A stretch of 64,000 nucleotides of DNA. It comes from Lysobacter alkalisoli. GTDB lineage: Bacteria > Pseudomonadota > Gammaproteobacteria > Xanthomonadales > Xanthomonadaceae. Position 1 is the first letter of the stretch. Each line of letters opens with the position of its first letter. Below the pieces are notes generated by a model. That model searched no databases, was not told the origin of the DNA, and was given only the letters and a program-made list of their open reading frames with translations. This document shows positions 1-64,000 of this stretch, piece by piece. The position numbers and the translations under genes were made by a program. The stretch is from contig NZ_CP041242.1 in assembly GCF_006547045.1 (NCBI RefSeq), forward strand, positions 3,172,001 to 3,236,000, given 5' to 3'.

Positions 1-34
1 CTTCCGCGCATTCGGGGAAGTCGCACGTCGATGA
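1..34 (+). CDS. C-terminal tail of an upstream gene (cut by window edge)
   Basis: A reading frame open from the left edge ends at TGA (32-34), with last residues FRAFGEVARR. Its stop overlaps the ATG of the next gene in an ATGA arrangement, which is typical of translational coupling. In related bacteria the ATP-grasp ligase that follows often sits next to a membrane protein with an inactive transglutaminase domain, so that is the likely identity. Only ten residues are visible and nothing in them proves it. Confidence 0.4.
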   Translation, partial: FRAFGEVARR

Positions 35-978
35 GCTGGTTCGTGCCGCCGTGGAAGTTGCGCGAGGCCGGTGTGCTCAGCCTCAACGCGCGCAACGCGC
101 TGTACATCGCCGAAGGCAATCCACGCCGGCTGTATCCGCGCGTCGACGACAAACTGCTGACCAAGCAGCTGGCGCTGGACGCCGGCATGGCGGTGCCGGA
201 CCTGTACGGGGTGGTGTCGAACTACCACGATGCACGGCGCTTCGAACGCATCCTCGATGGCCACGACGACTTCGTCATCAAGCCCGCCCGCGGCGCCGGC
301 GGCGACGGTATCGTGGTGGTCACCGCCCGGCTCGGCGAGGGCTTCCTGAAAATCAACGGCGCACGCCTGTCCCGCGACGACATCGTCCACCACCTCGGCA
401 ACATCCTGTCCGGGATGTACAGCTTCGGCGGCCGCCCGGACCAGGCGATGGTCGAGTACCGGGTACAGCCGGACGACGTGTTCGCCGCGATCTCCCACCT
501 CGGCGTGCCCGACGTGCGGGTGATCGTGCACCGGGGCTTTCCGGTGCTGGCGATGCTGCGTCTGCCGACGCGGGTATCCGGCGGCAAGGCCAACCTGCAC
601 CAGGGCGCGGTCGGTACCGGCATCGACATCGCCACCGGGCTGACCGCGCATGGCGTCTGGCACGAGGACAGCATCGACCGCCATCCGGACACGATGCAGC
701 CTCTCAGTGGCATCACGATCCCGGGCTGGCAACGGATTCTGGAACTGTCGGCGCGCGGCTACGAACTGACCGGCCTGGGTTACCTGGGCGTCGACATCGT
801 GATCGATCGCACCCATGGTCCGCTGATTCTCGAACTCAATGCCCGCCCCGGGCTGTCGATCCAGATCGCCAACCGCCGCGGCCTGCGCAGCCGGCTGGAG
901 CTGATCGACCGCGAAGGCGGCAAGGATCTCGACTTCGCTGCGCGTGCCGCTTTCGTTCGTGAACGCTTCGCGGCCTAA
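31..978 (+). CDS. alpha-L-glutamate ligase-like ATP-grasp protein
   Basis: A 315-aa protein of the RimK-related ATP-grasp group, which joins an amino acid to a carboxylate using ATP. The N-terminus (LNARNALYIAEGN, then YPRVDDKLLTK) and the ATP-grasp core (FVIKPARGAGGDGIVV near residue 83, VDIVIDRTHGPLILELNARPG near residue 250) match the family from end to end, so the gene is complete and the ATG at 31 is the natural start. That start overlaps the upstream stop by ATGA. Its end overlaps the convergent antiporter gene by 4 bp. The acceptor substrate is not known for this subfamily, and modification of a protein or peptide is only an inference from RimK. Confidence 0.85.
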   Translation: MSWFVPPWKLREAGVLSLNARNALYIAEGNPRRLYPRVDDKLLTKQLALDAGMAVPDLYGVVSNYHDARRFERILDGHDDFVIKPARGAGGDGIVVVTARLGEGFLKINGARLSRDDIVHHLGNILSGMYSFGGRPDQAMVEYRVQPDDVFAAISHLGVPDVRVIVHRGFPVLAMLRLPTRVSGGKANLHQGAVGTGIDIATGLTAHGVWHEDSIDRHPDTMQPLSGITIPGWQRILELSARGYELTGLGYLGVDIVIDRTHGPLILELNARPGLSIQIANRRGLRSRLELIDREGGKDLDFAARAAFVRERFAA

Positions 979-1928
979 CTGTTCAGGAACAGCAGTTCCA
1001 GCGCCACCCAGCCGGCGAATGCCGCCACCAGTACCCCGCCCTCGCCGCGGCTGAGGCGCAGGTCGCCACGCAGCATCGGCACCAGCATCAGCGCGATCAG
1101 CAGCGCCGCCGGCAACTCGAAGCGGATGAACGAGACCGGTATCGGCACCGGCCGCCACAGCGCCATGCCACCAACGATGACGAACAGGTTGAACAGGCTG
1201 GAGCCGATCACATGACCGGCCACCATCTCGCCCTGCCCGCGCCGCGCTGCGACTACCGCCGCGGCCATTTCCGGCAGGGCGGTGGCGATCGCGACCGGCA
1301 GCAGGCCGGTCAGCAACGGCGTCAGGCCCATGGCCGAGCCCAGCACCAGCCCGTGCCGGATCACCAGCACGGCGCCGAAATACATCAGCACCGCCGCAAT
1401 CGCCAGCCGTATCAGATTCAGGTCGAGCCCGGTCCGGGTTTGCGCATAGGCGGCGATCGCATCCTGCAGTTCCGGAGCTTCGCGACGGGTACGGGCGATG
1501 GCGAACGCGAGCACGGCGACAAAGGCGACCAGCAGGAGCAGCCCATCGATCCGTCCCAACGACCCGTCGAGGCCAAGCCCGATTACCGCCAGCGTGCCAA
1601 GCAGCAGCAGGAGCAGCAGCGGCGACAACGCACGCCAACGCACCAGCAACGGTGCCGCCAGTGCAGCCGCGCCGAGGGTCAGGCCGAAATTGACGATATT
1701 GCTGCCGACTGCGTTGCCCAGCGCCAGTCCCGGTTGCCCCTCCAGCATGGCCCGGAGATTGACCGCCAGCTCCGGCAGCGAAGTGCCGAACGCGACCAGG
1801 ACCAGTCCGGCCACGAACGGCGAGGCGCCAAACCGCCGGGCCAGCCCGGAGGCGCCCTTGACCACGGAATCGCCGCCCAGCGCGAGCAGAACCAGGCCGA
1901 GGACGAACCACAAAATGGCAGCAGGCAT
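975..1928 (-). CDS. calcium/sodium antiporter (CaCA family, YrbG-like)
   Basis: A 317-aa inner-membrane protein made of two inverted halves, each carrying an alpha repeat. The first repeat reads FGTSLPELAVN with GNAVGSNIVNFG (residues about 47-80). The second reads ATALPEMAAAVV with GHVIGSSLFNLF (about 215-245). These acidic repeats coordinate the exchanged cations in the CaCA family. About ten hydrophobic segments fill the rest. The length is normal. The gene is convergent with the ligase gene. Exchange of Ca2+ for Na+ is the family expectation; the true ion specificity is unproven. Confidence 0.9.
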   Translation of the reverse strand: MPAAILWFVLGLVLLALGGDSVVKGASGLARRFGASPFVAGLVLVAFGTSLPELAVNLRAMLEGQPGLALGNAVGSNIVNFGLTLGAAALAAPLLVRWRALSPLLLLLLLGTLAVIGLGLDGSLGRIDGLLLLVAFVAVLAFAIARTRREAPELQDAIAAYAQTRTGLDLNLIRLAIAAVLMYFGAVLVIRHGLVLGSAMGLTPLLTGLLPVAIATALPEMAAAVVAARRGQGEMVAGHVIGSSLFNLFVIVGGMALWRPVPIPVSFIRFELPAALLIALMLVPMLRGDLRLSRGEGGVLVAAFAGWVALELLFLNS

Positions 1929-2025
1929 ATCGTGCTCCCCTCACCAAGTGACGCGGGCCAGCAACATCTGCCGGCGCAGACTGATAGTCCCGGATCGAGC
2001 CGGCCCGACCGTTCCCCGGCCGGGG

Positions 2026-2769
2026 TTACGAGCAACCTTCGACGTAATCGACCTGCGGCGGCAGGCCCACGCGCCAGCGGCTGACCTGGCCGGCTGCATC
2101 GACCTCGAATACCAGCACGACGTCATCGCTGTCACCGGCCACGCGCAGGTACTGTCCACCCTCAACGTACTTGTGCGGAATGGTTTCGTGGCCGGCATGC
2201 AGCGCGCGCACCTCATCGGCCGGCATTCCGACACGGCCGCCTTGCGGCGCCTCGATAGCGGCATCTGAGATGTCGTAGCGGACGAACCGGCCGCCTTCGA
2301 TCATGAAGGCCGGGCGGGTTTCAGGCGTCTCGCTTTCCGGCCACAGGTAGCGGCAGGCCCCCTCTTCCACGGCACCGCCGGCAGCAACCAGAGACAACCC
2401 ATCACCGCCTGCCGCGTGCATCTCTTCGACGCTCATGCCGAATCGCAGCGGGCCATAGCCATCCCGCCGCGCGAGGGCGGGCTCGCGCACCGACGGCAAC
2501 AGGGCCGCGGCGGTGGCCGGGGGAATGTCCTCGACGGGCTGATCGTCGAACAGGCTCTCATGGACTTCACCGGAGTCGTCGTCCTGCGCGTCGCCGTCGC
2601 CAGGTCCGGCGGCGGTGTCCGCCCCTTCCAGCACCGGCGCAGACGGCTCACCGGCGGTTGTGACCTCGCTCCCCTGCGGCTGGCAGCCCGCCAGCACGGC
2701 AACAGCCAGCGCAAGGGATAAAGCGGTGGCAACAGCCGGGGTACGACAAACGGAAACGACAGGGTCCAT
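2026..2769 (-). CDS. secreted lipoprotein with BLIP-like repeats
   Basis: The third in-frame ATG (2769) is chosen as start because it has a GAGG six bases upstream. Two more ATGs lie up to 33 bp further out. This gives a 247-aa protein with a lipoprotein signal peptide ending in LAGC, then an acidic disordered stretch of about 80 residues. A C-terminal half follows with two similar units, GYGPLRFGMSVEEMHAA and GRVGMPADEVRALH, each followed by beta-rich sequence. That pairing resembles the BLIP/BamE-like fold. It has no operon partner. The function is unknown; an envelope role is inferred from the lipobox only. Confidence 0.65.
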   Translation of the reverse strand: MDPVVSVCRTPAVATALSLALAVAVLAGCQPQGSEVTTAGEPSAPVLEGADTAAGPGDGDAQDDDSGEVHESLFDDQPVEDIPPATAAALLPSVREPALARRDGYGPLRFGMSVEEMHAAGGDGLSLVAAGGAVEEGACRYLWPESETPETRPAFMIEGGRFVRYDISDAAIEAPQGGRVGMPADEVRALHAGHETIPHKYVEGGQYLRVAGDSDDVVLVFEVDAAGQVSRWRVGLPPQVDYVEGCS

Positions 2770-2900
2770 GGACTGCCTCATCAGGGGAGCCCCGGGCTGC
2801 ATCCGGCCCGCGGGGGACTAAAGCCTACCGCATCGGGCCGGCAGGCAGGCGTGAGCCGGACCTGCCTGCCCGGGCATTCGCGGATTCCGCGGGGTGTGCA

Positions 2901-4232
2901 TCAGCCCGGTGGCGTGAAGTGTTTCTCCAGGCCGGCCCAACAAGCCTGGTAGTCGCGCTGGCGATGCGCCGCTTCGACCGCCTGCCGGGTCGGCCGGATC
3001 ACCGCGCGCGTCTCGAACATGAAAGCCATGGTGTCGGCGATCACGTCCGGCTTCGACAGATCGGCGCTGCTGGCCTTGTCGAAGGTTTCCGCATCCGGGC
3101 CGTGTCCGGTCATCGAGTTGTGCAGCGAGGCGCCGCCGGGCACGAAGCCCTCGGCCTTGGCGTCGTAGGCGCCGTGGATCAGGCCCATGAACTCGCTGGC
3201 GATGTTGCGATGAAACCACGGCGGCCGGAACGTGTCCTGCGCCACCAGCCAGCGCGGCGGGAAGATCACGAAGTCCAGGTTGCTGGTGCCGGGGGTATCG
3301 CTGGGCGAATGCAGCACCAGGAAGATCGACGGGTCGGGATGGTCGAAGCTGATCGAGCCGATGGTGTTGAAGCGGCGCAGGTCGTACTTGTACGGCGCGT
3401 AGTTGCCGTGCCAGCCGACCACGTCGAGCGGCGAATGGCCGATCGACGCACGCCACAGGTGGCCCTGGAACTTGGCGATCAGTTCGAAGTTGCCTTGCTT
3501 GTCTTCGTATGCCGCATTCGGGGTCAGGAAATCGCGCGGGTTGGCCAGTCCGTTGCTGCCGATCGGGCCGAGGTCGGGCAGCTTCAGCAGAGCGCCGAAG
3601 TTCTCGCAGACGTAACCGCGTGCCTCGCCGTCGGGGAGCGAGACCGCGAAACGGATGCCGCGCGGCACCACCGCGATCTCCTGCGGCTCGACCTCGAGCA
3701 CGCCCAGCTCGGTAGCGATGTGCAGCCGCCCCTGCTGCGGCACGATCAGCAGTTCGCCGTCGGCGTCGTAGAAATATCGCCCGTCCATGTCGCGATTGGC
3801 CGCGTACAGATGGATGCCGATCCCGTGCTGCGCGGCCGGCGAGCCGTTGCCGGCCATGGTGAACAGGCCGTCGATGAAGTCGGTCGGCCGTTCCGGCGTC
3901 GGCAGGGGATTCCAGCGCATCTGGTCCGGGCTGACCGGACCGTCGCCGAAGTCGTTGTGGAACCTGCCAATGGAAGCCGGGGGCTGCATGCCTGGCGCGC
4001 CCAGATAGCGCTCGAACGAGCCGTGCACCGCCGCCGGGCGGATCCGATACAGCCAACTGCGGCGGTTCTCGGCTCGAGGCGCGGTGAACGCGGTGCCCGA
4101 CAGCTGCTCCGCGTACAACCCGTGCGCGACCCGCTGCGGCGAATTGCGCCCGACCGGCAGGGTGCCGGACAGCGCCTCGGTGGCGAACTCGTTGCCGAAG
4201 CCTGATTGGTAGCCGTTGCTTGCGATTGCCAT
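2901..4232 (-). CDS. hmgA: homogentisate 1,2-dioxygenase
   Basis: This enzyme opens the ring of homogentisate to maleylacetoacetate with Fe2+ and O2 in tyrosine catabolism. The protein is 443 aa from ATG 4232, where homology begins ([16 protein letters not shown]). A GTG at 4262 with a nearby GGAG would add ten unlikely residues. Iron ligands are visible: His and Glu in [13 protein letters not shown], and His in [12 protein letters not shown]. It lies 220 bp downstream of hppD on the same strand. A short REP-like repeat sits just upstream at 4253-4287. Maleylacetoacetate isomerase and fumarylacetoacetase are not in this window. Confidence 0.95.
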
Positions 4233-4252
4233 GTTGAAAACACCGCTTGAAT

Positions 4253-4287
4253 CCCCTCTCACTCCGGGAGAGGGGTTGGGGTGAGGG
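4253..4287. repeat. REP-like GC-rich repeat upstream of hmgA
   Basis: The segment contains cccctct and agagggg arms around actccggg-type sequence, followed by ttggggtgaggg. On the minus strand it reads ccctcaccccaacccctct, the same string found at 25552-25570 inside the E2 gene. This kind of sequence is commonly scattered in Xanthomonadaceae genomes. Confidence 0.6.
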
Positions 4288-4452
4288 TCTGGCGGCCAGC
4301 GAAGTTGAAGATCGCCCCAACCACCGCTTCCGTTTGGTTCAAAGCATCGTTGTCAGAACCGCATTACCGTGATCCCCTGGGATTCCAAACAGTCGGTACG
4401 CGCTGCATCCACCTCGGGATCGTGCTGCGAACCATCCAGAAGGCGGCGCCGA

Positions 4453-5547
4453 TTACAGCACGCCGCGCTTCATCTGGTCGCGCTCGATGCTCTCGAACAG
4501 GGCCTGGAAGTTGCCCTCGCCGAAGCCCTCGTTGCCCTTGCGCTGGATGATCTCGAAGAAGATCGGACCGATCGCGTTCTGGGTGAAGATCTGCAGCAGC
4601 TTGCGTTGCTGGGTCTCCGGGTCGGCGTCGATCAGGATCTTGTTCTTCGCCAGCCTCGGCACGTCCTCGCCGTGGTCGGGAATACGCTGGTCGATCACCT
4701 CGAAGTAGGTGTCCGGAGTATCGAGGAACTCCACGCCCTGCGCGCGCATCGCCTCGACGGTGGTGTAGATGTCGTCGGTGAAGCAGGCGATGTGCTGGAT
4801 GCCCTCGCCCTTGTAGGCATCGAGGTACTCGTTGATCTGGCTCTTGGGGTCATTGGACTCGTTGAGCGGGATGCGGACGATGCCGTCCGGCGCGGTCATC
4901 GCCTTCGACACCAGACCGGTCTTTGCGCCCTTGATGTCGAAGTAGCGGATCTCGCGGAAGTTGAACAGCTTCTCGTAGTAGTCCGACCACTTCTGCATGT
5001 TGCCGAAGTACAGGTTGTGGGTCAGGTGGTCGATGAAGGTCAGGCCGAAACCGGCCGGATTCGGGTCGGCACCTTCGATCGCCTCGTAGTCGCCGTCGTA
5101 GATGCTGCCCTTGTCGCCGTACCTGTCGACCAGGTACAGCATGCAGTCGCCAATGCCCTTGACCACCGGCGCGTCGACGGCCTTGCTGTCGGCTTTGTCG
5201 GTGATCGCCTCGCCGCCGTTGCCGACCACGGTGTCGAACACCTTGCCGGCCGGTTCCTTGAAGCGGATCGCGAAGCCGCAGGCGCTCGGGCCGTGCTTGG
5301 CGGCGAAGTCGGCGGCGAAACCGTCCGGATCTTCGTTGACCAGGAAGTTGACACCGCCCTGCCGATACACCGTAATCGGACGGCGCTTGTGGCGCAGCAC
5401 GGCCGTGAAGCCCAGCTTGCGGAAATAGTCGTGCAGGGATCCAGCCTGGCCTTGCGGCGCGGCGAACTCGACGAACTCGAAGCCATCGATGCCGAGCGGG
5501 TTCTCGAAGGTGGTGACCTGCATGCCAAGGTTGGGTTGGGCGCTCAT
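4453..5547 (-). CDS. hppD: 4-hydroxyphenylpyruvate dioxygenase
   Basis: It converts 4-hydroxyphenylpyruvate to homogentisate, the substrate of the next gene. The protein is 364 aa from ATG 5547, which has AGGAG at a good distance. The frame runs further up but without a better start. It has two VOC-type domains. The three iron ligands are in FIDHLTHNLY, IQHIACFTDDI and PIFFEIIQRKG. It is the first gene of the hppD-hmgA unit and is divergent from the MarR gene, with a palindrome in the shared intergenic region. Control by that MarR protein is inferred. Confidence 0.95.
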   Translation of the reverse strand: MSAQPNLGMQVTTFENPLGIDGFEFVEFAAPQGQAGSLHDYFRKLGFTAVLRHKRRPITVYRQGGVNFLVNEDPDGFAADFAAKHGPSACGFAIRFKEPAGKVFDTVVGNGGEAITDKADSKAVDAPVVKGIGDCMLYLVDRYGDKGSIYDGDYEAIEGADPNPAGFGLTFIDHLTHNLYFGNMQKWSDYYEKLFNFREIRYFDIKGAKTGLVSKAMTAPDGIVRIPLNESNDPKSQINEYLDAYKGEGIQHIACFTDDIYTTVEAMRAQGVEFLDTPDTYFEVIDQRIPDHGEDVPRLAKNKILIDADPETQQRKLLQIFTQNAIGPIFFEIIQRKGNEGFGEGNFQALFESIERDQMKRGVL

Positions 5548-5630
5548 GGGGACTCCTGGGTTCTGCCTGGGTTGCCTGGGATGGCTGGATGGGCGGCGCG
5601 CACTGTCGCGCTTCATAATCACCCTTTATA

Positions 5631-5644
5631 GTTTCAAATGAAAC
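5631..5644. promoter_or_regulatory. palindromic operator between hppD and marR
   Basis: The sequence gtttca-aa-tgaaac is a perfect inverted repeat with a 2-bp centre in the 120-bp gap between hppD and the MarR gene. MarR proteins bind short palindromes of this sort and often control a divergent catabolic operon as well as themselves. The upstream ATG at 5638 lies inside the palindrome, which argues that the MarR start is the later ATG at 5668. Confidence 0.6.
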
Positions 5645-5667
5645 CATACGCAAGGCCATCGTACGCA

Positions 5668-6201
5668 ATGAACACGTCCAAGCCGGCAACCAAGCCCCCG
5701 CAGGGCCGCGGCCCCACCCGCCCTGGTCACGCCCAATTGGGTCACGCCCAATTGGATCTCGAGCATTTCCTGCCCTACCGCCTGTCGGTGCTGTCGAACC
5801 GGGTCAGCTCGGCGATCGCGCAGGTCTATTCGCAGCGCTTCGCCCTCAGCATCACCGAATGGCGGGTCATGGCCGTGCTCGGCCGCTACCCGGACCTGTC
5901 GGCCAACGCGGTCGCCCAGCGCACCGCGATGGACAAGGTCGCGGTAAGCCGGGCGGTTTCGCGGCTGGTCGAAGCCGGACGGCTGGAGCGCGAGATGCAC
6001 GACGACGACCGCCGCCGCTCGGTGCTGCGCCTGAGCGAGGACGGCTACAGGATCTACGACGAGATCGTGCCGCTGGCGCTGGACTTCGAGCGGCGCCTGC
6101 TCGGCGGCATCGGCGAGGACGAGCGCACGGCGCTGTTCAACCTGCTCGACCGCCTCGACGAACTGGAGCTGCAGGCCGAAGCCGACGCAGCCGGAGGTTG
6201 A
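5668..6201 (+). CDS. MarR-family regulator of tyrosine catabolism
   Basis: A 177-aa winged-helix regulator. The core runs from LEHFLPYRLSVLSNRVSSAI through ITEWRVMAVLGRYP, the recognition helix AMDKVAVSRAVSRLVEAG, and the wing LEREMHDDDRRRSVLRLSEDG. The N-terminal extension contains GHAQL twice, from a 15-bp tandem duplication at 5732-5761. Start 5668 is preferred to 5638 because the earlier ATG overlaps the operator palindrome. The divergent position relative to hppD suggests repression of hppD-hmgA and itself, relieved by a pathway intermediate (inference). Confidence 0.85.
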   Translation: MNTSKPATKPPQGRGPTRPGHAQLGHAQLDLEHFLPYRLSVLSNRVSSAIAQVYSQRFALSITEWRVMAVLGRYPDLSANAVAQRTAMDKVAVSRAVSRLVEAGRLEREMHDDDRRRSVLRLSEDGYRIYDEIVPLALDFERRLLGGIGEDERTALFNLLDRLDELELQAEADAAGG

Positions 6202-6272
6202 AGGCACCGGTACTGCTTCCCGGCCGCTGAGACTGGGCCAGCCTGCAAACCACCCACACCCGATACAACGAA

Positions 6273-6297
6273 GAACGGCGGCCCAAGGCCGCCGTTC
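6273..6297. terminator. hairpin between convergent genes
   Basis: Perfect 11-bp stem (gaacggcggcc / ggccgccgttc) with a 3-nt loop, between the ends of the MarR gene (+) and the transporter (-). There is no clear T-run on either side, so it is a plausible but not classical bidirectional terminator. Confidence 0.5.
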
Positions 6298-6356
6298 TCG
6301 ATTCGATGACCACCCGTCGCCACCCGTACCCGCGATGCGGGCACGGGTGTGGATCG

Positions 6357-7955
6357 TCACTTCAGTTCTTCTTCCGGATGCATGCCGGCAGCGGCCGGTT
6401 CTGCAAGTTCGCCCACACCGGCAAGCGCGGGGTTGTCATCCTTGAGCGTGTCCAGGTGCATCAGCTTGCGGATCAGCGGCGCCACGATCATGAAGCCGAC
6501 ACCCACCGCCACCGCGACCCAGCCGACCGTGGTGTACACCTCCAGCACCACCTGCTGGGCGGCATCCTCGCCGGACGCGGCTTCCGAACCCGTCGCAGCC
6601 GCGATCAATCCGGCGACGAAGTTGCCCGTGGCCGACGCGAAGAACCAGCAGCCCATGATCAGACTGGCAAGGTGCGCGGGCGCCAACCGGTTCATCGCCG
6701 ACAGCCCAACCGGCGACAGGCACAACTCGCCGGTGGTGTGCAGCAGGTAGATCAGGAAGATGAAGAGCACCGGCGTCATGTTGCCGGTGGCGACACCCGC
6801 TGCGCCGGCCACCAGCACCAGGAAACCGAAGCCAAGCTGGATCATGGCCAGTCCGAACTTCGCCGGTGCGGGCGGCTCCAGCCCCCGCTTGCCCAGCCAC
6901 GTCCACAGCATCGCGAAGAACGGCGCCAGCAGGATGATGTACATCGCGTTGATCGACTGGAACATCGAAGCCGGCACGTCCCAGCCCAGCATGTTGCGGT
7001 CCACGTAGCGGTCGGTATAGAGGTTCAGCGACGAGCCGGCCTGTTCGAACAACGACCAGAACAGCACCGAACCGATCATCAGGATCATCGCCGCGAAGAT
7101 GCGATCGCGCGCATGGCGGTCGAGCTTGGTCACCGCCGTCCAGATCACGTATGCCAGCAGCACGATGCCGCTGACGAACAGCGCCCAGCCCACAACCTTC
7201 TGGTTCTGCACCATCCACCAGCAGGCAACGACGACGAGGATGCCGAAACCGTAGAGCAGCCATTCGAACGGGATGCCCGCGATGCGTTCGCGCAGCTTGG
7301 CCGGCGCCCTGGACTCACCGCGCCCCTGCAGCAACGGCTTTCCGATCACGAACACGATCAGGCCCAGCAACATGCCGACGCCGGCGGCGCCGAAGCCGTA
7401 CTTCCAGCCGTACACCTCACCCAGGTAGCCGCACAGCAGCGAACCGAGGAAGGCGCCGAGGTTGATGCCCATGTAGAAGATCGTGTACGCACCATCGCGG
7501 CGCACGTCGGTGCGCGGATACAGCTGCCCCACCATCACCGAGATGTTGGCCTTGAGGAAGCCCGAGCCGACGATGATGAAGGCCAGCGCCAGCCAGAACG
7601 CATCGAGCGCGGGACTGCCCTGCCCACCATCGCCTTCGAAGCCCATCAGGAAGTGGCCGATGGTCAACAGCACCGCGCCATACAACACCGCCTTGCGTTG
7701 CCCCAGGTACTTGTCGGCCAGGTAGCCGCCGATCACCGGGGTGATGTAGACCAGCGCGGTATAGGCGCCGTACACCACCGAAGCTTCGCCGTCGGAAAAC
7801 AACCAGTGCTTGGTCAGGTACAGGACCAGCAGCGCGCGCATGCCGTAGTAGGAGAAACGCTCCCACATTTCGGCGAAGAACAGCATGAACAGGCCGCGTG
7901 GATGGCCGAGAAGGGTCTTGCCTTCCTCGCCGACGGAACCGGGTGTGGAACTCAT
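6357..7955 (-). CDS. POT/PTR family proton-coupled oligopeptide transporter
   Basis: A 532-aa MFS protein from ATG 7955, with AGGAG about 11 nt upstream. Family signatures: EMWERFSYYGMRALL at the start (ExxERFxYYG, proton coupling), GYLADKYLGQRKA, FYMGINLGAFLGSLLCGY, and TTGELCLSPVGLS late in the protein. It imports di- and tripeptides with protons at the inner membrane. The length is slightly above the usual 460-500 aa. The frame continues upstream of 7955 but without family sequence. Substrate range is not deducible. Confidence 0.9.
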   Translation of the reverse strand: MSSTPGSVGEEGKTLLGHPRGLFMLFFAEMWERFSYYGMRALLVLYLTKHWLFSDGEASVVYGAYTALVYITPVIGGYLADKYLGQRKAVLYGAVLLTIGHFLMGFEGDGGQGSPALDAFWLALAFIIVGSGFLKANISVMVGQLYPRTDVRRDGAYTIFYMGINLGAFLGSLLCGYLGEVYGWKYGFGAAGVGMLLGLIVFVIGKPLLQGRGESRAPAKLRERIAGIPFEWLLYGFGILVVVACWWMVQNQKVVGWALFVSGIVLLAYVIWTAVTKLDRHARDRIFAAMILMIGSVLFWSLFEQAGSSLNLYTDRYVDRNMLGWDVPASMFQSINAMYIILLAPFFAMLWTWLGKRGLEPPAPAKFGLAMIQLGFGFLVLVAGAAGVATGNMTPVLFIFLIYLLHTTGELCLSPVGLSAMNRLAPAHLASLIMGCWFFASATGNFVAGLIAAATGSEAASGEDAAQQVVLEVYTTVGWVAVAVGVGFMIVAPLIRKLMHLDTLKDDNPALAGVGELAEPAAAGMHPEEELK

Positions 7956-8004
7956 GTGTGGTGGACTCCTGCGGGCCACGGATAGCCCTGGGCAGACGGA
8001 TCGG

Positions 8005-8030
8005 ACGCCCCCGGCCGGAACCGGGGGCGT
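8005..8030. other. 10-bp perfect hairpin in the leader of the POT gene
   Basis: The arms acgcccccgg and ccgggggcgt are separated by 6 nt, about 50-75 bp upstream of the POT start. On the minus strand it is preceded, not followed, by a short T-run. It could be a leader structure or a terminator reading the other way. No function is shown. Confidence 0.35.
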
Positions 8031-8201
8031 GAAAACGACCGCAAGGTGTAACCGCTGCGACTCGGCGGAGTCAAACCGGCGGCGTATTGCGGCAGTGCAG
8101 CATTTCCCTCGGGCAGTCGTATCGGATGTCCGGTCACGGGTCGGTTTCCTGTTCTGGATGGACACAAGCCCGTCGTACGCCGGGCGGCAAGGAGACACCC
8201 C

Positions 8202-8813
8202 ATGCCCGCATACTGCCCGTCCATCTCCCGCAGCCTGCTGGTCGGCCTGCTGGTCGCCTGCGCCGCCTGTTCCCGCGGCAGCGACGCGTCGGATAGCGCG
8301 ATCGGAGTCGATGCGGACCTCGCTCACCTGATCGCCCAGCCAGACCCGGCCGAAGCCGCGGTGGCCGCGGCACCCGACACCGGCCCCGACCCGACGCTGA
8401 TCGACCCCTGCGCGCTGGTCACCCAGGAAGAGGCGGAGGCGATCGTCAAGCTGCGTCTCGATACGCCGCAGTCGTTCAACCTCGGCTCGGTCCGGCCCAG
8501 CTGTGTCTACCCCGGCTTCCCGGCCGGACCGGTGGCCAAGGTCGATGTCGCGATCGGCGAAGGCGCGCAGACGCTGGTCGCCACCGACCGCCGGCTCAAC
8601 GAGCGCGACCCCGACGCCTTCACCGCCATCGACGACCTCGGCGACGAGGGCTGGCTGCGCCGCAGCACGGTCTATTTCCGTCGTGGCGAGACCTGGATCG
8701 TGGTCGGCGCAGTCCGTCTGATCGACGAGACGCTGCTGCACGAACCGCTGGTCGCCGCGGCGCGTTCCGCCGACGCCCGGCTGCTGGCCGGGGAGGCCGA
8801 GCACCGGCCGTGA
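8202..8813 (+). CDS. lipoprotein, DUF3558-like
   Basis: A 203-aa protein with a strong ribosome site (aaggaga, 6 nt before ATG). The signal peptide ends in VACAAC, a lipobox. The mature part has an Ala/Pro/Asp linker, then DPCALVTQEEAEAIV and a second Cys in PSCVYPGFP. That layout resembles small lipoproteins of the DUF3558 type. A similar layout recurs in the protein at 14619-15137. Its stop overlaps the GTG start of the next gene (GTGA), so the two are probably translated together. Function unknown. Confidence 0.7.
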   Translation: MPAYCPSISRSLLVGLLVACAACSRGSDASDSAIGVDADLAHLIAQPDPAEAAVAAAPDTGPDPTLIDPCALVTQEEAEAIVKLRLDTPQSFNLGSVRPSCVYPGFPAGPVAKVDVAIGEGAQTLVATDRRLNERDPDAFTAIDDLGDEGWLRRSTVYFRRGETWIVVGAVRLIDETLLHEPLVAAARSADARLLAGEAEHRP

Positions 8814-10552
8814 GCGGTTTCGACCCTGGCCGGGACCGTCCGATCTGGATGCCGGGCCGGCGGGCGTTCTGCCAGGGCGCCGCCCTCGCCGGCCTCGGCG
8901 TGTGGCTGGCCGGCTGCGGCCGCGGACCGTCCGAACCGCGCCTGCTCGGCGCTGCCGAGCTCGGCGAGGCCGAGCTGCGCTATGGCATGGCACCCGCCGA
9001 GGGCGACATCCACTACCAGCCCGACGTGGTCATGGTCCGCGACGGCGCATCCAGCATCCTCGACCGCGGCGACGACGGCCTGACCTGGGTCATCGATGCC
9101 GGCGCCCGCGGCGCCTCGCGCCTGCGGCCCGGCGCAGTCGCCCTGATCACCGACCGCTGCGCCGGGCGGGTGCTGGCGATGCACCGCGCCGGCGATGCGG
9201 TGGTGGTGGTGCTGGGCCCGGCCGAGCTGACCGACTACATCCGCGACTGCGACCTGGCACTGGAGCAGCCGGTGGACCTGTCCCGCGCGATCGTCGAGGT
9301 GGCCCCGGGCCTGCCGGGCACCGACATGAACCTGTCGCCGGCGGTGCCCTGGCGCGAACGCGACGCCGAGGAGGAACTGGCCCGCGCCGAGGCGTTCGGG
9401 GTACTGCAGGCGTGGCCGCGGGCATGGCCGGCTGCCGCAGGCCGCCTGCCGCTGCAGATCGGAGTGATCCCCGAAGTCGGCGCCGGCGGCATCGGCATCC
9501 GCACCGCGCTCAGCAACAGCCAGGCCAACATCGAATTCGTGGCCAAGCTGCGGCTGCAGGCACCGCGCGTGCACGTGCGGCTCAGGATCGGCATCGGCAA
9601 GCTCAAGGAGGCCAGCCTGCGGCTCAGCGGCGCGGCCGGTCTGCGGCTGGGCTTCGTCGCGACCACGCAGGGCAAGGTCGACGCCAACATCAACACCCTG
9701 GGCCGGCTGGTGCCGGTAGCGATGACCCTGCCGATCCTGCTCAACATCGGCAGCCCGCTGAGCCTGTCGTTGCACCAGCGGTTCATGGTGAAGTCGGCGT
9801 TCAGCGCCAGCAACAGCGTGCTCAAGGCAATCGGCGACTACGGCCTGCAGGGCGACCTGCACTTCGGCTACCGCGACGGCCGCTTCGGCCAATTCGGCGG
9901 CCCGGTCATCCAGACGGTTAACAGCGGCATGGTCGAGGGACTGCGTGGAATTTCGGTCGGCGTCAGCGGCATGGTGCTCGCCCACCAGTTGCGGGTGCTG
10001 GCCGGGATCGGCGGGTTCGGCTTCCGGGTGGGTCCGTACATGGCGATGACCTCGTCGGTGGGCGTCTCGCGCGGCTCCAATCTGGCCCTGCCGCTGCAGC
10101 CCAACGTCTGCCGTGCGGCGACGCTGGCGATACATGTCGCCCCCGGGATCGGCTGGCAGGTTCCGCAACTGATCGCCGACGGCGTCAATGCGATCCTCGG
10201 CCTGCTGCGGACCAGGAAGATCGAAAGCACGGGTGGCGTCCATTCCGAGGGCAAGCACGTCCTAAAGCGCACGGCCTACGCGCCCGACACGCCGCTGTGC
10301 CGCGAGGCCGCTGGCGGCGGACCGGCGGGCCAGGCACAAGGTGGTGGCCGGAGCAGCGGAGGCGGCCCACCCCCATCCTCGCCGACGAAGCCGAAGCCCC
10401 CGCTGCCCACACCGGCATCGCCGGCGGACACACGCTCGTTGCCGCCTCTGGACCTGGGCCGCGCCTGCGACAATCCGGTATTGCGCAGCCAACTGCAGCA
10501 GGCCGGTCTCGACATGACGAAGGCCTGCCGCGGGATCGGCCGGCCAACTTGA
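8810..10552 (+). CDS. unknown protein with Tat-type lipoprotein signal
   Basis: A 580-aa protein starting at GTG 8810, coupled to the gene before it. Residues 17-36 show a twin arginine (GRRAFCQGAAL) followed by a hydrophobic stretch and the lipobox WLAGC, suggesting a folded lipoprotein exported by Tat. The middle is beta-rich without a motif I recognise (VITDRCAGRVLAMHRAGDAV; later many Gly/Leu/Val stretches). The last about 80 residues are a Gly/Ser then Pro-rich linker and a small Cys-containing end. I cannot assign a function. The coupling to a DUF3558-like lipoprotein suggests a shared envelope role. Confidence 0.65.
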   Translation: MSGFDPGRDRPIWMPGRRAFCQGAALAGLGVWLAGCGRGPSEPRLLGAAELGEAELRYGMAPAEGDIHYQPDVVMVRDGASSILDRGDDGLTWVIDAGARGASRLRPGAVALITDRCAGRVLAMHRAGDAVVVVLGPAELTDYIRDCDLALEQPVDLSRAIVEVAPGLPGTDMNLSPAVPWRERDAEEELARAEAFGVLQAWPRAWPAAAGRLPLQIGVIPEVGAGGIGIRTALSNSQANIEFVAKLRLQAPRVHVRLRIGIGKLKEASLRLSGAAGLRLGFVATTQGKVDANINTLGRLVPVAMTLPILLNIGSPLSLSLHQRFMVKSAFSASNSVLKAIGDYGLQGDLHFGYRDGRFGQFGGPVIQTVNSGMVEGLRGISVGVSGMVLAHQLRVLAGIGGFGFRVGPYMAMTSSVGVSRGSNLALPLQPNVCRAATLAIHVAPGIGWQVPQLIADGVNAILGLLRTRKIESTGGVHSEGKHVLKRTAYAPDTPLCREAAGGGPAGQAQGGGRSSGGGPPPSSPTKPKPPLPTPASPADTRSLPPLDLGRACDNPVLRSQLQQAGLDMTKACRGIGRPT

Positions 10553-10587
10553 CCGCCATCCACCCCCGCGTGCGGCGCTATCCTTGG

Positions 10588-10609
10588 CAGGCTGTTGAAG
10601 AACAGCCTG
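10588..10609. other. 9-bp hairpin before the kinase gene
   Basis: The arms caggctgtt and aacagcctg have a 4-nt loop. The hairpin lies between the stop at 10552 and the kinase start at 10661. There is no T-run. It could be an attenuator or a weak terminator. Confidence 0.35.
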
Positions 10610-10660
10610 TTAGACCGCCGCCAGTCCGCGCGCGGTGGCACCACGAGGACGGGTCCGCCG

Positions 10661-13480
10661 ATGAAGCACCAGGCTTCCTGGGAACGGATCGAGCAGTTGT
10701 TCGCCGCTGCCAGCCGCCTTCCGCCAGCGGCACGGGCGGCGTACGTCAACGCCGTCTGCAGCGACGAGCAGGTGCATGCGGAAGTGATGTCGCTGCTGCA
10801 GGCCGATGCCTCGGCCGAAGGCTATCTCGATTCATCGCCCGCACCCGCATCCGGCATGACAGACGCCGGCTTCACCCTTTCGTCCGGCGATCGGCTCGGT
10901 CCCTGGCTGGTGTGTGCGCCGCTCGACCATGGCGGCATGGGCGAGGTCTACCTGGGCGAGCGCGCCGACGGCGCCTTCCACCAGACCGTCGCCCTCAAGC
11001 TGTTGCGTCATGAGGCGGTGGCCCAGGTCGAGCGTTTCCACGCCGAACGCGAGATCCTCGCCCGCCTCGAGCATCCCGGCATCGCCCGCCTGCTCGATGG
11101 CGGCATCAGCACCGATGGCCGGCCGTGGGCGGCGCTGGAGTATGTCGAAGGCGAGCCCATCGACCGCTACTGCCGGCAGCATGCGTTGCCGGCGGAAAAC
11201 CGCCTGCACCTGCTGCTGCAGGTCTGCGATGCGGTCGACCATGCGCACCGCAACCTGGTCGTGCACCGCGACATCAAGCCATCCAACATTCTGGTCGACG
11301 CCGCCGGCCGCGCACGCCTGCTCGACTTCGGCATCGCCAAGCCGATCGTCGATGCCGCCGCGCCCACCCTCACCCAGGCCGTCCTGACCCCGGACTGGTG
11401 CGCACCCGAGCAACTGGCCGGCGAGCCGGTCACCACCGCAACCGACATCCACGCGCTCGGTCTGCTGCTGTTCCATCTGCTCACCGATACACGCCCCTGG
11501 CCGCTGCAAGGGCAACCGCTGGTGCGGACGGTGCGGCTGATGCTCGACACGCCCGCGCCACCGATGCGCGCGGTCGCCGCCGCGGGGACCGCATTGGCGC
11601 ACGCGCCGCACCGGTTGCGCAGCGACCTGGAGGCGATCGTCGCGCGATGCCTGCGCCGGGAACCGGAACGCCGCTACGTCACCGTGGACGCGCTGCACCA
11701 GGACATCCAGCGTGCGCTCGACGGCGCCCCCGTGGCCGCACGTGAAGGCGCACGCCTGTACGTGCTCGGACGCCTGCTGCGCCGCTACCGCTGGCCGGTC
11801 GCCGCCACCGCCACGCTGCTCATGACCCTGACCGCCGGACTGGTTGGCACGGCCTGGCAGGCCCGTCGCGCCGAGCAGCAGGCCGCCCAGGCCACCGCGA
11901 TCAGGAATTACCTGGTCCAGCTGTTCAAGGCCAGCGACCCGCGGATCGCGTCGGACCGCCCACGCGGCCAGATCACCGCGCGCGAACTGCTCGACATCGG
12001 CAGCGCACGCCTGGACAGCGAGTTCGCCGATCGTCCGGAGCTGCAACTGGAGATGCTAGGCCTGACTGCGGAGATCTACCGCGCCCTCGGCGAGCGCGAA
12101 CGCTACGCCGCGCTGCAGGCAAGCCAGGTCGCACTGGCACGGCAACTGCACGGCGACCACCACCCGGCAGTGATCCACGCCCTGCTGCTGGAGGCCGACG
12201 ACGCCCGCCAGCACGACGACCACGCCACCGCCCTGGCCCTGGTCGAACGCGCCGACCCGCTGATCCGCCGCGCCGGCCTGGACCACAGCGCCCTGCGCGC
12301 ACGCTGGTGGCTGCACCGCGCCAACGCGCTGGAAGCCGACCTGTCGCAATGGCCGGCGCGGGTGCAGGCGCTGGAGGAGGCGACACGACTGTTCGAACGC
12401 ACCGCCCCCGACGATTGGGACCGCGTGATAACGCTGGCCAACCTCGCTACCGCGTACTGGGAACGCGGGCAGCACGGCGACGCGGCGCACAGCCGCGACT
12501 GGCTGCGCCGCGCCTTGACCGTGGCCGAATCCGCACGCGAGCGTGACGACGGCGAACTGCAGGTGATGTACGCCAACCTAGGCCACCTGGAAGCCTTCCT
12601 CGGCAGTGCCGCCGATGCCGAGGCCGCCTTCGCCACCGCCGCCTCGCTCACGCAGCAGACCCATGGCGAGCACAACCGCCGCTACTGGCATGCCGCCGCC
12701 GGCTGGGCCGGGCTGCTGCACGAAATCGGCGAGCGCGAGCGCGCACTGGCGATCTTCGAGGCGCTGCAACCGCTGCTGCCGGCAGAACCCGCCGCCGACG
12801 AGCGCGGCACCGTCGCGCTGGCCCGCGCCGCGCACGGCATCGCCCTGCTGCGCGAAGGCCGGCCACAGGTCGCGTTGCCGCTGCTGGAAGCGGCCGAACG
12901 CGACTACCGGCTCAGCGCCGCCCACCGTTACCAGATCCACTACGCCCAGCAAGGCCTTGGCGAAGCACTCGCGGCATTGGGCCGCCATCCGGAAGCCCGC
13001 CACTGGCTGCAGCAATCCCTGCAAGGCCGGGAGGCCGACAATCCGGCCGACAGCGTCCCGGTGCTGGACATCCGCTCACGCTGGGGCGGTTTCCTGCTGG
13101 CCCGCGGCGAAATCGGGGAAGCCCGCCGCCAGCTCACCCGTGTTCTGGCGGACGCCGGACCGCGCCGGCTGCCCTCGGTCGCGCTGGCGCAGGCCGGATT
13201 GGCACGGCTCGCCCTCGAGGAAGGCGACACTGCGGCCGCGCTGCGCCACAGCGGCGACGCCCTCGCCACCCATGACCGCAGCGAGGGCCTGCGCGATGCC
13301 CGCCTCGCCCCGGAACTGTGGTGGCTCCATGCACGCGCACTGGCCCAGGCCGGGAACGCGGCGCAGGCGCGCGGATGGGCCGAACGCGCGGTCGATGGCT
13401 ACCGTCGCCACCATCACCCCGACAGCGCTGAACGCGCCGCCGCCGAAGCCTGGCTGGCGCGGCTGGAGCGGGCGCCGTGA
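10661..13480 (+). CDS. membrane serine/threonine protein kinase with TPR sensor region
   Basis: A 939-aa protein. The start at ATG 10661 (MKHQASWERIEQLF) matches the conserved opening of this Xanthomonad kinase type. The kinase domain (about 80-340) shows GGMGEVYLGER, VALKLL, HRDIKPSNIL (near 203), DFGIAK and CAPEQL. The first Gly of the nucleotide loop is replaced (LDHGGMG). A membrane segment near 376-400 follows, then about 500 residues of Ala/Leu/Arg-rich helical repeats typical of TPRs, probably periplasmic. Such kinases are usually paired with an ECF sigma factor; one lies 2.4 kb away at 15847-16425 on the other strand. The 273 bp after the stop hold no convincing gene. Confidence 0.88.
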   Translation: MKHQASWERIEQLFAAASRLPPAARAAYVNAVCSDEQVHAEVMSLLQADASAEGYLDSSPAPASGMTDAGFTLSSGDRLGPWLVCAPLDHGGMGEVYLGERADGAFHQTVALKLLRHEAVAQVERFHAEREILARLEHPGIARLLDGGISTDGRPWAALEYVEGEPIDRYCRQHALPAENRLHLLLQVCDAVDHAHRNLVVHRDIKPSNILVDAAGRARLLDFGIAKPIVDAAAPTLTQAVLTPDWCAPEQLAGEPVTTATDIHALGLLLFHLLTDTRPWPLQGQPLVRTVRLMLDTPAPPMRAVAAAGTALAHAPHRLRSDLEAIVARCLRREPERRYVTVDALHQDIQRALDGAPVAAREGARLYVLGRLLRRYRWPVAATATLLMTLTAGLVGTAWQARRAEQQAAQATAIRNYLVQLFKASDPRIASDRPRGQITARELLDIGSARLDSEFADRPELQLEMLGLTAEIYRALGERERYAALQASQVALARQLHGDHHPAVIHALLLEADDARQHDDHATALALVERADPLIRRAGLDHSALRARWWLHRANALEADLSQWPARVQALEEATRLFERTAPDDWDRVITLANLATAYWERGQHGDAAHSRDWLRRALTVAESARERDDGELQVMYANLGHLEAFLGSAADAEAAFATAASLTQQTHGEHNRRYWHAAAGWAGLLHEIGERERALAIFEALQPLLPAEPAADERGTVALARAAHGIALLREGRPQVALPLLEAAERDYRLSAAHRYQIHYAQQGLGEALAALGRHPEARHWLQQSLQGREADNPADSVPVLDIRSRWGGFLLARGEIGEARRQLTRVLADAGPRRLPSVALAQAGLARLALEEGDTAAALRHSGDALATHDRSEGLRDARLAPELWWLHARALAQAGNAAQARGWAERAVDGYRRHHHPDSAERAAAEAWLARLERAP

Positions 13481-13753
13481 GCCCGCTGACCGGAGATTGC
13501 CCGGTCCCCGTGCTTCGGCGCTCGGGAGGGCTTGCGCGGCGCGCTCGCGCTGGCCCTGCTCGCACTGCTGCTAGCGGTCGCCGCGGTGCCGATGCGGGCG
13601 CGCTGGGAATGGCTGGCATCCATGCACTGGTGGGCGTGGCCTGATCGACGGCCTGCGCCGGCCTTGTCCTGTTTCGGCACCATTTCCGGTTGTCATACAG
13701 AGGCGTCCCGGCATCGCAGCCGAGTCCACCTTCAATCGTCAAGGGCATCGGCC

Positions 13754-14515
13754 ATGAACAGCAGCGCTCCTTTCGATGTCCAGGCGTCACCACCCCACCT
13801 CGCCATCGGCACGCTGGCCGAGCGGCGCTTCTTCGGCGCAATGGCATGGGCGATGCTGGTTGTCGTCTTCATCGGCTTTTCGCGCAGCTTCTTCCTGCGG
13901 CCACTGTTCCCGGACCATGCCGCTGCGTCCGAGACGATCTTCTTCGTGCATGGCGCGGTGTTCGCTGCCTGGTTCGTGCTGCTGGTCGTGCAGACGTCGC
14001 TGGTCGCCAATGAGCGCATCGGGGTGCATCGCCGGATCGGTCCCTTCGGGGCGTTGCTGGCGGTGGCGATGCTGGTGTTGGGGTTGTGGGGCTCGCTGGT
14101 CGCCGCGGCGCGGCCGGAGGGGTTCGTCGCGGTGCCGGTGCCGCCGCTGCAGTTTCTCGCGATCCCGATCTTCGACGTCGGCCTGTTCACGGTTTTCGTC
14201 GCGCTGGCGCTCGGCCAGCGGCGCAATCCGCAAGCCCACAAGCGCTGGATGCTGCTGGCCACGATCAACCTGCTGGCCGCCGCCATCGCCCGCTGGCCGG
14301 GCGTGCTGGACTACGGCCCGCCGGCCTTCTGGGGACTGACCGACCTGTTCATCGTCGCGCTGGCGCTGTGGGATTTCCGTTCGCGCGGCCGACTGCACCC
14401 GGTCACGCTGTGGGGCGGCCTCGCCATCATCCTGTCGCAGCCCTTGCGGATGGTCCTAGCAGGTACCGACGGCTGGGATGCGTTCGCGCGCTGGGCCACC
14501 GGATTGGTCGGCTGA
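13754..14515 (+). CDS. seven-helix membrane protein of unknown function
   Basis: A 253-aa protein from ATG 13754 with aagggc 8 nt upstream. About seven hydrophobic helices are visible, starting at FFGAMAWAMLVVVFIGF. Conserved-looking loop motifs are FVHGAVFAAWFVLLVVQ, RIGVHRRIGPFGALLAV and NPQAHKRWMLLATINLLAAA, with several His residues that might bind heme or metal. The frame is open upstream to a TTG at 13532, but that stretch has no ribosome site and changes character, so it is left out. I do not recognise the family with confidence. Confidence 0.7.
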   Translation: MNSSAPFDVQASPPHLAIGTLAERRFFGAMAWAMLVVVFIGFSRSFFLRPLFPDHAAASETIFFVHGAVFAAWFVLLVVQTSLVANERIGVHRRIGPFGALLAVAMLVLGLWGSLVAAARPEGFVAVPVPPLQFLAIPIFDVGLFTVFVALALGQRRNPQAHKRWMLLATINLLAAAIARWPGVLDYGPPAFWGLTDLFIVALALWDFRSRGRLHPVTLWGGLAIILSQPLRMVLAGTDGWDAFARWATGLVG

Positions 14516-14618
14516 GCGAACGGTTGCCGGCGTGGCCTGATCCGGCGCCGTTTCCTGTTGCATGGGGGTGAGGCTGTCCCGATCCGCTCGGGACGGCGTG
14601 CCCGGAGGAGCTCCATCC

Positions 14619-15137
14619 ATGCGCATCCCGATCCCCGCCATCGCCCGTTCCGCACTGATTCTGGCGACCGTCTTGATCGCGGCCATTGCCGGCTGCGACC
14701 GTCCACAGGCAGATTCGACCACACAGGGCTCCGATGGCCTGTCCAGCTACAGCGCGCCCGAATCCTGGGGCAACGAAACCTGCAAGCTGCTCAGGGACAG
14801 CGAGATCGAAGCCGTCATCGACGAACACACCCCCGGCCGGCAGGACCTGCTGTTCGGCGGTTGTATCTGGCCGTCGAAGACGACGCTGTCCGATGGCCGG
14901 CCCGAGGCCATCCACGCCGCCGTACTTTCCGAAGGGGAATACCGCCAACTGGCCGAGATCGGCGAACCGATCGACGGCTTCGGCGAAGGCGCGACCTGGG
15001 CCGAACTGTATGGCGAGCTCTGGTTCCGCTGCGCCGGTGGCCGTTACTGCGGGATCAAGGTGGTGACCGCATCCAGCGAGTACCGGCGCGAACACGCCGA
15101 AGGACTGGCACGCGCACTTGGCAGCCGGGTCCGGTAG
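14619..15137 (+). CDS. lipoprotein with two-cysteine DUF3558-like layout
   Basis: A 172-aa protein from ATG 14619, which has ggaggag about 8 nt upstream; an earlier ATG at 14562 lacks one. The signal peptide ends in IAAIAGC. The mature part has ETCKLLRDSEIEAVID and FGGCIWPS, paralleling the CALV...C pattern of the lipoprotein at 8202. It ends with RCAGGRYCGIKVVTAS. Likely envelope located; function unknown. The next gene follows 39 bp later on the same strand. Confidence 0.7.
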   Translation: MRIPIPAIARSALILATVLIAAIAGCDRPQADSTTQGSDGLSSYSAPESWGNETCKLLRDSEIEAVIDEHTPGRQDLLFGGCIWPSKTTLSDGRPEAIHAAVLSEGEYRQLAEIGEPIDGFGEGATWAELYGELWFRCAGGRYCGIKVVTASSEYRREHAEGLARALGSRVR

Positions 15138-15176
15138 CGGCCACCGCCATATAGATCGAAACAGGAGCTGCGTGCC

Positions 15177-15833
15177 ATGAAAACCATCCTTCTCTCCCTG
15201 TTCCTGCTGGTGTTCTGCGCTAGCTGCGACGCCTCCACGCAGGCCGATGCCCCCTCCCAAACGGCAGACGTCTCCACGCGAACTCGCCTCTCCGCGCAGG
15301 CATTCGAAGGCAGGCTCGTCATCGGCTCGTCGATGGGCGAAGAACGCATCACCTATTCGATCAAGGGCGACAACGTGCGGATGGAGGCCGGTGGCGAGGA
15401 GCCGATGATCGCGCTGCGCAACATTCGCCAGCCCACCGTGCGCATGCTGATGCCCCAGGAAAAGGCCTGGGTCGAGATGCCGGTGCGCGACATGAGCCCG
15501 TACGCCGAAGAAAGCGATGACAAGGTCACCAGGACCGGCGAGACCCGGACGATCCACGGGTACGAATGCGAGAAATGGATCGTGAGCGTCAATGACGGCC
15601 GCACAGAAATGTGGGTTACGAAGCAGCTCGGCCTCGACTTCGCCGCGCTGTTCATGCCGATGATGCAATCGTCCTCGTGGAGGACGGGACTCGACGGGCA
15701 CTTTCCGATGAAGGTCAGCGGCGACAGCGGCGACGGAAGGATGGAAACCGTCTGGGAAGTGCTGTCGGTGGAAAAGCAGCGCATCGACGACGCCGTGTTC
15801 GCGATCCCGCCGGATTACAGGAAGATGATGTAG
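15177..15833 (+). CDS. DUF4412-like lipoprotein
   Basis: A 218-aa protein with caggag 9 nt before the ATG and a signal peptide ending in FCASC. The mature domain begins with FEGRLVIGSSMGEERITYSI, then IKGDNVRME, and contains IHGYECEKWIVS, the usual signatures of the DUF4412 beta-sheet fold related to LolA/outer-membrane lipoprotein carriers. It ends with FAIPPDYRKMM, also typical. It may bind lipid or a hydrophobic ligand (inference). It is probably cotranscribed with the lipoprotein before it and is convergent with the ECF sigma gene. Confidence 0.7.
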   Translation: MKTILLSLFLLVFCASCDASTQADAPSQTADVSTRTRLSAQAFEGRLVIGSSMGEERITYSIKGDNVRMEAGGEEPMIALRNIRQPTVRMLMPQEKAWVEMPVRDMSPYAEESDDKVTRTGETRTIHGYECEKWIVSVNDGRTEMWVTKQLGLDFAALFMPMMQSSSWRTGLDGHFPMKVSGDSGDGRMETVWEVLSVEKQRIDDAVFAIPPDYRKMM

Positions 15834-15846
15834 GCAGGGCGGGCGC

Positions 15847-16425
15847 TCAGGCGCCCTCCTCCAGCTCCCGGTACAGCCACGCCCGTCCCAGTTTCCAGTC
15901 GCGGCGGACGGTGCGCTCGGACACGCCCAGCGCGCGCGCGGTCTCGGCCTCGTCGCAACCGCCGAAGTAGCGGCATTCGACCACCGCGGCCACCCGCGGC
16001 GCATGCCCGGCCAGGCGGTCGAGAGCCTCGTGCAGGGCGAGCAGGCGCTCGTCGGCCGCATCTTCCGCCGCCAGTTCGGGGGCGAGGTCGAGCGGCACGT
16101 GGGCGGCCCCGCCCCCACGCTTGGCGGCGCGGCGCTCGCAGGCGTGGTTCACCAGCGCGTGGCGCATGGCCAGCGCGGCCGACCGCAGGAAGTGCGCGTC
16201 GTCGTTCCAGTCGCGCGCGTTGCGCAGCTTCAGGTAGGCCTCGTGCACCAGTTCGGTGGTCTGCAAGGTGCCGCCCGGGCCGCCGCGCACGCGTTCGCGG
16301 TGAGCGATGCGACGCAGGTCGTCGTAGAACAACGGAAGCAGTCGGTCGGCCAGCCGGCGCACTGCTTCGGTCGGCGTGTCGGCCGGAGCAGTGCCCTCGC
16401 GCGGGTCCGGACGGGTGTCGCTCAC
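15847..16425 (-). CDS. ECF-type RNA polymerase sigma factor
   Basis: A 192-aa protein from GTG 16425. Region 2 includes LFYDDLRRIAHRERVRGG and TTELVHEAYLKLRNARDW. Region 4 includes VVECRYFGGCDEAETARAL followed by VSERTVRRDWKLGRAWL, the -35 recognition helix. The TTELVHEAYL box fits the TIGR02999-type ECF group that often works with TPR-linked serine/threonine kinases and lacks an adjacent anti-sigma factor. No anti-sigma gene is next to it. It lies 18 bp downstream of the AbgT transporter gene on the same strand, so the two may share a transcript. Confidence 0.88.
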   Translation of the reverse strand: MSDTRPDPREGTAPADTPTEAVRRLADRLLPLFYDDLRRIAHRERVRGGPGGTLQTTELVHEAYLKLRNARDWNDDAHFLRSAALAMRHALVNHACERRAAKRGGGAAHVPLDLAPELAAEDAADERLLALHEALDRLAGHAPRVAAVVECRYFGGCDEAETARALGVSERTVRRDWKLGRAWLYRELEEGA

Positions 16426-16443
16426 GGCCGCGCCAACCCGGCC

Positions 16444-18027
16444 TCAGCCGACCGGGTACGCATAGCTCGCGCCGATGCCGAGCGGCAGGCCCAGTGCCCA
16501 GAACGCCAGCAGGAACGCGGTCCACAGCACCAGCAGCACGACCGAGAACGGCAGCATCAGCGCGATCAGGGTGCCGATGCCGCTGGACTTCACGTACTTC
16601 TGGCAGAACACCACGATCAACGGGAAATACGGCATCAGCGGGGTGATGATGTTGGTGCTGGAGTCGCCGACGCGGTAGGCGGCCTGGGTCAGGTCGGGGG
16701 AGACGCCCAGCTGCATCAGCATCGGCACCATCACCGCGCCGATCAGTGCCCACTTGGCCGAGGCCGAGCCGACCATCAGGTTGACGAAGCCCGACAGCAG
16801 CACGATGCCGATCACGGTCACGCCCATCGGCAGGTTCATCGCCTGCAGCAGCGCGGCGCCCTCGATCGCCAGCAGCGCGCCGAGGTTGCTCTGGCCGAAA
16901 GCGTAGATGAACTGCGCGCAGAAGAACGCCATGACGACGTAGTAACCCATGCCGCTCATCGCCTTGCTCATGCCCTTGATGATGTCGCGGTGCGAGGTCG
17001 CGCTGCCGGAGACGTAGCCGTAGACCACGCCCGGGATCAGGAAGAACACGAAGATCAGGCCGACGATCGAGCGCATCAGCGGTGCCGCCGCGGTCAGCAG
17101 CGGGTTCATGCCGGCCAGGACCTGGTCGGCCGGGGCCGCCCACGGGGTGCCCGGCCAGGCCAGGGTGACCACGAAAAGCGCGATCGCCACGACCATCGCG
17201 ACAACCGCCGCGATCAGACCGCGGATTTCCTGCGACTTGAGGGCATCCATGGTCGGCATGTCCGCCGGGTCGCCGTCGACCTCGGTGCCGCGCAGGCGCG
17301 GTTCGATCACCTTGTCGGTCAGGAACCAGCCGACCGCGACCACGAGGAAGGTGGAGGCGGTGGTGAAGAAGTAGTTGTTGAGCGGATTGACCTCGACCGA
17401 GGTATCGGTGATGTGCGCCGCGGCCTGAGTCAGGCCGGCCAGCAGCGGGTCGAGGCTGGACGGCACGAACATCGTCGCCGAGAAGCCGCCGGACACGCCG
17501 GCGAAGGCGGCGGCGATGCCGGCCAGCGGATGGCGGCCGGCGGCATAGAAGATCACCGCGCCGAGCGGGATCACCAGTACGTAGCCGGCGTCGACCGCGA
17601 CGTGGCTGAGCACGCCGACCGCGATCAGCATCGGGGTCAGCAGCATCTTCGGGGTGACCGACATGATCGCCCTGATCATCGCGTTGATGAAACCGGTGTG
17701 TTCGGCCACGCCCAGGCCCAGCATCGCCACCAGCACCACGCCCAGCGGCGGGAAGTTGACGAAGGTCGGCACCAGCTGGCTCATGAACTCGACCAGGGCC
17801 CCGCCGCTGAGCATGTTCCTGATCTGGATCGGGTCACCGCTGCGCGGATCGACCGCGCTGAAGCTGACGTTGGACAGCAGGGCCGAGACGACCCAGACCA
17901 CCAGCATCAGCAGCAGGAACAGCATCGCCGGGTCGGGCAGCTTGTTACCGATGCGCTCGACGCCATCGAGGAAGCGGGTGACGAGGCCGCGCGAGGCAAG
18001 CGCGGGGGTGGGTGTTGACTGGCTCAT
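16444..18027 (-). CDS. AbgT-family transporter
   Basis: A 527-aa protein with AGGAG 5 nt before the ATG. About eleven hydrophobic segments. Family strings include FLDGVERIGNKLPDPAMLF at the N-terminus, HVAVDAGYVLVIPLGAVIF, PLAGIAAAFAGVSGGFSA and NIITPLMPYFPLIVVFCQKY. The family includes E. coli AbgT (p-aminobenzoyl-glutamate uptake) and MtrF-type drug exporters; which activity applies cannot be told here. It sits between kynA and the sigma gene, all on the minus strand, 76 bp from kynA. Confidence 0.92.
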   Translation of the reverse strand: MSQSTPTPALASRGLVTRFLDGVERIGNKLPDPAMLFLLLMLVVWVVSALLSNVSFSAVDPRSGDPIQIRNMLSGGALVEFMSQLVPTFVNFPPLGVVLVAMLGLGVAEHTGFINAMIRAIMSVTPKMLLTPMLIAVGVLSHVAVDAGYVLVIPLGAVIFYAAGRHPLAGIAAAFAGVSGGFSATMFVPSSLDPLLAGLTQAAAHITDTSVEVNPLNNYFFTTASTFLVVAVGWFLTDKVIEPRLRGTEVDGDPADMPTMDALKSQEIRGLIAAVVAMVVAIALFVVTLAWPGTPWAAPADQVLAGMNPLLTAAAPLMRSIVGLIFVFFLIPGVVYGYVSGSATSHRDIIKGMSKAMSGMGYYVVMAFFCAQFIYAFGQSNLGALLAIEGAALLQAMNLPMGVTVIGIVLLSGFVNLMVGSASAKWALIGAVMVPMLMQLGVSPDLTQAAYRVGDSSTNIITPLMPYFPLIVVFCQKYVKSSGIGTLIALMLPFSVVLLVLWTAFLLAFWALGLPLGIGASYAYPVG

Positions 18028-18103
18028 GGCGACTCCTGGCTACGTTTTGCAGGTGGCAACTGGGTGCAGCTGGACGCGTGGGGAAGGAGGAATCGGTGCA
18101 GTC

Positions 18104-18994
18104 TCAACCCGCCGGCGAAGGCGCGGCACCGTAATCGGCCGCCGGCCCGACCGAGGTGCGCACGTCGAACAGTTCGGGAAAGAAGGTCAGCTCCAGCGCC
18201 TGCTTGAGGAAGCCGACGCCACTGGAGCCGCCGGTGCCACGCTTGAAGCCGATGATCCTCATCACCGTGCGCATGTGGCGGAAGCGCCAGAGCTGGAACT
18301 GGGTTTCCAGGTCGACCAGATCCTCGCACAGCGCGTATTCGCGCCAGTAGCGGTCGGTGTCCTCATAGATGCGTTCGAACACCGGCACCAGCGCCGGGTC
18401 GTGGACGTGGGTCTGGCGCCATTCGCGCTGCAGGTGGCGCGCCGGCACCTCGTGGCCGAATCGGGCCAGGTACATCAGGAACTCGTCGTACAGGCTCGGC
18501 GCATCCAGCACCCGCGCCAGCCCGGCCTGCGCCCCGGGATCGTAGGCGAACACCTTGAGCATCGAGGCGTTCTTGTTGCCGAGCAGGAATTCGATGGTGC
18601 GGTACTGCAGCGACTGGAACCCCGACGACGACCCGAGCCGGTCGCGGAAGCCCATGTATTCGGATGGGGTCAGCGTCTCCAGCACCGACCATTGCTCGGT
18701 CAGCTGGCGCAGGATCTGCTTGCAGCGGGCGAAGCCCTTCTGGCATTGCCAGACCTGGTCGCGGCGCAGGTGATCGAGCGCGGCACCCAACTCGTGGATC
18801 ATCAGCTTCATCCACAGCTCGGAGGTCTGGTGCTGGATGATGAACAGCAGTTCGTCGTGGTGCGGCGGGTCCGTCACCGGCTCCTGCGCCGACAGCAGCC
18901 GGTCCAGGTGCAGGTAGCCCCCATAGCTCATGCGGCCGGCCAGGTCGGTATGGATGCCCGATTCCAGCTCGCGTTCGTTCTTGTTGACGGTCAT
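18104..18994 (-). CDS. kynA: tryptophan 2,3-dioxygenase
   Basis: A heme enzyme converting L-tryptophan to N-formylkynurenine. The protein is 296 aa from ATG 18994 with GGGGA 7 nt upstream; the frame extends further without homology. Recognisable strings: [32 protein letters not shown] (distal pocket His) and [15 protein letters not shown]. The proximal heme ligand is His240 in [11 protein letters not shown], the same number as in the Xanthomonas enzyme. The gene is divergent from the nuclease gene. No other kynurenine gene is in view. Confidence 0.96.
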
Positions 18995-19226
18995 CTCGAT
19001 CCCCGGCTTGAGCCCGTCCGCACTCACCGCGCAGCTCGCATGGACAGGCTCTGGAGCGCGCAAGGGTACCGCATCGGAGCTCCCGGCCGGTCCGAGACCG
19101 CATCGGCCACGCGGAGTTCACCTTCCCGTAATATGCCTCCGGCAGGCTCACAGGCCCTGCGCCGTCCGGGACCGGGGCCGGTTCCGACAGGGGGACGGAC
19201 ATCTCACGCTCACTGGGGAAGGAACC

Positions 19227-22115
19227 ATGCATATCCCATCTGGCCGACCATCCGGCCAACTTCTGGCGGCTGTTCTCGCAATCGCCTCACTGGCCGGATT
19301 CAACGGTCACGCCAACGCCCAGGTCGTCGTCAGCCAGGTCTACGGCGGCGGCGGCAATTCCGGCGCCACGTACACCCACGACTTCATCGAACTGCGCAAC
19401 AACGGCGACGAGGCGGTCAGTCTCGACGGCTGGAGCGTGCAGTACGCCTCCTCCAGCGGCTCCAGCTGGCAGCGCACCGAGCTGGCCGGCAGCATCGCCC
19501 CGGGCGGCTATTACCTGGTGCAACAGGCGCAAGGCGCGGGCGGCACCACGCCACTGCCGACGCCCGATGCGATCGGCACCATCCCGATGGCAGCCGCCAA
19601 CGGCAAGGTCGCGCTGGTCAACGGCGGCGGCGCACTGTCGGGCGGTTGCCCGCTCGGTGAGATCATGGTGGTCGACTTCGTCGGCTTCGGCAGCGCCAAC
19701 TGCTTCGAAGGCAGCGGCGCCACACCGACCCTGAGCAACACCACTGCCGCCCTGCGCAAGGGCGATGGCAGCGTCGATACCGACGACAACGCCGCCGATT
19801 TCGACCGTGGCGCCCCCGACCCGCGCAACAGCGGCAGCGAACCGCCTCCGCCGCCTCCGCCGGCGCAGGAACTGACCATCGCGCAGATCCAGGGTCACGG
19901 CCTGGTCTCGCCGTACGTTGACCAGCCGGTGGTCACCGAAGGCATCGTCACCGCGCTCAAGTTCAACAACGGTTTCTTCCTGCAGAGCGCCAACGACGAT
20001 GGCAACCCGGCCACCTCCGAGGGCATCTTCGTGTTCACCGGCAGCGCTCCGAGCGTCGCCGTCGGCAACCGGGTGCGGGTAACCGCCACCGTCACCGAGT
20101 TCACTCCCGCCTCCAACCCCAACCAGCTCAGCATCACCGAGCTCGTCGACCCGGCCATCGAGCTGCTGGATACCGGCGTCGCCCTGCCAGCCCCGGTCGA
20201 GCTGACCGCCGCCGAGCTCGGGCCCGATGCCCTGCCCGGCACCCTGGAGCGACTCGAAGGCATGCGCGTGAGCGTGGCCGAGGCTGTCGTGATCGCGGCC
20301 TCAGGCGGCTTCATCAACGAGCGCAACGCCACCGCCTCCACCGATGGCGTGTTCCACGTCACCCTGCCCGGTATCGCGCGGCCGTTCCGCGAAGAAGGCA
20401 TCGGCGTGATGGACGTGATCCCGATCCCGGCCGACAAGAACCCGCCGCGCTTCGACACCAACCAGGAACGCCTGATGGTGCGCAGCCGCGGCCAGGTTGG
20501 CGCGCAGCCGATCGCGGTCGACACCGGCGCCGAAGTGGCAGGGCTGGTCGGCGTGCTCGATTACTTCGCCGGCACCTGGGCGCTGCTGCCCGACGTGGCC
20601 ACCCCGCCATCGGTCGCCGGCGGTCGCCTGCCCGAGGCGGTCAACGATCCGGACTACGATCAGGTCACCATCGGCAGCTTCAACCTGCTGCGCCTGTTCG
20701 ACGAGATCGCCGACGGCAACGGCGCGCCCACGCTCACGCCCGAAGCACTCGACAAGCGCCTCAGCAAGACGGCGCTGGCGATCTGCGACTTCCTGAAGGC
20801 GCCGGACATCCTCGGCGTGGTCGAGGTCGAGAACGCCCGCGTGCTGCAACTGCTGTCCGAACGCATCGACACCACCTGCGCCACCGCGCCCGGCTACGTG
20901 CCGTACCTGGAGCCGGGCAACGACGTCGGCGGCATCAATGTCGGCTTCCTGGTCAGTACCCGTGCGGTCGATGGCGGCCTGGCACGGGTCGAGGTTCTCG
21001 ACGTCACCCAGTTCGGCAAGGACGCGACCCTCGCCAACCCCGACGGCAGCACCAGCCTGCTCAACGATCGTCCGCCGCTGCGGCTGCGTGCACGCGTGCA
21101 CCAGGACGGTGCCGGCAGCTACCCGGTCTCGGTGATCGTCAACCACCTGCGCTCGCTCAGCGGCATCGACAGCGTCGCACCTGGCAGCAGCGGCTGGGCC
21201 ACCAACGGCGAACGCGTGCGCGTCAAGCGCGGCGCGCAAGCGGCCTACCTGGCAGGGCTGGTCGAGCAGATGCAGCAAGCCGACCCCGACGAGAAGATCG
21301 TGCTGGTCGGCGACTTCAACGCGTTCGAGTTCAACGACGGCTATGTCGACGTGTTCGGCATCGTCAAGGGAGAGCCGGCCGCGCCGGAGCAGGTACTGAC
21401 CTGGGTCGACAGCCCGCTGACCACCCCGTTGGTCGACGGTTCGGAGCTGATCGCCGATCCCGAACAGCACTACTCCTTCGTGTTCGCCGGCAATGCGCAG
21501 ACCCTCGATCACGTGCTGCTCAACGAAACGGTAGTGCTCGAGGCCGGCAGCCTGCAGGTCGACCACGCGCGGATCAATGCCGACTTCGGCGTCGACAACT
21601 TCGATGACGACACCATTGCGGTGCGCTCCTCCGACCACGATCCGGTGCGGTTGAGCATCGGCGTCCCCGGCTTCCGCCGCGCCGACCTCTCGGTGGCCGC
21701 ATCGACCGATCTTCATCGTGTGAAGACCGGCAACAGCGTGCGTTTCAACGCCGCGGTCGCCAATGCCGGCCCGGGCGCCGCCGAGTCGACCGCGGTGGCG
21801 TTCGCGTTCGATGCCGTACTGTTGCCGTCGATGGCCACCGTTCCGGCCGGCTGGTCCTGCGCCGCACCGGTGCAGGACGACGACACCACCGTCGTCACCT
21901 GCACCACCGCTTCGCTCGCAACCGGCAGCAACGCCGCGTTCACGATCGACGCGATCGCACCGGGCGCCAGCTCCGGCGATGCGCTGCGATTGGGCGTGGC
22001 CGCACACTCGCAGGTCACGGACCCGGCCAATGCCGACAACGAGACCAGTGTTTCGGTGGCGGTGCATGGGCCCAAGAAGGACAAGAAGCCGAAAAAGGAC
22101 AAGAAGAACAAATAG
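19227..22115 (+). CDS. large secreted nuclease (ExeM/NucH-like, LTD-OB-EEP)
   Basis: A 962-aa protein from ATG 19227 with ggaagg upstream. Order: signal peptide ending ANA (about 1-31); lamin-tail domain (VVVSQVYGGGGNSGATYTHD onward); Pro-rich linker near 207; OB-like domain (AQIQGHGLVSPYVDQPVVTE); endonuclease/exonuclease/phosphatase domain with GSFNLLRLF (near 480), VVEVEN, VGDFNAF (near 693) and SDHDPVRLS (near 801); and a DUF11-like Ig domain (ADLSVAAS...AVANAGPG). It ends in a Lys-rich tail (KKDKKPKKDKKNK) where relatives often carry a sorting signal. It probably degrades extracellular DNA. A clear terminator follows. Confidence 0.9.
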   Translation: MHIPSGRPSGQLLAAVLAIASLAGFNGHANAQVVVSQVYGGGGNSGATYTHDFIELRNNGDEAVSLDGWSVQYASSSGSSWQRTELAGSIAPGGYYLVQQAQGAGGTTPLPTPDAIGTIPMAAANGKVALVNGGGALSGGCPLGEIMVVDFVGFGSANCFEGSGATPTLSNTTAALRKGDGSVDTDDNAADFDRGAPDPRNSGSEPPPPPPPAQELTIAQIQGHGLVSPYVDQPVVTEGIVTALKFNNGFFLQSANDDGNPATSEGIFVFTGSAPSVAVGNRVRVTATVTEFTPASNPNQLSITELVDPAIELLDTGVALPAPVELTAAELGPDALPGTLERLEGMRVSVAEAVVIAASGGFINERNATASTDGVFHVTLPGIARPFREEGIGVMDVIPIPADKNPPRFDTNQERLMVRSRGQVGAQPIAVDTGAEVAGLVGVLDYFAGTWALLPDVATPPSVAGGRLPEAVNDPDYDQVTIGSFNLLRLFDEIADGNGAPTLTPEALDKRLSKTALAICDFLKAPDILGVVEVENARVLQLLSERIDTTCATAPGYVPYLEPGNDVGGINVGFLVSTRAVDGGLARVEVLDVTQFGKDATLANPDGSTSLLNDRPPLRLRARVHQDGAGSYPVSVIVNHLRSLSGIDSVAPGSSGWATNGERVRVKRGAQAAYLAGLVEQMQQADPDEKIVLVGDFNAFEFNDGYVDVFGIVKGEPAAPEQVLTWVDSPLTTPLVDGSELIADPEQHYSFVFAGNAQTLDHVLLNETVVLEAGSLQVDHARINADFGVDNFDDDTIAVRSSDHDPVRLSIGVPGFRRADLSVAASTDLHRVKTGNSVRFNAAVANAGPGAAESTAVAFAFDAVLLPSMATVPAGWSCAAPVQDDDTTVVTCTTASLATGSNAAFTIDAIAPGASSGDALRLGVAAHSQVTDPANADNETSVSVAVHGPKKDKKPKKDKKNK

Positions 22116-22139
22116 TCCCGCAGCTTCGGCAGCAACACA

Positions 22140-22169
22140 GGGCGCGGTCATGATGACTGCGCCCTTTTT
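22140..22169 (+). terminator. intrinsic terminator of the nuclease gene
   Basis: The stem gggcgc / gcgccc extends inward through gtcatgatgac and is followed at once by ttttt (22165-22169), 25 bp after the stop codon. This is a classical Rho-independent layout. Confidence 0.8.
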
Positions 22170-22201
22170 GATGGTTCTTTGAATAGGGGCTTGGGAACGA
22201 G

Positions 22202-22367
22202 TCGCCCAATCGAGGGGAAAGCGCCGGGTCTGTTGGATGACCGGGGCGCCGGGGGCGAAGGCCCTTGGGTGCGAAATCAAGGAGGAGGCGCCGGCCCTGG
22301 CCGGTGCCGGGGGACACTCGCATCCAAGGGCCTTCGCCCCCGGCGTTCCGACATGACCGGTGGTTCC
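22202..22367. repeat. 166-bp hairpin repeat, copy A (core orientation differs from copy B)
   Basis: 28-bp arms at 22247-22274 and 22318-22345 (one mismatch) enclose a 43-bp core rich in gga and gcc. The outer flanks are unique sequences. A second full copy is at 44893-45058. There the flanks are in reverse orientation but arms and core are in the same orientation as here. The element lies just downstream of the nuclease terminator. It encodes no protein. Confidence 0.8.
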
Positions 22368-22517
22368 AGAAGCGCACTCCCAGGGAGGGTCTGCTTCGCG
22401 TTCCAGCGTGGCCGCGCGATCCCCCTCACTTTGGAGAAGAACCGCTTTAAAGCCCTACCCTTCAAGGAGAGGGTTGGGTGGGGATGGTTCTCCCGGCACA
22501 TGCCAACCAACTGTCCA

Positions 22518-22625
22518 GAAGCTGGTGGCCATGGGTTTGCGGGACCTTCGGAGGCAAGGATGCCGACGATGAGCGTACATGGACGTACTCACAGCGTGTC
22601 CCGCAAGCCCATGGCCACCGGCTTC
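22518..22625. repeat. nested hairpin repeat, copy C1 (inner part only)
   Basis: 28-bp arms at 22518-22545 and 22598-22625 pair with two mismatches, both G-T type. The core between them is 52 bp, ending in cagcgt. The same 28-52-28 geometry is seen at 31096-31203 and 39310-39417. The outer arms present in those copies are not evident here. It lies 116 bp upstream of the E1alpha gene. The stretch 22170-22740 holds no gene, only repeats A and C1 and a GC-rich segment between them. Confidence 0.75.
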
Positions 22626-22740
22626 CTCGCAGAGCTCCCGCCATAGCGTTTTTCCGGCCCGCATGCATGCCGCACCGCGCAACGATCCCTTACCGTCGCT
22701 TGGTTATGATCGGAAACCTGTTTCAAGGGAAACGATCGCG

Positions 22741-23814
22741 ATGACCATCGCCGCCAAGTTCGAGATCGAGTATCTGCAATACCTCGATCCACAAGGAAAG
22801 CCGGTCGGCAAGCTGCCGCCCGCGTTCAAGGACCCCAAGGCACTGCTGCCGCTGTTCAGGCAGATGCTGTTCGTGCGCACCTTCGACGACAAGGCGATCC
22901 GCCTGCAGCGCACCGGCAAGCTCGGCACCTACGCCTCCTGCCTCGGCCACGAGGCCACCCACGTCGGCATCGGCGCCTCGATGCAGGACGAGGACGTGTT
23001 CGCCCCCAGCTACCGCGAGTACGGCGCGCAGTTCATGCGTGGCGTGCAGGCGCGCGAAATCCTGCTGTACTGGGGCGGCGACGAGCGCGGCAACGACTTC
23101 GCCGGCCCGCGCAACGACTTCAGCTGGTGCGTGCCGATCTCGACCCAGTGCCTGCACGCGGCCGGCTCGGCGCTGGCCTTCAAGCTGCGTAACGAGAAGC
23201 GCCTGGCCGTGGCCTGCTGCGGCGATGGCGGCTCGTCCAAGACCGATTTCTACGCAGCGCTCAACTCCGCCGGCGCCTACCGGCTGCCGCTGATCCTGTG
23301 CGTGATCAACAACGGCTGGGCCATCTCGGTCCCGCGTTCGGCCCAGACCGGTGCGCAGACGCTGGCGCAGAAGGGCCTGGCCGGCGGCCTGCACTGCCTG
23401 CAGGTCGACGGCAACGACCTGATCGCAGTGCTCGAAGGCATGCGCCGCGCCGCCGAGCGTGCGCGCAATGGCGAGGGCGGCAGCGTGATCGAGTTCCTGA
23501 CCTATCGCCTGCACGACCACACCACCGCCGACGACGCCCGCCGCTACCGCGACGATGCCGAGGTCAAGGACGCCTGGACCCGCGACCCGATGGTCCGCCT
23601 GCGCAATTACCTGACCGCGCAGAAGCTGTGGAGCGAGGACGAGGAGAAAGCCTGGATCGAGGAATGCGCAAAGAAGGTCGACGTCGAGATCAACGCCTAT
23701 CTCGAAACGCCGGTGCAGCCGGTCGAGGCGATGTTCGACTACCTCTACGCCGACCCGCCGCCGGACCTGCTGGAACAGCGCGAGGCCGCGATCCGTCGGG
23801 AGGGCCGCGCATGA
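22741..23814 (+). CDS. 2-oxoacid dehydrogenase E1 component, alpha subunit
   Basis: A 357-aa thiamine-diphosphate subunit from ATG 22741. The frame is open upstream through repeat C1, but that part is not homologous. The TPP motif begins CCGDGGSSKTDF and ends VINNGWAIS. Other family strings are GTYASCLGHEATHVGIG and YRLHDHTTADDA. With the two genes after it, it would form the E1 heterotetramer and decarboxylate a 2-oxoacid. Branched-chain 2-oxoacids or pyruvate are both possible; I lean to branched-chain because this group usually has a separate AceE-type enzyme. The stop overlaps the next ATG. Confidence 0.9.
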   Translation: MTIAAKFEIEYLQYLDPQGKPVGKLPPAFKDPKALLPLFRQMLFVRTFDDKAIRLQRTGKLGTYASCLGHEATHVGIGASMQDEDVFAPSYREYGAQFMRGVQAREILLYWGGDERGNDFAGPRNDFSWCVPISTQCLHAAGSALAFKLRNEKRLAVACCGDGGSSKTDFYAALNSAGAYRLPLILCVINNGWAISVPRSAQTGAQTLAQKGLAGGLHCLQVDGNDLIAVLEGMRRAAERARNGEGGSVIEFLTYRLHDHTTADDARRYRDDAEVKDAWTRDPMVRLRNYLTAQKLWSEDEEKAWIEECAKKVDVEINAYLETPVQPVEAMFDYLYADPPPDLLEQREAAIRREGRA

Positions 23815-24842
23815 ACAAGCTCGAAGACAAGAGCCCGGCCGCGAGTACCGACATGCAGACTGCACAAGCCATTACCCTGATCGAGGCGATCACCCAGGCG
23901 CTCGCCTGGGAGATGCGCAACGACGACAGCGTACTCGTCCTGGGCGAGGACGTCGGCGTCAACGGCGGCGTGTTCCGCGCTACCGCCGGCCTGCAGCAGC
24001 AGTTCGGCGACGAGCGCGTGCTCGACACCCCGCTCGACGAAACCACCATCGCCGGCCTCACCGTCGGCCTCGCCGCGCAGGGCATGAAGCCGGTCGCCGA
24101 ATCGCAGTTCGACGGCTTCATGTACCCGATGGTCGACCACATCGTCTGCCACGCCGCGCGCCTGCGCTACCGGACCCGCGGCCGCCTGACCTGCCCGATG
24201 GTGCTGCGCGTGCCCTGGGGCGGCGGCATCCGCGCGCCCGAGCACCACAGCGAGGCCAACGAGGCGATCTTCACCAACGTGCCCGGCCTGCGGGTGGTGA
24301 TGCCGTCCTCGCCCGCGCGCGCCTACGGCCTGCTGCTGGCGGCGATCCGCGACCCGGACCCGGTGATTTTCTTCGAGCCCAAGCGCATCTACCGCCAGTA
24401 CAAGGAAGTCGTGCCCGACGACGGCGAAGCGCTGCCGCTGGACGTGTGCTACGTGCTGCGCGACGGCAGCGACGTGACCCTGGTGACCTGGGGCGCGCAG
24501 GTGAAGGAAGCGCTGGAAGCGGCCGACAAGCTCGCAAGCGACGGCATCAGCGCCGAGGTCATCGACGTCGCCACGCTCAAGCCGCTGGACTTCGCCACCA
24601 TCGCCGAGTCGGTTTCGAAGACCGGCCGCTGCGTGATCGTGCACGAAGCGCCGAAGACTGCCGGCTTCGGCGCCGAGATCGCCGCACGGCTGGCCGAAGA
24701 GTCGATGTACGACCTGCTCGCCCCGGTCGAGCGCGTCACCGGCTACGACACCCACATCCCGCTGTTCCGGCTGGAGATGAAGTACATGCCGGGCGTGGAC
24801 CGCATCATCGCCGCCGCCAAGCGTACCCTCGACCACGGCTGA
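23811..24842 (+). CDS. 2-oxoacid dehydrogenase E1 component, beta subunit
   Basis: A 343-aa subunit whose ATG overlaps the E1alpha stop (ATGA). Family strings: LGEDVGVNGGVFRATAGL, DTPLDETTIAGLTVGLAAQG, RVPWGGGIRAPEHHSE, GLRVVMPSSPARAYGLL, and LFRLEMKYMPGVDRI at the end. It completes the E1 active site at the subunit interface. It is followed after 19 bp by the E2 gene. Confidence 0.92.
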   Translation: MNKLEDKSPAASTDMQTAQAITLIEAITQALAWEMRNDDSVLVLGEDVGVNGGVFRATAGLQQQFGDERVLDTPLDETTIAGLTVGLAAQGMKPVAESQFDGFMYPMVDHIVCHAARLRYRTRGRLTCPMVLRVPWGGGIRAPEHHSEANEAIFTNVPGLRVVMPSSPARAYGLLLAAIRDPDPVIFFEPKRIYRQYKEVVPDDGEALPLDVCYVLRDGSDVTLVTWGAQVKEALEAADKLASDGISAEVIDVATLKPLDFATIAESVSKTGRCVIVHEAPKTAGFGAEIAARLAEESMYDLLAPVERVTGYDTHIPLFRLEMKYMPGVDRIIAAAKRTLDHG

Positions 24843-24861
24843 TCGACCTGCAAGGACCAAA

Positions 24862-26301
24862 ATGAGCGACAAGAAGACCTTCCTGCTGCCCGACCTCGGC
24901 GAGGGCCTGCCCGACGCCACCATCGTCGAGTGGTTCGTCAAGCCCGGCGACACCATCCGCCTCGACGACAACCTGGTGTCGATGGAAACCGCGAAAGCGG
25001 TGGTCGAGGTGCCCTCGCCGGTGTCCGGCAAGGTGCTCAAACTCGCCGGCGAGGCGGGTGACGTCATCGTCACCGGCAAGATGCTGGCCGAGTTCGAGCT
25101 CGACCCGTCGATGCCGCAGCGTGCAGAGGGCCAGGACACCGGCCACCATCACGGCGGGAACGACCGCGACACCAGCGTCGGCAGCCAGGACCCCGCACCC
25201 GACGACCGCGTGGTTGCGTCCGACGAAGGCGGCGCGATCCGCGATGACGGCGAGCCGGCGGCGAAGAGCAATGCGGAACGGGCCGACAGCGGCACCGTGG
25301 TCGGTGCGATGCAGTCCTCCGACACCGTGCACAGCGAACAGGCCAGCAATGCCGGCGGGGTCAAGGCGATGCCGGCGGTGCGGGCGATGGCGCGCAAGCT
25401 CAAGGTCGATATCGCCCGGGTGCGCGGCACCGGTGCCGACGGCGTGGTGACCATGGCCGACGTCAAGCGGGCCGCGGCCGATCCGTCCGCCTTGCTCCCT
25501 TCTTCTGGCGGCGACAGAGGGGCCGGCGGTGAGGGGGCTACGGCAGCCCAACCCTCACCCCAACCCCTCTCCCGCGAGCAGGAGAGGGGCTCGACTGCAC
25601 AACGCACGACCCTGTCGCAGTCCGGCCGGCCGATGCGCACCCAGCCACCGGGCGTCGCCGCCAGCGGCCAGCCCGAGCAGCTCAAGGGCGTGCGCCGCAA
25701 CATGGCCCGGGTCATGGCCGATGCGCACAGCAAGGTGGTGCCGACCACCCTCGCCGACGACGCCGACATCCATGCATGGACGCCCGGCAACGACATCACC
25801 GTGCGCCTGATCCGCGCGATAGTGACTGCCTGCAAGGCGGTGCCGGCGCTCAATGCCTGGTTCGATGGCGACAATCTGGTCCGCACCTTGCACCCGCACG
25901 TCGACATCGGCATCGCGGTCGATACCGACGACGGCCTGTTCGTCCCCGCGCTGCGCAACGCCGACGTGCTCGACGCGCGCGGCGTGCGCGAAGCGGTCAA
26001 CCGGCTGCGCACGCAGGTCGAGGCGCGCAGCATCCCGGCCTCGGAGCTGACCGGCTACACGATCTCGCTGTCGAACTTCGGCATGTTCGCCGGCCGCTAC
26101 GCCACCCCGGTGGTGGTGCCGCCGTGCGTGGCGATCGTCGCCGCCGGCCGCGGCCGCCACCAGGTGATGCCGGTGATGGGCGGCTTCGAATCGCACAAGG
26201 TCATCCCGCTGTCGCTGACCTTCGACCACCGTGCCTGCACCGGCGGTGAGGCCGCGCGCTTCCTGCGCGCGATGATCGACGACCTGGCATTGCCCGGCTG
26301 A
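24862..26301 (+). CDS. 2-oxoacid dehydrogenase E2 (dihydrolipoyl acyltransferase)
   Basis: A 479-aa protein in three parts. The lipoyl domain carries METAKAVVEV with the lipoylated Lys45. The peripheral E3-binding domain begins near 170 (MPAVRAMARKLKVDIARVRG). The acyltransferase domain runs from about 270 to the end. The catalytic motif is FDHRACTGGEAARF, with His456 present but Thr where most E2 enzymes have Asp (HRxxDG). The linker before the catalytic domain contains residues encoded by a REP-like repeat (25552-25589). E3 is not in the window. A strong terminator follows. Confidence 0.92.
   Translation: MSDKKTFLLPDLGEGLPDATIVEWFVKPGDTIRLDDNLVSMETAKAVVEVPSPVSGKVLKLAGEAGDVIVTGKMLAEFELDPSMPQRAEGQDTGHHHGGNDRDTSVGSQDPAPDDRVVASDEGGAIRDDGEPAAKSNAERADSGTVVGAMQSSDTVHSEQASNAGGVKAMPAVRAMARKLKVDIARVRGTGADGVVTMADVKRAAADPSALLPSSGGDRGAGGEGATAAQPSPQPLSREQERGSTAQRTTLSQSGRPMRTQPPGVAASGQPEQLKGVRRNMARVMADAHSKVVPTTLADDADIHAWTPGNDITVRLIRAIVTACKAVPALNAWFDGDNLVRTLHPHVDIGIAVDTDDGLFVPALRNADVLDARGVREAVNRLRTQVEARSIPASELTGYTISLSNFGMFAGRYATPVVVPPCVAIVAAGRGRHQVMPVMGGFESHKVIPLSLTFDHRACTGGEAARFLRAMIDDLALPG
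25552..25589. repeat. REP-like repeat inside the E2 linker
   Basis: The segment begins ccctcaccccaacccctctc and forms a hairpin between cccctctccc and ggagagggg. It shares its first about 20 bases with the minus strand of 4253-4287. It is read in frame as [14 protein letters not shown] within the flexible linker. The flanking 25493-25550 (Gly/Ala-rich, SSGGDRGAGGEGA) is probably part of the same insertion. Confidence 0.65.
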
Positions 26302-26328
26302 GTGCCGGGGGACCGGAATGACCGTGCA

Positions 26329-26356
26329 GAGACGCCCGCGCTGACGCGGGCGTCTC
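26329..26356 (+). terminator. terminator after the E1-E1-E2 operon
   Basis: Perfect 12-bp stem (gagacgcccgcg / cgcgggcgtctc) with loop ctga, 28 bp after the E2 stop, followed by ccattta. The stem is strong and the T-run is short. Confidence 0.75.
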
Positions 26357-26526
26357 CATTTATGACAGAGATTTACCTTGCTGGAATAATAAATTGCATA
26401 ACCAGTCACAGAATAACCGCACGTAACCATTAGCTTGAGCTGGCGCCGACCCATCGCGCATTGTCGCCGGGAGGACAGGGGGCCCGGTATCCATGGACCA
26501 TTCCTGCAATGGAGAGGAACAAGCTA

Positions 26527-27315
26527 ATGACTCCAGTCAAACGTTTGCAGCTCCGCCTGTCGTCACTCGTCCTGCTCGGCGTGTTCGTCACCGCTGCGCA
26601 GGCCGCTCCCAACTTCCAGTTGCCGGTTTGCGGCAAGAGCAGCACGCAATGGCGGGTTAGCAACTGGAAAGGCCACAACCCGGCACGCGCGGCCGATCTC
26701 AACTGGGGATCCGGGGACGCCGATCTAGGCAAGCCCGTCGCAGCGGCGGCGGCCGGTACCGTGATCAAGGCGGCCTATGACACCAATACCGGCTACGGCA
26801 ACAACATCGTCATCGACCACGGCAACGGCTGGCGGACACGGTATGCGCACCTGCGCTCGATGGCCGTCTCGAAGGGGCAGACGGTAAAGCGTGGCCAGAG
26901 GATCGGCGCGGTCGGCAAGAGCAGCGCGAAATACACGTTCCCGGCACATCTGCACTACGAACAGATCTACAACGGCACCGTGCGCGACCCCATCATCAAC
27001 GGCGTGACGGTTGCCTACGGTACCGTCAGATACTTCTCCGCCGGGGACTGCAACACCGGCACCAGCACGGCGACCGGCACGGTCAAGACCAACGGCGCCA
27101 ACCTCAACGTGCGGTCGGGCCCGAGCACCAGTTATTCGGTCGTCGGCAGCCTCGCCAACGGCACCAAGGTGACGATCTACTGCCAGAAGAGCGGCCAGTC
27201 GATCACCGGCTACTACGGCACCAGTTCGATCTGGAACCGAATCGGCAGCGGCAAGTGGATTCCGGATGCCTACACCTACACCGGGTCAAGCGGCTTCGTC
27301 GCTCCCAAGTGCTGA
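26527..27315 (+). CDS. secreted M23 peptidase with SH3 domain
   Basis: A 262-aa protein from ATG 26527, which has ggagagg 9 nt upstream; an ATG at 26509 lacks one. Signal peptide ends AQA. The LytM/M23 domain shows zinc-ligand motifs NPARAADLNWG (His at the start of GHNPARAAD) and PAHLHYEQ (HxH), with a typical beta core PVAAAAAGTVI. The C-terminal bacterial SH3 domain starts at NGANLNVRSGPSTSYSVVGS and likely binds cell-wall peptide. It probably cleaves peptidoglycan cross-links outside the cell, a common trait in lytic Lysobacter. A 100-bp AT-rich stretch (26357-26460) precedes it and may hold its promoter. Confidence 0.88.
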   Translation: MTPVKRLQLRLSSLVLLGVFVTAAQAAPNFQLPVCGKSSTQWRVSNWKGHNPARAADLNWGSGDADLGKPVAAAAAGTVIKAAYDTNTGYGNNIVIDHGNGWRTRYAHLRSMAVSKGQTVKRGQRIGAVGKSSAKYTFPAHLHYEQIYNGTVRDPIINGVTVAYGTVRYFSAGDCNTGTSTATGTVKTNGANLNVRSGPSTSYSVVGSLANGTKVTIYCQKSGQSITGYYGTSSIWNRIGSGKWIPDAYTYTGSSGFVAPKC

Positions 27316-27325
27316 TGTTCCCCAT

Positions 27326-27353
27326 CGTGGCGCCGGTGCAGATCGGCGCCACG
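27326..27353 (+). terminator. hairpin after the M23 peptidase
   Basis: The arms cgtggcgccg and cggcgccacg with an 8-nt loop, 11 bp after the stop. There is no T-run, so it is only a possible terminator. Confidence 0.4.
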
Positions 27354-27427
27354 GCATCCGGACCCGTCGACCAGCACGTTGGCGAGTCCTGCATCATCCA
27401 GGCATGGCAGGACAGGTGTAACCGCAG

Positions 27428-28345
27428 ATGATTCGATTGCGCACGGGTATCGCCATATTCGGCGCCATCGTCATCGGTGGCGCGATGCTCGCATGGTCTT
27501 CGATATCGCGTCGGGACGATGCGCCATCCCCGCAGATGGCGGAAAAACCGGGGCCACGGGCGGCGGGCACGATGCCGGACTCCCGCAATCGCATCCTCCC
27601 GCCCGGCTCGCGGACCGTGAGCGACGACCTCGATGGCGAGGTCGGGCGAGCACTGCGCGATCCGGCCTACCTGCAGAAGCTGCTGGCGATGTACGCATCC
27701 GAAACCGATCTCGACACCAAGGGCGCGCTGCTGGCTGTCCTGCACGGTGCCGCGAACGGCAACGAGGAGATCCTGCGCTTCGCCCTCGGCCTGTCCGACA
27801 GCGCGGACCCGGCCAGACGACAGGACGGTCTGGCGCTGCTGGAGGCCTATCCGCTGGACAACGCGGAAGTGCGAGAGCTGCTCACCCGCCAGATCAGCGA
27901 GGAGAACGACCCGGCCATGCTGGGCCGGCTGGTCGGGATGCTGCAAGCCGCCGTGGTACCGATCGAGGACGCAGCCCCGGTCGCCGAGCAACTGACCCGC
28001 CTGCGCCAGCACCCGGACCCGGAGGTCCGCGCTGCCAGCCTCATGCAGTCGGTCTCGTGGGACAAGGGCGGCAATCTCGAGGACATCCTCCACCAGGCCA
28101 TCCTCGATTCCGCGCCACAGGTACGGCAAGCGGCGATCGGTGGCGTGACCGCGGCCGGCGTGCGCTCCGACCGGCTCAAGGACGCCCTGCTCGAGATCGC
28201 CGCCAATCCCGGCTCCGGTGACGATGAACGGTTTGCGGCAGTGCTTGCCCTGCAGGACTTCCCGCTCGATCGCGCGGAATACGCGATCTATCTGCAGGCG
28301 GCCCGGATGGACACCCACGACGACCAGGACGGGCACGATCACTGA
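27428..28345 (+). CDS. HEAT-repeat-like protein with membrane anchor
   Basis: A 305-aa protein. An N-terminal hydrophobic segment (GIAIFGAIVIGGAMLAW) is probably an uncleaved anchor. A Pro/Arg linker follows, then helical repeats with HEAT character, such as HPDPEVRAASLMQSV and SAPQVRQAAIGGVTAAG. The tail is Asp/His-rich (DTHDDQDGHDH) and could bind metal. A scaffold role in the periplasm is inferred from the fold. It has no clear operon partner. Confidence 0.65.
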   Translation: MIRLRTGIAIFGAIVIGGAMLAWSSISRRDDAPSPQMAEKPGPRAAGTMPDSRNRILPPGSRTVSDDLDGEVGRALRDPAYLQKLLAMYASETDLDTKGALLAVLHGAANGNEEILRFALGLSDSADPARRQDGLALLEAYPLDNAEVRELLTRQISEENDPAMLGRLVGMLQAAVVPIEDAAPVAEQLTRLRQHPDPEVRAASLMQSVSWDKGGNLEDILHQAILDSAPQVRQAAIGGVTAAGVRSDRLKDALLEIAANPGSGDDERFAAVLALQDFPLDRAEYAIYLQAARMDTHDDQDGHDH

Positions 28346-28417
28346 CTTTTCGTCCCTGCGGCATCGCCATCGACGGCGGTGCCACAATCGTGGCCTGCCC
28401 ACGAATGGAGCAACGCC

Positions 28418-28807
28418 ATGGCCCACCGCAGCCGCCTCGCCGGCTTCATCATCGACTGCAACACCGACGACCTCGACGCCGCCGCCGATTTCTGGAGCCG
28501 GGCGCTGGGCGTGAGCATCGCCGACCGCGATGCCGGTGATGGCAGTGCCGAATACCAGCAATTCGGCGACACCCCCGGCGACCTGCACATCGAGGTGCAG
28601 AAGGTCAGCCACGAATCGCGCGTGCACCTGGACATCGAGGCCGATGATGTCGACGCCGAAGCCGCCCGGCTGGAAGCGCTGGGCGCAAAGAAGATCGCCT
28701 TCGTCAAACGCTGGTGGGTGATGGAAGCCCCAACCGGGCAACGCTTCTGCGTGGTGAGGATGAAACACCCCGAACGCGGCACGCCGCCAACGCGGTGGAC
28801 CGACTGA
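28418..28807 (+). CDS. VOC-family (glyoxalase-like) protein
   Basis: A 129-aa protein from ATG 28418 with ggag 7 nt upstream; the ORF opens 39 bp earlier. A single VOC half-pair set is visible: LAGFIIDCNTDDLDAAADFW, LHIEVQKVSHESRVHLDIEA, and a C-terminal strand GQRFCVVRMKHPE. Such proteins bind a metal and act as lyases, dioxygenases or resistance proteins. The substrate is unknown. Confidence 0.75.
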   Translation: MAHRSRLAGFIIDCNTDDLDAAADFWSRALGVSIADRDAGDGSAEYQQFGDTPGDLHIEVQKVSHESRVHLDIEADDVDAEAARLEALGAKKIAFVKRWWVMEAPTGQRFCVVRMKHPERGTPPTRWTD

Positions 28808-28834
28808 CGCAAGCCGCACCCGTCGCAGACAGCC

Positions 28835-29953
28835 CTACCCCCGCAATGGCGTGTCGTCCGCGACCACCCGGTTGCGGCCGGTAGCCTTGGCCCGGTACAG
28901 GGCCTGATCGGCGCGATCGAACACCTGCTCGATCCCATCCACCCCGGGCTCGGCGCTGGCGACGCCGACCGACACCGTCAACGGGAACGGCAACGGCGCA
29001 CGCATGACCCCGCGGCGGATGCGTTCGCCGACCTCGACCGCCCCGGCCAGGCGGATCTCCGGCAACACCACCAGGATCTCTTCGCCACCGAAGCGCACTG
29101 CCACGTCGCCGCGACGGATGCTGGTCCCGACCGCATCGGCGACCGCCTGCAGGGCACGGTCGCCGAGCAGGTGCCCATGACGGTCGTTGACCTGCTTGAA
29201 ATGGTCGACGTCGATCAGCATCAGGCTGAAGGGCGCGCGCGCCAGCCGTTCCAGCACGGCCGGATCCTGCCGCAACTGGGACAGACCAACCCGGTTCAAC
29301 AACCCGGTCAACTGGTCGTGGTGGGCGCTGTGCTGAAGCTGTTCGTTGCGACGCTGCAGGTCCGCCCGCGCCTCCTCCAGATGGCGGGCGGAGGACTCGC
29401 GCTCGGCCAGCAACCGTCGTTGCTCCTGTGCGTAACGACGCAGTTCCAGCAGGTGCTGGGCCTGCCGCGCGAGTACCTGCAGGCCTTCACGCTGGGCCGC
29501 GCTCAACTCACGGGGCACGGCGTCGAGCACGCATATCGTGCCGAGCGCATGGCCCTCGGGGCTGCGCAACGGCGCTCCGGCATAGAACCGCACCGGCTGG
29601 CCGGCGACCTCGAAGCCAAGCCTCGAAAATCGTGGATCTGCCCGGAGGTCTGGCACTTCCATCAATCGATCCGCGCTGCGGATGGCGTGGTCGCAGATGG
29701 CCTCCTCGCGTGGCGACTGCACAGGTTCCACTCCAAGCCTCGCCTTGAACCACTGCCGCTCCCGGTCGACCAGCGAAATCAGCGCCCCGGGCGTGCCGCA
29801 AAGGGTGGCCGCGAGCCAGACGATGTCGTCGAACGCCTGCTCGGGTGCGCTGTCGAGCACGCCATAGGCATCCAGGGCCACCTGGCGCCGGTGCTCGGAC
29901 ACGGCATCGGTCGACTCCTGGGCAGCATCGGGGGCTTTGGAACGCAGGCGCAC
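28835..29953 (-). CDS. GAF-GGDEF diguanylate cyclase
   Basis: The start is uncertain: GTG 29953 is taken because it lies below the MBL stop, but it has no good ribosome site. The protein is about 372 aa. The GAF domain reads RQVALDAYGVLDSAPEQAFD onward, with LISLVDRERQWFKARLG and PLRSPEGHALGTICVLD. A coiled linker follows (ELRRYAQEQRRLLAERESS). The cyclase domain has LTGLLNRVGL, DVDHFKQVND, and an intact active loop FGGEEI with an inhibitory site RRGD five residues before it. It makes c-di-GMP in response to an unknown ligand. Confidence 0.88.
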   Translation of the reverse strand: MRLRSKAPDAAQESTDAVSEHRRQVALDAYGVLDSAPEQAFDDIVWLAATLCGTPGALISLVDRERQWFKARLGVEPVQSPREEAICDHAIRSADRLMEVPDLRADPRFSRLGFEVAGQPVRFYAGAPLRSPEGHALGTICVLDAVPRELSAAQREGLQVLARQAQHLLELRRYAQEQRRLLAERESSARHLEEARADLQRRNEQLQHSAHHDQLTGLLNRVGLSQLRQDPAVLERLARAPFSLMLIDVDHFKQVNDRHGHLLGDRALQAVADAVGTSIRRGDVAVRFGGEEILVVLPEIRLAGAVEVGERIRRGVMRAPLPFPLTVSVGVASAEPGVDGIEQVFDRADQALYRAKATGRNRVVADDTPLRG

Positions 29954-30026
29954 GGCGGACAGGGTGGAGGGACAGAGCCAAAGCCTACCGCCATCAGCAG
30001 GGTCACAGGTGATGATGGCGATACCC

Positions 30027-30992
30027 TCAGCTGTGTGCGGCCTGCCCGGACTGCCGTTGCAGCCAGACCTCCAATCCCTGGGCGTTGAGTTCGATGTCCA
30101 TCGCCAGCACCGCACGGATTCCGTCGTCGGGCAGGGTCACCCCGTGCGCGCGCACCTGCTGGAGGTACAGGGCCTCCAGCGCAGAGACCAGAGTCGCGTG
30201 CACGTCCTCGGCATGGGCGGCTTCGCGTGCGGCGGCGACCATCGCGTCGATCTGGTCGGCCAGCAGGCCAGCGAGGCGCTCGACTCCGGTCACGCGCCCG
30301 TAGTGGGTCACGTACATCGCCTCGGGTCCGGCATCCAGCAGGCGCCCGATCGAGGCCTTGAGCGCCTCGGGCTCGAACTGCACCGGGGTGGTGGTCGGCA
30401 ACGCGAAGGCGCCATTGACGGTATCGAACTCCCGATAGGAGAGACCGAAGGTGTCGCCGGTAAACCAGCTGCGACTGCGCGCATCCCACAGGCACAGGTG
30501 ATGGCGCGCATGCCCCGGGGTGTCGATGCAGCGCAGCGGCCGGCCCGACAACTCGAATTCAAAGCCGTCCGGCGCCTCGATCACGCGTGCGGCCGGCACC
30601 GGCAGGATCGTGCCGTAGCTGCGCGCCATCTCGGCTTCTCCATACACCGCAGTGGCGCCGGCGATCAGTTTCGACGGATCGACCATGTGCGGCGCGCCGC
30701 GCGGATGCACCAGCAGGCGCGCGTTCGGCAGCTCGCGCATCAAGGCGCCGGCGCCGCCTGCGTGGTCGAGGTGGACATGGGTCAGCACCAGCCAGTCGAC
30801 ATCGGCCGGAGACAGGCCATTGCCGGCCAGCGCCTGCAGCATCGCCGGCACACTGTGGTTGGTACCGCAGTCGACGAAAGCGCCGCGACCGTTCTCGACG
30901 ATCAGGTAGGCGGCATCGAAGTTGGGCCGCTGGAAACCGGTGTCGATGGTGGTGATGCCGTGCTCGGCCAAGTGCTGTGCCTCCGTATTCAC
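30027..30992 (-). CDS. metallo-beta-lactamase-fold hydrolase
   Basis: A 321-aa protein. The zinc motif is THVHLDHAGGAGALM (HxHxDH), with further ligands in DTPGHARHHLCLWD and WFTGDTFGLSYREF. The C-terminal part has YVTHYGRV, completing the fold. The family hydrolyses thioesters, lactones or phosphoesters; the substrate is not evident. It lies directly upstream of the diguanylate cyclase on the same strand (gap about 70 bp), so they may share a transcript. A large repeat hairpin separates it from trpS. Confidence 0.85.
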   Translation of the reverse strand: MNTEAQHLAEHGITTIDTGFQRPNFDAAYLIVENGRGAFVDCGTNHSVPAMLQALAGNGLSPADVDWLVLTHVHLDHAGGAGALMRELPNARLLVHPRGAPHMVDPSKLIAGATAVYGEAEMARSYGTILPVPAARVIEAPDGFEFELSGRPLRCIDTPGHARHHLCLWDARSRSWFTGDTFGLSYREFDTVNGAFALPTTTPVQFEPEALKASIGRLLDAGPEAMYVTHYGRVTGVERLAGLLADQIDAMVAAAREAAHAEDVHATLVSALEALYLQQVRAHGVTLPDDGIRAVLAMDIELNAQGLEVWLQRQSGQAAHS

Positions 30993-31049
30993 CTGCGGCC
31001 AGTGTAGGCGGACACCGTCATGGCGACGATGCCGCTTTGGTCGGAATGC

Positions 31050-31250
31050 GTCATTCCGGGCGCTGTGCGGGATCTGCTTTCCGACCCACTGTCCAGACGT
31101 AGCCGGGTATCGCTTTGCATGACCGTATGCGGCATGGATGCCGCATCCGAGCCCCCATGGATGGGTTTACGGCGTGTCATGCAAAGCGATACCCGGCTGC
31201 GTCCCGCCACGAAACCTTCAAAGCAGATCCCGCGCAGCGCCCGGAATGAC
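31050..31250. repeat. nested hairpin repeat, copy C2 (complete)
   Basis: Two tiers of inverted repeats. Outer arms of 31 bp lie at 31050-31080 and 31220-31250 with one G-T mismatch. Inner arms of 28 bp lie at 31096-31123 and 31176-31203 with one G-T mismatch. The 52-bp core (31124-31175) holds two small hairpins with atgga loops and ends tttacggcgt. It lies between the trpS stop (31271) and the MBL gene. Confidence 0.8.
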
Positions 31251-31270
31251 AACCCAAGCCAATGGACGGC

Positions 31271-32650
31271 TCAGGCCTCCTCGGCGAACTGCGCCAATGC
31301 GGCCACCAGTTCCTCGACCAGCACGCCCTCGCCAAGATGCCCGACCAGGTGCCCACCCAGGTGCACGCCCTTGTCGAGCACGTGGTGGACCTCCGCGCCG
31401 GCGGACTGCTTCAGTTTCGCAACCAGCTGGCCCGCATCGCGCGGCGACTCGTGGCCCTCACTTTGCAGCAACACACGGTCATCCTGCGCAAGCTTGAAGT
31501 AGAAGCGGCCGTCGGTCTCGCGGTACTGCTTGAACACCGGCGGCTTCGATGCCTCCGGCTCCGGCGTGGACGCACGCACCGTTAGCGCGGCACCAAACCC
31601 GCCCAGCCCGACCGCGCGCTGCAACTCGTCGAGCAGCGGCGCAGCCACCGCGCGCGCCTTCTCCGCCCCGGCCTGCAGGACGTTTTCCAGATGATCCGGG
31701 CGCGCGATCAGCTCGCGGTAGGATTCGCGCATCGGCGCCACCGTCGCCTCGATCCGCTCGAACAGGCGCTGTTTGGCATCGCCCCAGCCGATACCGTCGG
31801 CATAGGCCTGGCGCATCGCCTCGGTCTGTTCGGTGTCGGCGAACGCCTGGTAGAGCTGGAACAGGCTGGAGCCTTCCACTTCCTTCGGCTCGCCGGGCGC
31901 GCGCGAGTCGGTGACGATCGACATCACCAGCTTCTTCAGCACCTCCGGTTCGGCGAACAGCGGAATGGTGTTGTCGTAGCTCTTGGACATCTTGCGCCCG
32001 TCCAGGCCGGGCAGCGTGGCGACGTGCTCCTCGATCTCCACCTCCGGCAACGTCAGCGGTTCGCCGGCCTTGCCGGTCAGCGCGCGCCATGCGTCGCCAT
32101 GAAGGTGGTTGAAGCGCTGGCCGATGTCGCGCGCCATCTCGATGTGCTGGATCTGGTCGCGGCCGACCGGCACCCGGTGTGCGTTGAAGGCGAGAATGTC
32201 GGCCGCCATCAGCACCGGGTACATGTACAGCCCTGCAGTGACACCGGCGTCCGGATCCTCGCCCGCCTCGGTGTTCTTGTCCACCGCCGCCTTGTAGGCA
32301 TGGGCGCGATTGAGCAGGCCCTTGGCGGTGACGCAGGTCAGCAGCCAGGTCAGCTGCGGGATCTCGGGGATGTCGGACTGGCGGTAGAAGGTCACCCGCT
32401 CCGGGTCCAGGCCGCAGGCCAGCCAGGTCGCGGCGATCTCAAGCCGCGAGCGCGCGACCCGGGCCGGGTCGTCGGCCTTGATCAGGGCGTGGTAGTCGGC
32501 GAGGAAGTAGAAGCTGTCCACCTGCGGGTCGAGGCTGGCGGCCACCGCCGGGCGGATCGCGCCGGCGTAGTTGCCCAGGTGGGGAGTGCCGGTGGTGGTG
32601 ATGCCGGTCAGCACGCGGGTGCGGCGATCGGAAAGGCTGGCTGCTTGCAT
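31271..32650 (-). CDS. trpS: tryptophanyl-tRNA synthetase with C-terminal extension
   Basis: A class I synthetase charging tRNA-Trp. The protein is 459 aa, against about 335 aa for most bacterial TrpRS. Signatures: TTGTPHLGNYAGAIRP (HIGH-type), VPVGRDQIQHIEMARD and RKMSKSYDN. After about residue 345 an extension begins. It contains VFKQYRETDGRFYFKLAQDD and VLLQSEGHESPRDAGQLVAK, which look like a DUF1508/YegP-type unit, and then a Gly/His-rich helix end. The extension seems typical of this family of bacteria. Its role is unknown. Confidence 0.93.
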   Translation of the reverse strand: MQAASLSDRRTRVLTGITTTGTPHLGNYAGAIRPAVAASLDPQVDSFYFLADYHALIKADDPARVARSRLEIAATWLACGLDPERVTFYRQSDIPEIPQLTWLLTCVTAKGLLNRAHAYKAAVDKNTEAGEDPDAGVTAGLYMYPVLMAADILAFNAHRVPVGRDQIQHIEMARDIGQRFNHLHGDAWRALTGKAGEPLTLPEVEIEEHVATLPGLDGRKMSKSYDNTIPLFAEPEVLKKLVMSIVTDSRAPGEPKEVEGSSLFQLYQAFADTEQTEAMRQAYADGIGWGDAKQRLFERIEATVAPMRESYRELIARPDHLENVLQAGAEKARAVAAPLLDELQRAVGLGGFGAALTVRASTPEPEASKPPVFKQYRETDGRFYFKLAQDDRVLLQSEGHESPRDAGQLVAKLKQSAGAEVHHVLDKGVHLGGHLVGHLGEGVLVEELVAALAQFAEEA

Positions 32651-32697
32651 CGAAAAGTAACGCCTGCGAAACGACGCTGCAGTTTACCGGAGCCCAG

Positions 32698-32788
32698 CCC
32701 GGAGATTTCGCCACCGGAGGTTTCACCACTTTCCTTCGCGCGGCGCTCCGAGGAAAGGCCGCAGCAGGACGGTGGCGAAATCTCCGGG
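32698..32788. repeat. hairpin repeat with 18-bp perfect arms
   Basis: Arms at 32698-32715 and 32771-32788 (cccggagatttcgccacc and its complement) are perfect. A 55-bp core between them contains a further pair ctttcct / aggaaag. It lies between the trpS start and the divergent gene at 32851, so it is in a promoter or leader region. Confidence 0.65.
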
Positions 32789-32850
32789 CGATCAACCCCG
32801 TTGCGGCCACCGGGACGTTGCTACTGACACGCTTCCACGGAGATGCCCGC

Positions 32851-33663
32851 ATGCGCACGCCGTTTCGCCTCCTCGCCCTGCTGGTGTCGACCGGCCTGTC
32901 GTTGGCAGGCCTGCCATCGACCACCCACGCCCACAGGCCGATCGAGCCGGTCCTTCCCCGCCCCGGCCACCTGGTCGAAGTGACGGTCGTCGACCGCGAC
33001 CTCGGCGACTGGCTGCCGGTCTACCGCCGTCGCGGTGAATCCTGGGTCGCCGGCACCCCCGGCCATCGCTACGGGGTGCGGCTGGCCAACACCACCGGGC
33101 AGCGTGTGCTGGTAGTGCTGTCGGTGGATGGCATCAACGCGGTCAGCGGCGAAACCGCCGATCCCTCTCAGGCCGGTTACGTGCTCGGGCCTTGGCAGAG
33201 CACCGAGATAACCGGCTGGCGGAAGTCGCTCGGCGACGTCGCCCAGTTCGTGTTCACCGACCACCGCGACAGCTATGCCAGCCGCACCGGGCGACCACGC
33301 AATGTCGGCGTGATCGGGATCGCGGCGTTCACCGAGGTGGCGCCCATGCCCTCCCCGCACCGCCCGCTGATCGGCAGGATCGAGCACCCCGGCGCCGATG
33401 ATGCCGCCCCGACCGCCGAATCCCGCGCCGCCGCACCGGCCCGGCAACGTATCGGCACCGGCCATGGCGCACGCGAATGGTCGCCGGCCTCGCGCACGCA
33501 TTTCACCCGCGCCAGCCGGCATCCGGCCCAGGTCAGCGAGATCCGCTACGACACTCGCGAACGACTGATCGCGCTCGGCATCATCCACAACCGACGGTCA
33601 CCTCAACCGGAGGCGCCGCAGGCATTTCCGACTGGATTCGTGCCGGATCCGCCGGGCTACTGA
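32851..33663 (+). CDS. secreted protein of unknown function
   Basis: A 270-aa protein from ATG 32851 with ggag about 9 nt upstream. The signal peptide ends THA. The N-terminal half is a beta-rich domain (PGHLVEVTVVDRDLGDWLPV, YGVRLANTTGQRVLVVLSVD, VLGPWQSTEITGWRKS), followed by an Ala/Pro linker and a basic C-terminal part with THFTRASRHPAQVSEIRYDT. I have seen similar proteins in Xanthomonadaceae but know of no function. Confidence 0.65.
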   Translation: MRTPFRLLALLVSTGLSLAGLPSTTHAHRPIEPVLPRPGHLVEVTVVDRDLGDWLPVYRRRGESWVAGTPGHRYGVRLANTTGQRVLVVLSVDGINAVSGETADPSQAGYVLGPWQSTEITGWRKSLGDVAQFVFTDHRDSYASRTGRPRNVGVIGIAAFTEVAPMPSPHRPLIGRIEHPGADDAAPTAESRAAAPARQRIGTGHGAREWSPASRTHFTRASRHPAQVSEIRYDTRERLIALGIIHNRRSPQPEAPQAFPTGFVPDPPGY

Positions 33664-33697
33664 GCCGGGTGGGCCCGCGACAAGGCCCAACAACAAC

Positions 33698-33717
33698 GGG
33701 CCGGCGAATGCCGGCCC
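33698..33717. terminator. bidirectional hairpin between convergent genes
   Basis: Perfect 8-bp stem gggccggc / gccggccc with loop gaat. On the minus strand it is followed by gttgttgttg. It lies between the ends of the gene at 32851 and csbD. Confidence 0.5.
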
Positions 33718-33756
33718 GCAACGTACGCTGGGAAGGAGGTCGTTACTGCTCGTCGA

Positions 33757-33957
33757 TCAGTGCAGGGTCTTCTCGAACTCGCGCACCTCGCGTTCGGCAC
33801 GCTCACGCGCCCATCCGTACTGTTCCTGCAGTTTGCCTGCCAGGTACTCGGAGTTGCCTTCCGCGACATCGAACACATCGTCCGTCAGGTCGCCCCATTT
33901 GGCCTGGGCTTGACCTTTGATCTGCGTCCACTTGCCAGCAATGATGTCCTTGTTCAT
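33757..33957 (-). CDS. CsbD-family stress protein
   Basis: A 66-aa protein with gaggaa about 8 nt before the ATG. The sequence opens [18 protein letters not shown] and continues KWGDLTDD, the usual CsbD repeat-like motif, then a charged helix ending [12 protein letters not shown]. CsbD proteins are small, highly charged and induced by general stress. Molecular role unknown. It has an inverted repeat just upstream (33981-34003). Confidence 0.88.
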
Positions 33958-33980
33958 CTGTAATTTCCTCTGCGTTGGGG

Positions 33981-34003
33981 GAGCAGTCTGATGTCGACTG
34001 CTC
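33981..34003. promoter_or_regulatory. inverted repeat upstream of csbD
   Basis: The arms gagcagtc and gactgctc with a 7-nt spacer lie 24-46 bp upstream of the csbD start. The position fits an operator. No regulator can be named. Confidence 0.4.
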
Positions 34004-34136
34004 GCCCAGCTTCGCAGCCCCGGCATTCGCATCGAGTCGGTATTGCGTTATCCCGCCGTAGAAGATGGTGAACCACAGAGAAACACCCCCTGCACTCGCA
34101 GGTTCATGGCGCCCTGAACAGCCGGACAAAAATGGA

Positions 34137-34158
34137 AAAGGCCGGATAACCGGCCTTT
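34137..34158 (-). terminator. intrinsic terminator of the entericidin gene
   Basis: On the minus strand a 9-bp stem aaaggccgg / ccggccttt with loop ttat is followed by tccattttt. It lies about 50 bp after the stop at 34206. Confidence 0.7.
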
Positions 34159-34205
34159 CCCCACTTTCTGATGTCGGCAGATGCAGCATCGCCGCACCGC
34201 CGGAT

Positions 34206-34358
34206 TCAGCACTTGCCGTCCTTGCAGTCTTCGGCCTTGTCCTCGACTTTCTCGCCGACAGCCTGCACGTCCCTGCCGGCACCTGCCATCGTGTTGCAGG
34301 CGCTCAGCGTGGTCACCGAGAACGCCGCCAACAGCATCAATACGACCAGAGCTTTCAT
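34206..34358 (-). CDS. entericidin A/B-family lipoprotein
   Basis: A 50-aa protein with aaggag 6 nt before the ATG. The signal peptide ends TTLSAC (lipobox), followed by NTMAGAGRDVQAVGEKVEDK, the typical entericidin sequence. It ends CKDGKC, adding two cysteines not usual in the family. Entericidins are small envelope lipoproteins linked to stress-induced lysis in E. coli. The role here is not shown. It has its own terminator. Confidence 0.85.
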   Translation of the reverse strand: MKALVVLMLLAAFSVTTLSACNTMAGAGRDVQAVGEKVEDKAEDCKDGKC

Positions 34359-34515
34359 CTCACACTCCTTCATCGCGGTAGCTGGGGAACTTCGGACATG
34401 CAGCGGCATGTCGCGCGTCACCATCCCACAGCAGACCCCATGCAAACAGCGTGAAAACCGCGATAGACGGTCAGCCGGGCGACAGCTTTGGCCGCCGCTG
34501 TTCAGGTCGGCGCAC

Positions 34516-35439
34516 TCAATCGCGCATCAGCGTCGACTTGCCGAACAGGCTTTCGACCAGGTCGACGGCGAGCTTGCCGGTGCGGTTGCGCTTGTCGAGC
34601 AGCGGGTTCAGTTCGACGATGTCCAGCGAGGCCATCAGGCCGGTGTCGGCGATCATCTCCATCACCAGCTGCGCCTCGCGGTAGTTCGGCCCGCCCGGCA
34701 CGGTGGTGCCGACGCCCGGGGCGATGCTCGGGTCGAGGAAATCGACGTCGAAGCTGACATGCAGATGGGTGTCGGCGTCGAGCCCGTCCAGCGCCTCGGC
34801 CATCGCCCGTTTCATCCCGACTTCGTCGATGTAGCGCATGTCGTAGATGTCGAGGCCGTGCTCCTTGACCAGCCGCTTCTCGCCCTGGTCGACCGAACGG
34901 ATGCCGATCTGGCGGATCACATCCGGAGTGATCGCCGGGCCTTCGCCATCGAGGTGGGTCAGCGTACGCGGGCCGATCCCGCACAGGCAGGCCACCGGCA
35001 TGCCATGAATATTGCCGGACGGGGTCACGTTGCTGGTGTTGAAGTCGGCGTGGGCGTCGAGCCAGATCACGCGCAGCTTCTTGCCGGTCTCACGGCAGTG
35101 GCGCGCGACCGCAGTGATCGAACCCAGGCCAAGGCAATGGTCGCCGCCAAGCAGGATCGGCATGCGCCCATCGCGCAGTTCGGCCCGCACCGCGTCCATC
35201 ACCAGCCGGTTCCAGGTCGCGACCTCGTTGAGATGGCGGTAGCCGTCGACCGGCGGCTGCCAGGGATTGCGCGGGCCGTCGAGGTTGCCGCGATCGACCA
35301 CGTCGACACCGCGCGCGACCAGCGCCTCGCCAAGCCCGGCGATGCGCAGCGCCTCGGGGCCCAGCCGCGCGCCCTGGTGCCCGGCACCGATGTCGGTCGG
35401 GGCTCCGATCAGGGAAACAGACGGGTACTGGCGACTCAT
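34516..35439 (-). CDS. rocF: arginase
   Basis: A manganese enzyme splitting arginine to ornithine and urea. The protein is 307 aa with aggag before the ATG. Mn2+ ligand motifs: GGDHCLGLGS, WLDAHADFNT and SFDVDFLDP. The start LIGAPTDIGAGHQGARLGP and the end ELNPLLDKRNRTGKLAVDL match true arginases rather than agmatinases. Complete and normal in length. It lies alone, 25 bp before the tRNA-Thr gene. Confidence 0.95.
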   Translation of the reverse strand: MSRQYPSVSLIGAPTDIGAGHQGARLGPEALRIAGLGEALVARGVDVVDRGNLDGPRNPWQPPVDGYRHLNEVATWNRLVMDAVRAELRDGRMPILLGGDHCLGLGSITAVARHCRETGKKLRVIWLDAHADFNTSNVTPSGNIHGMPVACLCGIGPRTLTHLDGEGPAITPDVIRQIGIRSVDQGEKRLVKEHGLDIYDMRYIDEVGMKRAMAEALDGLDADTHLHVSFDVDFLDPSIAPGVGTTVPGGPNYREAQLVMEMIADTGLMASLDIVELNPLLDKRNRTGKLAVDLVESLFGKSTLMRD

Positions 35440-35464
35440 CCGACGCGCTCCTTTTGCGATTCGA

Positions 35465-35540
35465 TGGTGCCGGCTGTCAGATTCGAACTGACGACCTACC
35501 GCTTACAAGGCGGTTGCTCTACCAACTGAGCTAAGCCGGC
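35465..35540 (-). tRNA. tRNA-Thr (TGT)
   Basis: On the minus strand 76 nt fold as a cloverleaf. The acceptor stem is GCCGGCT / AGCCGGC with discriminator A and encoded CCA (plus-strand tgg at 35465-35467). The D arm is GCTC..GAGC, the T arm has GTTCGAATC, and the anticodon stem-loop is CCGCCTTGTAAGCGG. The anticodon TGT (35505-35507 on the complement) reads ACA and other ACN codons. Confidence 0.97.
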
Positions 35541-35573
35541 ATGACTGTCCATTCTAACCGATGGAGCCAGGCG

Positions 35574-36218
35574 CTACGGCTGCGGTTCGCACTCCAGTTC
35601 CTCGTGTCCGGGCGCACGGGCTGCGCTGCGGGCCTGCTCCGGGTCGAAGCGCGGTCCGGCCTCGACGTCGAACCAGACCCGCGGGGTGCCGCTGCCGATC
35701 GGCGCGGCACGGGCGGTGAAACCGCTCCCGGCCAGTGTCTCGACACGGCGGCGGGCGGCCTCCTCGGTACCGTAGCGGCCCAGCGCGATCGAGTTGGCTT
35801 CCACCCCGTCGCGGACCACGAACATGTCGCCGACCCCGGCCTCCGACAGTGCGCGCGCGGCCGCCTGCACCGCGTCGGGACCATCGAATGGCGGCATGTA
35901 GACCCGCCAGCCGCGGATCTCGCCATCGCCCTGCTGACGCGGCACGATGCGCTCGACCAGCGGCCCCAGCGCCGATCGTGCAACCGCGGCGGTGTCGTTG
36001 TCGAACGGGCCGAAGCTGAAGCAACGCAATGGCGCGTCGGCGTTTTCCTCCGCGACCGGGAGTTCGCCGGGTGCGACTTCGCTGACCAGTTGCAGCCGCG
36101 CGACCCCCAACGGCAGCGGCTCGGATGCGGCCGGCGCGGGATCGGAGCGGAAGATCCACCACGCGGCAACACCCAGGTTGAGGACGGCAAGGAAGACGAT
36201 CAGGGCACGGATCAGCAT
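35574..36218 (-). CDS. SPOR-domain membrane protein
   Basis: A 214-aa protein. An N-terminal signal anchor (IRALIVFLAVLNLGVAAWWIF) leads to a Pro/Ala spacer. The SPOR-like domain contains RCFSFGPFDNDTAAV, GWRVYMPPFDGPDAVQAAAR and VGDMFVVRDGV. SPOR domains bind denuded peptidoglycan at division sites. It follows coaX with a 9-bp gap, so birA-coaX-SPOR form one unit. Confidence 0.82.
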   Translation of the reverse strand: MLIRALIVFLAVLNLGVAAWWIFRSDPAPAASEPLPLGVARLQLVSEVAPGELPVAEENADAPLRCFSFGPFDNDTAAVARSALGPLVERIVPRQQGDGEIRGWRVYMPPFDGPDAVQAAARALSEAGVGDMFVVRDGVEANSIALGRYGTEEAARRRVETLAGSGFTARAAPIGSGTPRVWFDVEAGPRFDPEQARSAARAPGHEELECEPQP

Positions 36219-36227
36219 GCGGCGATT

Positions 36228-36989
36228 CTACTGGGCATGCCGCGAATGAGCATGCTCGACGCCGGCCCAGCACCCCAGCCCTTGCAGCACCAGCCCGGGC
36301 TCCCAGCGTGCCGCCGGCAGCATCGCGCGCAGGCGCTCTCCGCCGCCGCCATGCAGGTACAGCGTTGGCATTTCGCCAAGCAGATGCGTGGCCTCGGCCA
36401 GGCTGCGCCCGACCAACGCCAATGCAGCGCCATCGCAACCCGAAGCCAGCGCATCCTCGGTGTCGTCGGCGAATTCGCGATAGCGTCCGCCTTCGGCCGG
36501 CAGCTGCGAGGCGCGCGCATGCAGCGCCTCGCGCATCAACTCCGGCGACGGCGCGATGCGGCCGCCGCGATGCAGTCCCTCGCCGTCGAGCAGGTCGATT
36601 GTCAGCGCGGTGCCGACGCCGCAACACAGCGCCGGGCCGCCGCGTGCGTGCAGCGCGACCAGGGCCAGGAAGCGGTCGACGCCGAGCTTCTCCGGTCGTT
36701 CGTAGGCGATCCGCAAGCCACCGAACCGGCGCTGGGTGCACGCCCGCGAGATCCGCCCGCAACGCCGCGTGAGCGCATCGATCACCGCCGTGGTCAGCGA
36801 CGGCGAAGCGACGCTGGCCAGGTACGCGACTTCGATCCGCGCCGGCAACGCGACCTCCATCGCCGCGGCGACATCCTCGGCACTCGCGGCCTGGTGCGGA
36901 AGCGCCAACACCTCGCCGACCGTACCGTCATCGTGCAGCCGCGCGCACTTGAGCCGGGTATTGCCGAGATCGAACAACCAGACGCTCAT
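36228..36989 (-). CDS. coaX: type III pantothenate kinase
   Basis: First step of coenzyme A synthesis: it phosphorylates pantothenate. The protein is 253 aa. Motifs: FDLGNTRLKCARL (Asp7, phosphate-binding), DRFLALVALHARGG and CCGVGTALTIDLLDG. Complete. Its ATG overlaps the birA stop, so the two are coupled. birA-coaX is a common gene order. Confidence 0.93.
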   Translation of the reverse strand: MSVWLFDLGNTRLKCARLHDDGTVGEVLALPHQAASAEDVAAAMEVALPARIEVAYLASVASPSLTTAVIDALTRRCGRISRACTQRRFGGLRIAYERPEKLGVDRFLALVALHARGGPALCCGVGTALTIDLLDGEGLHRGGRIAPSPELMREALHARASQLPAEGGRYREFADDTEDALASGCDGAALALVGRSLAEATHLLGEMPTLYLHGGGGERLRAMLPAARWEPGLVLQGLGCWAGVEHAHSRHAQ

Positions 36990-37999
36990 GCCGATGCTCC
37001 TGCGGTTGCGCGGCGGACGCTGACCTCGCCCGAATGCACGCTGCGGGTTTCCCCACCGGCCAGCCTCACCCGCAACGCGCCGTCGCCCGCAAGGCCGAGC
37101 ACGACCGCTTCACGCTCGCCGGTTTCCGAATGCAGGATCACCGCGCGACCGGTCAGCACGTCGAGCGCTGCGTAACGGTCGAGGAAAGGGGCCAGACCGT
37201 CGGCGTCGAACGTGTCCAGCGCCGGCAGCCAGTGCGCGAGCACCGTCGCGGCAAGGCGGTTGCGGTCGCAGGCCGGACCGGCATCGAGCCCGGCAAGGTC
37301 GCACCACGGCTGGTCGATACACGGCGCGACCGCATCCCCCGCCGGCATGCGCACGTTCAATCCAAGTCCAATTACCGCATGCGCCGGGCCACCGTGCTCG
37401 CCGCCCCCCTCCACCAGCAACCCGCCCAGCTTGCGCAACACGCCGTCGGTCTCGACCACGATGTCGTTGGGCCACTTCAGCCGCGCCTGCTCCACACCCA
37501 GCGCATGCAGGGCCTCGACGGTGGCGACACCGGCCACCAGGCTCAGGCCGCCGAGCCGGGCCAGGCCGGCCTCGAAACGCCGGGCCAGCGACAGGTACAG
37601 GTGCGCCGCCAGCGGCGACACCCAGTCCCGGCCACGACGGCCGCGACCGCCGGTCTGGCGTTCGGCCAGCAGGGCCACGGCACCGCCTTCCAGTCCGGCC
37701 GCACCGCGGCGCAGCAGCTCGCTGTTGGTCGAGTCGATGCTCCAGGCCACTTCCAGCGCCTGTAGCCGGGCGCGCACGGCCGGGTCGATACCGGCCTCGA
37801 TCGCATCGGCATCAAGCAGATCCAGCGGTGTTGCCAGCGAATAGCCACGCCCCGGACGCGCCAGCACCGGCACCCCGGCCTCGCGCAGCGCCTGCACCCG
37901 CTTCCACACCGCCGCCCGGGTCTGGCCGGATTCGCGCGCCAGGGCGTCCCCGGACACGGGGCCGGCGCTCAGGCGCTGCAGCAGGGCGCGTTCATCCAC
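36986..37999 (-). CDS. birA: biotin-protein ligase / biotin repressor
   Basis: A 337-aa protein from GTG 37999, which has GGGAGG 7 nt upstream; a GTG at 38014 is possible. The N-terminal winged helix (ALARESGQTRAAVWKRVQAL) suggests DNA binding. The ligase domain has SIDSTNSELL, the biotin loop TGGRGRRGRDWVSP and LKWPNDIVV, and a C-terminal SH3-like domain ends it. It attaches biotin to carboxylases and may repress biotin genes, none of which are nearby. Confidence 0.93.
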   Translation of the reverse strand: MDERALLQRLSAGPVSGDALARESGQTRAAVWKRVQALREAGVPVLARPGRGYSLATPLDLLDADAIEAGIDPAVRARLQALEVAWSIDSTNSELLRRGAAGLEGGAVALLAERQTGGRGRRGRDWVSPLAAHLYLSLARRFEAGLARLGGLSLVAGVATVEALHALGVEQARLKWPNDIVVETDGVLRKLGGLLVEGGGEHGGPAHAVIGLGLNVRMPAGDAVAPCIDQPWCDLAGLDAGPACDRNRLAATVLAHWLPALDTFDADGLAPFLDRYAALDVLTGRAVILHSETGEREAVVLGLAGDGALRVRLAGGETRSVHSGEVSVRRATAGASA

Positions 38000-38193
38000 G
38001 GACCAGCCTCCCACGCAGGTTGTCGCCGGTTGCCGGCACAGCTATGAAAGATGCACGGAGAGGGGCGGCGCTTCTCATCGGCGGCATTATGCGCGACGGC
38101 CACCGTTGCCGCAGCGCAACAAAACATCCGTCACGAAATCACGCTATATTCGGCGTTTGCCGGAATCCGCCCGGCCTGTGGCAAGGACCCACC

Positions 38194-38478
38194 ATGCACC
38201 GGATCTGCCATTGCCTGACCGTCCTCGTTTTCGTCGCCGCGACCGCCGCGGCGCCGGTGCTTGCGCGCGATATCCAGCACAGCGGCCCGAACAGCGGCAG
38301 TTGCCCGGAAACGTCCCGGCTGGCCCAGGACAAGTCGGAGCCGACCCCGGACACGACCCCTGCCACGGTGCCGGAACGGGAGACCCGGGCCCGGCCCAGC
38401 GTGCACGGTGACGCACCCTCGAACGGGCGCCCGTCGCCGCGGCGCTGGCACAGCTTCCTGCCCGGCATGGTGCGCTGA
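38194..38478 (+). CDS. small secreted protein
   Basis: A 94-aa protein from ATG 38194 with aagga 7 nt upstream. The signal peptide ends VLA before RDIQHSGPNSGSCPE. The rest is Pro/Thr/Arg-rich and ends HSFLPGMVR. No known family. It ends 20 bp before the M90 protease start and may share its transcript. Confidence 0.55.
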   Translation: MHRICHCLTVLVFVAATAAAPVLARDIQHSGPNSGSCPETSRLAQDKSEPTPDTTPATVPERETRARPSVHGDAPSNGRPSPRRWHSFLPGMVR

Positions 38479-38498
38479 GCCCACCGCAAGAGGCGTAC

Positions 38499-39247
38499 TT
38501 GCTCGGTCTGTTCAAACGGCTGCGCCGCCCCCCCGGGCCCTGCCGCCCGATCTGTGGCGGGATGCATGCCACGGCCTGCCGTGGGTGCTCGCGCTGGACG
38601 AGACGCGCCAACAGCGCCTGGCGGCCTTGGTCTCGCGCTTTCTGCACGAGAAGACCATCACTCCGCTCGGCGACCTGACGCTGGACGAGACCGCACGCTG
38701 CCAACTCGCCGCACTGTGCTGTCTGCCACTGATCGAATTCGGCGCCGAGGGCCTGCATGGCTGGAGCCAGCTGATCGTCTACCCCGACGCGTTCCGGGTG
38801 AAACGCAACCATATGGACGCTGCCGGCGTACTGCACGAATGGCATGACGAACTGATCGGCGAAGCCTGGGAACAGGGTCCGCTGATCCTGTCCTGGGCCG
38901 ACGTGCAGGCCGATTGCGCCGACCCGCGTGCCGGCTTCTGCGTGGCCGCGCACGAGATGGCGCACAAGCTCGACGTGCTCGACGGCCTGCTCGACGGCAC
39001 CCCGCCGCTGCCGCGGCCGTGGCAACGCGAATGGGCGCGCGACTTCCAGACCGCCTTCGACGCCCTGACCGCCGCGGTCGATGCCGGCGAAGAGATCGCG
39101 ATCGACCCGTATGCTGCTGAGTGCCCCGAGGAATTCTTCGCGGTGGCTACCGAATACCACTTCAGCGACCCGGCGCTGCTGCGCGTGGAAATGCCAGCGG
39201 TGGCGAAGCATCTGCAGCGACTGTACGGGCCGCCACCGTTTGCCTGA
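38499..39247 (+). pseudogene. mtfA: MtfA-like M90 zinc peptidase, apparent one-base frameshift
   Basis: A TTG start (38499) with aagagg 5 nt upstream reads LLGLFKRLRRPP, a typical start for this family. The frame is then lost in a run of seven C (38528-38534). One more C would give RRPPRALPPDLWRDACHG and continue to the stop at 39247 (249 aa). Beyond the break the gene is intact: zinc motif AHEMAHKLDVLDG and the third ligand region FFAVATEYHF. E. coli MtfA acts on the regulator Mlc. A miscounted homopolymer is more likely than a dead gene. Confidence 0.75.
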
Positions 39248-39264
39248 CTCTTCGCAACTCCTGT

Positions 39265-39460
39265 CGTGTCGCGCACAACACGGAATCAGCTTTCCCGCCA
39301 ACTTGCCCAGACGCATCCGGGCAGGGCTTTGCAGGACCTTCCGAAACATGGATGTTTCGGATGAGCCTCCAAGGATGGATTTACGGCGTGTCCTGCAAAG
39401 CCCTGCCCGGATGCGTCCTCCGCAAACTTTCAAAGCAGATTCCGCGTTGCGCGCGACACG
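39265..39460. repeat. nested hairpin repeat, copy C3 (complete)
   Basis: Outer arms of 29 bp at 39265-39293 and 39432-39460 (three mismatches). Inner arms of 28 bp at 39310-39337 and 39390-39417 are perfect. The 52-bp core (39338-39389) has a hairpin ccgaaa..tttcgg with catggatg in the loop and ends tttacggcgt, as in copy C2. It lies between the convergent ends of the M90 peptidase and phoQ. Confidence 0.8.
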
Positions 39461-39463
39461 CCA

Positions 39464-40858
39464 CTACAACCCCGGCGGCAGCCTCACCTCGAACCGCGCC
39501 CCGCCCAACTCCTCCGAGCGCGACACCTCCAGCGTGCCGCGGTAGCTGCGCACCACGTCCTGCACCGTGGCCAGGCCGATGCCATGGCCCTGCACACGCT
39601 CATCGCCGCGCACCCCGCGCTGCAGGACGCGCTCGATCTTGTCCCCGGGAATGCCGGAACCATCATCGTCGACCGCCAGCAACAGGCCGGGGCGCCGGCT
39701 TGGTTCCGTTTCGCCCGGCTTGACCGTCAACAACACCCGCGAAGACGCCCACTTGAACGCATTCTCCAGCAGGTTGCCGAGCACCTCCTGCAGGTCGCCC
39801 GGCTCGCCGTAGAACGCGATGCCGGGATCGAGGTCGAACTCGCAGAACACACCCTTGGACGCGTAGATCTTCTCCAGGCTGCGCACGATCTGATCGGCAT
39901 ACGGCTCGATCTCCACCGGTGCGGCGAACAGCACATGGCCCGAGCGCGCGGCACGGCCGAGCTGGTAGGACACCAGATCGCTCATGCGCCGGACCTGGAT
40001 ATCGATCTCCTCGCGCAGCTCCTCGGCCGGGGCCTCCTCGGCAATGCGCGCGCGCAACACCGCCAGCGGCGTCTTCAGGCTGTGGGCGAGGTCGGCCATG
40101 GTGTTGCGCTGGCGCTCGAGGTTTTCGCGCTCGCTCTCGATGAAGGCGTTGATGCTCTCGGTCAGCGGTTCCAGTTCGCGCGGATGACGCCCGCTCATGC
40201 GCGAAAGCAGGCCACGCTGCACGCGCTTGAGCTCGTCGACCACGCGCTTGAGCGGACGCAGGCTCCAGCGCAGGATCAGCCCCTGCAGCAGCAACAGGAT
40301 CAGGCCTGCGCCGCCGAGGTAACGCCACAGCGCCTCGCGGAACACAGCGACCTGGCGGCCGAGCTGGGTCGTGGTCTCGAGGATGTAGATGGTGTACGGA
40401 ATCTCCTCGCCCACCTGCCCTACGTCATGGATCACACCGTAGCCGTAGCGATAGACCTCGCCGATACTGCCGTCCAGTTCGGTCACCGAAAGTCTCTTGT
40501 CGAAACTCTCCCCGCCCGGCTCGAGCATTTCGCCCGGCGGCAACTCGGGACCGACGGCCGAGGCCGAGTCCCAGCGCGAATGCTGCAACACCACTTCCGC
40601 GTACAGGCCGCTGCCAGGCATGTCGAAGCGCGGGTCGACCGCGTCGTAGGGCGGGATGTACTCGCCGTTGCGGGCGAACTCGCCCTTGCCGGCATAAGCC
40701 AGCGCATACCCCTTCAGGCGCTCGCGCAGGTTGCTCTCGGCGGTCTCAAGGAAGGCGCGGTCAAGCGCGTAGCCGGCCAGCGCCAGGAACGCGAGCAGGC
40801 CCAGGCTGGCCGCCAGCAGCTGGCGCGCCTGCAACGACCTCGGCTGCCCCCAGCTCAC
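39464..40858 (-). CDS. phoQ: PhoQ-like sensor histidine kinase
   Basis: A 464-aa inner-membrane kinase from GTG 40858, with GGGGAAT upstream. Two membrane helices (about 12-32 and 182-198) enclose a periplasmic sensor domain with acidic patches. A HAMP-like linker follows (RPLKRVVDELKRVQRG). The phosphorylated His259 is in DLAHSLKTPLAVLRARI. The ATPase has NLLENAFKWA, DDDGSGIP and GHGIGLATVQDV. PhoQ kinases sense low Mg2+ or cationic peptides. It is 425 bp from phoP, unusually far, and a repeat and a terminator hairpin lie between them. Confidence 0.88.
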   Translation of the reverse strand: MSWGQPRSLQARQLLAASLGLLAFLALAGYALDRAFLETAESNLRERLKGYALAYAGKGEFARNGEYIPPYDAVDPRFDMPGSGLYAEVVLQHSRWDSASAVGPELPPGEMLEPGGESFDKRLSVTELDGSIGEVYRYGYGVIHDVGQVGEEIPYTIYILETTTQLGRQVAVFREALWRYLGGAGLILLLLQGLILRWSLRPLKRVVDELKRVQRGLLSRMSGRHPRELEPLTESINAFIESERENLERQRNTMADLAHSLKTPLAVLRARIAEEAPAEELREEIDIQVRRMSDLVSYQLGRAARSGHVLFAAPVEIEPYADQIVRSLEKIYASKGVFCEFDLDPGIAFYGEPGDLQEVLGNLLENAFKWASSRVLLTVKPGETEPSRRPGLLLAVDDDGSGIPGDKIERVLQRGVRGDERVQGHGIGLATVQDVVRSYRGTLEVSRSEELGGARFEVRLPPGL

Positions 40859-40942
40859 GGGATTCCCCCGCCAGACGACAACTTCAGGGTCGCTATCGAG
40901 AGGAACACCTCCGGAAGGAGTCGCCGCCCTGAGGAAAGAAGA

Positions 40943-41098
40943 CGATTCTTTTCCCGATTGCGGGGGTGTTCGTAGGGAAGTCGGGGGTTGCGGAGAGTGG
41001 GCCAGGAGGGTCGACGCCCCGCCTTTGAAGCATGGAACGCCGATCGGCGGGCGGCGGCTGCATCCGAAGTCGCTTCCCCGCCAATCGGAGAAGAATCG
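40943..41098. repeat. hairpin repeat between phoP and phoQ
   Basis: Imperfect 23-bp arms at 40943-40965 and 41076-41098 (cgattctt...gcgggg and its near complement) enclose about 110 bp. The interior has further GC-rich pairs. No gene is present. It separates two genes that normally sit close together. Confidence 0.55.
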
Positions 41099-41211
41099 AA
41101 AAAACAGCCATTGGAAACAAGGTTTGGCATACGGCGACAGCTTACCGGCGCGGCGGCCCGGCTTGCACCGGAAGGGGAATCGCACGGCGGAGTGCGTCGT
41201 GGAAATGAAAA

Positions 41212-41244
41212 GGCGCGGACAAGGGCCGAAACCCTGTCCGCGCC
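41212..41244 (-). terminator. terminator downstream of phoP
   Basis: A 13-bp stem (ggcgcggaca-ggg with one bulge) is followed on the minus strand by ccttttcattt. It lies 39-71 bp after the phoP stop. It would end phoP messages before phoQ. Confidence 0.6.
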
Positions 41245-41282
41245 CATCGGCAGTGGTCCGTCAAAGGAAGAGCCGGGGATCG

Positions 41283-41966
41283 CTACTCCCCGCTGCGCGG
41301 GATTGCGAAGCGGTAGCCGCGGCCACGCACGGTCTCGATCGGCTTGAGCGCGCTCTCCGGATCGAGCTTCTTGCGCAGGCGGCCGATGAAGACCTCCAGC
41401 ACGTTGGAGTCGCGATCGAAGTCCTGCTGGTAGATGTGCTCGGTCAGGTCGGCCTTCGAGACCAGTTCGCCGGCATGCATCATCAGGTATTCGAGCACCT
41501 TGTACTCGTAGCTGGTCAGGTCGACGTTCTGGCCTTCGACGCTGACCGTCTGCGCGGCCAGGTCCAAGGTCACCGGCCCGCATTCCAGGGTCGGCTTGCT
41601 CCAGCCGGCGGCGCGGCGCACCAACGCGTTGATGCGCGCCAGCAACTCCTCGACGTGGAATGGTTTCACCAGGTAGTCGTCGGCGCCATGCTTGAGCCCC
41701 TCGACCTTGTCCTGCCAGCTCGAACGCGCGGTCAGGATCAGGATCGGGAACTTCTTGCCCTCGTCGCGCAACGCCTTGATCAGCTCCATGCCCGACATCT
41801 TGGGCAGGCCGAGATCGATGATGCCGAGGTCGAATGGCACCTCGCGGCCCATGTACAGCCCTTCCTCGCCGTCCTGGGCGGCATCGACCGCGTAGCCGTC
41901 ACGCTTGAGGCGGGCGGCCAGGGTTTCGCGCAGGGGGGCTTCGTCTTCTACAAGCAGGATTCGCAT
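41283..41966 (-). CDS. phoP: PhoP-like OmpR-family response regulator
   Basis: A 227-aa two-domain regulator. Start MRILLVEDEAPLRETL, from ATG 41966; the frame extends upstream without homology. Receiver: phosphorylation site Asp51 in GIIDLGLPKMSG, with TARSSWQDKVEGLKHGADDY and KPFHVEELLARI. The winged-helix DNA-binding domain has LTSYEYKVLEYLMMHAG and SNVLEVFIGRLRKKLD. In related plant and animal pathogens PhoP controls acid and Mg2+ responses. It is second in the order PepSY-phoP-phoQ. Confidence 0.92.
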   Translation of the reverse strand: MRILLVEDEAPLRETLAARLKRDGYAVDAAQDGEEGLYMGREVPFDLGIIDLGLPKMSGMELIKALRDEGKKFPILILTARSSWQDKVEGLKHGADDYLVKPFHVEELLARINALVRRAAGWSKPTLECGPVTLDLAAQTVSVEGQNVDLTSYEYKVLEYLMMHAGELVSKADLTEHIYQQDFDRDSNVLEVFIGRLRKKLDPESALKPIETVRGRGYRFAIPRSGE

Positions 41967-42044
41967 GGGAACTCCATTCGGGGAACTCCGTGGGTGGAAG
42001 GACCGCAACAAGCCGGTCCGGGCGCTGCCTACACCTTAGTCGCT

Positions 42045-42416
42045 TCAGTCGTCGTCATCACGTGTACGACGCGGATCAGGGCGGCTGGGCAGCTGGCGCG
42101 GCTGGCGCGTGGAGCTCGGGTCGTCCATGAATACACGAACGCGTCCCTGTTGATCGACGACCTTGACACGGCTGACGTCGCGGCCGTCGAACGGCACGCG
42201 CTCAGCGCTCAGGACCCGGCCACCGGTACGCCGTTCGACCCGGCGCACGGCATCGCTCAGGGCACGCTGGTCGTCGCCACGGCTGTGGCGGACCTGCGGC
42301 GATTCCCGGCTCACCTTGTCCGGCGGGCCACCCTTCTGGGCCATGGCCTCACCCGCCACCACGGCAGCCGCGACCAGCAGAACCAGGGCAGTGGTACGAA
42401 CGAGCAGGCTGGGCAT
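42045..42416 (-). CDS. PepSY-domain secreted protein
   Basis: A 123-aa protein from ATG 42416. The signal peptide ends AMA. The PepSY-like unit is ALSDAVRRVERRTGGRVLS followed by RDVSRVKVVDQQGRVRV. The C-terminus is Asp/Arg-rich. It lies 78 bp upstream of phoP on the same strand, a gene order seen in relatives. PepSY proteins can inhibit proteases or modulate two-component signalling; here a link to PhoPQ is inferred from position. Confidence 0.7.
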   Translation of the reverse strand: MPSLLVRTTALVLLVAAAVVAGEAMAQKGGPPDKVSRESPQVRHSRGDDQRALSDAVRRVERRTGGRVLSAERVPFDGRDVSRVKVVDQQGRVRVFMDDPSSTRQPRQLPSRPDPRRTRDDDD

Positions 42417-42660
42417 GGGTCTCCGGTCGGATCGGAACAGGGGACAGCAGGCGGGCGGGAGCCGTTGTGCAGGGAGCGTCAAGATGACACCGCAGGGGCA
42501 TTCTCTGAACAAGGCGGTGAATCCGGTCTGAACTTTTCCGCCCCCCGATGCGCCCCATTCAGCCATGTACCGGCGGCCGCCGCAAGCACCCATGGAAATC
42601 GCGTGCTGGCGCAGCAAGTCCTTGACCGGATTCACAAAATCCAGACCCGCTCTGAAAACA

Positions 42661-43593
42661 TCAGTAGATTTCGCCGACACAGCAACGCAACGACCCGCCA
42701 GCGGCCTCGATCGTATCCAGCGCCACGGTCTCGATGCGGAACCCCGCCGCCTGCAGCCGCTCGTGCTGCGGCGAAACCAGCGCCTGCCCGGCCCGCGTAC
42801 TCATCCATACGGTGTCGCCCAATGCGATCGCATTGCCGGCAAACGCCGCCCGCTCCGCTGCCGACAGCCGCACCGTGTGCGGTACGTACAACGAGGCGAT
42901 CGCGTCGGCGGTGGCCGGATCGGCGAAACCGTCAGGGCACACCAGCAGCGCCCGTCCGGCCAGCACGGACAGGACGACATTGGCGTGATATTCGCCCGGG
43001 GCGAGATCGAACATCAGGGTCGCGCGCAGGCCGAAGGCGTCGTGCATGAGCCGGGCGCCTGCCTCGTCACAGCGCTCGGACAGGCCACAGAAGCCGAGCC
43101 CGCGGGCGCGGTCGATGACCAGCGAACCGGTCAGTTCGCACGGATGCAGCTGTCCGGACAGGTCGTGCAGACGGTAACCGAGCACGTCGGTGAAGAAGCC
43201 GCGGATGTCGTCGCGGATCGCCTCGCGCCGGCGTACCGGATGGCGCATGCGGCCGATGATCACCCGGCCCGCGCCGCCGCCGGCCGCATCCGGATGAGCG
43301 GTCGCGAACACGTTGTTCGGGAACACCGCATCCGGCGTGGCCGGGTCGCCGGCGAAGCAGATCGTCGGCAGGCAGCGCGACAGCGCGCGATGCAGCCCGC
43401 GGTGTTCGTCGAGCGCGCACGCCGGGTCGAAGGCCGGGGCGTCGGCCATGTAGATGTTGTCGCGCGCGGATTCGTCGGCGCGGGCGAAGCCGTCCGGCGA
43501 AACCAGGAACGCGGCGCGGGCAGTGGCGGGGCCGAAGTCCGGCGCGCTGCCGTGAGCGAAGCGCAGGAAGGCGTCGGTGTCGCGGGTGATCAT
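42661..43593 (-). CDS. CtlX-like guanidino-group hydrolase
   Basis: A 310-aa protein from ATG 43593, 10 bp after the dusA stop. It belongs to the arginine deiminase/amidinotransferase superfamily (beta/alpha propeller). Motifs: AVFPNNVFATAHPD, CELTGSLVIDRARG, GEYHANVVLSVLAG with the catalytic His, and SLRCCVGEIY with the catalytic Cys at the end. The group includes citrulline hydrolases (CtlX) and dimethylarginine hydrolases. Which substrate is used cannot be told; arginase is 8 kb away. Confidence 0.8.
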   Translation of the reverse strand: MITRDTDAFLRFAHGSAPDFGPATARAAFLVSPDGFARADESARDNIYMADAPAFDPACALDEHRGLHRALSRCLPTICFAGDPATPDAVFPNNVFATAHPDAAGGGAGRVIIGRMRHPVRRREAIRDDIRGFFTDVLGYRLHDLSGQLHPCELTGSLVIDRARGLGFCGLSERCDEAGARLMHDAFGLRATLMFDLAPGEYHANVVLSVLAGRALLVCPDGFADPATADAIASLYVPHTVRLSAAERAAFAGNAIALGDTVWMSTRAGQALVSPQHERLQAAGFRIETVALDTIEAAGGSLRCCVGEIY

Positions 43594-43603
43594 GGGCCGT
43601 GGC

Positions 43604-44656
43604 TCAAGCCGGCTGGCGGTCGCTGTCGTGCGCCGTGGCGAACGACTCGGTGATCGCGATCGCCCGTTCGACCAGCGACCAGTCGGCACCGGGCTTGTGC
43701 GCGCCCTCGCTCAGCACCTGCCGGAACGCACGGCCGCCGCGCTCGTTGGCGAACAGGCCGAGCAGGTGGCGGGTGATGTGCTTTAGAAACACCCCACGCT
43801 CCAGTTGTGCCTCGACATAGGGCCGCAGCGCGCGCAGCAGCTCGGCGCGCGGCTTCACTTCACCCCCGAACCAGGCCACGTCGAGCCGGTGCAGCAGATA
43901 CGGCGTGTGATAGGCGGCGCGACCCAGCATGGCGCCGTCGGCATGGTTCAAGTGCGCGGCCGCCTCGCCGGCATCGGCGATACCGCCGTTGACCACCACC
44001 TGCAGGTCCGGCCGCTCGCGCTTGAGCCGGTACGCCCAGTCGTAGCGCAGCGGCGGCACCTCTCGGTTCTCCTTCGGGCTCAAGCCCTGCAGCCAGGCAT
44101 TGCGCGCGTGGACCACGAACATGCCGCAGCCGGCATCGGCGACGATGTCGATGAAGGCGCGGAAGCAGTCGTAGTCGTGGTCATCGTCGACCCCGAGCCG
44201 GCATTTCACCGTCACCGGAACATCCCGCCCCGAAGCCGTGCACGCCGCGACCATCGCCGCGACCGAATCGGCCACCAGCGCCGGCTCGCGCATCAGGCAG
44301 GCGCCGAAGCGCCCGGCCTGGACCCGGTCGGACGGACAACCGCAGTTGAGGTTGATCTCGTCATAGCCCCAGTCGGCACCGATCCGGGCCGCCTGCGCCA
44401 GCAACTCCGGCTCGCTGCCACCCAGTTGCAGCGCGACCGGATGCTCGGACGCATCCATGCCCAGCAGGCGCTCGCGATCGCCATGGATCACCGCGTTGGC
44501 GTGCACCATCTCCGTATACAGCCGCGCATGCGGCGCCAGCAGGCGATGGAAGACCCGGCAATGCGAGTCCGTCCAATCCATCATCGGGGCGACGGACAGG
44601 CGTAGCGCCGCGGGATCGATACGTGGACTGGCTGCAGGCTGGCTTGGGGAGGTCAT
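43604..44656 (-). CDS. dusA: tRNA-dihydrouridine synthase A
   Basis: An FMN enzyme that reduces uridines 20/20a in tRNA. The protein is 350 aa from ATG 44656 (GTG 44665 also possible). Motifs: SVAPMMDWTDSHCR, GGSEPELL, NLNCGCPSDRVQAG with the catalytic Cys, and VNGGIADAG. Complete. The first 18 codons upstream of the 32-bp repeat (44571-44602) appear to come from the island side, because another dusA 5' end with the same repeat lies at 48901-49011. The enzyme should still be functional. Confidence 0.95.
   Translation of the reverse strand: MTSPSQPAASPRIDPAALRLSVAPMMDWTDSHCRVFHRLLAPHARLYTEMVHANAVIHGDRERLLGMDASEHPVALQLGGSEPELLAQAARIGADWGYDEINLNCGCPSDRVQAGRFGACLMREPALVADSVAAMVAACTASGRDVPVTVKCRLGVDDDHDYDCFRAFIDIVADAGCGMFVVHARNAWLQGLSPKENREVPPLRYDWAYRLKRERPDLQVVVNGGIADAGEAAAHLNHADGAMLGRAAYHTPYLLHRLDVAWFGGEVKPRAELLRALRPYVEAQLERGVFLKHITRHLLGLFANERGGRAFRQVLSEGAHKPGADWSLVERAIAITESFATAHDSDRQPA
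44571..44602. repeat. attachment-like direct repeat, left copy (in dusA)
   Basis: These 32 bases (beginning gtccaatccatcatcggggc) are identical to 48926-48957. They encode RLSVAPMMDWT on the minus strand, a conserved part of DusA. A perfect 32-bp direct repeat within the 5' part of a gene known as an integration target is what site-specific insertion leaves. Confidence 0.8.
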
Positions 44657-44892
44657 GGTCGACACAACGGGATGACAGGGACCCGGAAGTCCACATTCTC
44701 CCCGGTTGCGCGCTGCGGGTCGAATCGGGCTGGAACATGAACTCGACCCATTTTTTCTGGTTCTTCTTCCATGTGAGGGGGGCTCGCCTTCAGCGAAGGC
44801 GTGGGCGCTGCCGCTTGCGTTCGATCGCCGGTTCTCGCTGCTACCTGGCTGTCTCGACGCGACCTGCCGGCCCTCCCCGGGATTCCATCTTT

Positions 44893-45058
44893 GGAACCAC
44901 CGGTCATGTCCGAACGCCGGGGGCGAAGGCCCTTGGGTGCGAAATCAAGGAGGAGGCGCCGGCCCTGGCCGGTGCCGGGGGACATTCGCATCCAAGGGCC
45001 TTCGCCCCCGGCGCCCCGGTCATCCAACAGACCCGGCGCTTTCCCCTCGATTGGGCGA
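44893..45058. repeat. 166-bp hairpin repeat, copy B
   Basis: 28-bp arms at 44915-44942 and 44986-45013 around a 43-bp core that differs from copy A at one base (44985). The outer flanks are the reverse complement of those of copy A (22202-22367), while arms and core are in the same orientation. It lies between dusA and the kinase gene, within the putative island; the gap 44657-45100 holds nothing else recognised. Confidence 0.8.
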
Positions 45059-45100
45059 AAAACCTTTCTTCTCTGGGTGTGTTGTTCGCTTGCGGGCCCA

Positions 45101-46729
45101 TCAACCCTGCGACGCGTTTCCCGACTTGCGTCCCGTCAATGGCAACGTAACCACGAATTTGCTGCCCAGGCCCGTACCCGGGCTACTCGCCACCACTTGA
45201 CCGCCGTGTGCATCCACCAGCTCGCGTACCACCGTGAGCCCGATCCCCAGGCCAACACCATTGAAGCCAATAGCGTGTTTGTCCTGCACGAACGGCTCGA
45301 AGACCTCGGCCAAGGCCCCGGCGGTGATGCCGATGCCACTGTCGGACACGCTCATCACGACAGTATCGTCGGCGACGACGACCGAAAGCCCGACCTCCCC
45401 GCCATTGGGTGTGTACTTGGACGCGTTGTCGAGCAGGTTCCTCAGGACTTGCGCCAGGCGGACCGGATCCGCGTTCAGTTCGATGGCGCATGCAGGCACC
45501 TGGACGCTGAAGTGTTGCAGGCGCGTATCCATCGCAGGCCGGCAGGCAGCGACTGCTTCGTCGATGATGTCGGCGAGGTCAACCCTCCGGCATTCGATCC
45601 TGAGCTTGCCCGTGTTGACGCGGGACATGTCCACCAGGTCGCTTACGAGGCGGACCATGTGTTCGACCTCGTTCTCGATGATGGCTTGGTAGCGCGGTAT
45701 TTCCTCCGGACGCGCCAAGCCCAGCATTTCGGCCGCGATGCGGATGGGCGTCAGCGGGTTGCGCAACTCGTGCGCAACCACGGCCAGGAACTCCTTCTGC
45801 TGCCGCTGCGCCCGCTCCGCAGCCGCCTGTAGTTCCTGCGCGTCCAGTGCGGCCAATACCAGCTCGCCATTGGCTTCGCGCAATTGCATGTAGTGCCGTT
45901 CGTATTCGCTCGACGCCTGTTCGTGGTGGATGAAGGGAGGTTGCAACGACGTCAGCGCTGGCGCCTGGCCTGCAGGCTCTTCTCCATGGAAAAGAGAACT
46001 GCCAAACCCCTGACGTTTGGCGCAGTACATGGCGGCGTCGGCACGCTCGATGAGCGTATGTGCGTCGTCGCCATCATCGGGATAGATGCAGATGCCGATG
46101 CTCGCAGTCAGGCGAAACACATGCTCGCCTACGCGACAGGGAGAACCCAGGGCCGCAATCAGCTTATTGGCGACCAGGACCGCATCGGACGGCTGGGATA
46201 TCTCCGCGAGCAGGATCACGAACTCATCGCCACCGTAGCGGCTGATCGTATCCTCATCGCGGACAAGAGAAGCCAGACGATGTGCTGTCAGCCTGAGCAC
46301 CTCATCGCCGATGGCATGGCCGAGTGTGTCGTTGATCTGCTTGAAGTTGTCGAGGTCCAGAAACAGGAGTGCCATCCGCGTGCCATGACGCTTGGCGAAA
46401 GCGATGGCACTTGCGAAGCGGTCGAGCAGCCGCGTGCGATTGGGTAAAGCCGTCAAGGCGTCGAACTCGACGGATCGCGCCAATTCGTCGACTGCCCGTG
46501 ACGCGGCTTCGGCATCGCTCCTGGCACGCAGTGCGGCGAGCACCAACCGCTCGTTCGCCTCGATCAGTCGTGCCGACTGGTTGCCGTCCAGTCGGCTCTC
46601 CGCCTCGGCCACGTCCCGGTGCAACCGGGCCAACGTCACGCGTGCCTGCTCGGCCTGCTGTCGCAGTTGCGCGAGTTTGCGCTCGGCTTCCGTCAGGGCG
46701 CTGTCTTTGTCGCGAGGCGTCTTGGTCAT
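45101..46729 (-). CDS. GGDEF-histidine kinase fusion, KaiC-associated
   Basis: A 542-aa soluble protein. An N-terminal coiled coil (about 10-88) leads into a GGDEF domain with DLDNFKQIND, intact RYGGDEF (164-170) and an inhibitory RDED site (157-160). A second helix region (about 280-315) follows, then HisKA with His320 in VVAHELRNPLTPI and an ATPase with NLLDNASKY, SDSGIGI and GLGIGLTVVREL. The two helix regions share a motif (EANERLVLAALRA / EANGELVLAALDA). Cyclase upstream of kinase in one chain is an unusual order. It starts 10 bp after the KaiC gene. Confidence 0.88.
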   Translation of the reverse strand: MTKTPRDKDSALTEAERKLAQLRQQAEQARVTLARLHRDVAEAESRLDGNQSARLIEANERLVLAALRARSDAEAASRAVDELARSVEFDALTALPNRTRLLDRFASAIAFAKRHGTRMALLFLDLDNFKQINDTLGHAIGDEVLRLTAHRLASLVRDEDTISRYGGDEFVILLAEISQPSDAVLVANKLIAALGSPCRVGEHVFRLTASIGICIYPDDGDDAHTLIERADAAMYCAKRQGFGSSLFHGEEPAGQAPALTSLQPPFIHHEQASSEYERHYMQLREANGELVLAALDAQELQAAAERAQRQQKEFLAVVAHELRNPLTPIRIAAEMLGLARPEEIPRYQAIIENEVEHMVRLVSDLVDMSRVNTGKLRIECRRVDLADIIDEAVAACRPAMDTRLQHFSVQVPACAIELNADPVRLAQVLRNLLDNASKYTPNGGEVGLSVVVADDTVVMSVSDSGIGITAGALAEVFEPFVQDKHAIGFNGVGLGIGLTVVRELVDAHGGQVVASSPGTGLGSKFVVTLPLTGRKSGNASQG

Positions 46730-46738
46730 GGCACAGGC

Positions 46739-48217
46739 TCAACTGCCGTCGGCGCCGCGGACTTGCTTCGTCGTCGGCCTGCCACCGAGCAGCCCCTCCT
46801 GATCGGCAAGTATTTCGCCAATGTGGATACCGTCGTCATCGATGCTGAACTCGCGCAACTCGTCCGAATGCGCGCTTGCACGCACCTTGACCACCGCCAT
46901 CACGCGACGCAGCCGGCTGTCGACCTCGATATAACGCTGCACGATGATGGCGTCGGTCAGGAACGCGGTGCCATACGGGCTGAAGCGCAGATCGATGTAG
47001 CGGTCTTCCAGTTCGGATGTCATCAGCACGGTGACGCCGGCACCACTCAGGGCGGTGACCAGGCGCAGCAACGACTCGCGGAAGTCTTCCCGGAAGGTCG
47101 GTGCCAGGGCGAGCTCGAATGCCGACAGCGAGTCGATGACGACGCGGCTCGCATCGAGCCTGCGGATCTCGTTGAGCAGCAGTTGCACGATCTCGTCGAT
47201 AGACAGGTCGGGTGCGCGGCTGTCCACCAGGCCCACGCGGCCGCTTTCGATCAGGTCCGTGAGCAGGCGGTTGCGCGACCGGTTTGGACGCTGCTCGAAG
47301 ACCGCAATGACGCCGGTCTCGCCGCAACGCGCGCCCTCGGCGAGGAATGCGGCGGCGAGGATGCTCTTGCCGGATCCGGAAGGGCCGGCCACGAGCATCG
47401 AATAGCCGCACGGCAAACCGCCCCCCATCATGTCGTCCAGATGCGGCACGCCCATCAGCAGGCGTTTGCCGGCCGACCGCGGGTTCGCTTCGGCATGCGC
47501 CGCTAGCGCCACGCGCGCCGGCGCGAACACTTCGATGCCGGACGCCGTGATGCGGAACGTATGCAGTCCCGGCAGCGTCGGCTGGCCGCGCATCTTCATC
47601 ACCTCCATCTTGCGCACCATGGAGTTGCGCTGGACGCTCTGGCGCAGCCAGATCAGACCATCGGCCACCGTCAGCACCGGATTGGCGTCGGCCTCGGTTT
47701 CGGTGAAGTATTCGCCGATCAGGAAGGTCGTGGCCTGCCAGCTGGTCATCAGCATGCCGAGTTGCTGGACGAACTGCTGCAGGTTGTTGTGCGGCTGGCC
47801 CTCGCCGCGACTCGCGTGCACCACGGAGCGGAACGAGTCGACGAACACCAGTGCCGGACGATGTGCTTCCACCTCGGCGACCATGCGTCGCAGGACCTGG
47901 TCCAGGTCGCCCGCCGAAGCGTCGTCGGACAAATTGATGAAGTGGATCGAGTGGTTGATCGCCTCGCTGTCGAAGAACTCGAACTGCTGCTGATAGCGCA
48001 ACATCTTCAGGGGCGGCTCACCCAGCACTGTGAAATAGAGCGCCGGGCGCTCCTTCGTGGCCAGCGCAAACATCATCTGATGCGCCAGCGTGGTCTTGCC
48101 GCAACCGGGCGGCCCGGCGATGAGATTGAACGAGAATTCCGGCAGCCCCCCACTGAGTACTTCGTCCAGGCCAGGCACGCCGGTTGCCAGGCGGTTGATT
48201 GTCACTTTGGTGGTCAT
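46739..48217 (-). CDS. KaiC-like double RecA-fold ATPase
   Basis: A 492-aa protein from ATG 48217, which overlaps the stop of the preceding gene (ATGA). Two RecA units: the first with P-loop GPPGCGKTT (35-43), the second with GPSGSGKSIL near 265. The catalytic Glu pairs of true KaiC are altered (VLGEPP and VFEQRP). The clock autophosphorylation residues Ser431/Thr432 correspond to Ala418/Phe419 here (GTAFLTDAIIVQ). It is thus a non-clock KaiC homologue, probably an ATP-driven switch working with its operon partners. No KaiA or KaiB is present. Confidence 0.88.
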   Translation of the reverse strand: MTTKVTINRLATGVPGLDEVLSGGLPEFSFNLIAGPPGCGKTTLAHQMMFALATKERPALYFTVLGEPPLKMLRYQQQFEFFDSEAINHSIHFINLSDDASAGDLDQVLRRMVAEVEAHRPALVFVDSFRSVVHASRGEGQPHNNLQQFVQQLGMLMTSWQATTFLIGEYFTETEADANPVLTVADGLIWLRQSVQRNSMVRKMEVMKMRGQPTLPGLHTFRITASGIEVFAPARVALAAHAEANPRSAGKRLLMGVPHLDDMMGGGLPCGYSMLVAGPSGSGKSILAAAFLAEGARCGETGVIAVFEQRPNRSRNRLLTDLIESGRVGLVDSRAPDLSIDEIVQLLLNEIRRLDASRVVIDSLSAFELALAPTFREDFRESLLRLVTALSGAGVTVLMTSELEDRYIDLRFSPYGTAFLTDAIIVQRYIEVDSRLRRVMAVVKVRASAHSDELREFSIDDDGIHIGEILADQEGLLGGRPTTKQVRGADGS

Positions 48218-48645
48218 GACGAAGTGTCCTGCGCGGGCGGGCCGCTTGAAAAGGGGGCCCATACGGGACGAAGCAATCGCTCGGTGAGCGAGAGCCCGAT
48301 GAGACTGGACAGCAGCTCGTGGAACGTCTGCAGAAATGCGCCGCCAGCGACGGCGGCATCGGTGCTGCTTTGCTGCGCAAAAACAGATCTCAGTGCCATC
48401 AGATCCATGGTGGCCTGGCTGTCTTCATGCATACCCGCCAGCCACGGATGGGCGTGGCCGGCGAGGTAGAGGCTGCGCTTGTAGAGCACGGCAACGCCCC
48501 GCTGGCCGATGATGGGGCTCAGGGCGGCATCGATGGCCTGCCATGTCGAGACCATCGTATCGGCAATCTGCCCGGCAGTCTCCGCCCTGCGCGCCAGGAC
48601 AATTGCGATCCGTTGGCTTTCTTGGCTTTCCACTGGATCCGCCAT
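48214..48645 (-). CDS. unknown protein, first gene of the KaiC operon
   Basis: A 143-aa protein taken from ATG 48645; the frame is open to 48891, and an ATG at 48765 is an alternative. Neither has a strong ribosome site. It is mainly helical, with IADTMVSTWQAIDAALSPII, GQRGVAVLYKRSLYLAGHAH and a C-terminal GGAFLQTFHELLSSLIGLS. No domain is recognised. Its stop overlaps the KaiC start, so the two are made together. It may be a partner or regulator of the ATPase (inference from coupling). Confidence 0.7.
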   Translation of the reverse strand: MADPVESQESQRIAIVLARRAETAGQIADTMVSTWQAIDAALSPIIGQRGVAVLYKRSLYLAGHAHPWLAGMHEDSQATMDLMALRSVFAQQSSTDAAVAGGAFLQTFHELLSSLIGLSLTERLLRPVWAPFSSGPPAQDTSS

Positions 48646-48900
48646 TGGCCGTTGGCTACAGGTCTCTTGATGGTACGCCTTTGGGGGTTGTCCTGCCTCG
48701 GCACCACAAAGGCCCGGGATGCGCGCCAATGCCCGGGAGGTCTTGACTCGATCGGGAAGGCTCATGCTTGCGCGACCCGCGCACGTTCGGGACCGCGAGG
48801 TGGAAAGGCCCATTCCCACCACGTCCACATTGAGTCGTTGGCCAGCCCTCGAGCGACTTCCTTGCAACCTGGCACAGAACCACTGACCCAAGCATTTGTT

Positions 48901-49011
48901 TTAGCTGATTATTCTTGAGCACACGGTCCAATCCATCATCGGGGCGACGGACAGGCGCACCGAAGCCGGATCGGGCATCGGACCGGAGGACGAAGAGATG
49001 GGAGCGGTCAT
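48901..49011 (-). pseudogene. relic of an original dusA 5' end
   Basis: A 36-codon frame from ATG 49011. It opens MTAPISSSSGPMPDPASV, then RLSVAPMMDWT as in dusA, then diverges (VCSRIIS) and stops. The divergence coincides with the left end of the 32-bp repeat. This is the expected leftover when an island enters dusA and supplies a replacement 5' end. The stretch 48646-49123 holds only this relic and an AT-rich patch near 48890-48920. Confidence 0.75.
48926..48957. repeat. attachment-like direct repeat, right copy
   Basis: Identical over 32 bp to 44571-44602. The flanking bases differ on both sides (c/g on the left, t/c on the right), so the repeat is exactly bounded. It lies inside the dusA relic. 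Confidence 0.8.
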
Positions 49012-49123
49012 GGGCACGGCAGGGGGTGATGGGGCGGTCAGCACCTGAAGAGGGCGGCGACCAGCAGGTGGACCGGCCCTGGCCGGCGCAGCTCACGTGG
49101 CGACGGCAACGTATAGCGCCGCC

Positions 49124-49999
49124 TCAGTCGAGGCGCTTGCCCATCCTGCGGAGTTCGCGGGCCAGCAACCACAACGCGCCGGCAAGGTACGGCAGGCATG
49201 ACGGTACCCACATGATCAGCCCCGCCAACTGCTGGTCGTCGAACGCAGCAATGCCCAGTTCCGTCGCGCGGTCGGCATAGACCGGGTACACGATGCGCTG
49301 CGAGAACGTCAGCAACGCCCCGAGGAACCCCATCTGCATCATCACCACGACGATGGCGATCGCGCCCGACAGCGCGCCCGCCACGTCGTCGCGAATGCGC
49401 TGCCACAGCAAGGCCCACAACCACAGGCCCGCCAGCAGGAAGCTGCCGTGCATCACCCAGTGCGCCGGTCCGCTGCGCATCACCAGCGCCAGCGCGGCAG
49501 GCGCATGCCAACCCCACATCACCGCAACATTGGCGAACGTGGCCAGCGCGAGCGTGCGCCCGAATCCGGGCGCCAATGGCAGCAATGCACGATGCAATGC
49601 CTTCGACCAACGCGGCGGCAGCGCGGCGGCCACCGCCGCCATCGGCCGGCCCGCCAGCAGCAACGGTGGCGCCAGCGCCAGCAGCAGCATGTGCTGACCC
49701 ATGTGCGCGGACAACAACCATGCACCGTATGCATCGACCGGCCATACCATTGCCAGCGCCAGCACACCCATGCCTGCAAAGAACAGCGCCGCTTCGATCA
49801 TCGCGATTCCGCGCCCCGGGTGCCCGTCGCGCCACAAGCGCCATAGCCCGGCCGCATACAGCATGGTCATCAGCAACAGCGCGGGAACGACCGGCGACAG
49901 CGACCAGGCGGTGGCCAACGTCGGCACCTCCCCGGAAAATTCGCCTGTCGCCCACGTGCGACCCGGCAAGATGGCCAGCATCGGGGCGACACGAGCCAT
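49124..49999 (-). CDS. ctaG: cytochrome c oxidase assembly factor CtaG (caa3 type)
   Basis: A 291-aa membrane protein from ATG 49999 (other starts at 50026 and 49981 are possible). About seven helices with conserved His/Trp: LLSAHMGQHMLLLALAPPLL, FANVAVMWGWHAPAALALV, PAHWVMHGSFLLAGLWLWAL. This pfam09678-type protein is needed to assemble caa3/aa3 oxidases. It heads the oxidase cluster together with the divergent HemJ-like gene. Confidence 0.85.
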   Translation of the reverse strand: MARVAPMLAILPGRTWATGEFSGEVPTLATAWSLSPVVPALLLMTMLYAAGLWRLWRDGHPGRGIAMIEAALFFAGMGVLALAMVWPVDAYGAWLLSAHMGQHMLLLALAPPLLLAGRPMAAVAAALPPRWSKALHRALLPLAPGFGRTLALATFANVAVMWGWHAPAALALVMRSGPAHWVMHGSFLLAGLWLWALLWQRIRDDVAGALSGAIAIVVVMMQMGFLGALLTFSQRIVYPVYADRATELGIAAFDDQQLAGLIMWVPSCLPYLAGALWLLARELRRMGKRLD

Positions 50000-50038
50000 C
50001 CGGCCCGGCGTCGTCCCCCTTCCCATGGAGCCTGCACG

Positions 50039-50530
50039 ATGTACTTCTGGCTGAAGGTCGCGCACATCGCCAGCATGACGGTCTGGTTCACCGGGCTGTT
50101 CTTCCTGCCGCGGCTGTTCGTTGCGCGACACCTGCGCGAACGCGATGCGCGAGCCGGCTTCTTCAATCCGGTGGCGAACCACTTGTTCTTCCGCATCGCC
50201 ACACCCGCGGGCGTGTTGACGATCGCATTCGGGATGGCGTTGATCCCGTGGGTACAGCCGGGCGGGTGGCTGGTGGCGAAACTGGCCGTGGTGACACTGG
50301 CTGTGCTGTTGCACCTGTACCTCGGCCTGCACCTGTATGCGTTGGGACATGGCCACGACAAGCACAGCGCGATGTTCTACCGGCTGCTCGGCTGGTTGCC
50401 GCTGCTGCTGTTGCTGGCCGCGGCCGCGCTGACCGGCGCCAAGCCGCGCAGCTTTGGCGAGGCACCGGCCCCGGGCGATGTGGCGATGGTCGGACATGCT
50501 CATTCGCCGGGCGCGTCGTCGACGCCGTAG
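50039..50530 (+). CDS. HemJ/CopD-like membrane protein
   Basis: A 163-aa protein starting MYFWLKVAHIASMTVWFTGL, then FFLPRLFVARHLRE, signatures of HemJ-type protoporphyrinogen oxidases. His in KVAHI and LHLYALGHG are likely heme ligands. Four helices. It may make heme for the neighbouring oxidase, but a role as CopD-like protein is possible. Its 3' end overlaps the convergent DUF2231 gene by 31 bp. Confidence 0.72.
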   Translation: MYFWLKVAHIASMTVWFTGLFFLPRLFVARHLRERDARAGFFNPVANHLFFRIATPAGVLTIAFGMALIPWVQPGGWLVAKLAVVTLAVLLHLYLGLHLYALGHGHDKHSAMFYRLLGWLPLLLLLAAAALTGAKPRSFGEAPAPGDVAMVGHAHSPGASSTP

Positions 50531-51021
50531 TCCTTCGAGGCATGGTCGTACACGCCGATGCCGTGGCCGAAGGTCAGCGTGCCGCCCAGCCAGCCGACCA
50601 CGATCACCATCAGCAGGCACAGCGACGATTGCACCACGGCCCAAGGCCAGATGGCGGCGGGATCGGCCGCGCGCAGCCACACCCCCAGCGCGGCCAGCGC
50701 CAGCAGCATGACCCCGGCGACGAAGTGGTTCCATACCGAGACATGCCGGCGTGCGACGCGGATCAGGAACATGTCCAGCATGCCGAACACCGCGGCGAAC
50801 AGGCCACTGGCCAGCCCGATCAGGTTCAGCCACCACGACAGGCGCGCCCAGAACCCGTCACTTGTCCACTGGTAGACCAGGTCCGAGGGCAGGAGCAAGC
50901 TCAGGCACACGATCGGATAGACCACCAGGATCGGATGCAGCGGATGGCGCTTGAGCGCCACCCGGCTTTCCACCGTCGGGCTGCGCTTCTCCGGAACCGG
51001 CTGTTTCAGGCTCTTGCGCAT
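50500..51021 (-). CDS. DUF2231-like membrane protein
   Basis: A 173-aa protein from ATG 51021 with gagag upstream. Signature VALKRHPLHPILVVYPI at the start, followed by four helices and a conserved HPLHP pair of His residues. The end is acidic (DYGVDDAPGE). Proteins of this family are often near oxidases or heme proteins. Role unknown. It is probably the last gene of the minus-strand oxidase operon. Confidence 0.78.
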   Translation of the reverse strand: MRKSLKQPVPEKRSPTVESRVALKRHPLHPILVVYPIVCLSLLLPSDLVYQWTSDGFWARLSWWLNLIGLASGLFAAVFGMLDMFLIRVARRHVSVWNHFVAGVMLLALAALGVWLRAADPAAIWPWAVVQSSLCLLMVIVVGWLGGTLTFGHGIGVYDHASKDYGVDDAPGE

Positions 51022-51031
51022 CGCCACTCTC

Positions 51032-51370
51032 TCATTCGCATGGCGCCAGCAACACTACCGGCAACGCAGTGAACAGGATCGCCACGGCCGACAGCAGCGA
51101 CAGCCATACCACCAGCCTCGCCGCGAACCGCGTCGCGCCTGGGTCGTCGGCTGCAGCGGCCAGCGCGCGCCGGCCAAGCGCACCGAGCCACGCCGTGGCG
51201 CCCCAGGCCAGCACGGTGAGCGCCAGCATGCCGACCACGCCACCGACCTGGTTCCAGCCGCGGGCGCAGACCAGACCCTGCAGGCTGTAGATCGCCACGA
51301 AATGCAGCGCCCACGGCAGCATTGGCGCGGCGATCCAGCCGAAGCGGCTCCGGCGCACCTCCGGCTTCAT
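51032..51370 (-). CDS. small membrane protein of the oxidase operon
   Basis: A 112-aa protein whose ATG overlaps the oxidase I-III stop (ATGA). Three helices, including PWALHFVAIYSLQGLVCARG and VGGVVGMLALTVLAWGATAW. Its position suggests an oxidase accessory or small subunit. No family recognised. Confidence 0.7.
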   Translation of the reverse strand: MKPEVRRSRFGWIAAPMLPWALHFVAIYSLQGLVCARGWNQVGGVVGMLALTVLAWGATAWLGALGRRALAAAADDPGATRFAARLVVWLSLLSAVAILFTALPVVLLAPCE

Positions 51371-53889
51371 CCCTGCACCACCGGAAACAGATGCACCACG
51401 GCCCAGGCGATCGCTGCCTGCACCAGCGTGTAGCGCAGGAAAGCCAGGGCCACGCGCCATTCCAACGGACGTGCGCCATCGACATGGCCGCAGGCCACGC
51501 GTGCCAGCACGAAGCCGCAGATCAAGGCCGCAATCGCGACATGCACCACGGCGAACCCTGCCAATATCCAGACCACCGAGGCATAGGCATGCGCCTGCGG
51601 AACGGCGACAAGACCCGTCACCGCCGACGGGTAGACCAGCAGGTACGCGCAGGCCGTCGCGATGGCGAATGCCGCCAACGGCACATGCCGCGCACGGCGC
51701 CCGCCCAAAAACGCCCGGCCGGCGAAATGCGAGCACGCCCAGCACGCCGCGAGCAACGCCAGTGCGGCCAACGACCCCCATGTCAGCCGTGGATCGCCAG
51801 TGCCGGCGGGCGGCCACGCCCCGGCGCCGAGCCAAAGGTAGAAATACGCGAACACCAGCGATGCGAACAGGGAACCATCGATCAGCATCGTGATCACCAC
51901 CGCCCACCAGCCGGGAGCGTTGCGGCTGGCCGATTGCGGCGGCAGCGAAAGTCCGCTCCCGGCATCGACCCGCAACGGAGCATGGCGGTGGCCCGTCGTC
52001 CACATCCATGCAAGGAACCCGCCCGCCAGCGGCAGCAGGCATGCCGCCGATAGCAGGTAGTACCCGGCGATGAAGAACGCCAACATCGAGGCGATCAGCA
52101 TCGCGCAAACCAGCGGCCACCACGACGATGACGACAGGAACACCACCTGCTCCGGCTTCGCGGAGACCGGCCCGGTACCCAGCAGTTCGCGACGTCCGCT
52201 TCGCGGATCGCCAAGCAAACCACCCGTGTCGACCGTGCGCGCGGCAAGGTTGCGGTCGTGCCACAGCGGATACCGCGCGCCGACGACCGGGATCGACGCG
52301 AAGTTGTAGTTCGGGACCGGGCAAGGCACCGCCCATTCCAGCGTGCCGGCGCGCCACGGGTTGCCGCGTCCGCGTCGTCCATGCACGAAACACAACGCCG
52401 CATCGACCAAGATCGCGATGATCCCCACCGCCAGCACGAAGCCCGCCGCCGTCGACAGCAGGTTGAGCCACTGCACGCCCAATTCCTCCGGATAGGTGTA
52501 GGCGCGGCGCGGCATGCCCAGCAGCCCGGTCAGGTGCATCGGCAGGAAGGTCAGATTGAAGCCGATGAATACCAGCCAGAACGCGGTACGGCTGGTGCTT
52601 TCCGACGGCATCCGCCCGCTGGCCAGCGGCAGCCAGTAGTACAGCCCGGCGAACAACGGGAACATCATCCCGCCGATCAGCACGTAATGCAGGTGCGCAA
52701 CGACGAAGTGGGTGTCGTGCGCCTGCCAGTCGAACGGCACGAAGGCCAGCATCACCCCGGTCAGCCCGCCGAGCACGAACACCACGAAGAAGCCGAAGAT
52801 GTGCAGCATCGGCACCCGCAGCCACGGCCGCCCGGACCACAGCGTCGCGATCCACGCGAACACCTGGATCGCGGTCGGAATCGCCACCGCCATGCTCGCC
52901 GCGCTGAAGAAGGCCAGTGCCAGCAGCGGGATGCCCACTGCGAACATGTGGTGCACCCACAAGCCGAAGCTGAGGAAACCGGTGGCGACCAGGGCCAGCA
53001 CGATCCACGTATAGCCGATGATCGGCCTGCGCGCGAAGGTCGGTACCACCATCGACACCACGCCCGCCGCCGGCAGGAAGATGATGTAGACCTCAGGGTG
53101 CCCGAACAACCAGAACAGGTGCTGCCACAACAGCGGATCGCCACCGAGCGCCGGGTCGAAGAACACGAAACCGAAGGCGCGCTGGATCTCCAGCAGGATG
53201 CTGGCCAGGATCAGCGGGGGAAAGCCGAACGCGATCATGAACGCAGTCACCAGGATCGCCCAGGCGAACAGCGGCATCCGCCGGATGTCCATGCCCGGCG
53301 CGCGCGTCACCAGCACCGCGACGATCAGTTCGACCGCCGCAGTCACCGCCGCGATCTCGGCAAATGTCACGCCGATCAGCCAGAAGTCGGGCCCCTTGCC
53401 CGGCGAGAACGTGGCATCGGTCAACGGCACGTACATGAACCAGCCGCCGTCGGGCGCGGCATCGAACAGCAGGCTGGAATACAGGAACAGGCCGCCGAAC
53501 AGGTAGCACCACCAACCGAACGCGCTCATCCGCGGGAACGGCAGGTCGCGCGCACCGATCATCTTCGGCAGCAGGTACATCGCGAAGCCTTCCATGATCG
53601 GCACCGCGAACAGGAACATCATCGTCGTGCCGTGCAGGGTCACGAACTGGTTGAAGCGCTGCGGATCCAGCACCTCGGCGTCGAACCACGCCAGCTGCAG
53701 ACGAATGAACATCGCCAGCAATCCGCCGACCAGCAGGAACGCGAAGCCGGCGGCGATGAAGCGCAGGCCGACGGTGCCGTGGTTGACCGCCCGCAGCTGA
53801 CCGACGAGTCCAGGCTCGTTGCACCAGATGCGATCGAGTTCCGCCAACCGGCGCGCGTTCTCCTTCGCGTCGATGACAACCGGATTCAT
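51367..53889 (-). CDS. ctaD: cytochrome c oxidase, fused subunits I and III
   Basis: An 840-aa protein from ATG 53889. The first about 560 residues are subunit I with the CuB/heme motifs HLFWLFGHPEVY, LWVHHMFAVG and VVAHLHYVLIGG. The remaining 280 are subunit III-like (SWWPLVCAMLIASMLAFFIAG, LIDGSLFASLVFAYFYLWLG, LEWRVALAFLRYTLVQAAI). No separate subunit III gene is present. It reduces O2 with electrons from subunit II and pumps protons. Start and stop overlap both neighbours. Confidence 0.93.
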   Translation of the reverse strand: MNPVVIDAKENARRLAELDRIWCNEPGLVGQLRAVNHGTVGLRFIAAGFAFLLVGGLLAMFIRLQLAWFDAEVLDPQRFNQFVTLHGTTMMFLFAVPIMEGFAMYLLPKMIGARDLPFPRMSAFGWWCYLFGGLFLYSSLLFDAAPDGGWFMYVPLTDATFSPGKGPDFWLIGVTFAEIAAVTAAVELIVAVLVTRAPGMDIRRMPLFAWAILVTAFMIAFGFPPLILASILLEIQRAFGFVFFDPALGGDPLLWQHLFWLFGHPEVYIIFLPAAGVVSMVVPTFARRPIIGYTWIVLALVATGFLSFGLWVHHMFAVGIPLLALAFFSAASMAVAIPTAIQVFAWIATLWSGRPWLRVPMLHIFGFFVVFVLGGLTGVMLAFVPFDWQAHDTHFVVAHLHYVLIGGMMFPLFAGLYYWLPLASGRMPSESTSRTAFWLVFIGFNLTFLPMHLTGLLGMPRRAYTYPEELGVQWLNLLSTAAGFVLAVGIIAILVDAALCFVHGRRGRGNPWRAGTLEWAVPCPVPNYNFASIPVVGARYPLWHDRNLAARTVDTGGLLGDPRSGRRELLGTGPVSAKPEQVVFLSSSSWWPLVCAMLIASMLAFFIAGYYLLSAACLLPLAGGFLAWMWTTGHRHAPLRVDAGSGLSLPPQSASRNAPGWWAVVITMLIDGSLFASLVFAYFYLWLGAGAWPPAGTGDPRLTWGSLAALALLAACWACSHFAGRAFLGGRRARHVPLAAFAIATACAYLLVYPSAVTGLVAVPQAHAYASVVWILAGFAVVHVAIAALICGFVLARVACGHVDGARPLEWRVALAFLRYTLVQAAIAWAVVHLFPVVQG

Positions 53890-54600
53890 TGCGCGTTCCC
53901 GTCCGCCGCCACGCCGGCATTGGCCCGCAGCCACGCCGGCAACTCATCGGGGTCCAGCACCACCACGTCGAATGCCATCGTTGCGTGGTCCAGCCCGCAG
54001 AACTCGGCACACTGCCCGCGCATCGGCCCGGGCTGGTCGGCGCGCAGCCGGATCACGTTCTCGCGGCCCGGGATCGCGTCCATCTTTCCGCCCAGTCGTG
54101 GAATCCAGAAGCTGTGGATCACGTCCCTGCTGCCGACGCGGAATTCCACCATCTGTCCAGACGGCAGCACCAGGCGGTCGAAGGTCGACGCGATCGTGGC
54201 ACCGTCGCCGTCGAGATAATCGAACTGCCATTGCCATTGCCGCGCGGTCACGCGCACCACCAGGTCGACATCGCTGCCGCGGCCAGTGACGCGGTCGCTG
54301 GTGCGCGTGCCGTAGACCAGCAATGCCGCCAGCAGCACCGTCGGCACCAGGACGCCACCGATCACGATCAGCTTCCTGCCCGCAACCGGTGCCATGCCGC
54401 GTCCGCGCCGCATCGCCAGCAACAACAACCCCATCACGATCGTCCACACCGCCGTGGCCGTGCCGAACATCAGCCACCATGTGGTAGCTATGGCGGACGC
54501 GGCCGGCCCTGCCGGGTCCAGCGCGGACTGCGGTCCCGCGCACGCGGACAGGAGCATCGCGGCGATCGCGATGCAGGCTTTCCCGCCCCAGTTCCCGCAT
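53886..54600 (-). CDS. ctaC: cytochrome c oxidase subunit II (apparent 5' frameshift)
   Basis: From ATG 54557 the protein is 223 aa but would have only five residues before the lipobox Cys. Removing one G from the ggg at 54594-54596 joins ATG 54600 to a full lipoprotein signal (MRNWGGKACIAIAAMLLSAC). The rest is intact: two membrane helices, His ligand in VIHSFWIPRLGGKMD and the CuA site CAEFCGLDHATM. It passes electrons to subunit I. Its stop overlaps the next start (ATGA). The extra G is probably an assembly error. Confidence 0.85.
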
Positions 54601-54916
54601 GGAACGACGATGGTTCACCCTCCTGCTGCGCCAGCCATGTGGGCCGCACGCCACCGGCATGCATGAAAGCGCAGTCTGTACAGGCGGTCGTGAAGTCGGC
54701 GCGATTCCACTGCGTGCCGATGGCAGCCGTTGGGTGCTCAGCACCGATGATGCCGCGGCCGCGATGTGCGCCAAGGTATCGACGAGGCGTTGTCGACCTT
54801 CATGCGAGAGGACGCGGACGACTGAATGTGCGACTTGAGGGGCTGGTGCCTTCGGTATCCGCTGCGTTGTGGATGCGGATCATCCGGAGTATGTTGCTGG
54901 GCAATGCCCCATGGCC

Positions 54917-55246
54917 CCTCTCGCGAGGCTTGGCGACGCTGATGGCGCGCCAGGCGGAACTCTCGGCGTGGACCTCGGCTCACCCATGGCAGGCGGCAGC
55001 GGTCTTCTTCACGGTCATATGTTGCGGCGGCCGCGCTATCGATACCGGACGCTGCAGTGCTGACGCTGGCCGCCGGCGCGATCTTCGGCCTCGGCCGCGG
55101 CATGCTGATCGTATCGTTCGCCAGTTCGATCAGAGCCACTCTGGCGACGCTGGTCGCGCGATACCTGCTGCGCGAACCGCTGAAGAACCGCTACGGCGAG
55201 TGCCTGCGCAGCAACGCAACTGGCGCGCATCGAATCGCCGGGTGAC
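54917..55246 (+). pseudogene. decayed TVP38/TMEM64 (VTT-domain) gene
   Basis: Fragments of a VTT membrane protein in different frames. The first reads LATLMARQAELSAWTSAHPWQAAAVFFTV. After an extra base near 55020 the next frame gives AALSIPDAAVLTLAAGAIFG and SFASSIRATLATLVARYLLR. A second shift occurs near 55215 and the reading soon stops. A normal gene would be about 240 aa. The lesions are multiple, so unlike the nearby one-base cases this is a true pseudogene. The stretch 54601-54916 before it has no recognised gene. Confidence 0.65.
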
Positions 55247-55593
55247 GTGCTCTGAATCGCCGTCGCCAGCGCTGCTACGGCCGCACTGCCGGCCAGGGTT
55301 CGAGCTGGGTACGGCGCCGGAAGCCAGCCCTCGGGCAGGGTCTGCGGCAACGCGGCGCATGAGATCTGCCCCGTCTGGATGGGCACCCCGGTCAGGGCAT
55401 ACTGGGGCTGCCGCGACCCTTCGGCGACGCCCGGTGGCGGATCCGCGGTCGCGGCGGCCTTCGCGCGCACGGCCGACCTGCTGGAACGACGGCTGCAACG
55501 CCTGCTCGCCCTGACCCTGGCGACGATGGAACCGGCCACGCTGGCCAGGGAATTGAACGCGATCTAAGACGCGATACCGGAATGAGGTGACGC
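55247..55593. other. intergenic stretch with no certain gene
   Basis: GC-rich sequence between the TVP38 remnant and the next gene. A plus-strand frame near 55379-55567 ends LLERRLQRLLALTLATMEPAT and could be a leftover C-terminus. No start or domain supports it. The end of this stretch contains a gaggtg ribosome site for the next gene. Confidence 0.4.
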
Positions 55594-56409
55594 ATGGTCT
55601 CCCCGATCGACGCATCGTTGGCCTGGCTGGGACGCGGGCTGGCCCGGTTCCTGGCCCAGCGCGTGCAGACCCATGGCGTGGCGCCGGAAACACCGCGGGA
55701 TTTGCTGCTGGCCGCCCTGCGTCCCGGCGACGTGCTTCTCGTCGAAGGCCACAGCCGGATCAGCACCGCCATCAAGTACCTGACCCAGTCCACCTGGTCC
55801 CATGCCACGCTCTATGTCGGCGGCTACCTGCAAGCGGCGCACGGCAATTCCGCGCATTGTTTCGTCGAGGCCGACATCGTGGATGGCGTGCGCAGCGTCG
55901 GTCCCGAGGAGTACGCCGGGCACCACACCCGAATCTGCCGGCCGGTGGGGCTGGGCGACGACGCCAGGCGCGCGGTCTGCGCCTACGTCATCGAGCGCAT
56001 CGGCGCGCACTACGACCTGCGCAACGTCGTCGACCTGGCCCGCTACCTGCTGCCCACGCCGCCGGTGCCGACCCGGCTCCGTCGACGGATGCTGGCATTC
56101 GGCAGCGGCGACCCTACCCGCGCCATCTGTTCGACGCTGATCGCGCAGGCGTTTCATTCCATCCGCTATCCGATCCTTCCGCTCGCGATCCGACGGGACC
56201 GGGCGACGCCCGATTGCCCGGACTGCTTCGACGAGGTGCTGCATATCCGCCACCACAGCCTGTTCGCGCCGCGGGACTTCGACGTCTCCCCCTACTTCCG
56301 GATCATCAAGCCGACGCTCGATCAGGGTTTCGATCACAGGTCAGTGCAATGGAGCGACGACTGTTTCGCTGCCCAGGAGGAAGCCCCGACGAATCGTTCG
56401 ACCAGATGA
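55594..56409 (+). CDS. YiiX-like papain-fold hydrolase
   Basis: A 271-aa protein with gaggtg 5 nt before the ATG. Permuted NlpC/P60-type features: LRPGDVLLVEG near 42, TWSHATLYVGG with the likely catalytic His, and AICSTLIAQAFHSI with the likely catalytic Cys. This group includes E. coli YiiX and lecithin-retinol-like amidases; they cleave peptide or ester bonds. There is no signal peptide. The C-terminus has several His/Arg/Asp residues. The stretch 56410-56570 after it has no gene. Confidence 0.78.
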   Translation: MVSPIDASLAWLGRGLARFLAQRVQTHGVAPETPRDLLLAALRPGDVLLVEGHSRISTAIKYLTQSTWSHATLYVGGYLQAAHGNSAHCFVEADIVDGVRSVGPEEYAGHHTRICRPVGLGDDARRAVCAYVIERIGAHYDLRNVVDLARYLLPTPPVPTRLRRRMLAFGSGDPTRAICSTLIAQAFHSIRYPILPLAIRRDRATPDCPDCFDEVLHIRHHSLFAPRDFDVSPYFRIIKPTLDQGFDHRSVQWSDDCFAAQEEAPTNRSTR

Positions 56410-56570
56410 CGCCAGTGCTTGGCATCTGCTGCGCGATCAGGGCCGTCTGCTGACGCTGCGACGGCCATGAGCGGGTTGCGGCCAGCGGATCAGGATGCGG
56501 CAGCGGTTCCAGCGGCGGATACGACAACGGCGGCCGTAGCCGCCGTTGTCGATCGTTGCCGGTGCCAGTA

Positions 56571-57206
56571 TCAGTCGCGTTCCTTGCCTTTGCCTTTGCC
56601 CTTTCCTTTGTCGTTACCTGGTCGGCCGTTGTTGCCCCGGTCCGCTGGCGGTCCCTTGGCGGCATTGCCCGACTTGCCTGCCGCGTCCCTGCCCTGCGCG
56701 CCCCTGCCGCGACCGGGGAAATCGCGCTCCAGTTCGGCGTCGAGGGTGATCCCGCGACCCCAGCGGTCATAGCTGGGCACGAACCCCTTCTTCAGGCGAT
56801 GGAATTCCGGCGAACCGGGCTTGATGCCCAGATCCTTGGCGACCACGCCCCAGCCCCTGCCATGGTCGCGCTCCCAGATGTCGGCCACGTAGCGGCACGG
56901 GCGGCCGATGATCGAGGCGATTGTGCAGGCCATGTAGACGTCGCCCGGCGCCCAGCGGCGCGTGCCCAGCAGTTCGCTGACCAGGTCGCGCGGCGCGCCG
57001 TGGTAGCGCACCATCTCGTCGACGAACGGCTCGCGGTAGCGGCTGCCGTAACGGTTCATGTCATCCAGCCAGTTGTCGACCCAGACATCGCCGGAACGCG
57101 GGTTCCAGCCGAAGGTGAAGTCCTGGGCCGCGGCAATGCCGGGCAGCATGGCCAGGCCGGCGGCCAGCATGGCCGTGAAGGCGAATCTGCGGGTGGGGGC
57201 AAGCAT
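56571..57206 (-). CDS. secreted protein with Lys/Gly-rich tail
   Basis: A 211-aa protein from ATG 57206 with gaggag 10 nt upstream. The signal peptide ends AAA. The middle reads SGDVWVDNWLDDMNRYG, YREPFVDEMVRYHGAPRDL, GDVYMACTIASIIGRPCRYV and RDHGRGWGVVAKDLGIKPGS, a small helical domain I have seen only as an unnamed conserved unit. The end is low complexity (GNDKGKGKGKGKERD). First of three minus-strand genes coding small secreted proteins. Function unknown. Confidence 0.65.
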   Translation of the reverse strand: MLAPTRRFAFTAMLAAGLAMLPGIAAAQDFTFGWNPRSGDVWVDNWLDDMNRYGSRYREPFVDEMVRYHGAPRDLVSELLGTRRWAPGDVYMACTIASIIGRPCRYVADIWERDHGRGWGVVAKDLGIKPGSPEFHRLKKGFVPSYDRWGRGITLDAELERDFPGRGRGAQGRDAAGKSGNAAKGPPADRGNNGRPGNDKGKGKGKGKERD

Positions 57207-57250
57207 CGTCGTGGCTCCTCTTGTGTATCGCGTGCTTCGGGCCGGACGGA

Positions 57251-57697
57251 TCAGCGCGAAATCTCGAACTTGCCGAATGCCACGCCAAGATCCCAACCCT
57301 TGCCGGTACCGGCCAGGGCCAGCGAAACCTCGCCCTTGGTCACCACCTGCGCCTTGCTCGACTTGACCGCGCCGGCATGCGCCTCGGCGCTGACATAACT
57401 GCCAAGCAGTTCGCTGATGTTGTTGACGGCGGAAAACTCGCCGACTCCGTTCTCGATGGTCGACTTGCCAAAACTCAGGCCGCCACCCTTGGTCCTGATC
57501 CGGACGGTCATGCTCTGGCCATTGCTGCAGCTGATGGTGCCGGTGCCGGAGGCGGTCTTGTAGAACACCGACCAGCCGGACAGGTTGAACCTCAGCTTGC
57601 AGTCGATATCGCGGGCCTGTACCGGGGCCAGCGAACTGCCAGCCAGCAGAAGCGCGCCAAACAGCAGCGACACGGGGGTCATCGACAGGCGTTTCAT
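57251..57697 (-). CDS. secreted protein of unknown function
   Basis: A 148-aa protein from ATG 57697, with ggaggtgacc directly upstream. Signal peptide ends VQA. The mature part starts RDIDCKLRFNLSGWSVFYKT and has GTGTISCSNGQ, GGGLSFGKSTIENGVGEF, and GTGKGWDLGVAFGKFEIS, forming a beta-rich domain with two Cys. Likely periplasmic. No known function. Confidence 0.65.
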   Translation of the reverse strand: MKRLSMTPVSLLFGALLLAGSSLAPVQARDIDCKLRFNLSGWSVFYKTASGTGTISCSNGQSMTVRIRTKGGGLSFGKSTIENGVGEFSAVNNISELLGSYVSAEAHAGAVKSSKAQVVTKGEVSLALAGTGKGWDLGVAFGKFEISR

Positions 57698-57839
57698 GGT
57701 CACCTCCAGAAGGTGGGCGCGGCAAAGAGACTAGCAGGTCGGCGACAAGACGCCGTCACGCCGGCACGACGGAATGCAGCGGTCGGGCCGATGGGGCGGT
57801 GGCCCCTGCTTTGAACCGGACGTCAAGGCTGGACGCGAC

Positions 57840-58352
57840 TCAGCCGCCCCAGCCACGGCGACCGTCGCGACGATCATCGCGACGACGGCCATCCCAGCGG
57901 CGATCGCTGTCACGGCGATCGTAACGGCGGTCGTAGCGGCGGTCATCCCGGCGCGGGTCGTAGTAGCTCACCTTGCAACGGCCCTTCCTGTCGCAATTGT
58001 CGCCCTTGTACTTCATCTTGCCCGGGGCGGTGCCGTAATAGCCGTGGGCGACGCCATAGGGCGGACCGCTGCGGTAATGGCGGCTGCCGTGATGGCGGGT
58101 GTAGTACGAACGCGGCACATGGCGGTAGTAGTTCGGACGGCCGCGATAGTCGCGGACCACCACGATGCGGTCATATGGACCGTAGTTGCCGTGGCGATAA
58201 TAGGGATTCCCACGGTGGTAGATGATGTCGGCGACGTCGACGATGATCCGGACCAGGTCGTCGCTGGCACGAGCCGGCGCCGGCATCAGCGCGGCCATGC
58301 CCAGGCCCAGGGCAACGGCGACAGGGGCGATCCAGCGGGTCAGTGCAGCCAT
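57840..58352 (-). CDS. Tyr/Arg/Asp-rich secreted protein
   Basis: A 170-aa protein with a signal peptide ending ARA. The mature part is rich in His, Tyr and Gly (IIYHRGNPYYRHGNYGPYDR, YYTRHHGSRHYRSG) and may bind metal. The C-terminal third consists of repeated RYDRR/RRDDRR units. Two Cys are present in GDNCDRKGRCKVSYYD. Low-complexity end; not a recognised family. Confidence 0.6.
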   Translation of the reverse strand: MAALTRWIAPVAVALGLGMAALMPAPARASDDLVRIIVDVADIIYHRGNPYYRHGNYGPYDRIVVVRDYRGRPNYYRHVPRSYYTRHHGSRHYRSGPPYGVAHGYYGTAPGKMKYKGDNCDRKGRCKVSYYDPRRDDRRYDRRYDRRDSDRRWDGRRRDDRRDGRRGWGG

Positions 58353-58468
58353 GGGTGGACTCCGGGTACGGGTGGATGTGGCTACACCCTGCCCCTGCCC
58401 TCGTGAACCGGTTTTTAACCCAGCCAGTTGGCCGCACCACGCCGGGACAGCCGTTCAGGTTTCTCCCC

Positions 58469-59203
58469 TCACAGCGTTCCGGCTCCACTTTCCAGGGCTT
58501 CGGTGGCAATGGCCTGCACTGCCACCGGCAGCTCGTCGGCACGGCCGACAACCCGCAGCCGCGGGGCATCGACTGCCACCGTCGCCTCGGCCTCGTGGGC
58601 CCAGGTCAGGTGGTAGGGCACGTGCACGCCCCAGCCACCAAGCTCGAGTACCGGCGCGATGTCCGAGCGCAGCGAATTGCCGATCATCACGAACTGCTCC
58701 GCCGGCAGCCCGAACTCTTCCAGCAGCCGCGTATAGGTCGACGGGTCCTTCTCGCTGACGATCTCGATACGGCGGAACAGATCGGCCAGGCCGCACTGCT
58801 TCACCTTCGCTTCCTGATGGAACAGGTCGCCCTTGGTGATCAGCACGATGTCATGTTCGGCGGCAATCGCCTCGACCGCCTCGGGAACATGGGGCAACAG
58901 CTCGACCGGATGGGCGAGCAGCTCCTTGCCGAGACCGACGATGCGGTGCAGGTGGGTGGCACTGATCCGCGACGAGGTGATCTCGACCGCAGCCTCGATC
59001 ATCGACAGCACCATGCCCTTCACGCCATAGCCGAACAGGGCGATGTTGTTCTTCTCGATCGCGTACAGGCGCGCACGCACGTCGTCGAGTTCGACGTAGG
59101 TCGCGATGATGCGTTCGAATTCCTTCTGCGCGGCGTCGAAGTAGTCCTCGCTGCGCCACAGGGTGTCGTCGGCATCGAAGCCGACCATGCGGATTCCGGT
59201 CAT
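58469..59203 (-). CDS. HAD-superfamily phosphatase
   Basis: A 244-aa protein. HAD motifs: FDADDTLWRSEDYFD (nucleophile and acid Asp), DIVLITKGD (motif II), KDPSTYTRL with Lys in VSEKDP (motif III) and MIGNSLRSDIAPVLELGG (motif IV). The cap is helical. Such phosphatases act on sugar phosphates or nucleotides; the substrate is unclear. No close partner. Confidence 0.88.
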   Translation of the reverse strand: MTGIRMVGFDADDTLWRSEDYFDAAQKEFERIIATYVELDDVRARLYAIEKNNIALFGYGVKGMVLSMIEAAVEITSSRISATHLHRIVGLGKELLAHPVELLPHVPEAVEAIAAEHDIVLITKGDLFHQEAKVKQCGLADLFRRIEIVSEKDPSTYTRLLEEFGLPAEQFVMIGNSLRSDIAPVLELGGWGVHVPYHLTWAHEAEATVAVDAPRLRVVGRADELPVAVQAIATEALESGAGTL

Positions 59204-59248
59204 GGCGCAAAGTATGGGCCGGCCAGCGCGCGGAATGAAGTACAGGAT

Positions 59249-59278
59249 GAAGGGCGGCCCGGTCCCGGACCGCCCTTC
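59249..59278. terminator. hairpin downstream of the EF-hand gene
   Basis: The arms gaagggcgg and ccgcccttc with further inner pairing lie between the EF-hand stop (59355) and the HAD start (59203). There is no T-run. A possible weak terminator. Confidence 0.4.
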
Positions 59279-59354
59279 GCCACCGGATTCCGCACGACGC
59301 GGCTTGCCGGTGGCCGGGGGGAGGAAGGAAATGTGCGGTACGGAGTCCGCTTCC

Positions 59355-59696
59355 TCAGTAGTTGTCGTCTTCCTGCACGTCGCTCTGGGACTGCGCGACG
59401 AAGTTGCGGTACTCCTCAGGAGTCAGCATGCCGTCTCCGTCGGCATCGGCCTGGTCGAATACCTGGGCCAGGGCCGGCGCGGCGGCGGCCTCTTCCCTGT
59501 TGATCGAGCCGTCCTGATCGAGATCGAGTTCGGCCCAGCTCTTCTGTGCCGGCTCCGCGGCGTTCATGGTCGCCGACTCGGCTTGATCCTGGCCGGTGGT
59601 CTCGTCCTGATACTCCTGCGCGAACGCCATCGGCGCGGCAAGTGCGACGGAAAGGGCCAAGGCAACAGCGATGGGCTTGCGGTTGTTGTGAGTCAT
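59355..59696 (-). CDS. secreted EF-hand calcium-binding protein
   Basis: A 113-aa protein from ATG 59696 with aggag about 7 nt upstream. The signal peptide ends AFA. Two EF-hand loops, DLDQDGSINREEA and DADGDGMLTPEEY, have the Asp/Asn/Glu spacing needed for Ca2+. A short Glu/Asp-rich tail follows. It could sense or buffer calcium in the periplasm. Confidence 0.85.
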   Translation of the reverse strand: MTHNNRKPIAVALALSVALAAPMAFAQEYQDETTGQDQAESATMNAAEPAQKSWAELDLDQDGSINREEAAAAPALAQVFDQADADGDGMLTPEEYRNFVAQSQSDVQEDDNY

Positions 59697-60123
59697 GTCG
59701 ACTTCTCCTGGAGAATGTCTGCAAGTGGATGTGCGTGCGACCGTGAAACTGTCGAGATGCGCTGATCGCACGGGGCCTACCCTGCATCGCTGCCAATGAA
59801 CCCTCGCTCCCCCCCGGACCGCGTTCCAACAAGCAGTTAACCCGCTTCATCTCCATCCGCGCTATTCGCGCCAGCAGACGTGACACAGGTCGTCATGCGA
59901 CGTGATAACGACCGCGTTTCGCGCACGGTTTCCGGGTGCGGGCGAATGAACACAACACAACCTTTACGAACAGGCCGGGGAATATCCGCGCCAATGCTGC
60001 GCTGCCGAACGCTGCGGACGAGAACAGACCGATACCTCCGGCATGGGTGAAGCGCGGGACGATGGATGCGAGAATCGACCATTGGACCTGTTCGTCCATC
60101 CCGCCCGGAATCCGGAGTCCAAG
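59697..60123. other. intergenic stretch without recognised gene
   Basis: About 430 bp between the divergent EF-hand and sugar dehydrogenase genes, so promoters for both must lie here. No repeat or clear promoter is seen. An ATG at 60043 is in frame with the dehydrogenase but lacks a ribosome site. Confidence 0.4.
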
Positions 60124-61302
60124 ATGCCCCGCAACCTGTTGTCCATCGCCTGCCTTTCCGCCCTGCTGCTCGCCTGCGGCAACCGGGGCAACGACGTGGC
60201 CGCGAACACGTCCACGGCTGCCGCGCAGGAACCGGCTGCCCCGTTCGTCACCGTCGACATGGCCAGTTTCGACGAGCCGTGGGCGATGGCATTCCTGCCC
60301 GATGGCCGCCTGCTGGTCACCGAGAAGCGCGGCAAGCTGAAGCTGGTCACCCTCACCGGCGAAGACACGGGCAACGCGGTCGAGATCAGCGGCGTGCCCG
60401 AGGTCGCCTATGGCGGCCAGGGCGGATTCGGAGATGTGATCCTGCATCCGGATTTTGCCAACAACAATCTGGTCTACATCAGCTATGCCGAACCCGGCGA
60501 AGGCGACACCCGCGGCGCCGCTGTCGCGCGCGCGCGGCTCCAGCTCAACGCCCGCGGCGGCGGCCGCCTGTCCGGTCTGGAGGTGATCTGGCGCCAGGTG
60601 CCCAAGGTCACCGGCCAGGGCCACTACGGTCATCGCATGGCCTTCGACAGGGACGGCTACCTGTGGGTCAGTTCCGGTGAACGGCAGAAGTTCGACCCGG
60701 CCCAGGACATGAATTCGAACATGGGCAAGATCCTGCGTCTCAACGACGACGGCACCGCGCCGGCCGACAATCCTTTCGTCGACCAGGGCGAGGTGGCCGC
60801 GCAGGTGTGGTCGCTCGGCCATCGCAACGTGCTCGGGATCGCCTTCGATGCCGAGGGCCGGCTGTGGAACAACGAAATGGGGCCGAAGGGCGGCGACGAG
60901 TTGAACCTGGTCGAACGCGGCGGCAACTACGGCTATCCGATCGTTTCCAACGGCGACCACTACGACGGCCGCCCGATCCCGAACCACGACACCCGCCCCG
61001 AGTTCATCGCCCCGAAGATCACCTGGACACCGGTGATCTCGCCGTCGGGCTTCGTGATCTACGACGGCGACCGCTTCCCGCACTGGAAGGGCAACGGATT
61101 CATCACCGGACTGTCGTCGCAGTCGCTGGTGCGGATCGAGTTCGATGGCGAAGAGGCGCGCGAAGCCGAACGCTTCGACATGGGCAAGCGCATGCGCGCG
61201 ATCCGGCAGGGTCCCGAGGGCAGCTTGTGGCTGCTGGAAGACGGCGCCAATGGCCGCCTGCTGGAGTTGAGCCCGCCACCGACCACGACCGTGGAAGGCT
61301 AG
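60124..61302 (+). CDS. PQQ-type sugar dehydrogenase (lipoprotein)
   Basis: A 392-aa protein from ATG 60124 with ggag 7 nt upstream. The signal peptide ends SALLLAC (lipobox). A six-bladed propeller follows with [54 protein letters not shown] with the likely catalytic His, and [12 protein letters not shown]. It resembles soluble aldose sugar dehydrogenases (YliI/Asd) that oxidise sugars with PQQ. The end overlaps the MocR gene by 4 bp. Confidence 0.88.
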
Positions 61303-62741
61303 GCAACGCCATCGGGACTGGCCCTGTCCTGCCTGCGCGCAACCAGCGTGCCGAGGGTCCGCAGCGCCGCATCGGCACGCTCGTCGAGCGGATGACCGGC
61401 GTTCAAGCGCAGGCAGTGACCGAACTCGCGTCGGGCCGAGAAGATCGGCCCCGGCGCGAGACTCATCCCATGTTCCAGTGCCTGCCGATGCAGGGCCAGG
61501 GCGTCGTTGCCATGTGGCAGCTCCAGCCACAGGAAGTAGCCGCCTTGCGGACGCGTCACCCTTACGCCGTCCGGGAAATACCGCGTGATCGCGTCCAGAT
61601 ACTGCGCCTGCTGCGCGGCCAGGGTCGCGCGCAACCGCCGCAGGTGACGCTCGTAGCCGCCGCGTTGCAGGTAGCGCGCGATCGCCAGTTGCGCCGGCAC
61701 GTTGGTGTTGAGCGTACTGGTGAGCTTGAGCCGGGCGATCGTCTCGCGATGACGGCCGGCCGCGACCCAGCCGATCCGGTAGCCGGGCGCGAGGCACTTG
61801 GAGAACGACGAGCAATGCAGCACCCGCCCGTTGCGGTCGAAGGCCTTGGCCGGCGGCTGCCGCTTGGGAGCATGATGCAGTTCGGCGTAGACGTCGTCCT
61901 CGACCAGCGGAATGTCGTGCGCGGCAAGCAACTCGACCAGCGCGCGCTTGGCGGACTCCGGCATGGTCGCGCCGAGCGGGTTGTGGAAGGTCGGCATCAG
62001 CCAGCAGGCGCGTGGGGCATGGCGCCCGATCGCGGCTTCCAGCGCGTCGAGGTCGACGCCTTCGCGCGGATGGGTCGGCACCTCGATCGCTCGCAGGCCA
62101 CTGCGCTCGAGCGTCTGCAGCACGGCGTAGAAACAGGGTGACTCGACCAGTACTGCGTCGCCGGGCCGGGTCACCGCGGCGATGCTCAGGTTCAGCGCCT
62201 CCAGCGCGCCGTTGGTGATCACGATCTCATCGGCCGCCACCTCGATGCCGTCGACCAGATAACGCTGGCTGATCTGCCGACGCAGTTCGGCATGGCCCGG
62301 GGTCAGGTCGTCGACCGTGCGCCACGGATCGAGCTCGACCGCGCTGGTCGCGAGCGCGCGCCCGAGCCGTGACAGCGGAAACAGCAGCGGGCTCGGGAAG
62401 GCCGAGCCGAACGGGACAAGGTCGCGCTGCATCGCCGACTCCAGCACCCCGAACACCAGTGCGCTGACATCGAGCGTGCGCGAGTCGCCGTCCGGCCGCG
62501 ACGGCGTCTCCGGCTCCGGCAACCGCGGCGGCGGGTGGGGGGCGACGTAGTAACCCGAACGCGGCCTTGACTCGACCAGCCCCTGCGCCTCCAGCAGGTA
62601 ATAAGCCTGGAACACCGTCGCCGGACTCACCTTGCGGGCGGAACACGTCTGCCGCACCGACGGCAGCCGCTCGCCGGGACGGAACACGCCGGCCTGGATC
62701 GAACGCGCGAGCTCCTCGGCGAGGGCGCGGTAGCGGGTCAT
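61299..62741 (-). CDS. MocR-family regulator (GntR plus aminotransferase)
   Basis: A 480-aa protein from ATG 62741; a GTG at 62822 is in frame but lies inside an operator-like repeat. The N-terminal GntR helix-turn-helix reads [20 protein letters not shown], followed by [19 protein letters not shown]. The large aminotransferase-like domain has [38 protein letters not shown] and a PLP Lys in [14 protein letters not shown]. Such proteins sense PLP or an amino compound and often control divergent genes, here perhaps the pair at 62890-63427. Confidence 0.88.
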
Positions 62742-62808
62742 CGGTGCCGGGCGATCCTGGTTTTGGCGGGCCTGGTCTTGGTGGTCATGGGCTGAGCGAT
62801 CAACTGAT

Positions 62809-62825
62809 ACGGTTTTTTTCACCGT
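62809..62825. promoter_or_regulatory. inverted repeat in the MocR divergent promoter
   Basis: The arms acggt and accgt with a 7-nt T-rich spacer lie in the 148-bp gap between the MocR start (62741) and the gene at 62890. A ctgata / ctgatt direct motif flanks it. MocR proteins bind such sites in divergent promoters. Confidence 0.4.
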
Positions 62826-62889
62826 TTCTGATTCTACTGAATCTGATCCTGCCTCCCTAGACTGTCACCACCTCTCCCAGGCCGGCCCC

Positions 62890-63224
62890 ATGTCCCGGGC
62901 ATCCAACTCAATCTCGCCCTGATCCTGTTCACGCCGTGGTTCGTGATCCTGTCGGTGCTGTTCTGGCGCTTCCCGCGCCAGCCGCGCGGATCGGCCCGCA
63001 CCACATTCGACAGCCTCGCCCTGGCGGTGGCCACAGCCGCCGCGTTCGCCGGCATGCATTGGGGCATGCGCAACGCCGACGCCTCGTACGGGGCGATGTG
63101 GCCGCAGGTCCTGGCGACCTCGGTCGCCTACGGTCTGTACCTTACGGCGATGACGGTCGCCCTGCTGATCCGCATGCGCTGGCTGCGCCGCCGGCCCTCT
63201 CCTCTCCCCGGAGCACAATCATGA
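62890..63224 (+). CDS. small membrane protein (apparent 5' frameshift)
   Basis: From ATG 62890 the frame stops after 10 codons. Adding one C to the ccc at 62894-62896 joins it to IQLNLALILFTPWFVILS and then the ORF ending at 63224, giving 111 aa with three helices and RFPRQPRGSARTTFDS. A GTG at 62943 would drop the first helix. The stop overlaps the next ATG. Family unknown. Confidence 0.6.
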
Positions 63225-63427
63225 AGACCCTGCTGGTCGTCGGCTTCCTCGCCCTGATCCTCTACAACCTCGGCGCCGCGCTTTACTACATGCTCACCGA
63301 CCGCGGCGAGAGCAAGCGCGCGGTCAATGCCCTGACCCGCCGCATCGCGCTGTCGATCGCACTGATCGGGCTGGTCGCCATCGGCATCGCCACCGGCTTC
63401 ATCGAGCCGCACGGCATCGGCGCGTAG
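63221..63427 (+). CDS. DUF2909-like twin-helix membrane protein
   Basis: A 68-aa protein whose ATG overlaps the stop before it (ATGA). Typical string MKTLLVVGFLALILYNLGAA, then YYMLTDRGESKRAVNALTRR and a second helix. This small family often occurs near cytochrome oxidase genes elsewhere. It is coupled to the gene before it. Function unknown. Confidence 0.75.
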   Translation: MKTLLVVGFLALILYNLGAALYYMLTDRGESKRAVNALTRRIALSIALIGLVAIGIATGFIEPHGIGA

Positions 63428-63430
63428 GCC

Positions 63431-64000
63431 TCACCCGTCGGCGGCGTCCGGCATTTCCATCAGCTGTTGCTGCAGGTCGTGCAGGATATCGGCGTCGCCC
63501 GGCAGCCATTGGCTGCCCGCCCCGGCATCGTCGGGCATGTCCGCATCGAGCCGGCACTCGATACCGCGGTAGCGGCGCTGGAACGCGCAGCGCGCGGCGT
63601 CCGGGTCGCGCAGGTCGTAGCCGATCAACCGCATCGCCAGCCACGGATCGAAGCCATCCGACGCCGGTGCGGGCGGCATGCGCGGCCATAGTCCGAAACC
63701 GGCCTCGGCCAGTCGTTGCCACGGGAAATGCGCGCTCGGGTCGCGCTTGCGGGTCGGGGCGATGTCGGCATGGCCCAGGATCAGATGGCGCGGAATGCCG
63801 AGCCGGGTGGTGATGTCCTCGAGCAGGACGATGATGGCCTCGACCTGCACATCCGGGAATGGCGAGGCGCCGTCGTTGTCGATCTCGATGCCGATCGAGT
63901 CTGAATTGAGGTCGCCGATGCCGCCCCAGCGGCTCGCGCCGGCATGCCAGGCCCGCTCCGACTCCGCCACCAGCTGATAGATGCGGCCGTCGGCGCCGAT
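63431..64000 (-). CDS. N-acetylmuramoyl-L-alanine amidase, AmpD-like (cut by window edge)
   Basis: The frame runs off the right edge, so only the last 189 residues are visible. They start IGADGRIYQLVAESERAW and include WHAGASRW (zinc His), SIGIEIDNDG, GHADIAPTRKRDPSAHFPW (second His and Asp ligand). This fits the amidase_2 domain. The C-terminal 90 residues after FPW form an extra part with a possible binding role. It cleaves the amide of muropeptides. The stop lies 4 bp past the convergent gene. Confidence 0.88.
   Translation of the reverse strand: MGADGRIYQLVAESERAWHAGASRWGGIGDLNSDSIGIEIDNDGASPFPDVQVEAIIVLLEDITTRLGIPRHLILGHADIAPTRKRDPSAHFPWQRLAEAGFGLWPRMPPAPASDGFDPWLAMRLIGYDLRDPDAARCAFQRRYRGIECRLDADMPDDAGAGSQWLPGDADILHDLQQQLMEMPDAADG

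Follow-up and report, generated by a model that had tools for sequence, protein, structure and literature searches.

The dusA gene in the window (the whole 64,000-nucleotide stretch that was analysed) poses a question. Its start is present twice, and the DNA between the two starts holds a small operon and no integrase. What entered dusA here, and how did the gene come to have a host-like start next to the inserted block? The features are collected in Table 1.

Table 1. Features of the dusA island and its borders, in window positions
Feature	Position	Strand	Basis or remark
Functional dusA	43604..44656	-	Start is the island-supplied ATG 44656, with GTG 44665 as alternative; NF008774 483.5 bits and PF01207
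dusA-side copy of the 32-bp attachment segment	44571..44602	-	Repeat search
Native-type dusA 5' end and putative promoter region	44603..44737	-	Alignment to congeners, promoter pattern
Multicopy palindromic repeat	44751..45072	.	Between dusA promoter region and operon
GGDEF + HisKA + HATPase_c protein, 542 aa	45101..46729	-	Pfam
KaiC-like double-domain ATPase	46739..48217	-	PF06745 230.5 bits
Small protein, 143 aa, predicted all-helical	48214..48645	-	No family or fold match
Far end of island	48646..48925	.	No DAI arm motif found
Far copy of the 32-bp attachment segment	48926..48957	-	Repeat search
Relic of displaced dusA start, 36 codons	48901..49011	-	Match to G002 dusA start

The 32-bp sequence GTCCAATCCATCATCGGGGCGACGGACAGGCG is present as two identical copies (32/32) in direct orientation with an interval of 4.36 kb, and the repeat pair extends to 48 nt at 90%. 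A search of the 3.857-Mb genome that allowed up to 3 mismatches found exactly two copies, and the reversed-pattern control gave 0. Both copies lie in the dusA frame, at RLSVAPMMDW. A chance repeat was therefore rejected. The insert has a GC content of 0.636, compared with 0.674 for the 64-kb window, and ranks 6 among 120 windows by 4-mer distance; its composition is unusual, not extreme.

The relic begins MTAPISSSSGPMPDPASV and stops soon past the far 32-bp copy. It matches the dusA start of the congener G002 at 87.4% over 95 bp, and that of G003 at 76.7% over 103 columns. In G002, a single dusA locus aligns to window 41121-44618 and 48924-49018 with an overlap at the core, and its start is contiguous with the dusA body. 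The same two-part alignment of one dusA locus is observed in G003. As one uninterrupted dusA in each of these genomes is aligned to both pieces, the relic is the displaced old dusA start. A separate conserved gene was rejected, since in G002 and G003 the same sequence serves as the normal start of dusA. According to these results, it is close to certain that the locus is an insertion bounded by attachment sites, with a displaced dusA start. The original prediction had described exact 32-bp direct repeats around 4.36 kb, a relic of the old gene start carrying the conserved dusA start, and an entry into dusA at the known dusA island site that pushed the old start aside and brought a new one. All of these hold, the repeats at the predicted coordinates and with only two copies in the genome. 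It had also proposed to compare related genomes for an empty site, and this gave a divided answer: the uninterrupted dusA start is present in relatives (the dusA side and the relic), but no relative was found which has the cox right flank and no island.

On the right of the relic, window 49124-56700 contains CtaG and cox genes, which form a separate second insertion. CtaG is absent from all six congeners and is present in 17 of the 198 family genomes searched, among which no relative with the cox block and without the island was found. In 15 of the 16 family genomes other than that of the window, CtaG is located away from dusA by coordinates, and the remaining one (G013) has no listed dusA position. 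The gene at 56.7 kb of the window sits within about 1 kb of dusA in G002, G062 and G131.

Three tyrosine recombinases over the Pfam cut-off are present in the genome, namely XerD, XerC and an integron integrase (TIGR02249). The integron integrase is located beside a candidate cassette array (L003, G000:C1:1378969). For the dusA-type integrase (DAI), a residue-motif search was blank even where DAI exists, and instead we used a profile made from nine DAI-like genes that adjoin dusA in genomes of the family. The profile gave no match in window 40-60 kb, with a positive control that worked, and in the whole genome it gave just weak matches to XerC and the integron integrase. Thus the claimed lack of an integrase in the island was reproduced with the profile in window 40-60 kb, and the proposed search for dusA-type integrases elsewhere in the genome detected none beyond these weak matches.

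The cargo consists of three minus-strand genes in a tight operon, which encode the small protein, the KaiC-like ATPase and the GGDEF-histidine kinase. There is a 4-nt overlap between the stop of the small gene and the ATG of the KaiC-like gene, and a 9-bp gap precedes the GGDEF-kinase gene. The expectation of a KaiC-type signalling operon rather than phage genes agrees with the Pfam matches (GGDEF, HisKA and HATPase; a double KaiC domain). A known defence system was rejected as the cargo, since just weak partial PADLOC matches were obtained. The small protein has no Pfam family; it is predicted to be all-helical with a mean pLDDT of 81, and no fold match was found at E <= 0.001. The reading as a circadian clock was also rejected. 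The circadian KaiC models score under the cut-off (TIGR02655, 137.8 bits against 546.25; NF006799, 222.5 against 408), and in the second domain of the cargo KaiC, Ala-Phe is aligned where clock KaiC has a Ser-Thr pair, which we take to be the site of the phosphorylation dyad of circadian KaiC. Neither KaiA nor KaiB is among the three genes of the operon.

The KaiC gene of the operon is absent from all six congeners. From 357 relatives, 80 KaiC loci were kept. The small gene adjoins KaiC in 80/80 loci; a kinase-like match is located beside KaiC in 77/80, and the match spans both the GGDEF and kinase parts in 19/80. Many Pseudomonas versions of the kinase have no GGDEF part. In the Pseudomonas loci, the same small gene adjoins a KaiC that is 75-81% identical. 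KaiC-like proteins of environmental Pseudomonas are reportedly linked to stress resistance and biofilm, as the title of a 2023 paper by Terrettaz et al. has it. From this title and the domains, a role of the operon in stress or biofilm signalling may be supposed. The operon was rejected as a typical cargo of DAI islands: in the fetched flanks of the 80 loci, the dusA motif was found in 1 and a DAI-profile match in 2. Among the 30 KaiC-bearing genomes (of 395), KaiC is within 10 kb of dusA in three (the window's genome G000, G141 and G254), counted where dusA positions are listed. In Luteimonas suaedae, the same three genes are found, in the orientation of dusA, about 3 kb upstream of it, and this dusA has a single core copy; the KaiC-dusA geometry of G254 matches that of L. 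suaedae. In G141 (L133), the distance from the dusA match to the start of the KaiC gene is 757 bp; the two are oppositely oriented, and the core is not present a second time.

At the dusA-side end of the window island, the last 60 nt have a GC content of 0.65, compared with 0.32-0.55 in the dusA-side ends of 16 family islands with intact or broken DAI. For native-classed loci (G021 left out), the same 60 nt have a GC content of at least 0.6 in most and lower in a few; since these few fall below 0.6, GC alone is not a criterion of a native end. G083, G119 and G196 are classed as native with AT-rich starts and may carry unrecognised islands; the starts of G119 and G196 resemble island ends. The N-terminus of the window dusA ends SPRIDPAAL, close to those of G001 (SIDPAAL) and G006 (PIDPAAL). 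The dusA N-termini of DAI islands are foreign, e.g. LNPQGV and KKNEI. A promoter-like sequence, TTCGAC-N18-GAGAAT at 44695-44724, agrees with those of G003 and L. suaedae. This pattern is present upstream of 5 of the 12 native dusA genes in this comparison, at 0/16 DAI ends, and once in the 64-kb window.

The near end is aligned with five of the six congeners and L. suaedae with scores of 87-113. In the random-segment comparison, which used 7 native loci, the scores for G001, G003, G005, G006 and L. suaedae beat 1847/1847 random segments, and the score for G002 is above all but one (n = 1847). The score for G004 did not stand out from the random segments in this way, and the near end shows no resemblance to it. 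None of the 16 DAI-island ends is aligned with the near end, the best score being 63. These results support well that the dusA-side end of the window island was replaced by native-type sequence of this genus. Thus the original prediction that the insert supplied a new 5' end of dusA is correct in that a new start was supplied, but the start is of the native type with a putative promoter, not of the foreign island type.

We surveyed 395 genomes of the family, and the core motif was found in 361. In 18 genomes, that of the window included, two core copies share a contig and a strand, with 2.9-66 kb between them. G180 was added, in which the relic matched and the genome's own dusA copy is too divergent for the pattern; G136 was noticed by chance among loci fetched as native; and G519 and G566, from outside the family, came to light when 372 genomes of the order, a set that overlaps that of the family, were scanned. 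G195 and G364 (copies on different contigs), G054, G080 and G355 (different contigs and strands) and a third G298 copy on contig C87 were left out. The resulting number of 22 islands is a lower bound, as copies that contain indels or over 2 mismatches escape the pattern search. With larger islands searched up to 20 kb at the dusA end and in short far-end pieces, DAI of intact length is located beside the dusA copy in 14 islands, DAI is broken in 3 (G204, G304 and G519), and no DAI is present inside 5 (G000, G114, G136, G298 and G566). In the 15 islands with complete or frameshifted DAI, the core copies of a pair differ at 0-8 of 32 positions, with a mean of 4.9.

The native type of end and the lack of DAI go together. 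A native dusA-side end is present in 4 of the 5 islands without DAI inside and in 0/17 with intact or broken DAI (Fisher p 0.0007). Seen from the other side, no DAI is inside 4/4 native-ended islands, compared with 1/18 others. G114, G136 and G298 have native-type dusA starts at both ends, as in the window. The broken-DAI islands G204, G304 and G519 keep a foreign AT-rich dusA-side end. G566 is the exception among the integrase-less islands, having no DAI and yet an island-type dusA-side end. In this genome (L183:2483-4141), a 1.63-kb integrase-less piece with two small genes in the ORF list lies between two island-type dusA starts; islands in tandem are the probable explanation of this piece.

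The dusA-side segment of G114 consists of native upstream sequence with 85% identity to the relic copy over 185 bp; this 185-bp native segment is followed by an interruption of 3.15 kb and then by 54 bp at 100%. Four congeners of G114 (G012, G063, G154 and G185) have an uninterrupted locus. The G114 cargo comprises a GntR-aminotransferase regulator, a reverse-transcriptase fragment and a protease-like protein, and a DAI-like gene is located elsewhere in its genome. The double-start island of G298 (L146:876-8597) carries a type I restriction system and a Fic protein; a DAI-like fragment of 33 residues lies immediately beyond the far copy of this island, and its dusA is truncated at the end of the contig. 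The double-start island of G136 (L154:1025-3385) is 2.4 kb in size and encodes two proteins without a Pfam or PADLOC family.

The two ends were also compared for arm-like motifs. At the dusA-side ends, at least one such motif is present in 14/16 DAI islands; at the native ends, none is present in G000, G114 and G136, and one in G298. For the far ends, a motif was learned from 15 DAI far ends, with TGGTGC-like repeats about 31 nt beyond the core. It is present at the usual offset in G114 (score 16.3, 0/4000 null) and G136 (score 12.3, about 3/4000 null, p 0.0008), and was not detected at the far ends of G298 and G204 or at that of the window (score 1.3, p 0.33). The 30 nt adjoining the repeat at the window far end are AT-rich (GC 0.37), as in most DAI far ends, and the relics have the same end point in native-ended islands as in DAI islands. 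These results directly support a DAI origin for G114 and G136. As the window's own far end gives no arm motif score, a DAI origin of the window island is suggested by analogy. Helper-driven excision of the window island looks doubtful, because the dusA-side end is of the congener type and no arm-like motifs were detected at either end. The earlier description of the island as either decayed or dependent on a helper does not fit as it was put, since the broken-integrase islands keep the foreign end and the end of the window island is congener-type with no arm-like motifs detected.

The reading that we prefer, at slightly better than even chances, is that the window holds what was once a DAI island, in which recombination with the dusA locus of a relative replaced the integrase end and so fixed the cargo. 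An ancestor would have received a DAI island in dusA. DNA of an island-free relative would then have entered by recombination in dusA at one of its ends, the other end being joined to a point within the island. This single replacement step would remove the integrase and the arm sites, and would restore a normal promoter and N-terminus to dusA. What would remain as scars are the relic, the attachment copy at the far end and the cargo that was not removed. Today dusA would be expressed from the imported start, and the three cargo genes as one operon. The operon itself may be island cargo, or may have come in as the donor's neighbour of dusA, as in L. suaedae today.

The joining point may have been the multicopy repeat at 44751-45072. 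This 322-bp palindromic repeat occurs again at genome positions 247 kb and 1474 kb, part of it is also present at window 22247-22345, and related sequence was found in 42 of 198 family genomes; its fold z is -6.6. Elsewhere in the window, 31092-31207 gives a TwoAYGGAY RNA match of 44.1 bits against a gathering score of 43.

As a mechanism, replacement of the integrase end appears to be the best of several readings of the sequence. The exact att-like repeats, the displaced start, the native near end and the parallels in G114, G136 and G298 argue for it. Against it are the far ends of the window and G298, which have no arm motif; G566, which is integrase-less with an island-type end; the outside DAI-like fragment and contig end of G298; the near end, unlike G004; and the chance entry of G136. 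No recombination breakpoint was seen within dusA, the congeners being too diverged, and no strain with an intermediate state was found.

An integrase-less mobile module would be an alternative. It could be a circle whose attachment end is a native dusA start that it had captured, with DAI acting in trans for the integration, or a piece excised from a donor's dusA neighbourhood by DAI at a pseudo-site. In its favour, native starts at both ends are seen in three genera, the islands are small (2.4-9.1 kb), a 245-bp segment is common to G114 and G136 at 85%, and the L. suaedae operon is located upstream of dusA with the same orientation. The module is nevertheless unlikely, as the near ends do not have the arm-like motifs typical of DAI ends, which leaves little for DAI to bind, and the pseudo-site version gives no explanation for the far-end DAI arms of G114 and G136.

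Plain decay would mean an ordinary DAI island whose integrase was deleted and whose own dusA-side end was kept, i.e. a CIME (cis-mobilizable element). The missing integrase, the two attachment copies, the three other islands with a broken integrase and a fourth (G566) with none fit this reading. All four of these islands keep the island-type end, however, and the window end is native-type with a putative promoter, which makes plain decay rather improbable.

It is also improbable, at about one chance in ten, that DAI was never involved, and that DNA of a relative with the KaiC operon beside dusA was joined by homologous recombination on one side and illegitimately on the other. The L. suaedae operon upstream of a dusA with one core copy, the window far end without a DAI arm motif, and the few KaiC loci with a DAI-profile match in their flanks are consistent with such an event. 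Random joining, however, would not make the relic stop at the attachment segment exactly as in DAI islands, and the AT-rich 30 nt beside the relic again resemble most DAI far ends. A simple duplication of the dusA start within the lineage, with the operon inserted later, would account for two dusA starts and is very improbable, since the two starts differ outside the repeat and best resemble different congeners (G005, G003 and G001 for the near start; G002 and G003 for the relic).

Two wider statements follow replacement of the integrase end by a relative's DNA, and both are tentative. Recombination with island-free relatives may repeatedly strip dusA islands of the integrase and foreign end, restore the host promoter and freeze the cargo; the chances of this seem somewhat less than even. 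Two native dusA starts around an integrase-less block, found in four cases from three genera, might likewise be the signature of an island cured on one side, though we would not yet bet on it evenly. The double native start would then be a readable scar, in which the integrase end of an island was exchanged for host sequence. If so, it gives a genomic record of partial curing and a route for mobile cargo to become ordinary host DNA, and can be tested in any genus with dusA islands.

In the part of the literature covered, no paper was found on integrase-less dusA islands formed by recombination. In the sections of Farrugia et al. 2015 (PMC4482086) considered here, the 5' sequence of dusA derives from the island, the integrase is the only gene common to all 94 islands, and the smallest island is 4,758 bp. 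That set was gathered through the integrase, and therefore integrase-less islands are absent from it and stayed out of sight. The window island is like those islands in its place in dusA, the direct repeats at both ends, and the displaced and newly supplied 5' end. It differs in having no integrase, in being smaller than 4,758 bp, and in its native-type dusA-side end; the foreign dusA-side end as a feature of DAI islands is derived here from the 16 family islands, not from that paper.

A CIME, as described in the relevant part of PMC5704250, keeps both attachment copies without integration or transfer genes, and has its own att ends. The window island likewise keeps attL and attR, has no integration or transfer genes, and its three cargo genes are not mobility genes; unlike a CIME, one of its ends is host-type, and no arm motifs were detected. 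Its cargo is KaiC-like outside cyanobacteria, as are the KaiC-like proteins of Pseudomonas. As the portions of PMC4774983 and PMC4795794 on this subject have it, it is an accepted notion that transformation can cure a genome of mobile elements, and there too recombination with element-free DNA removes element sequence. The window island would differ from that case in losing one end only, as read from its sequence.
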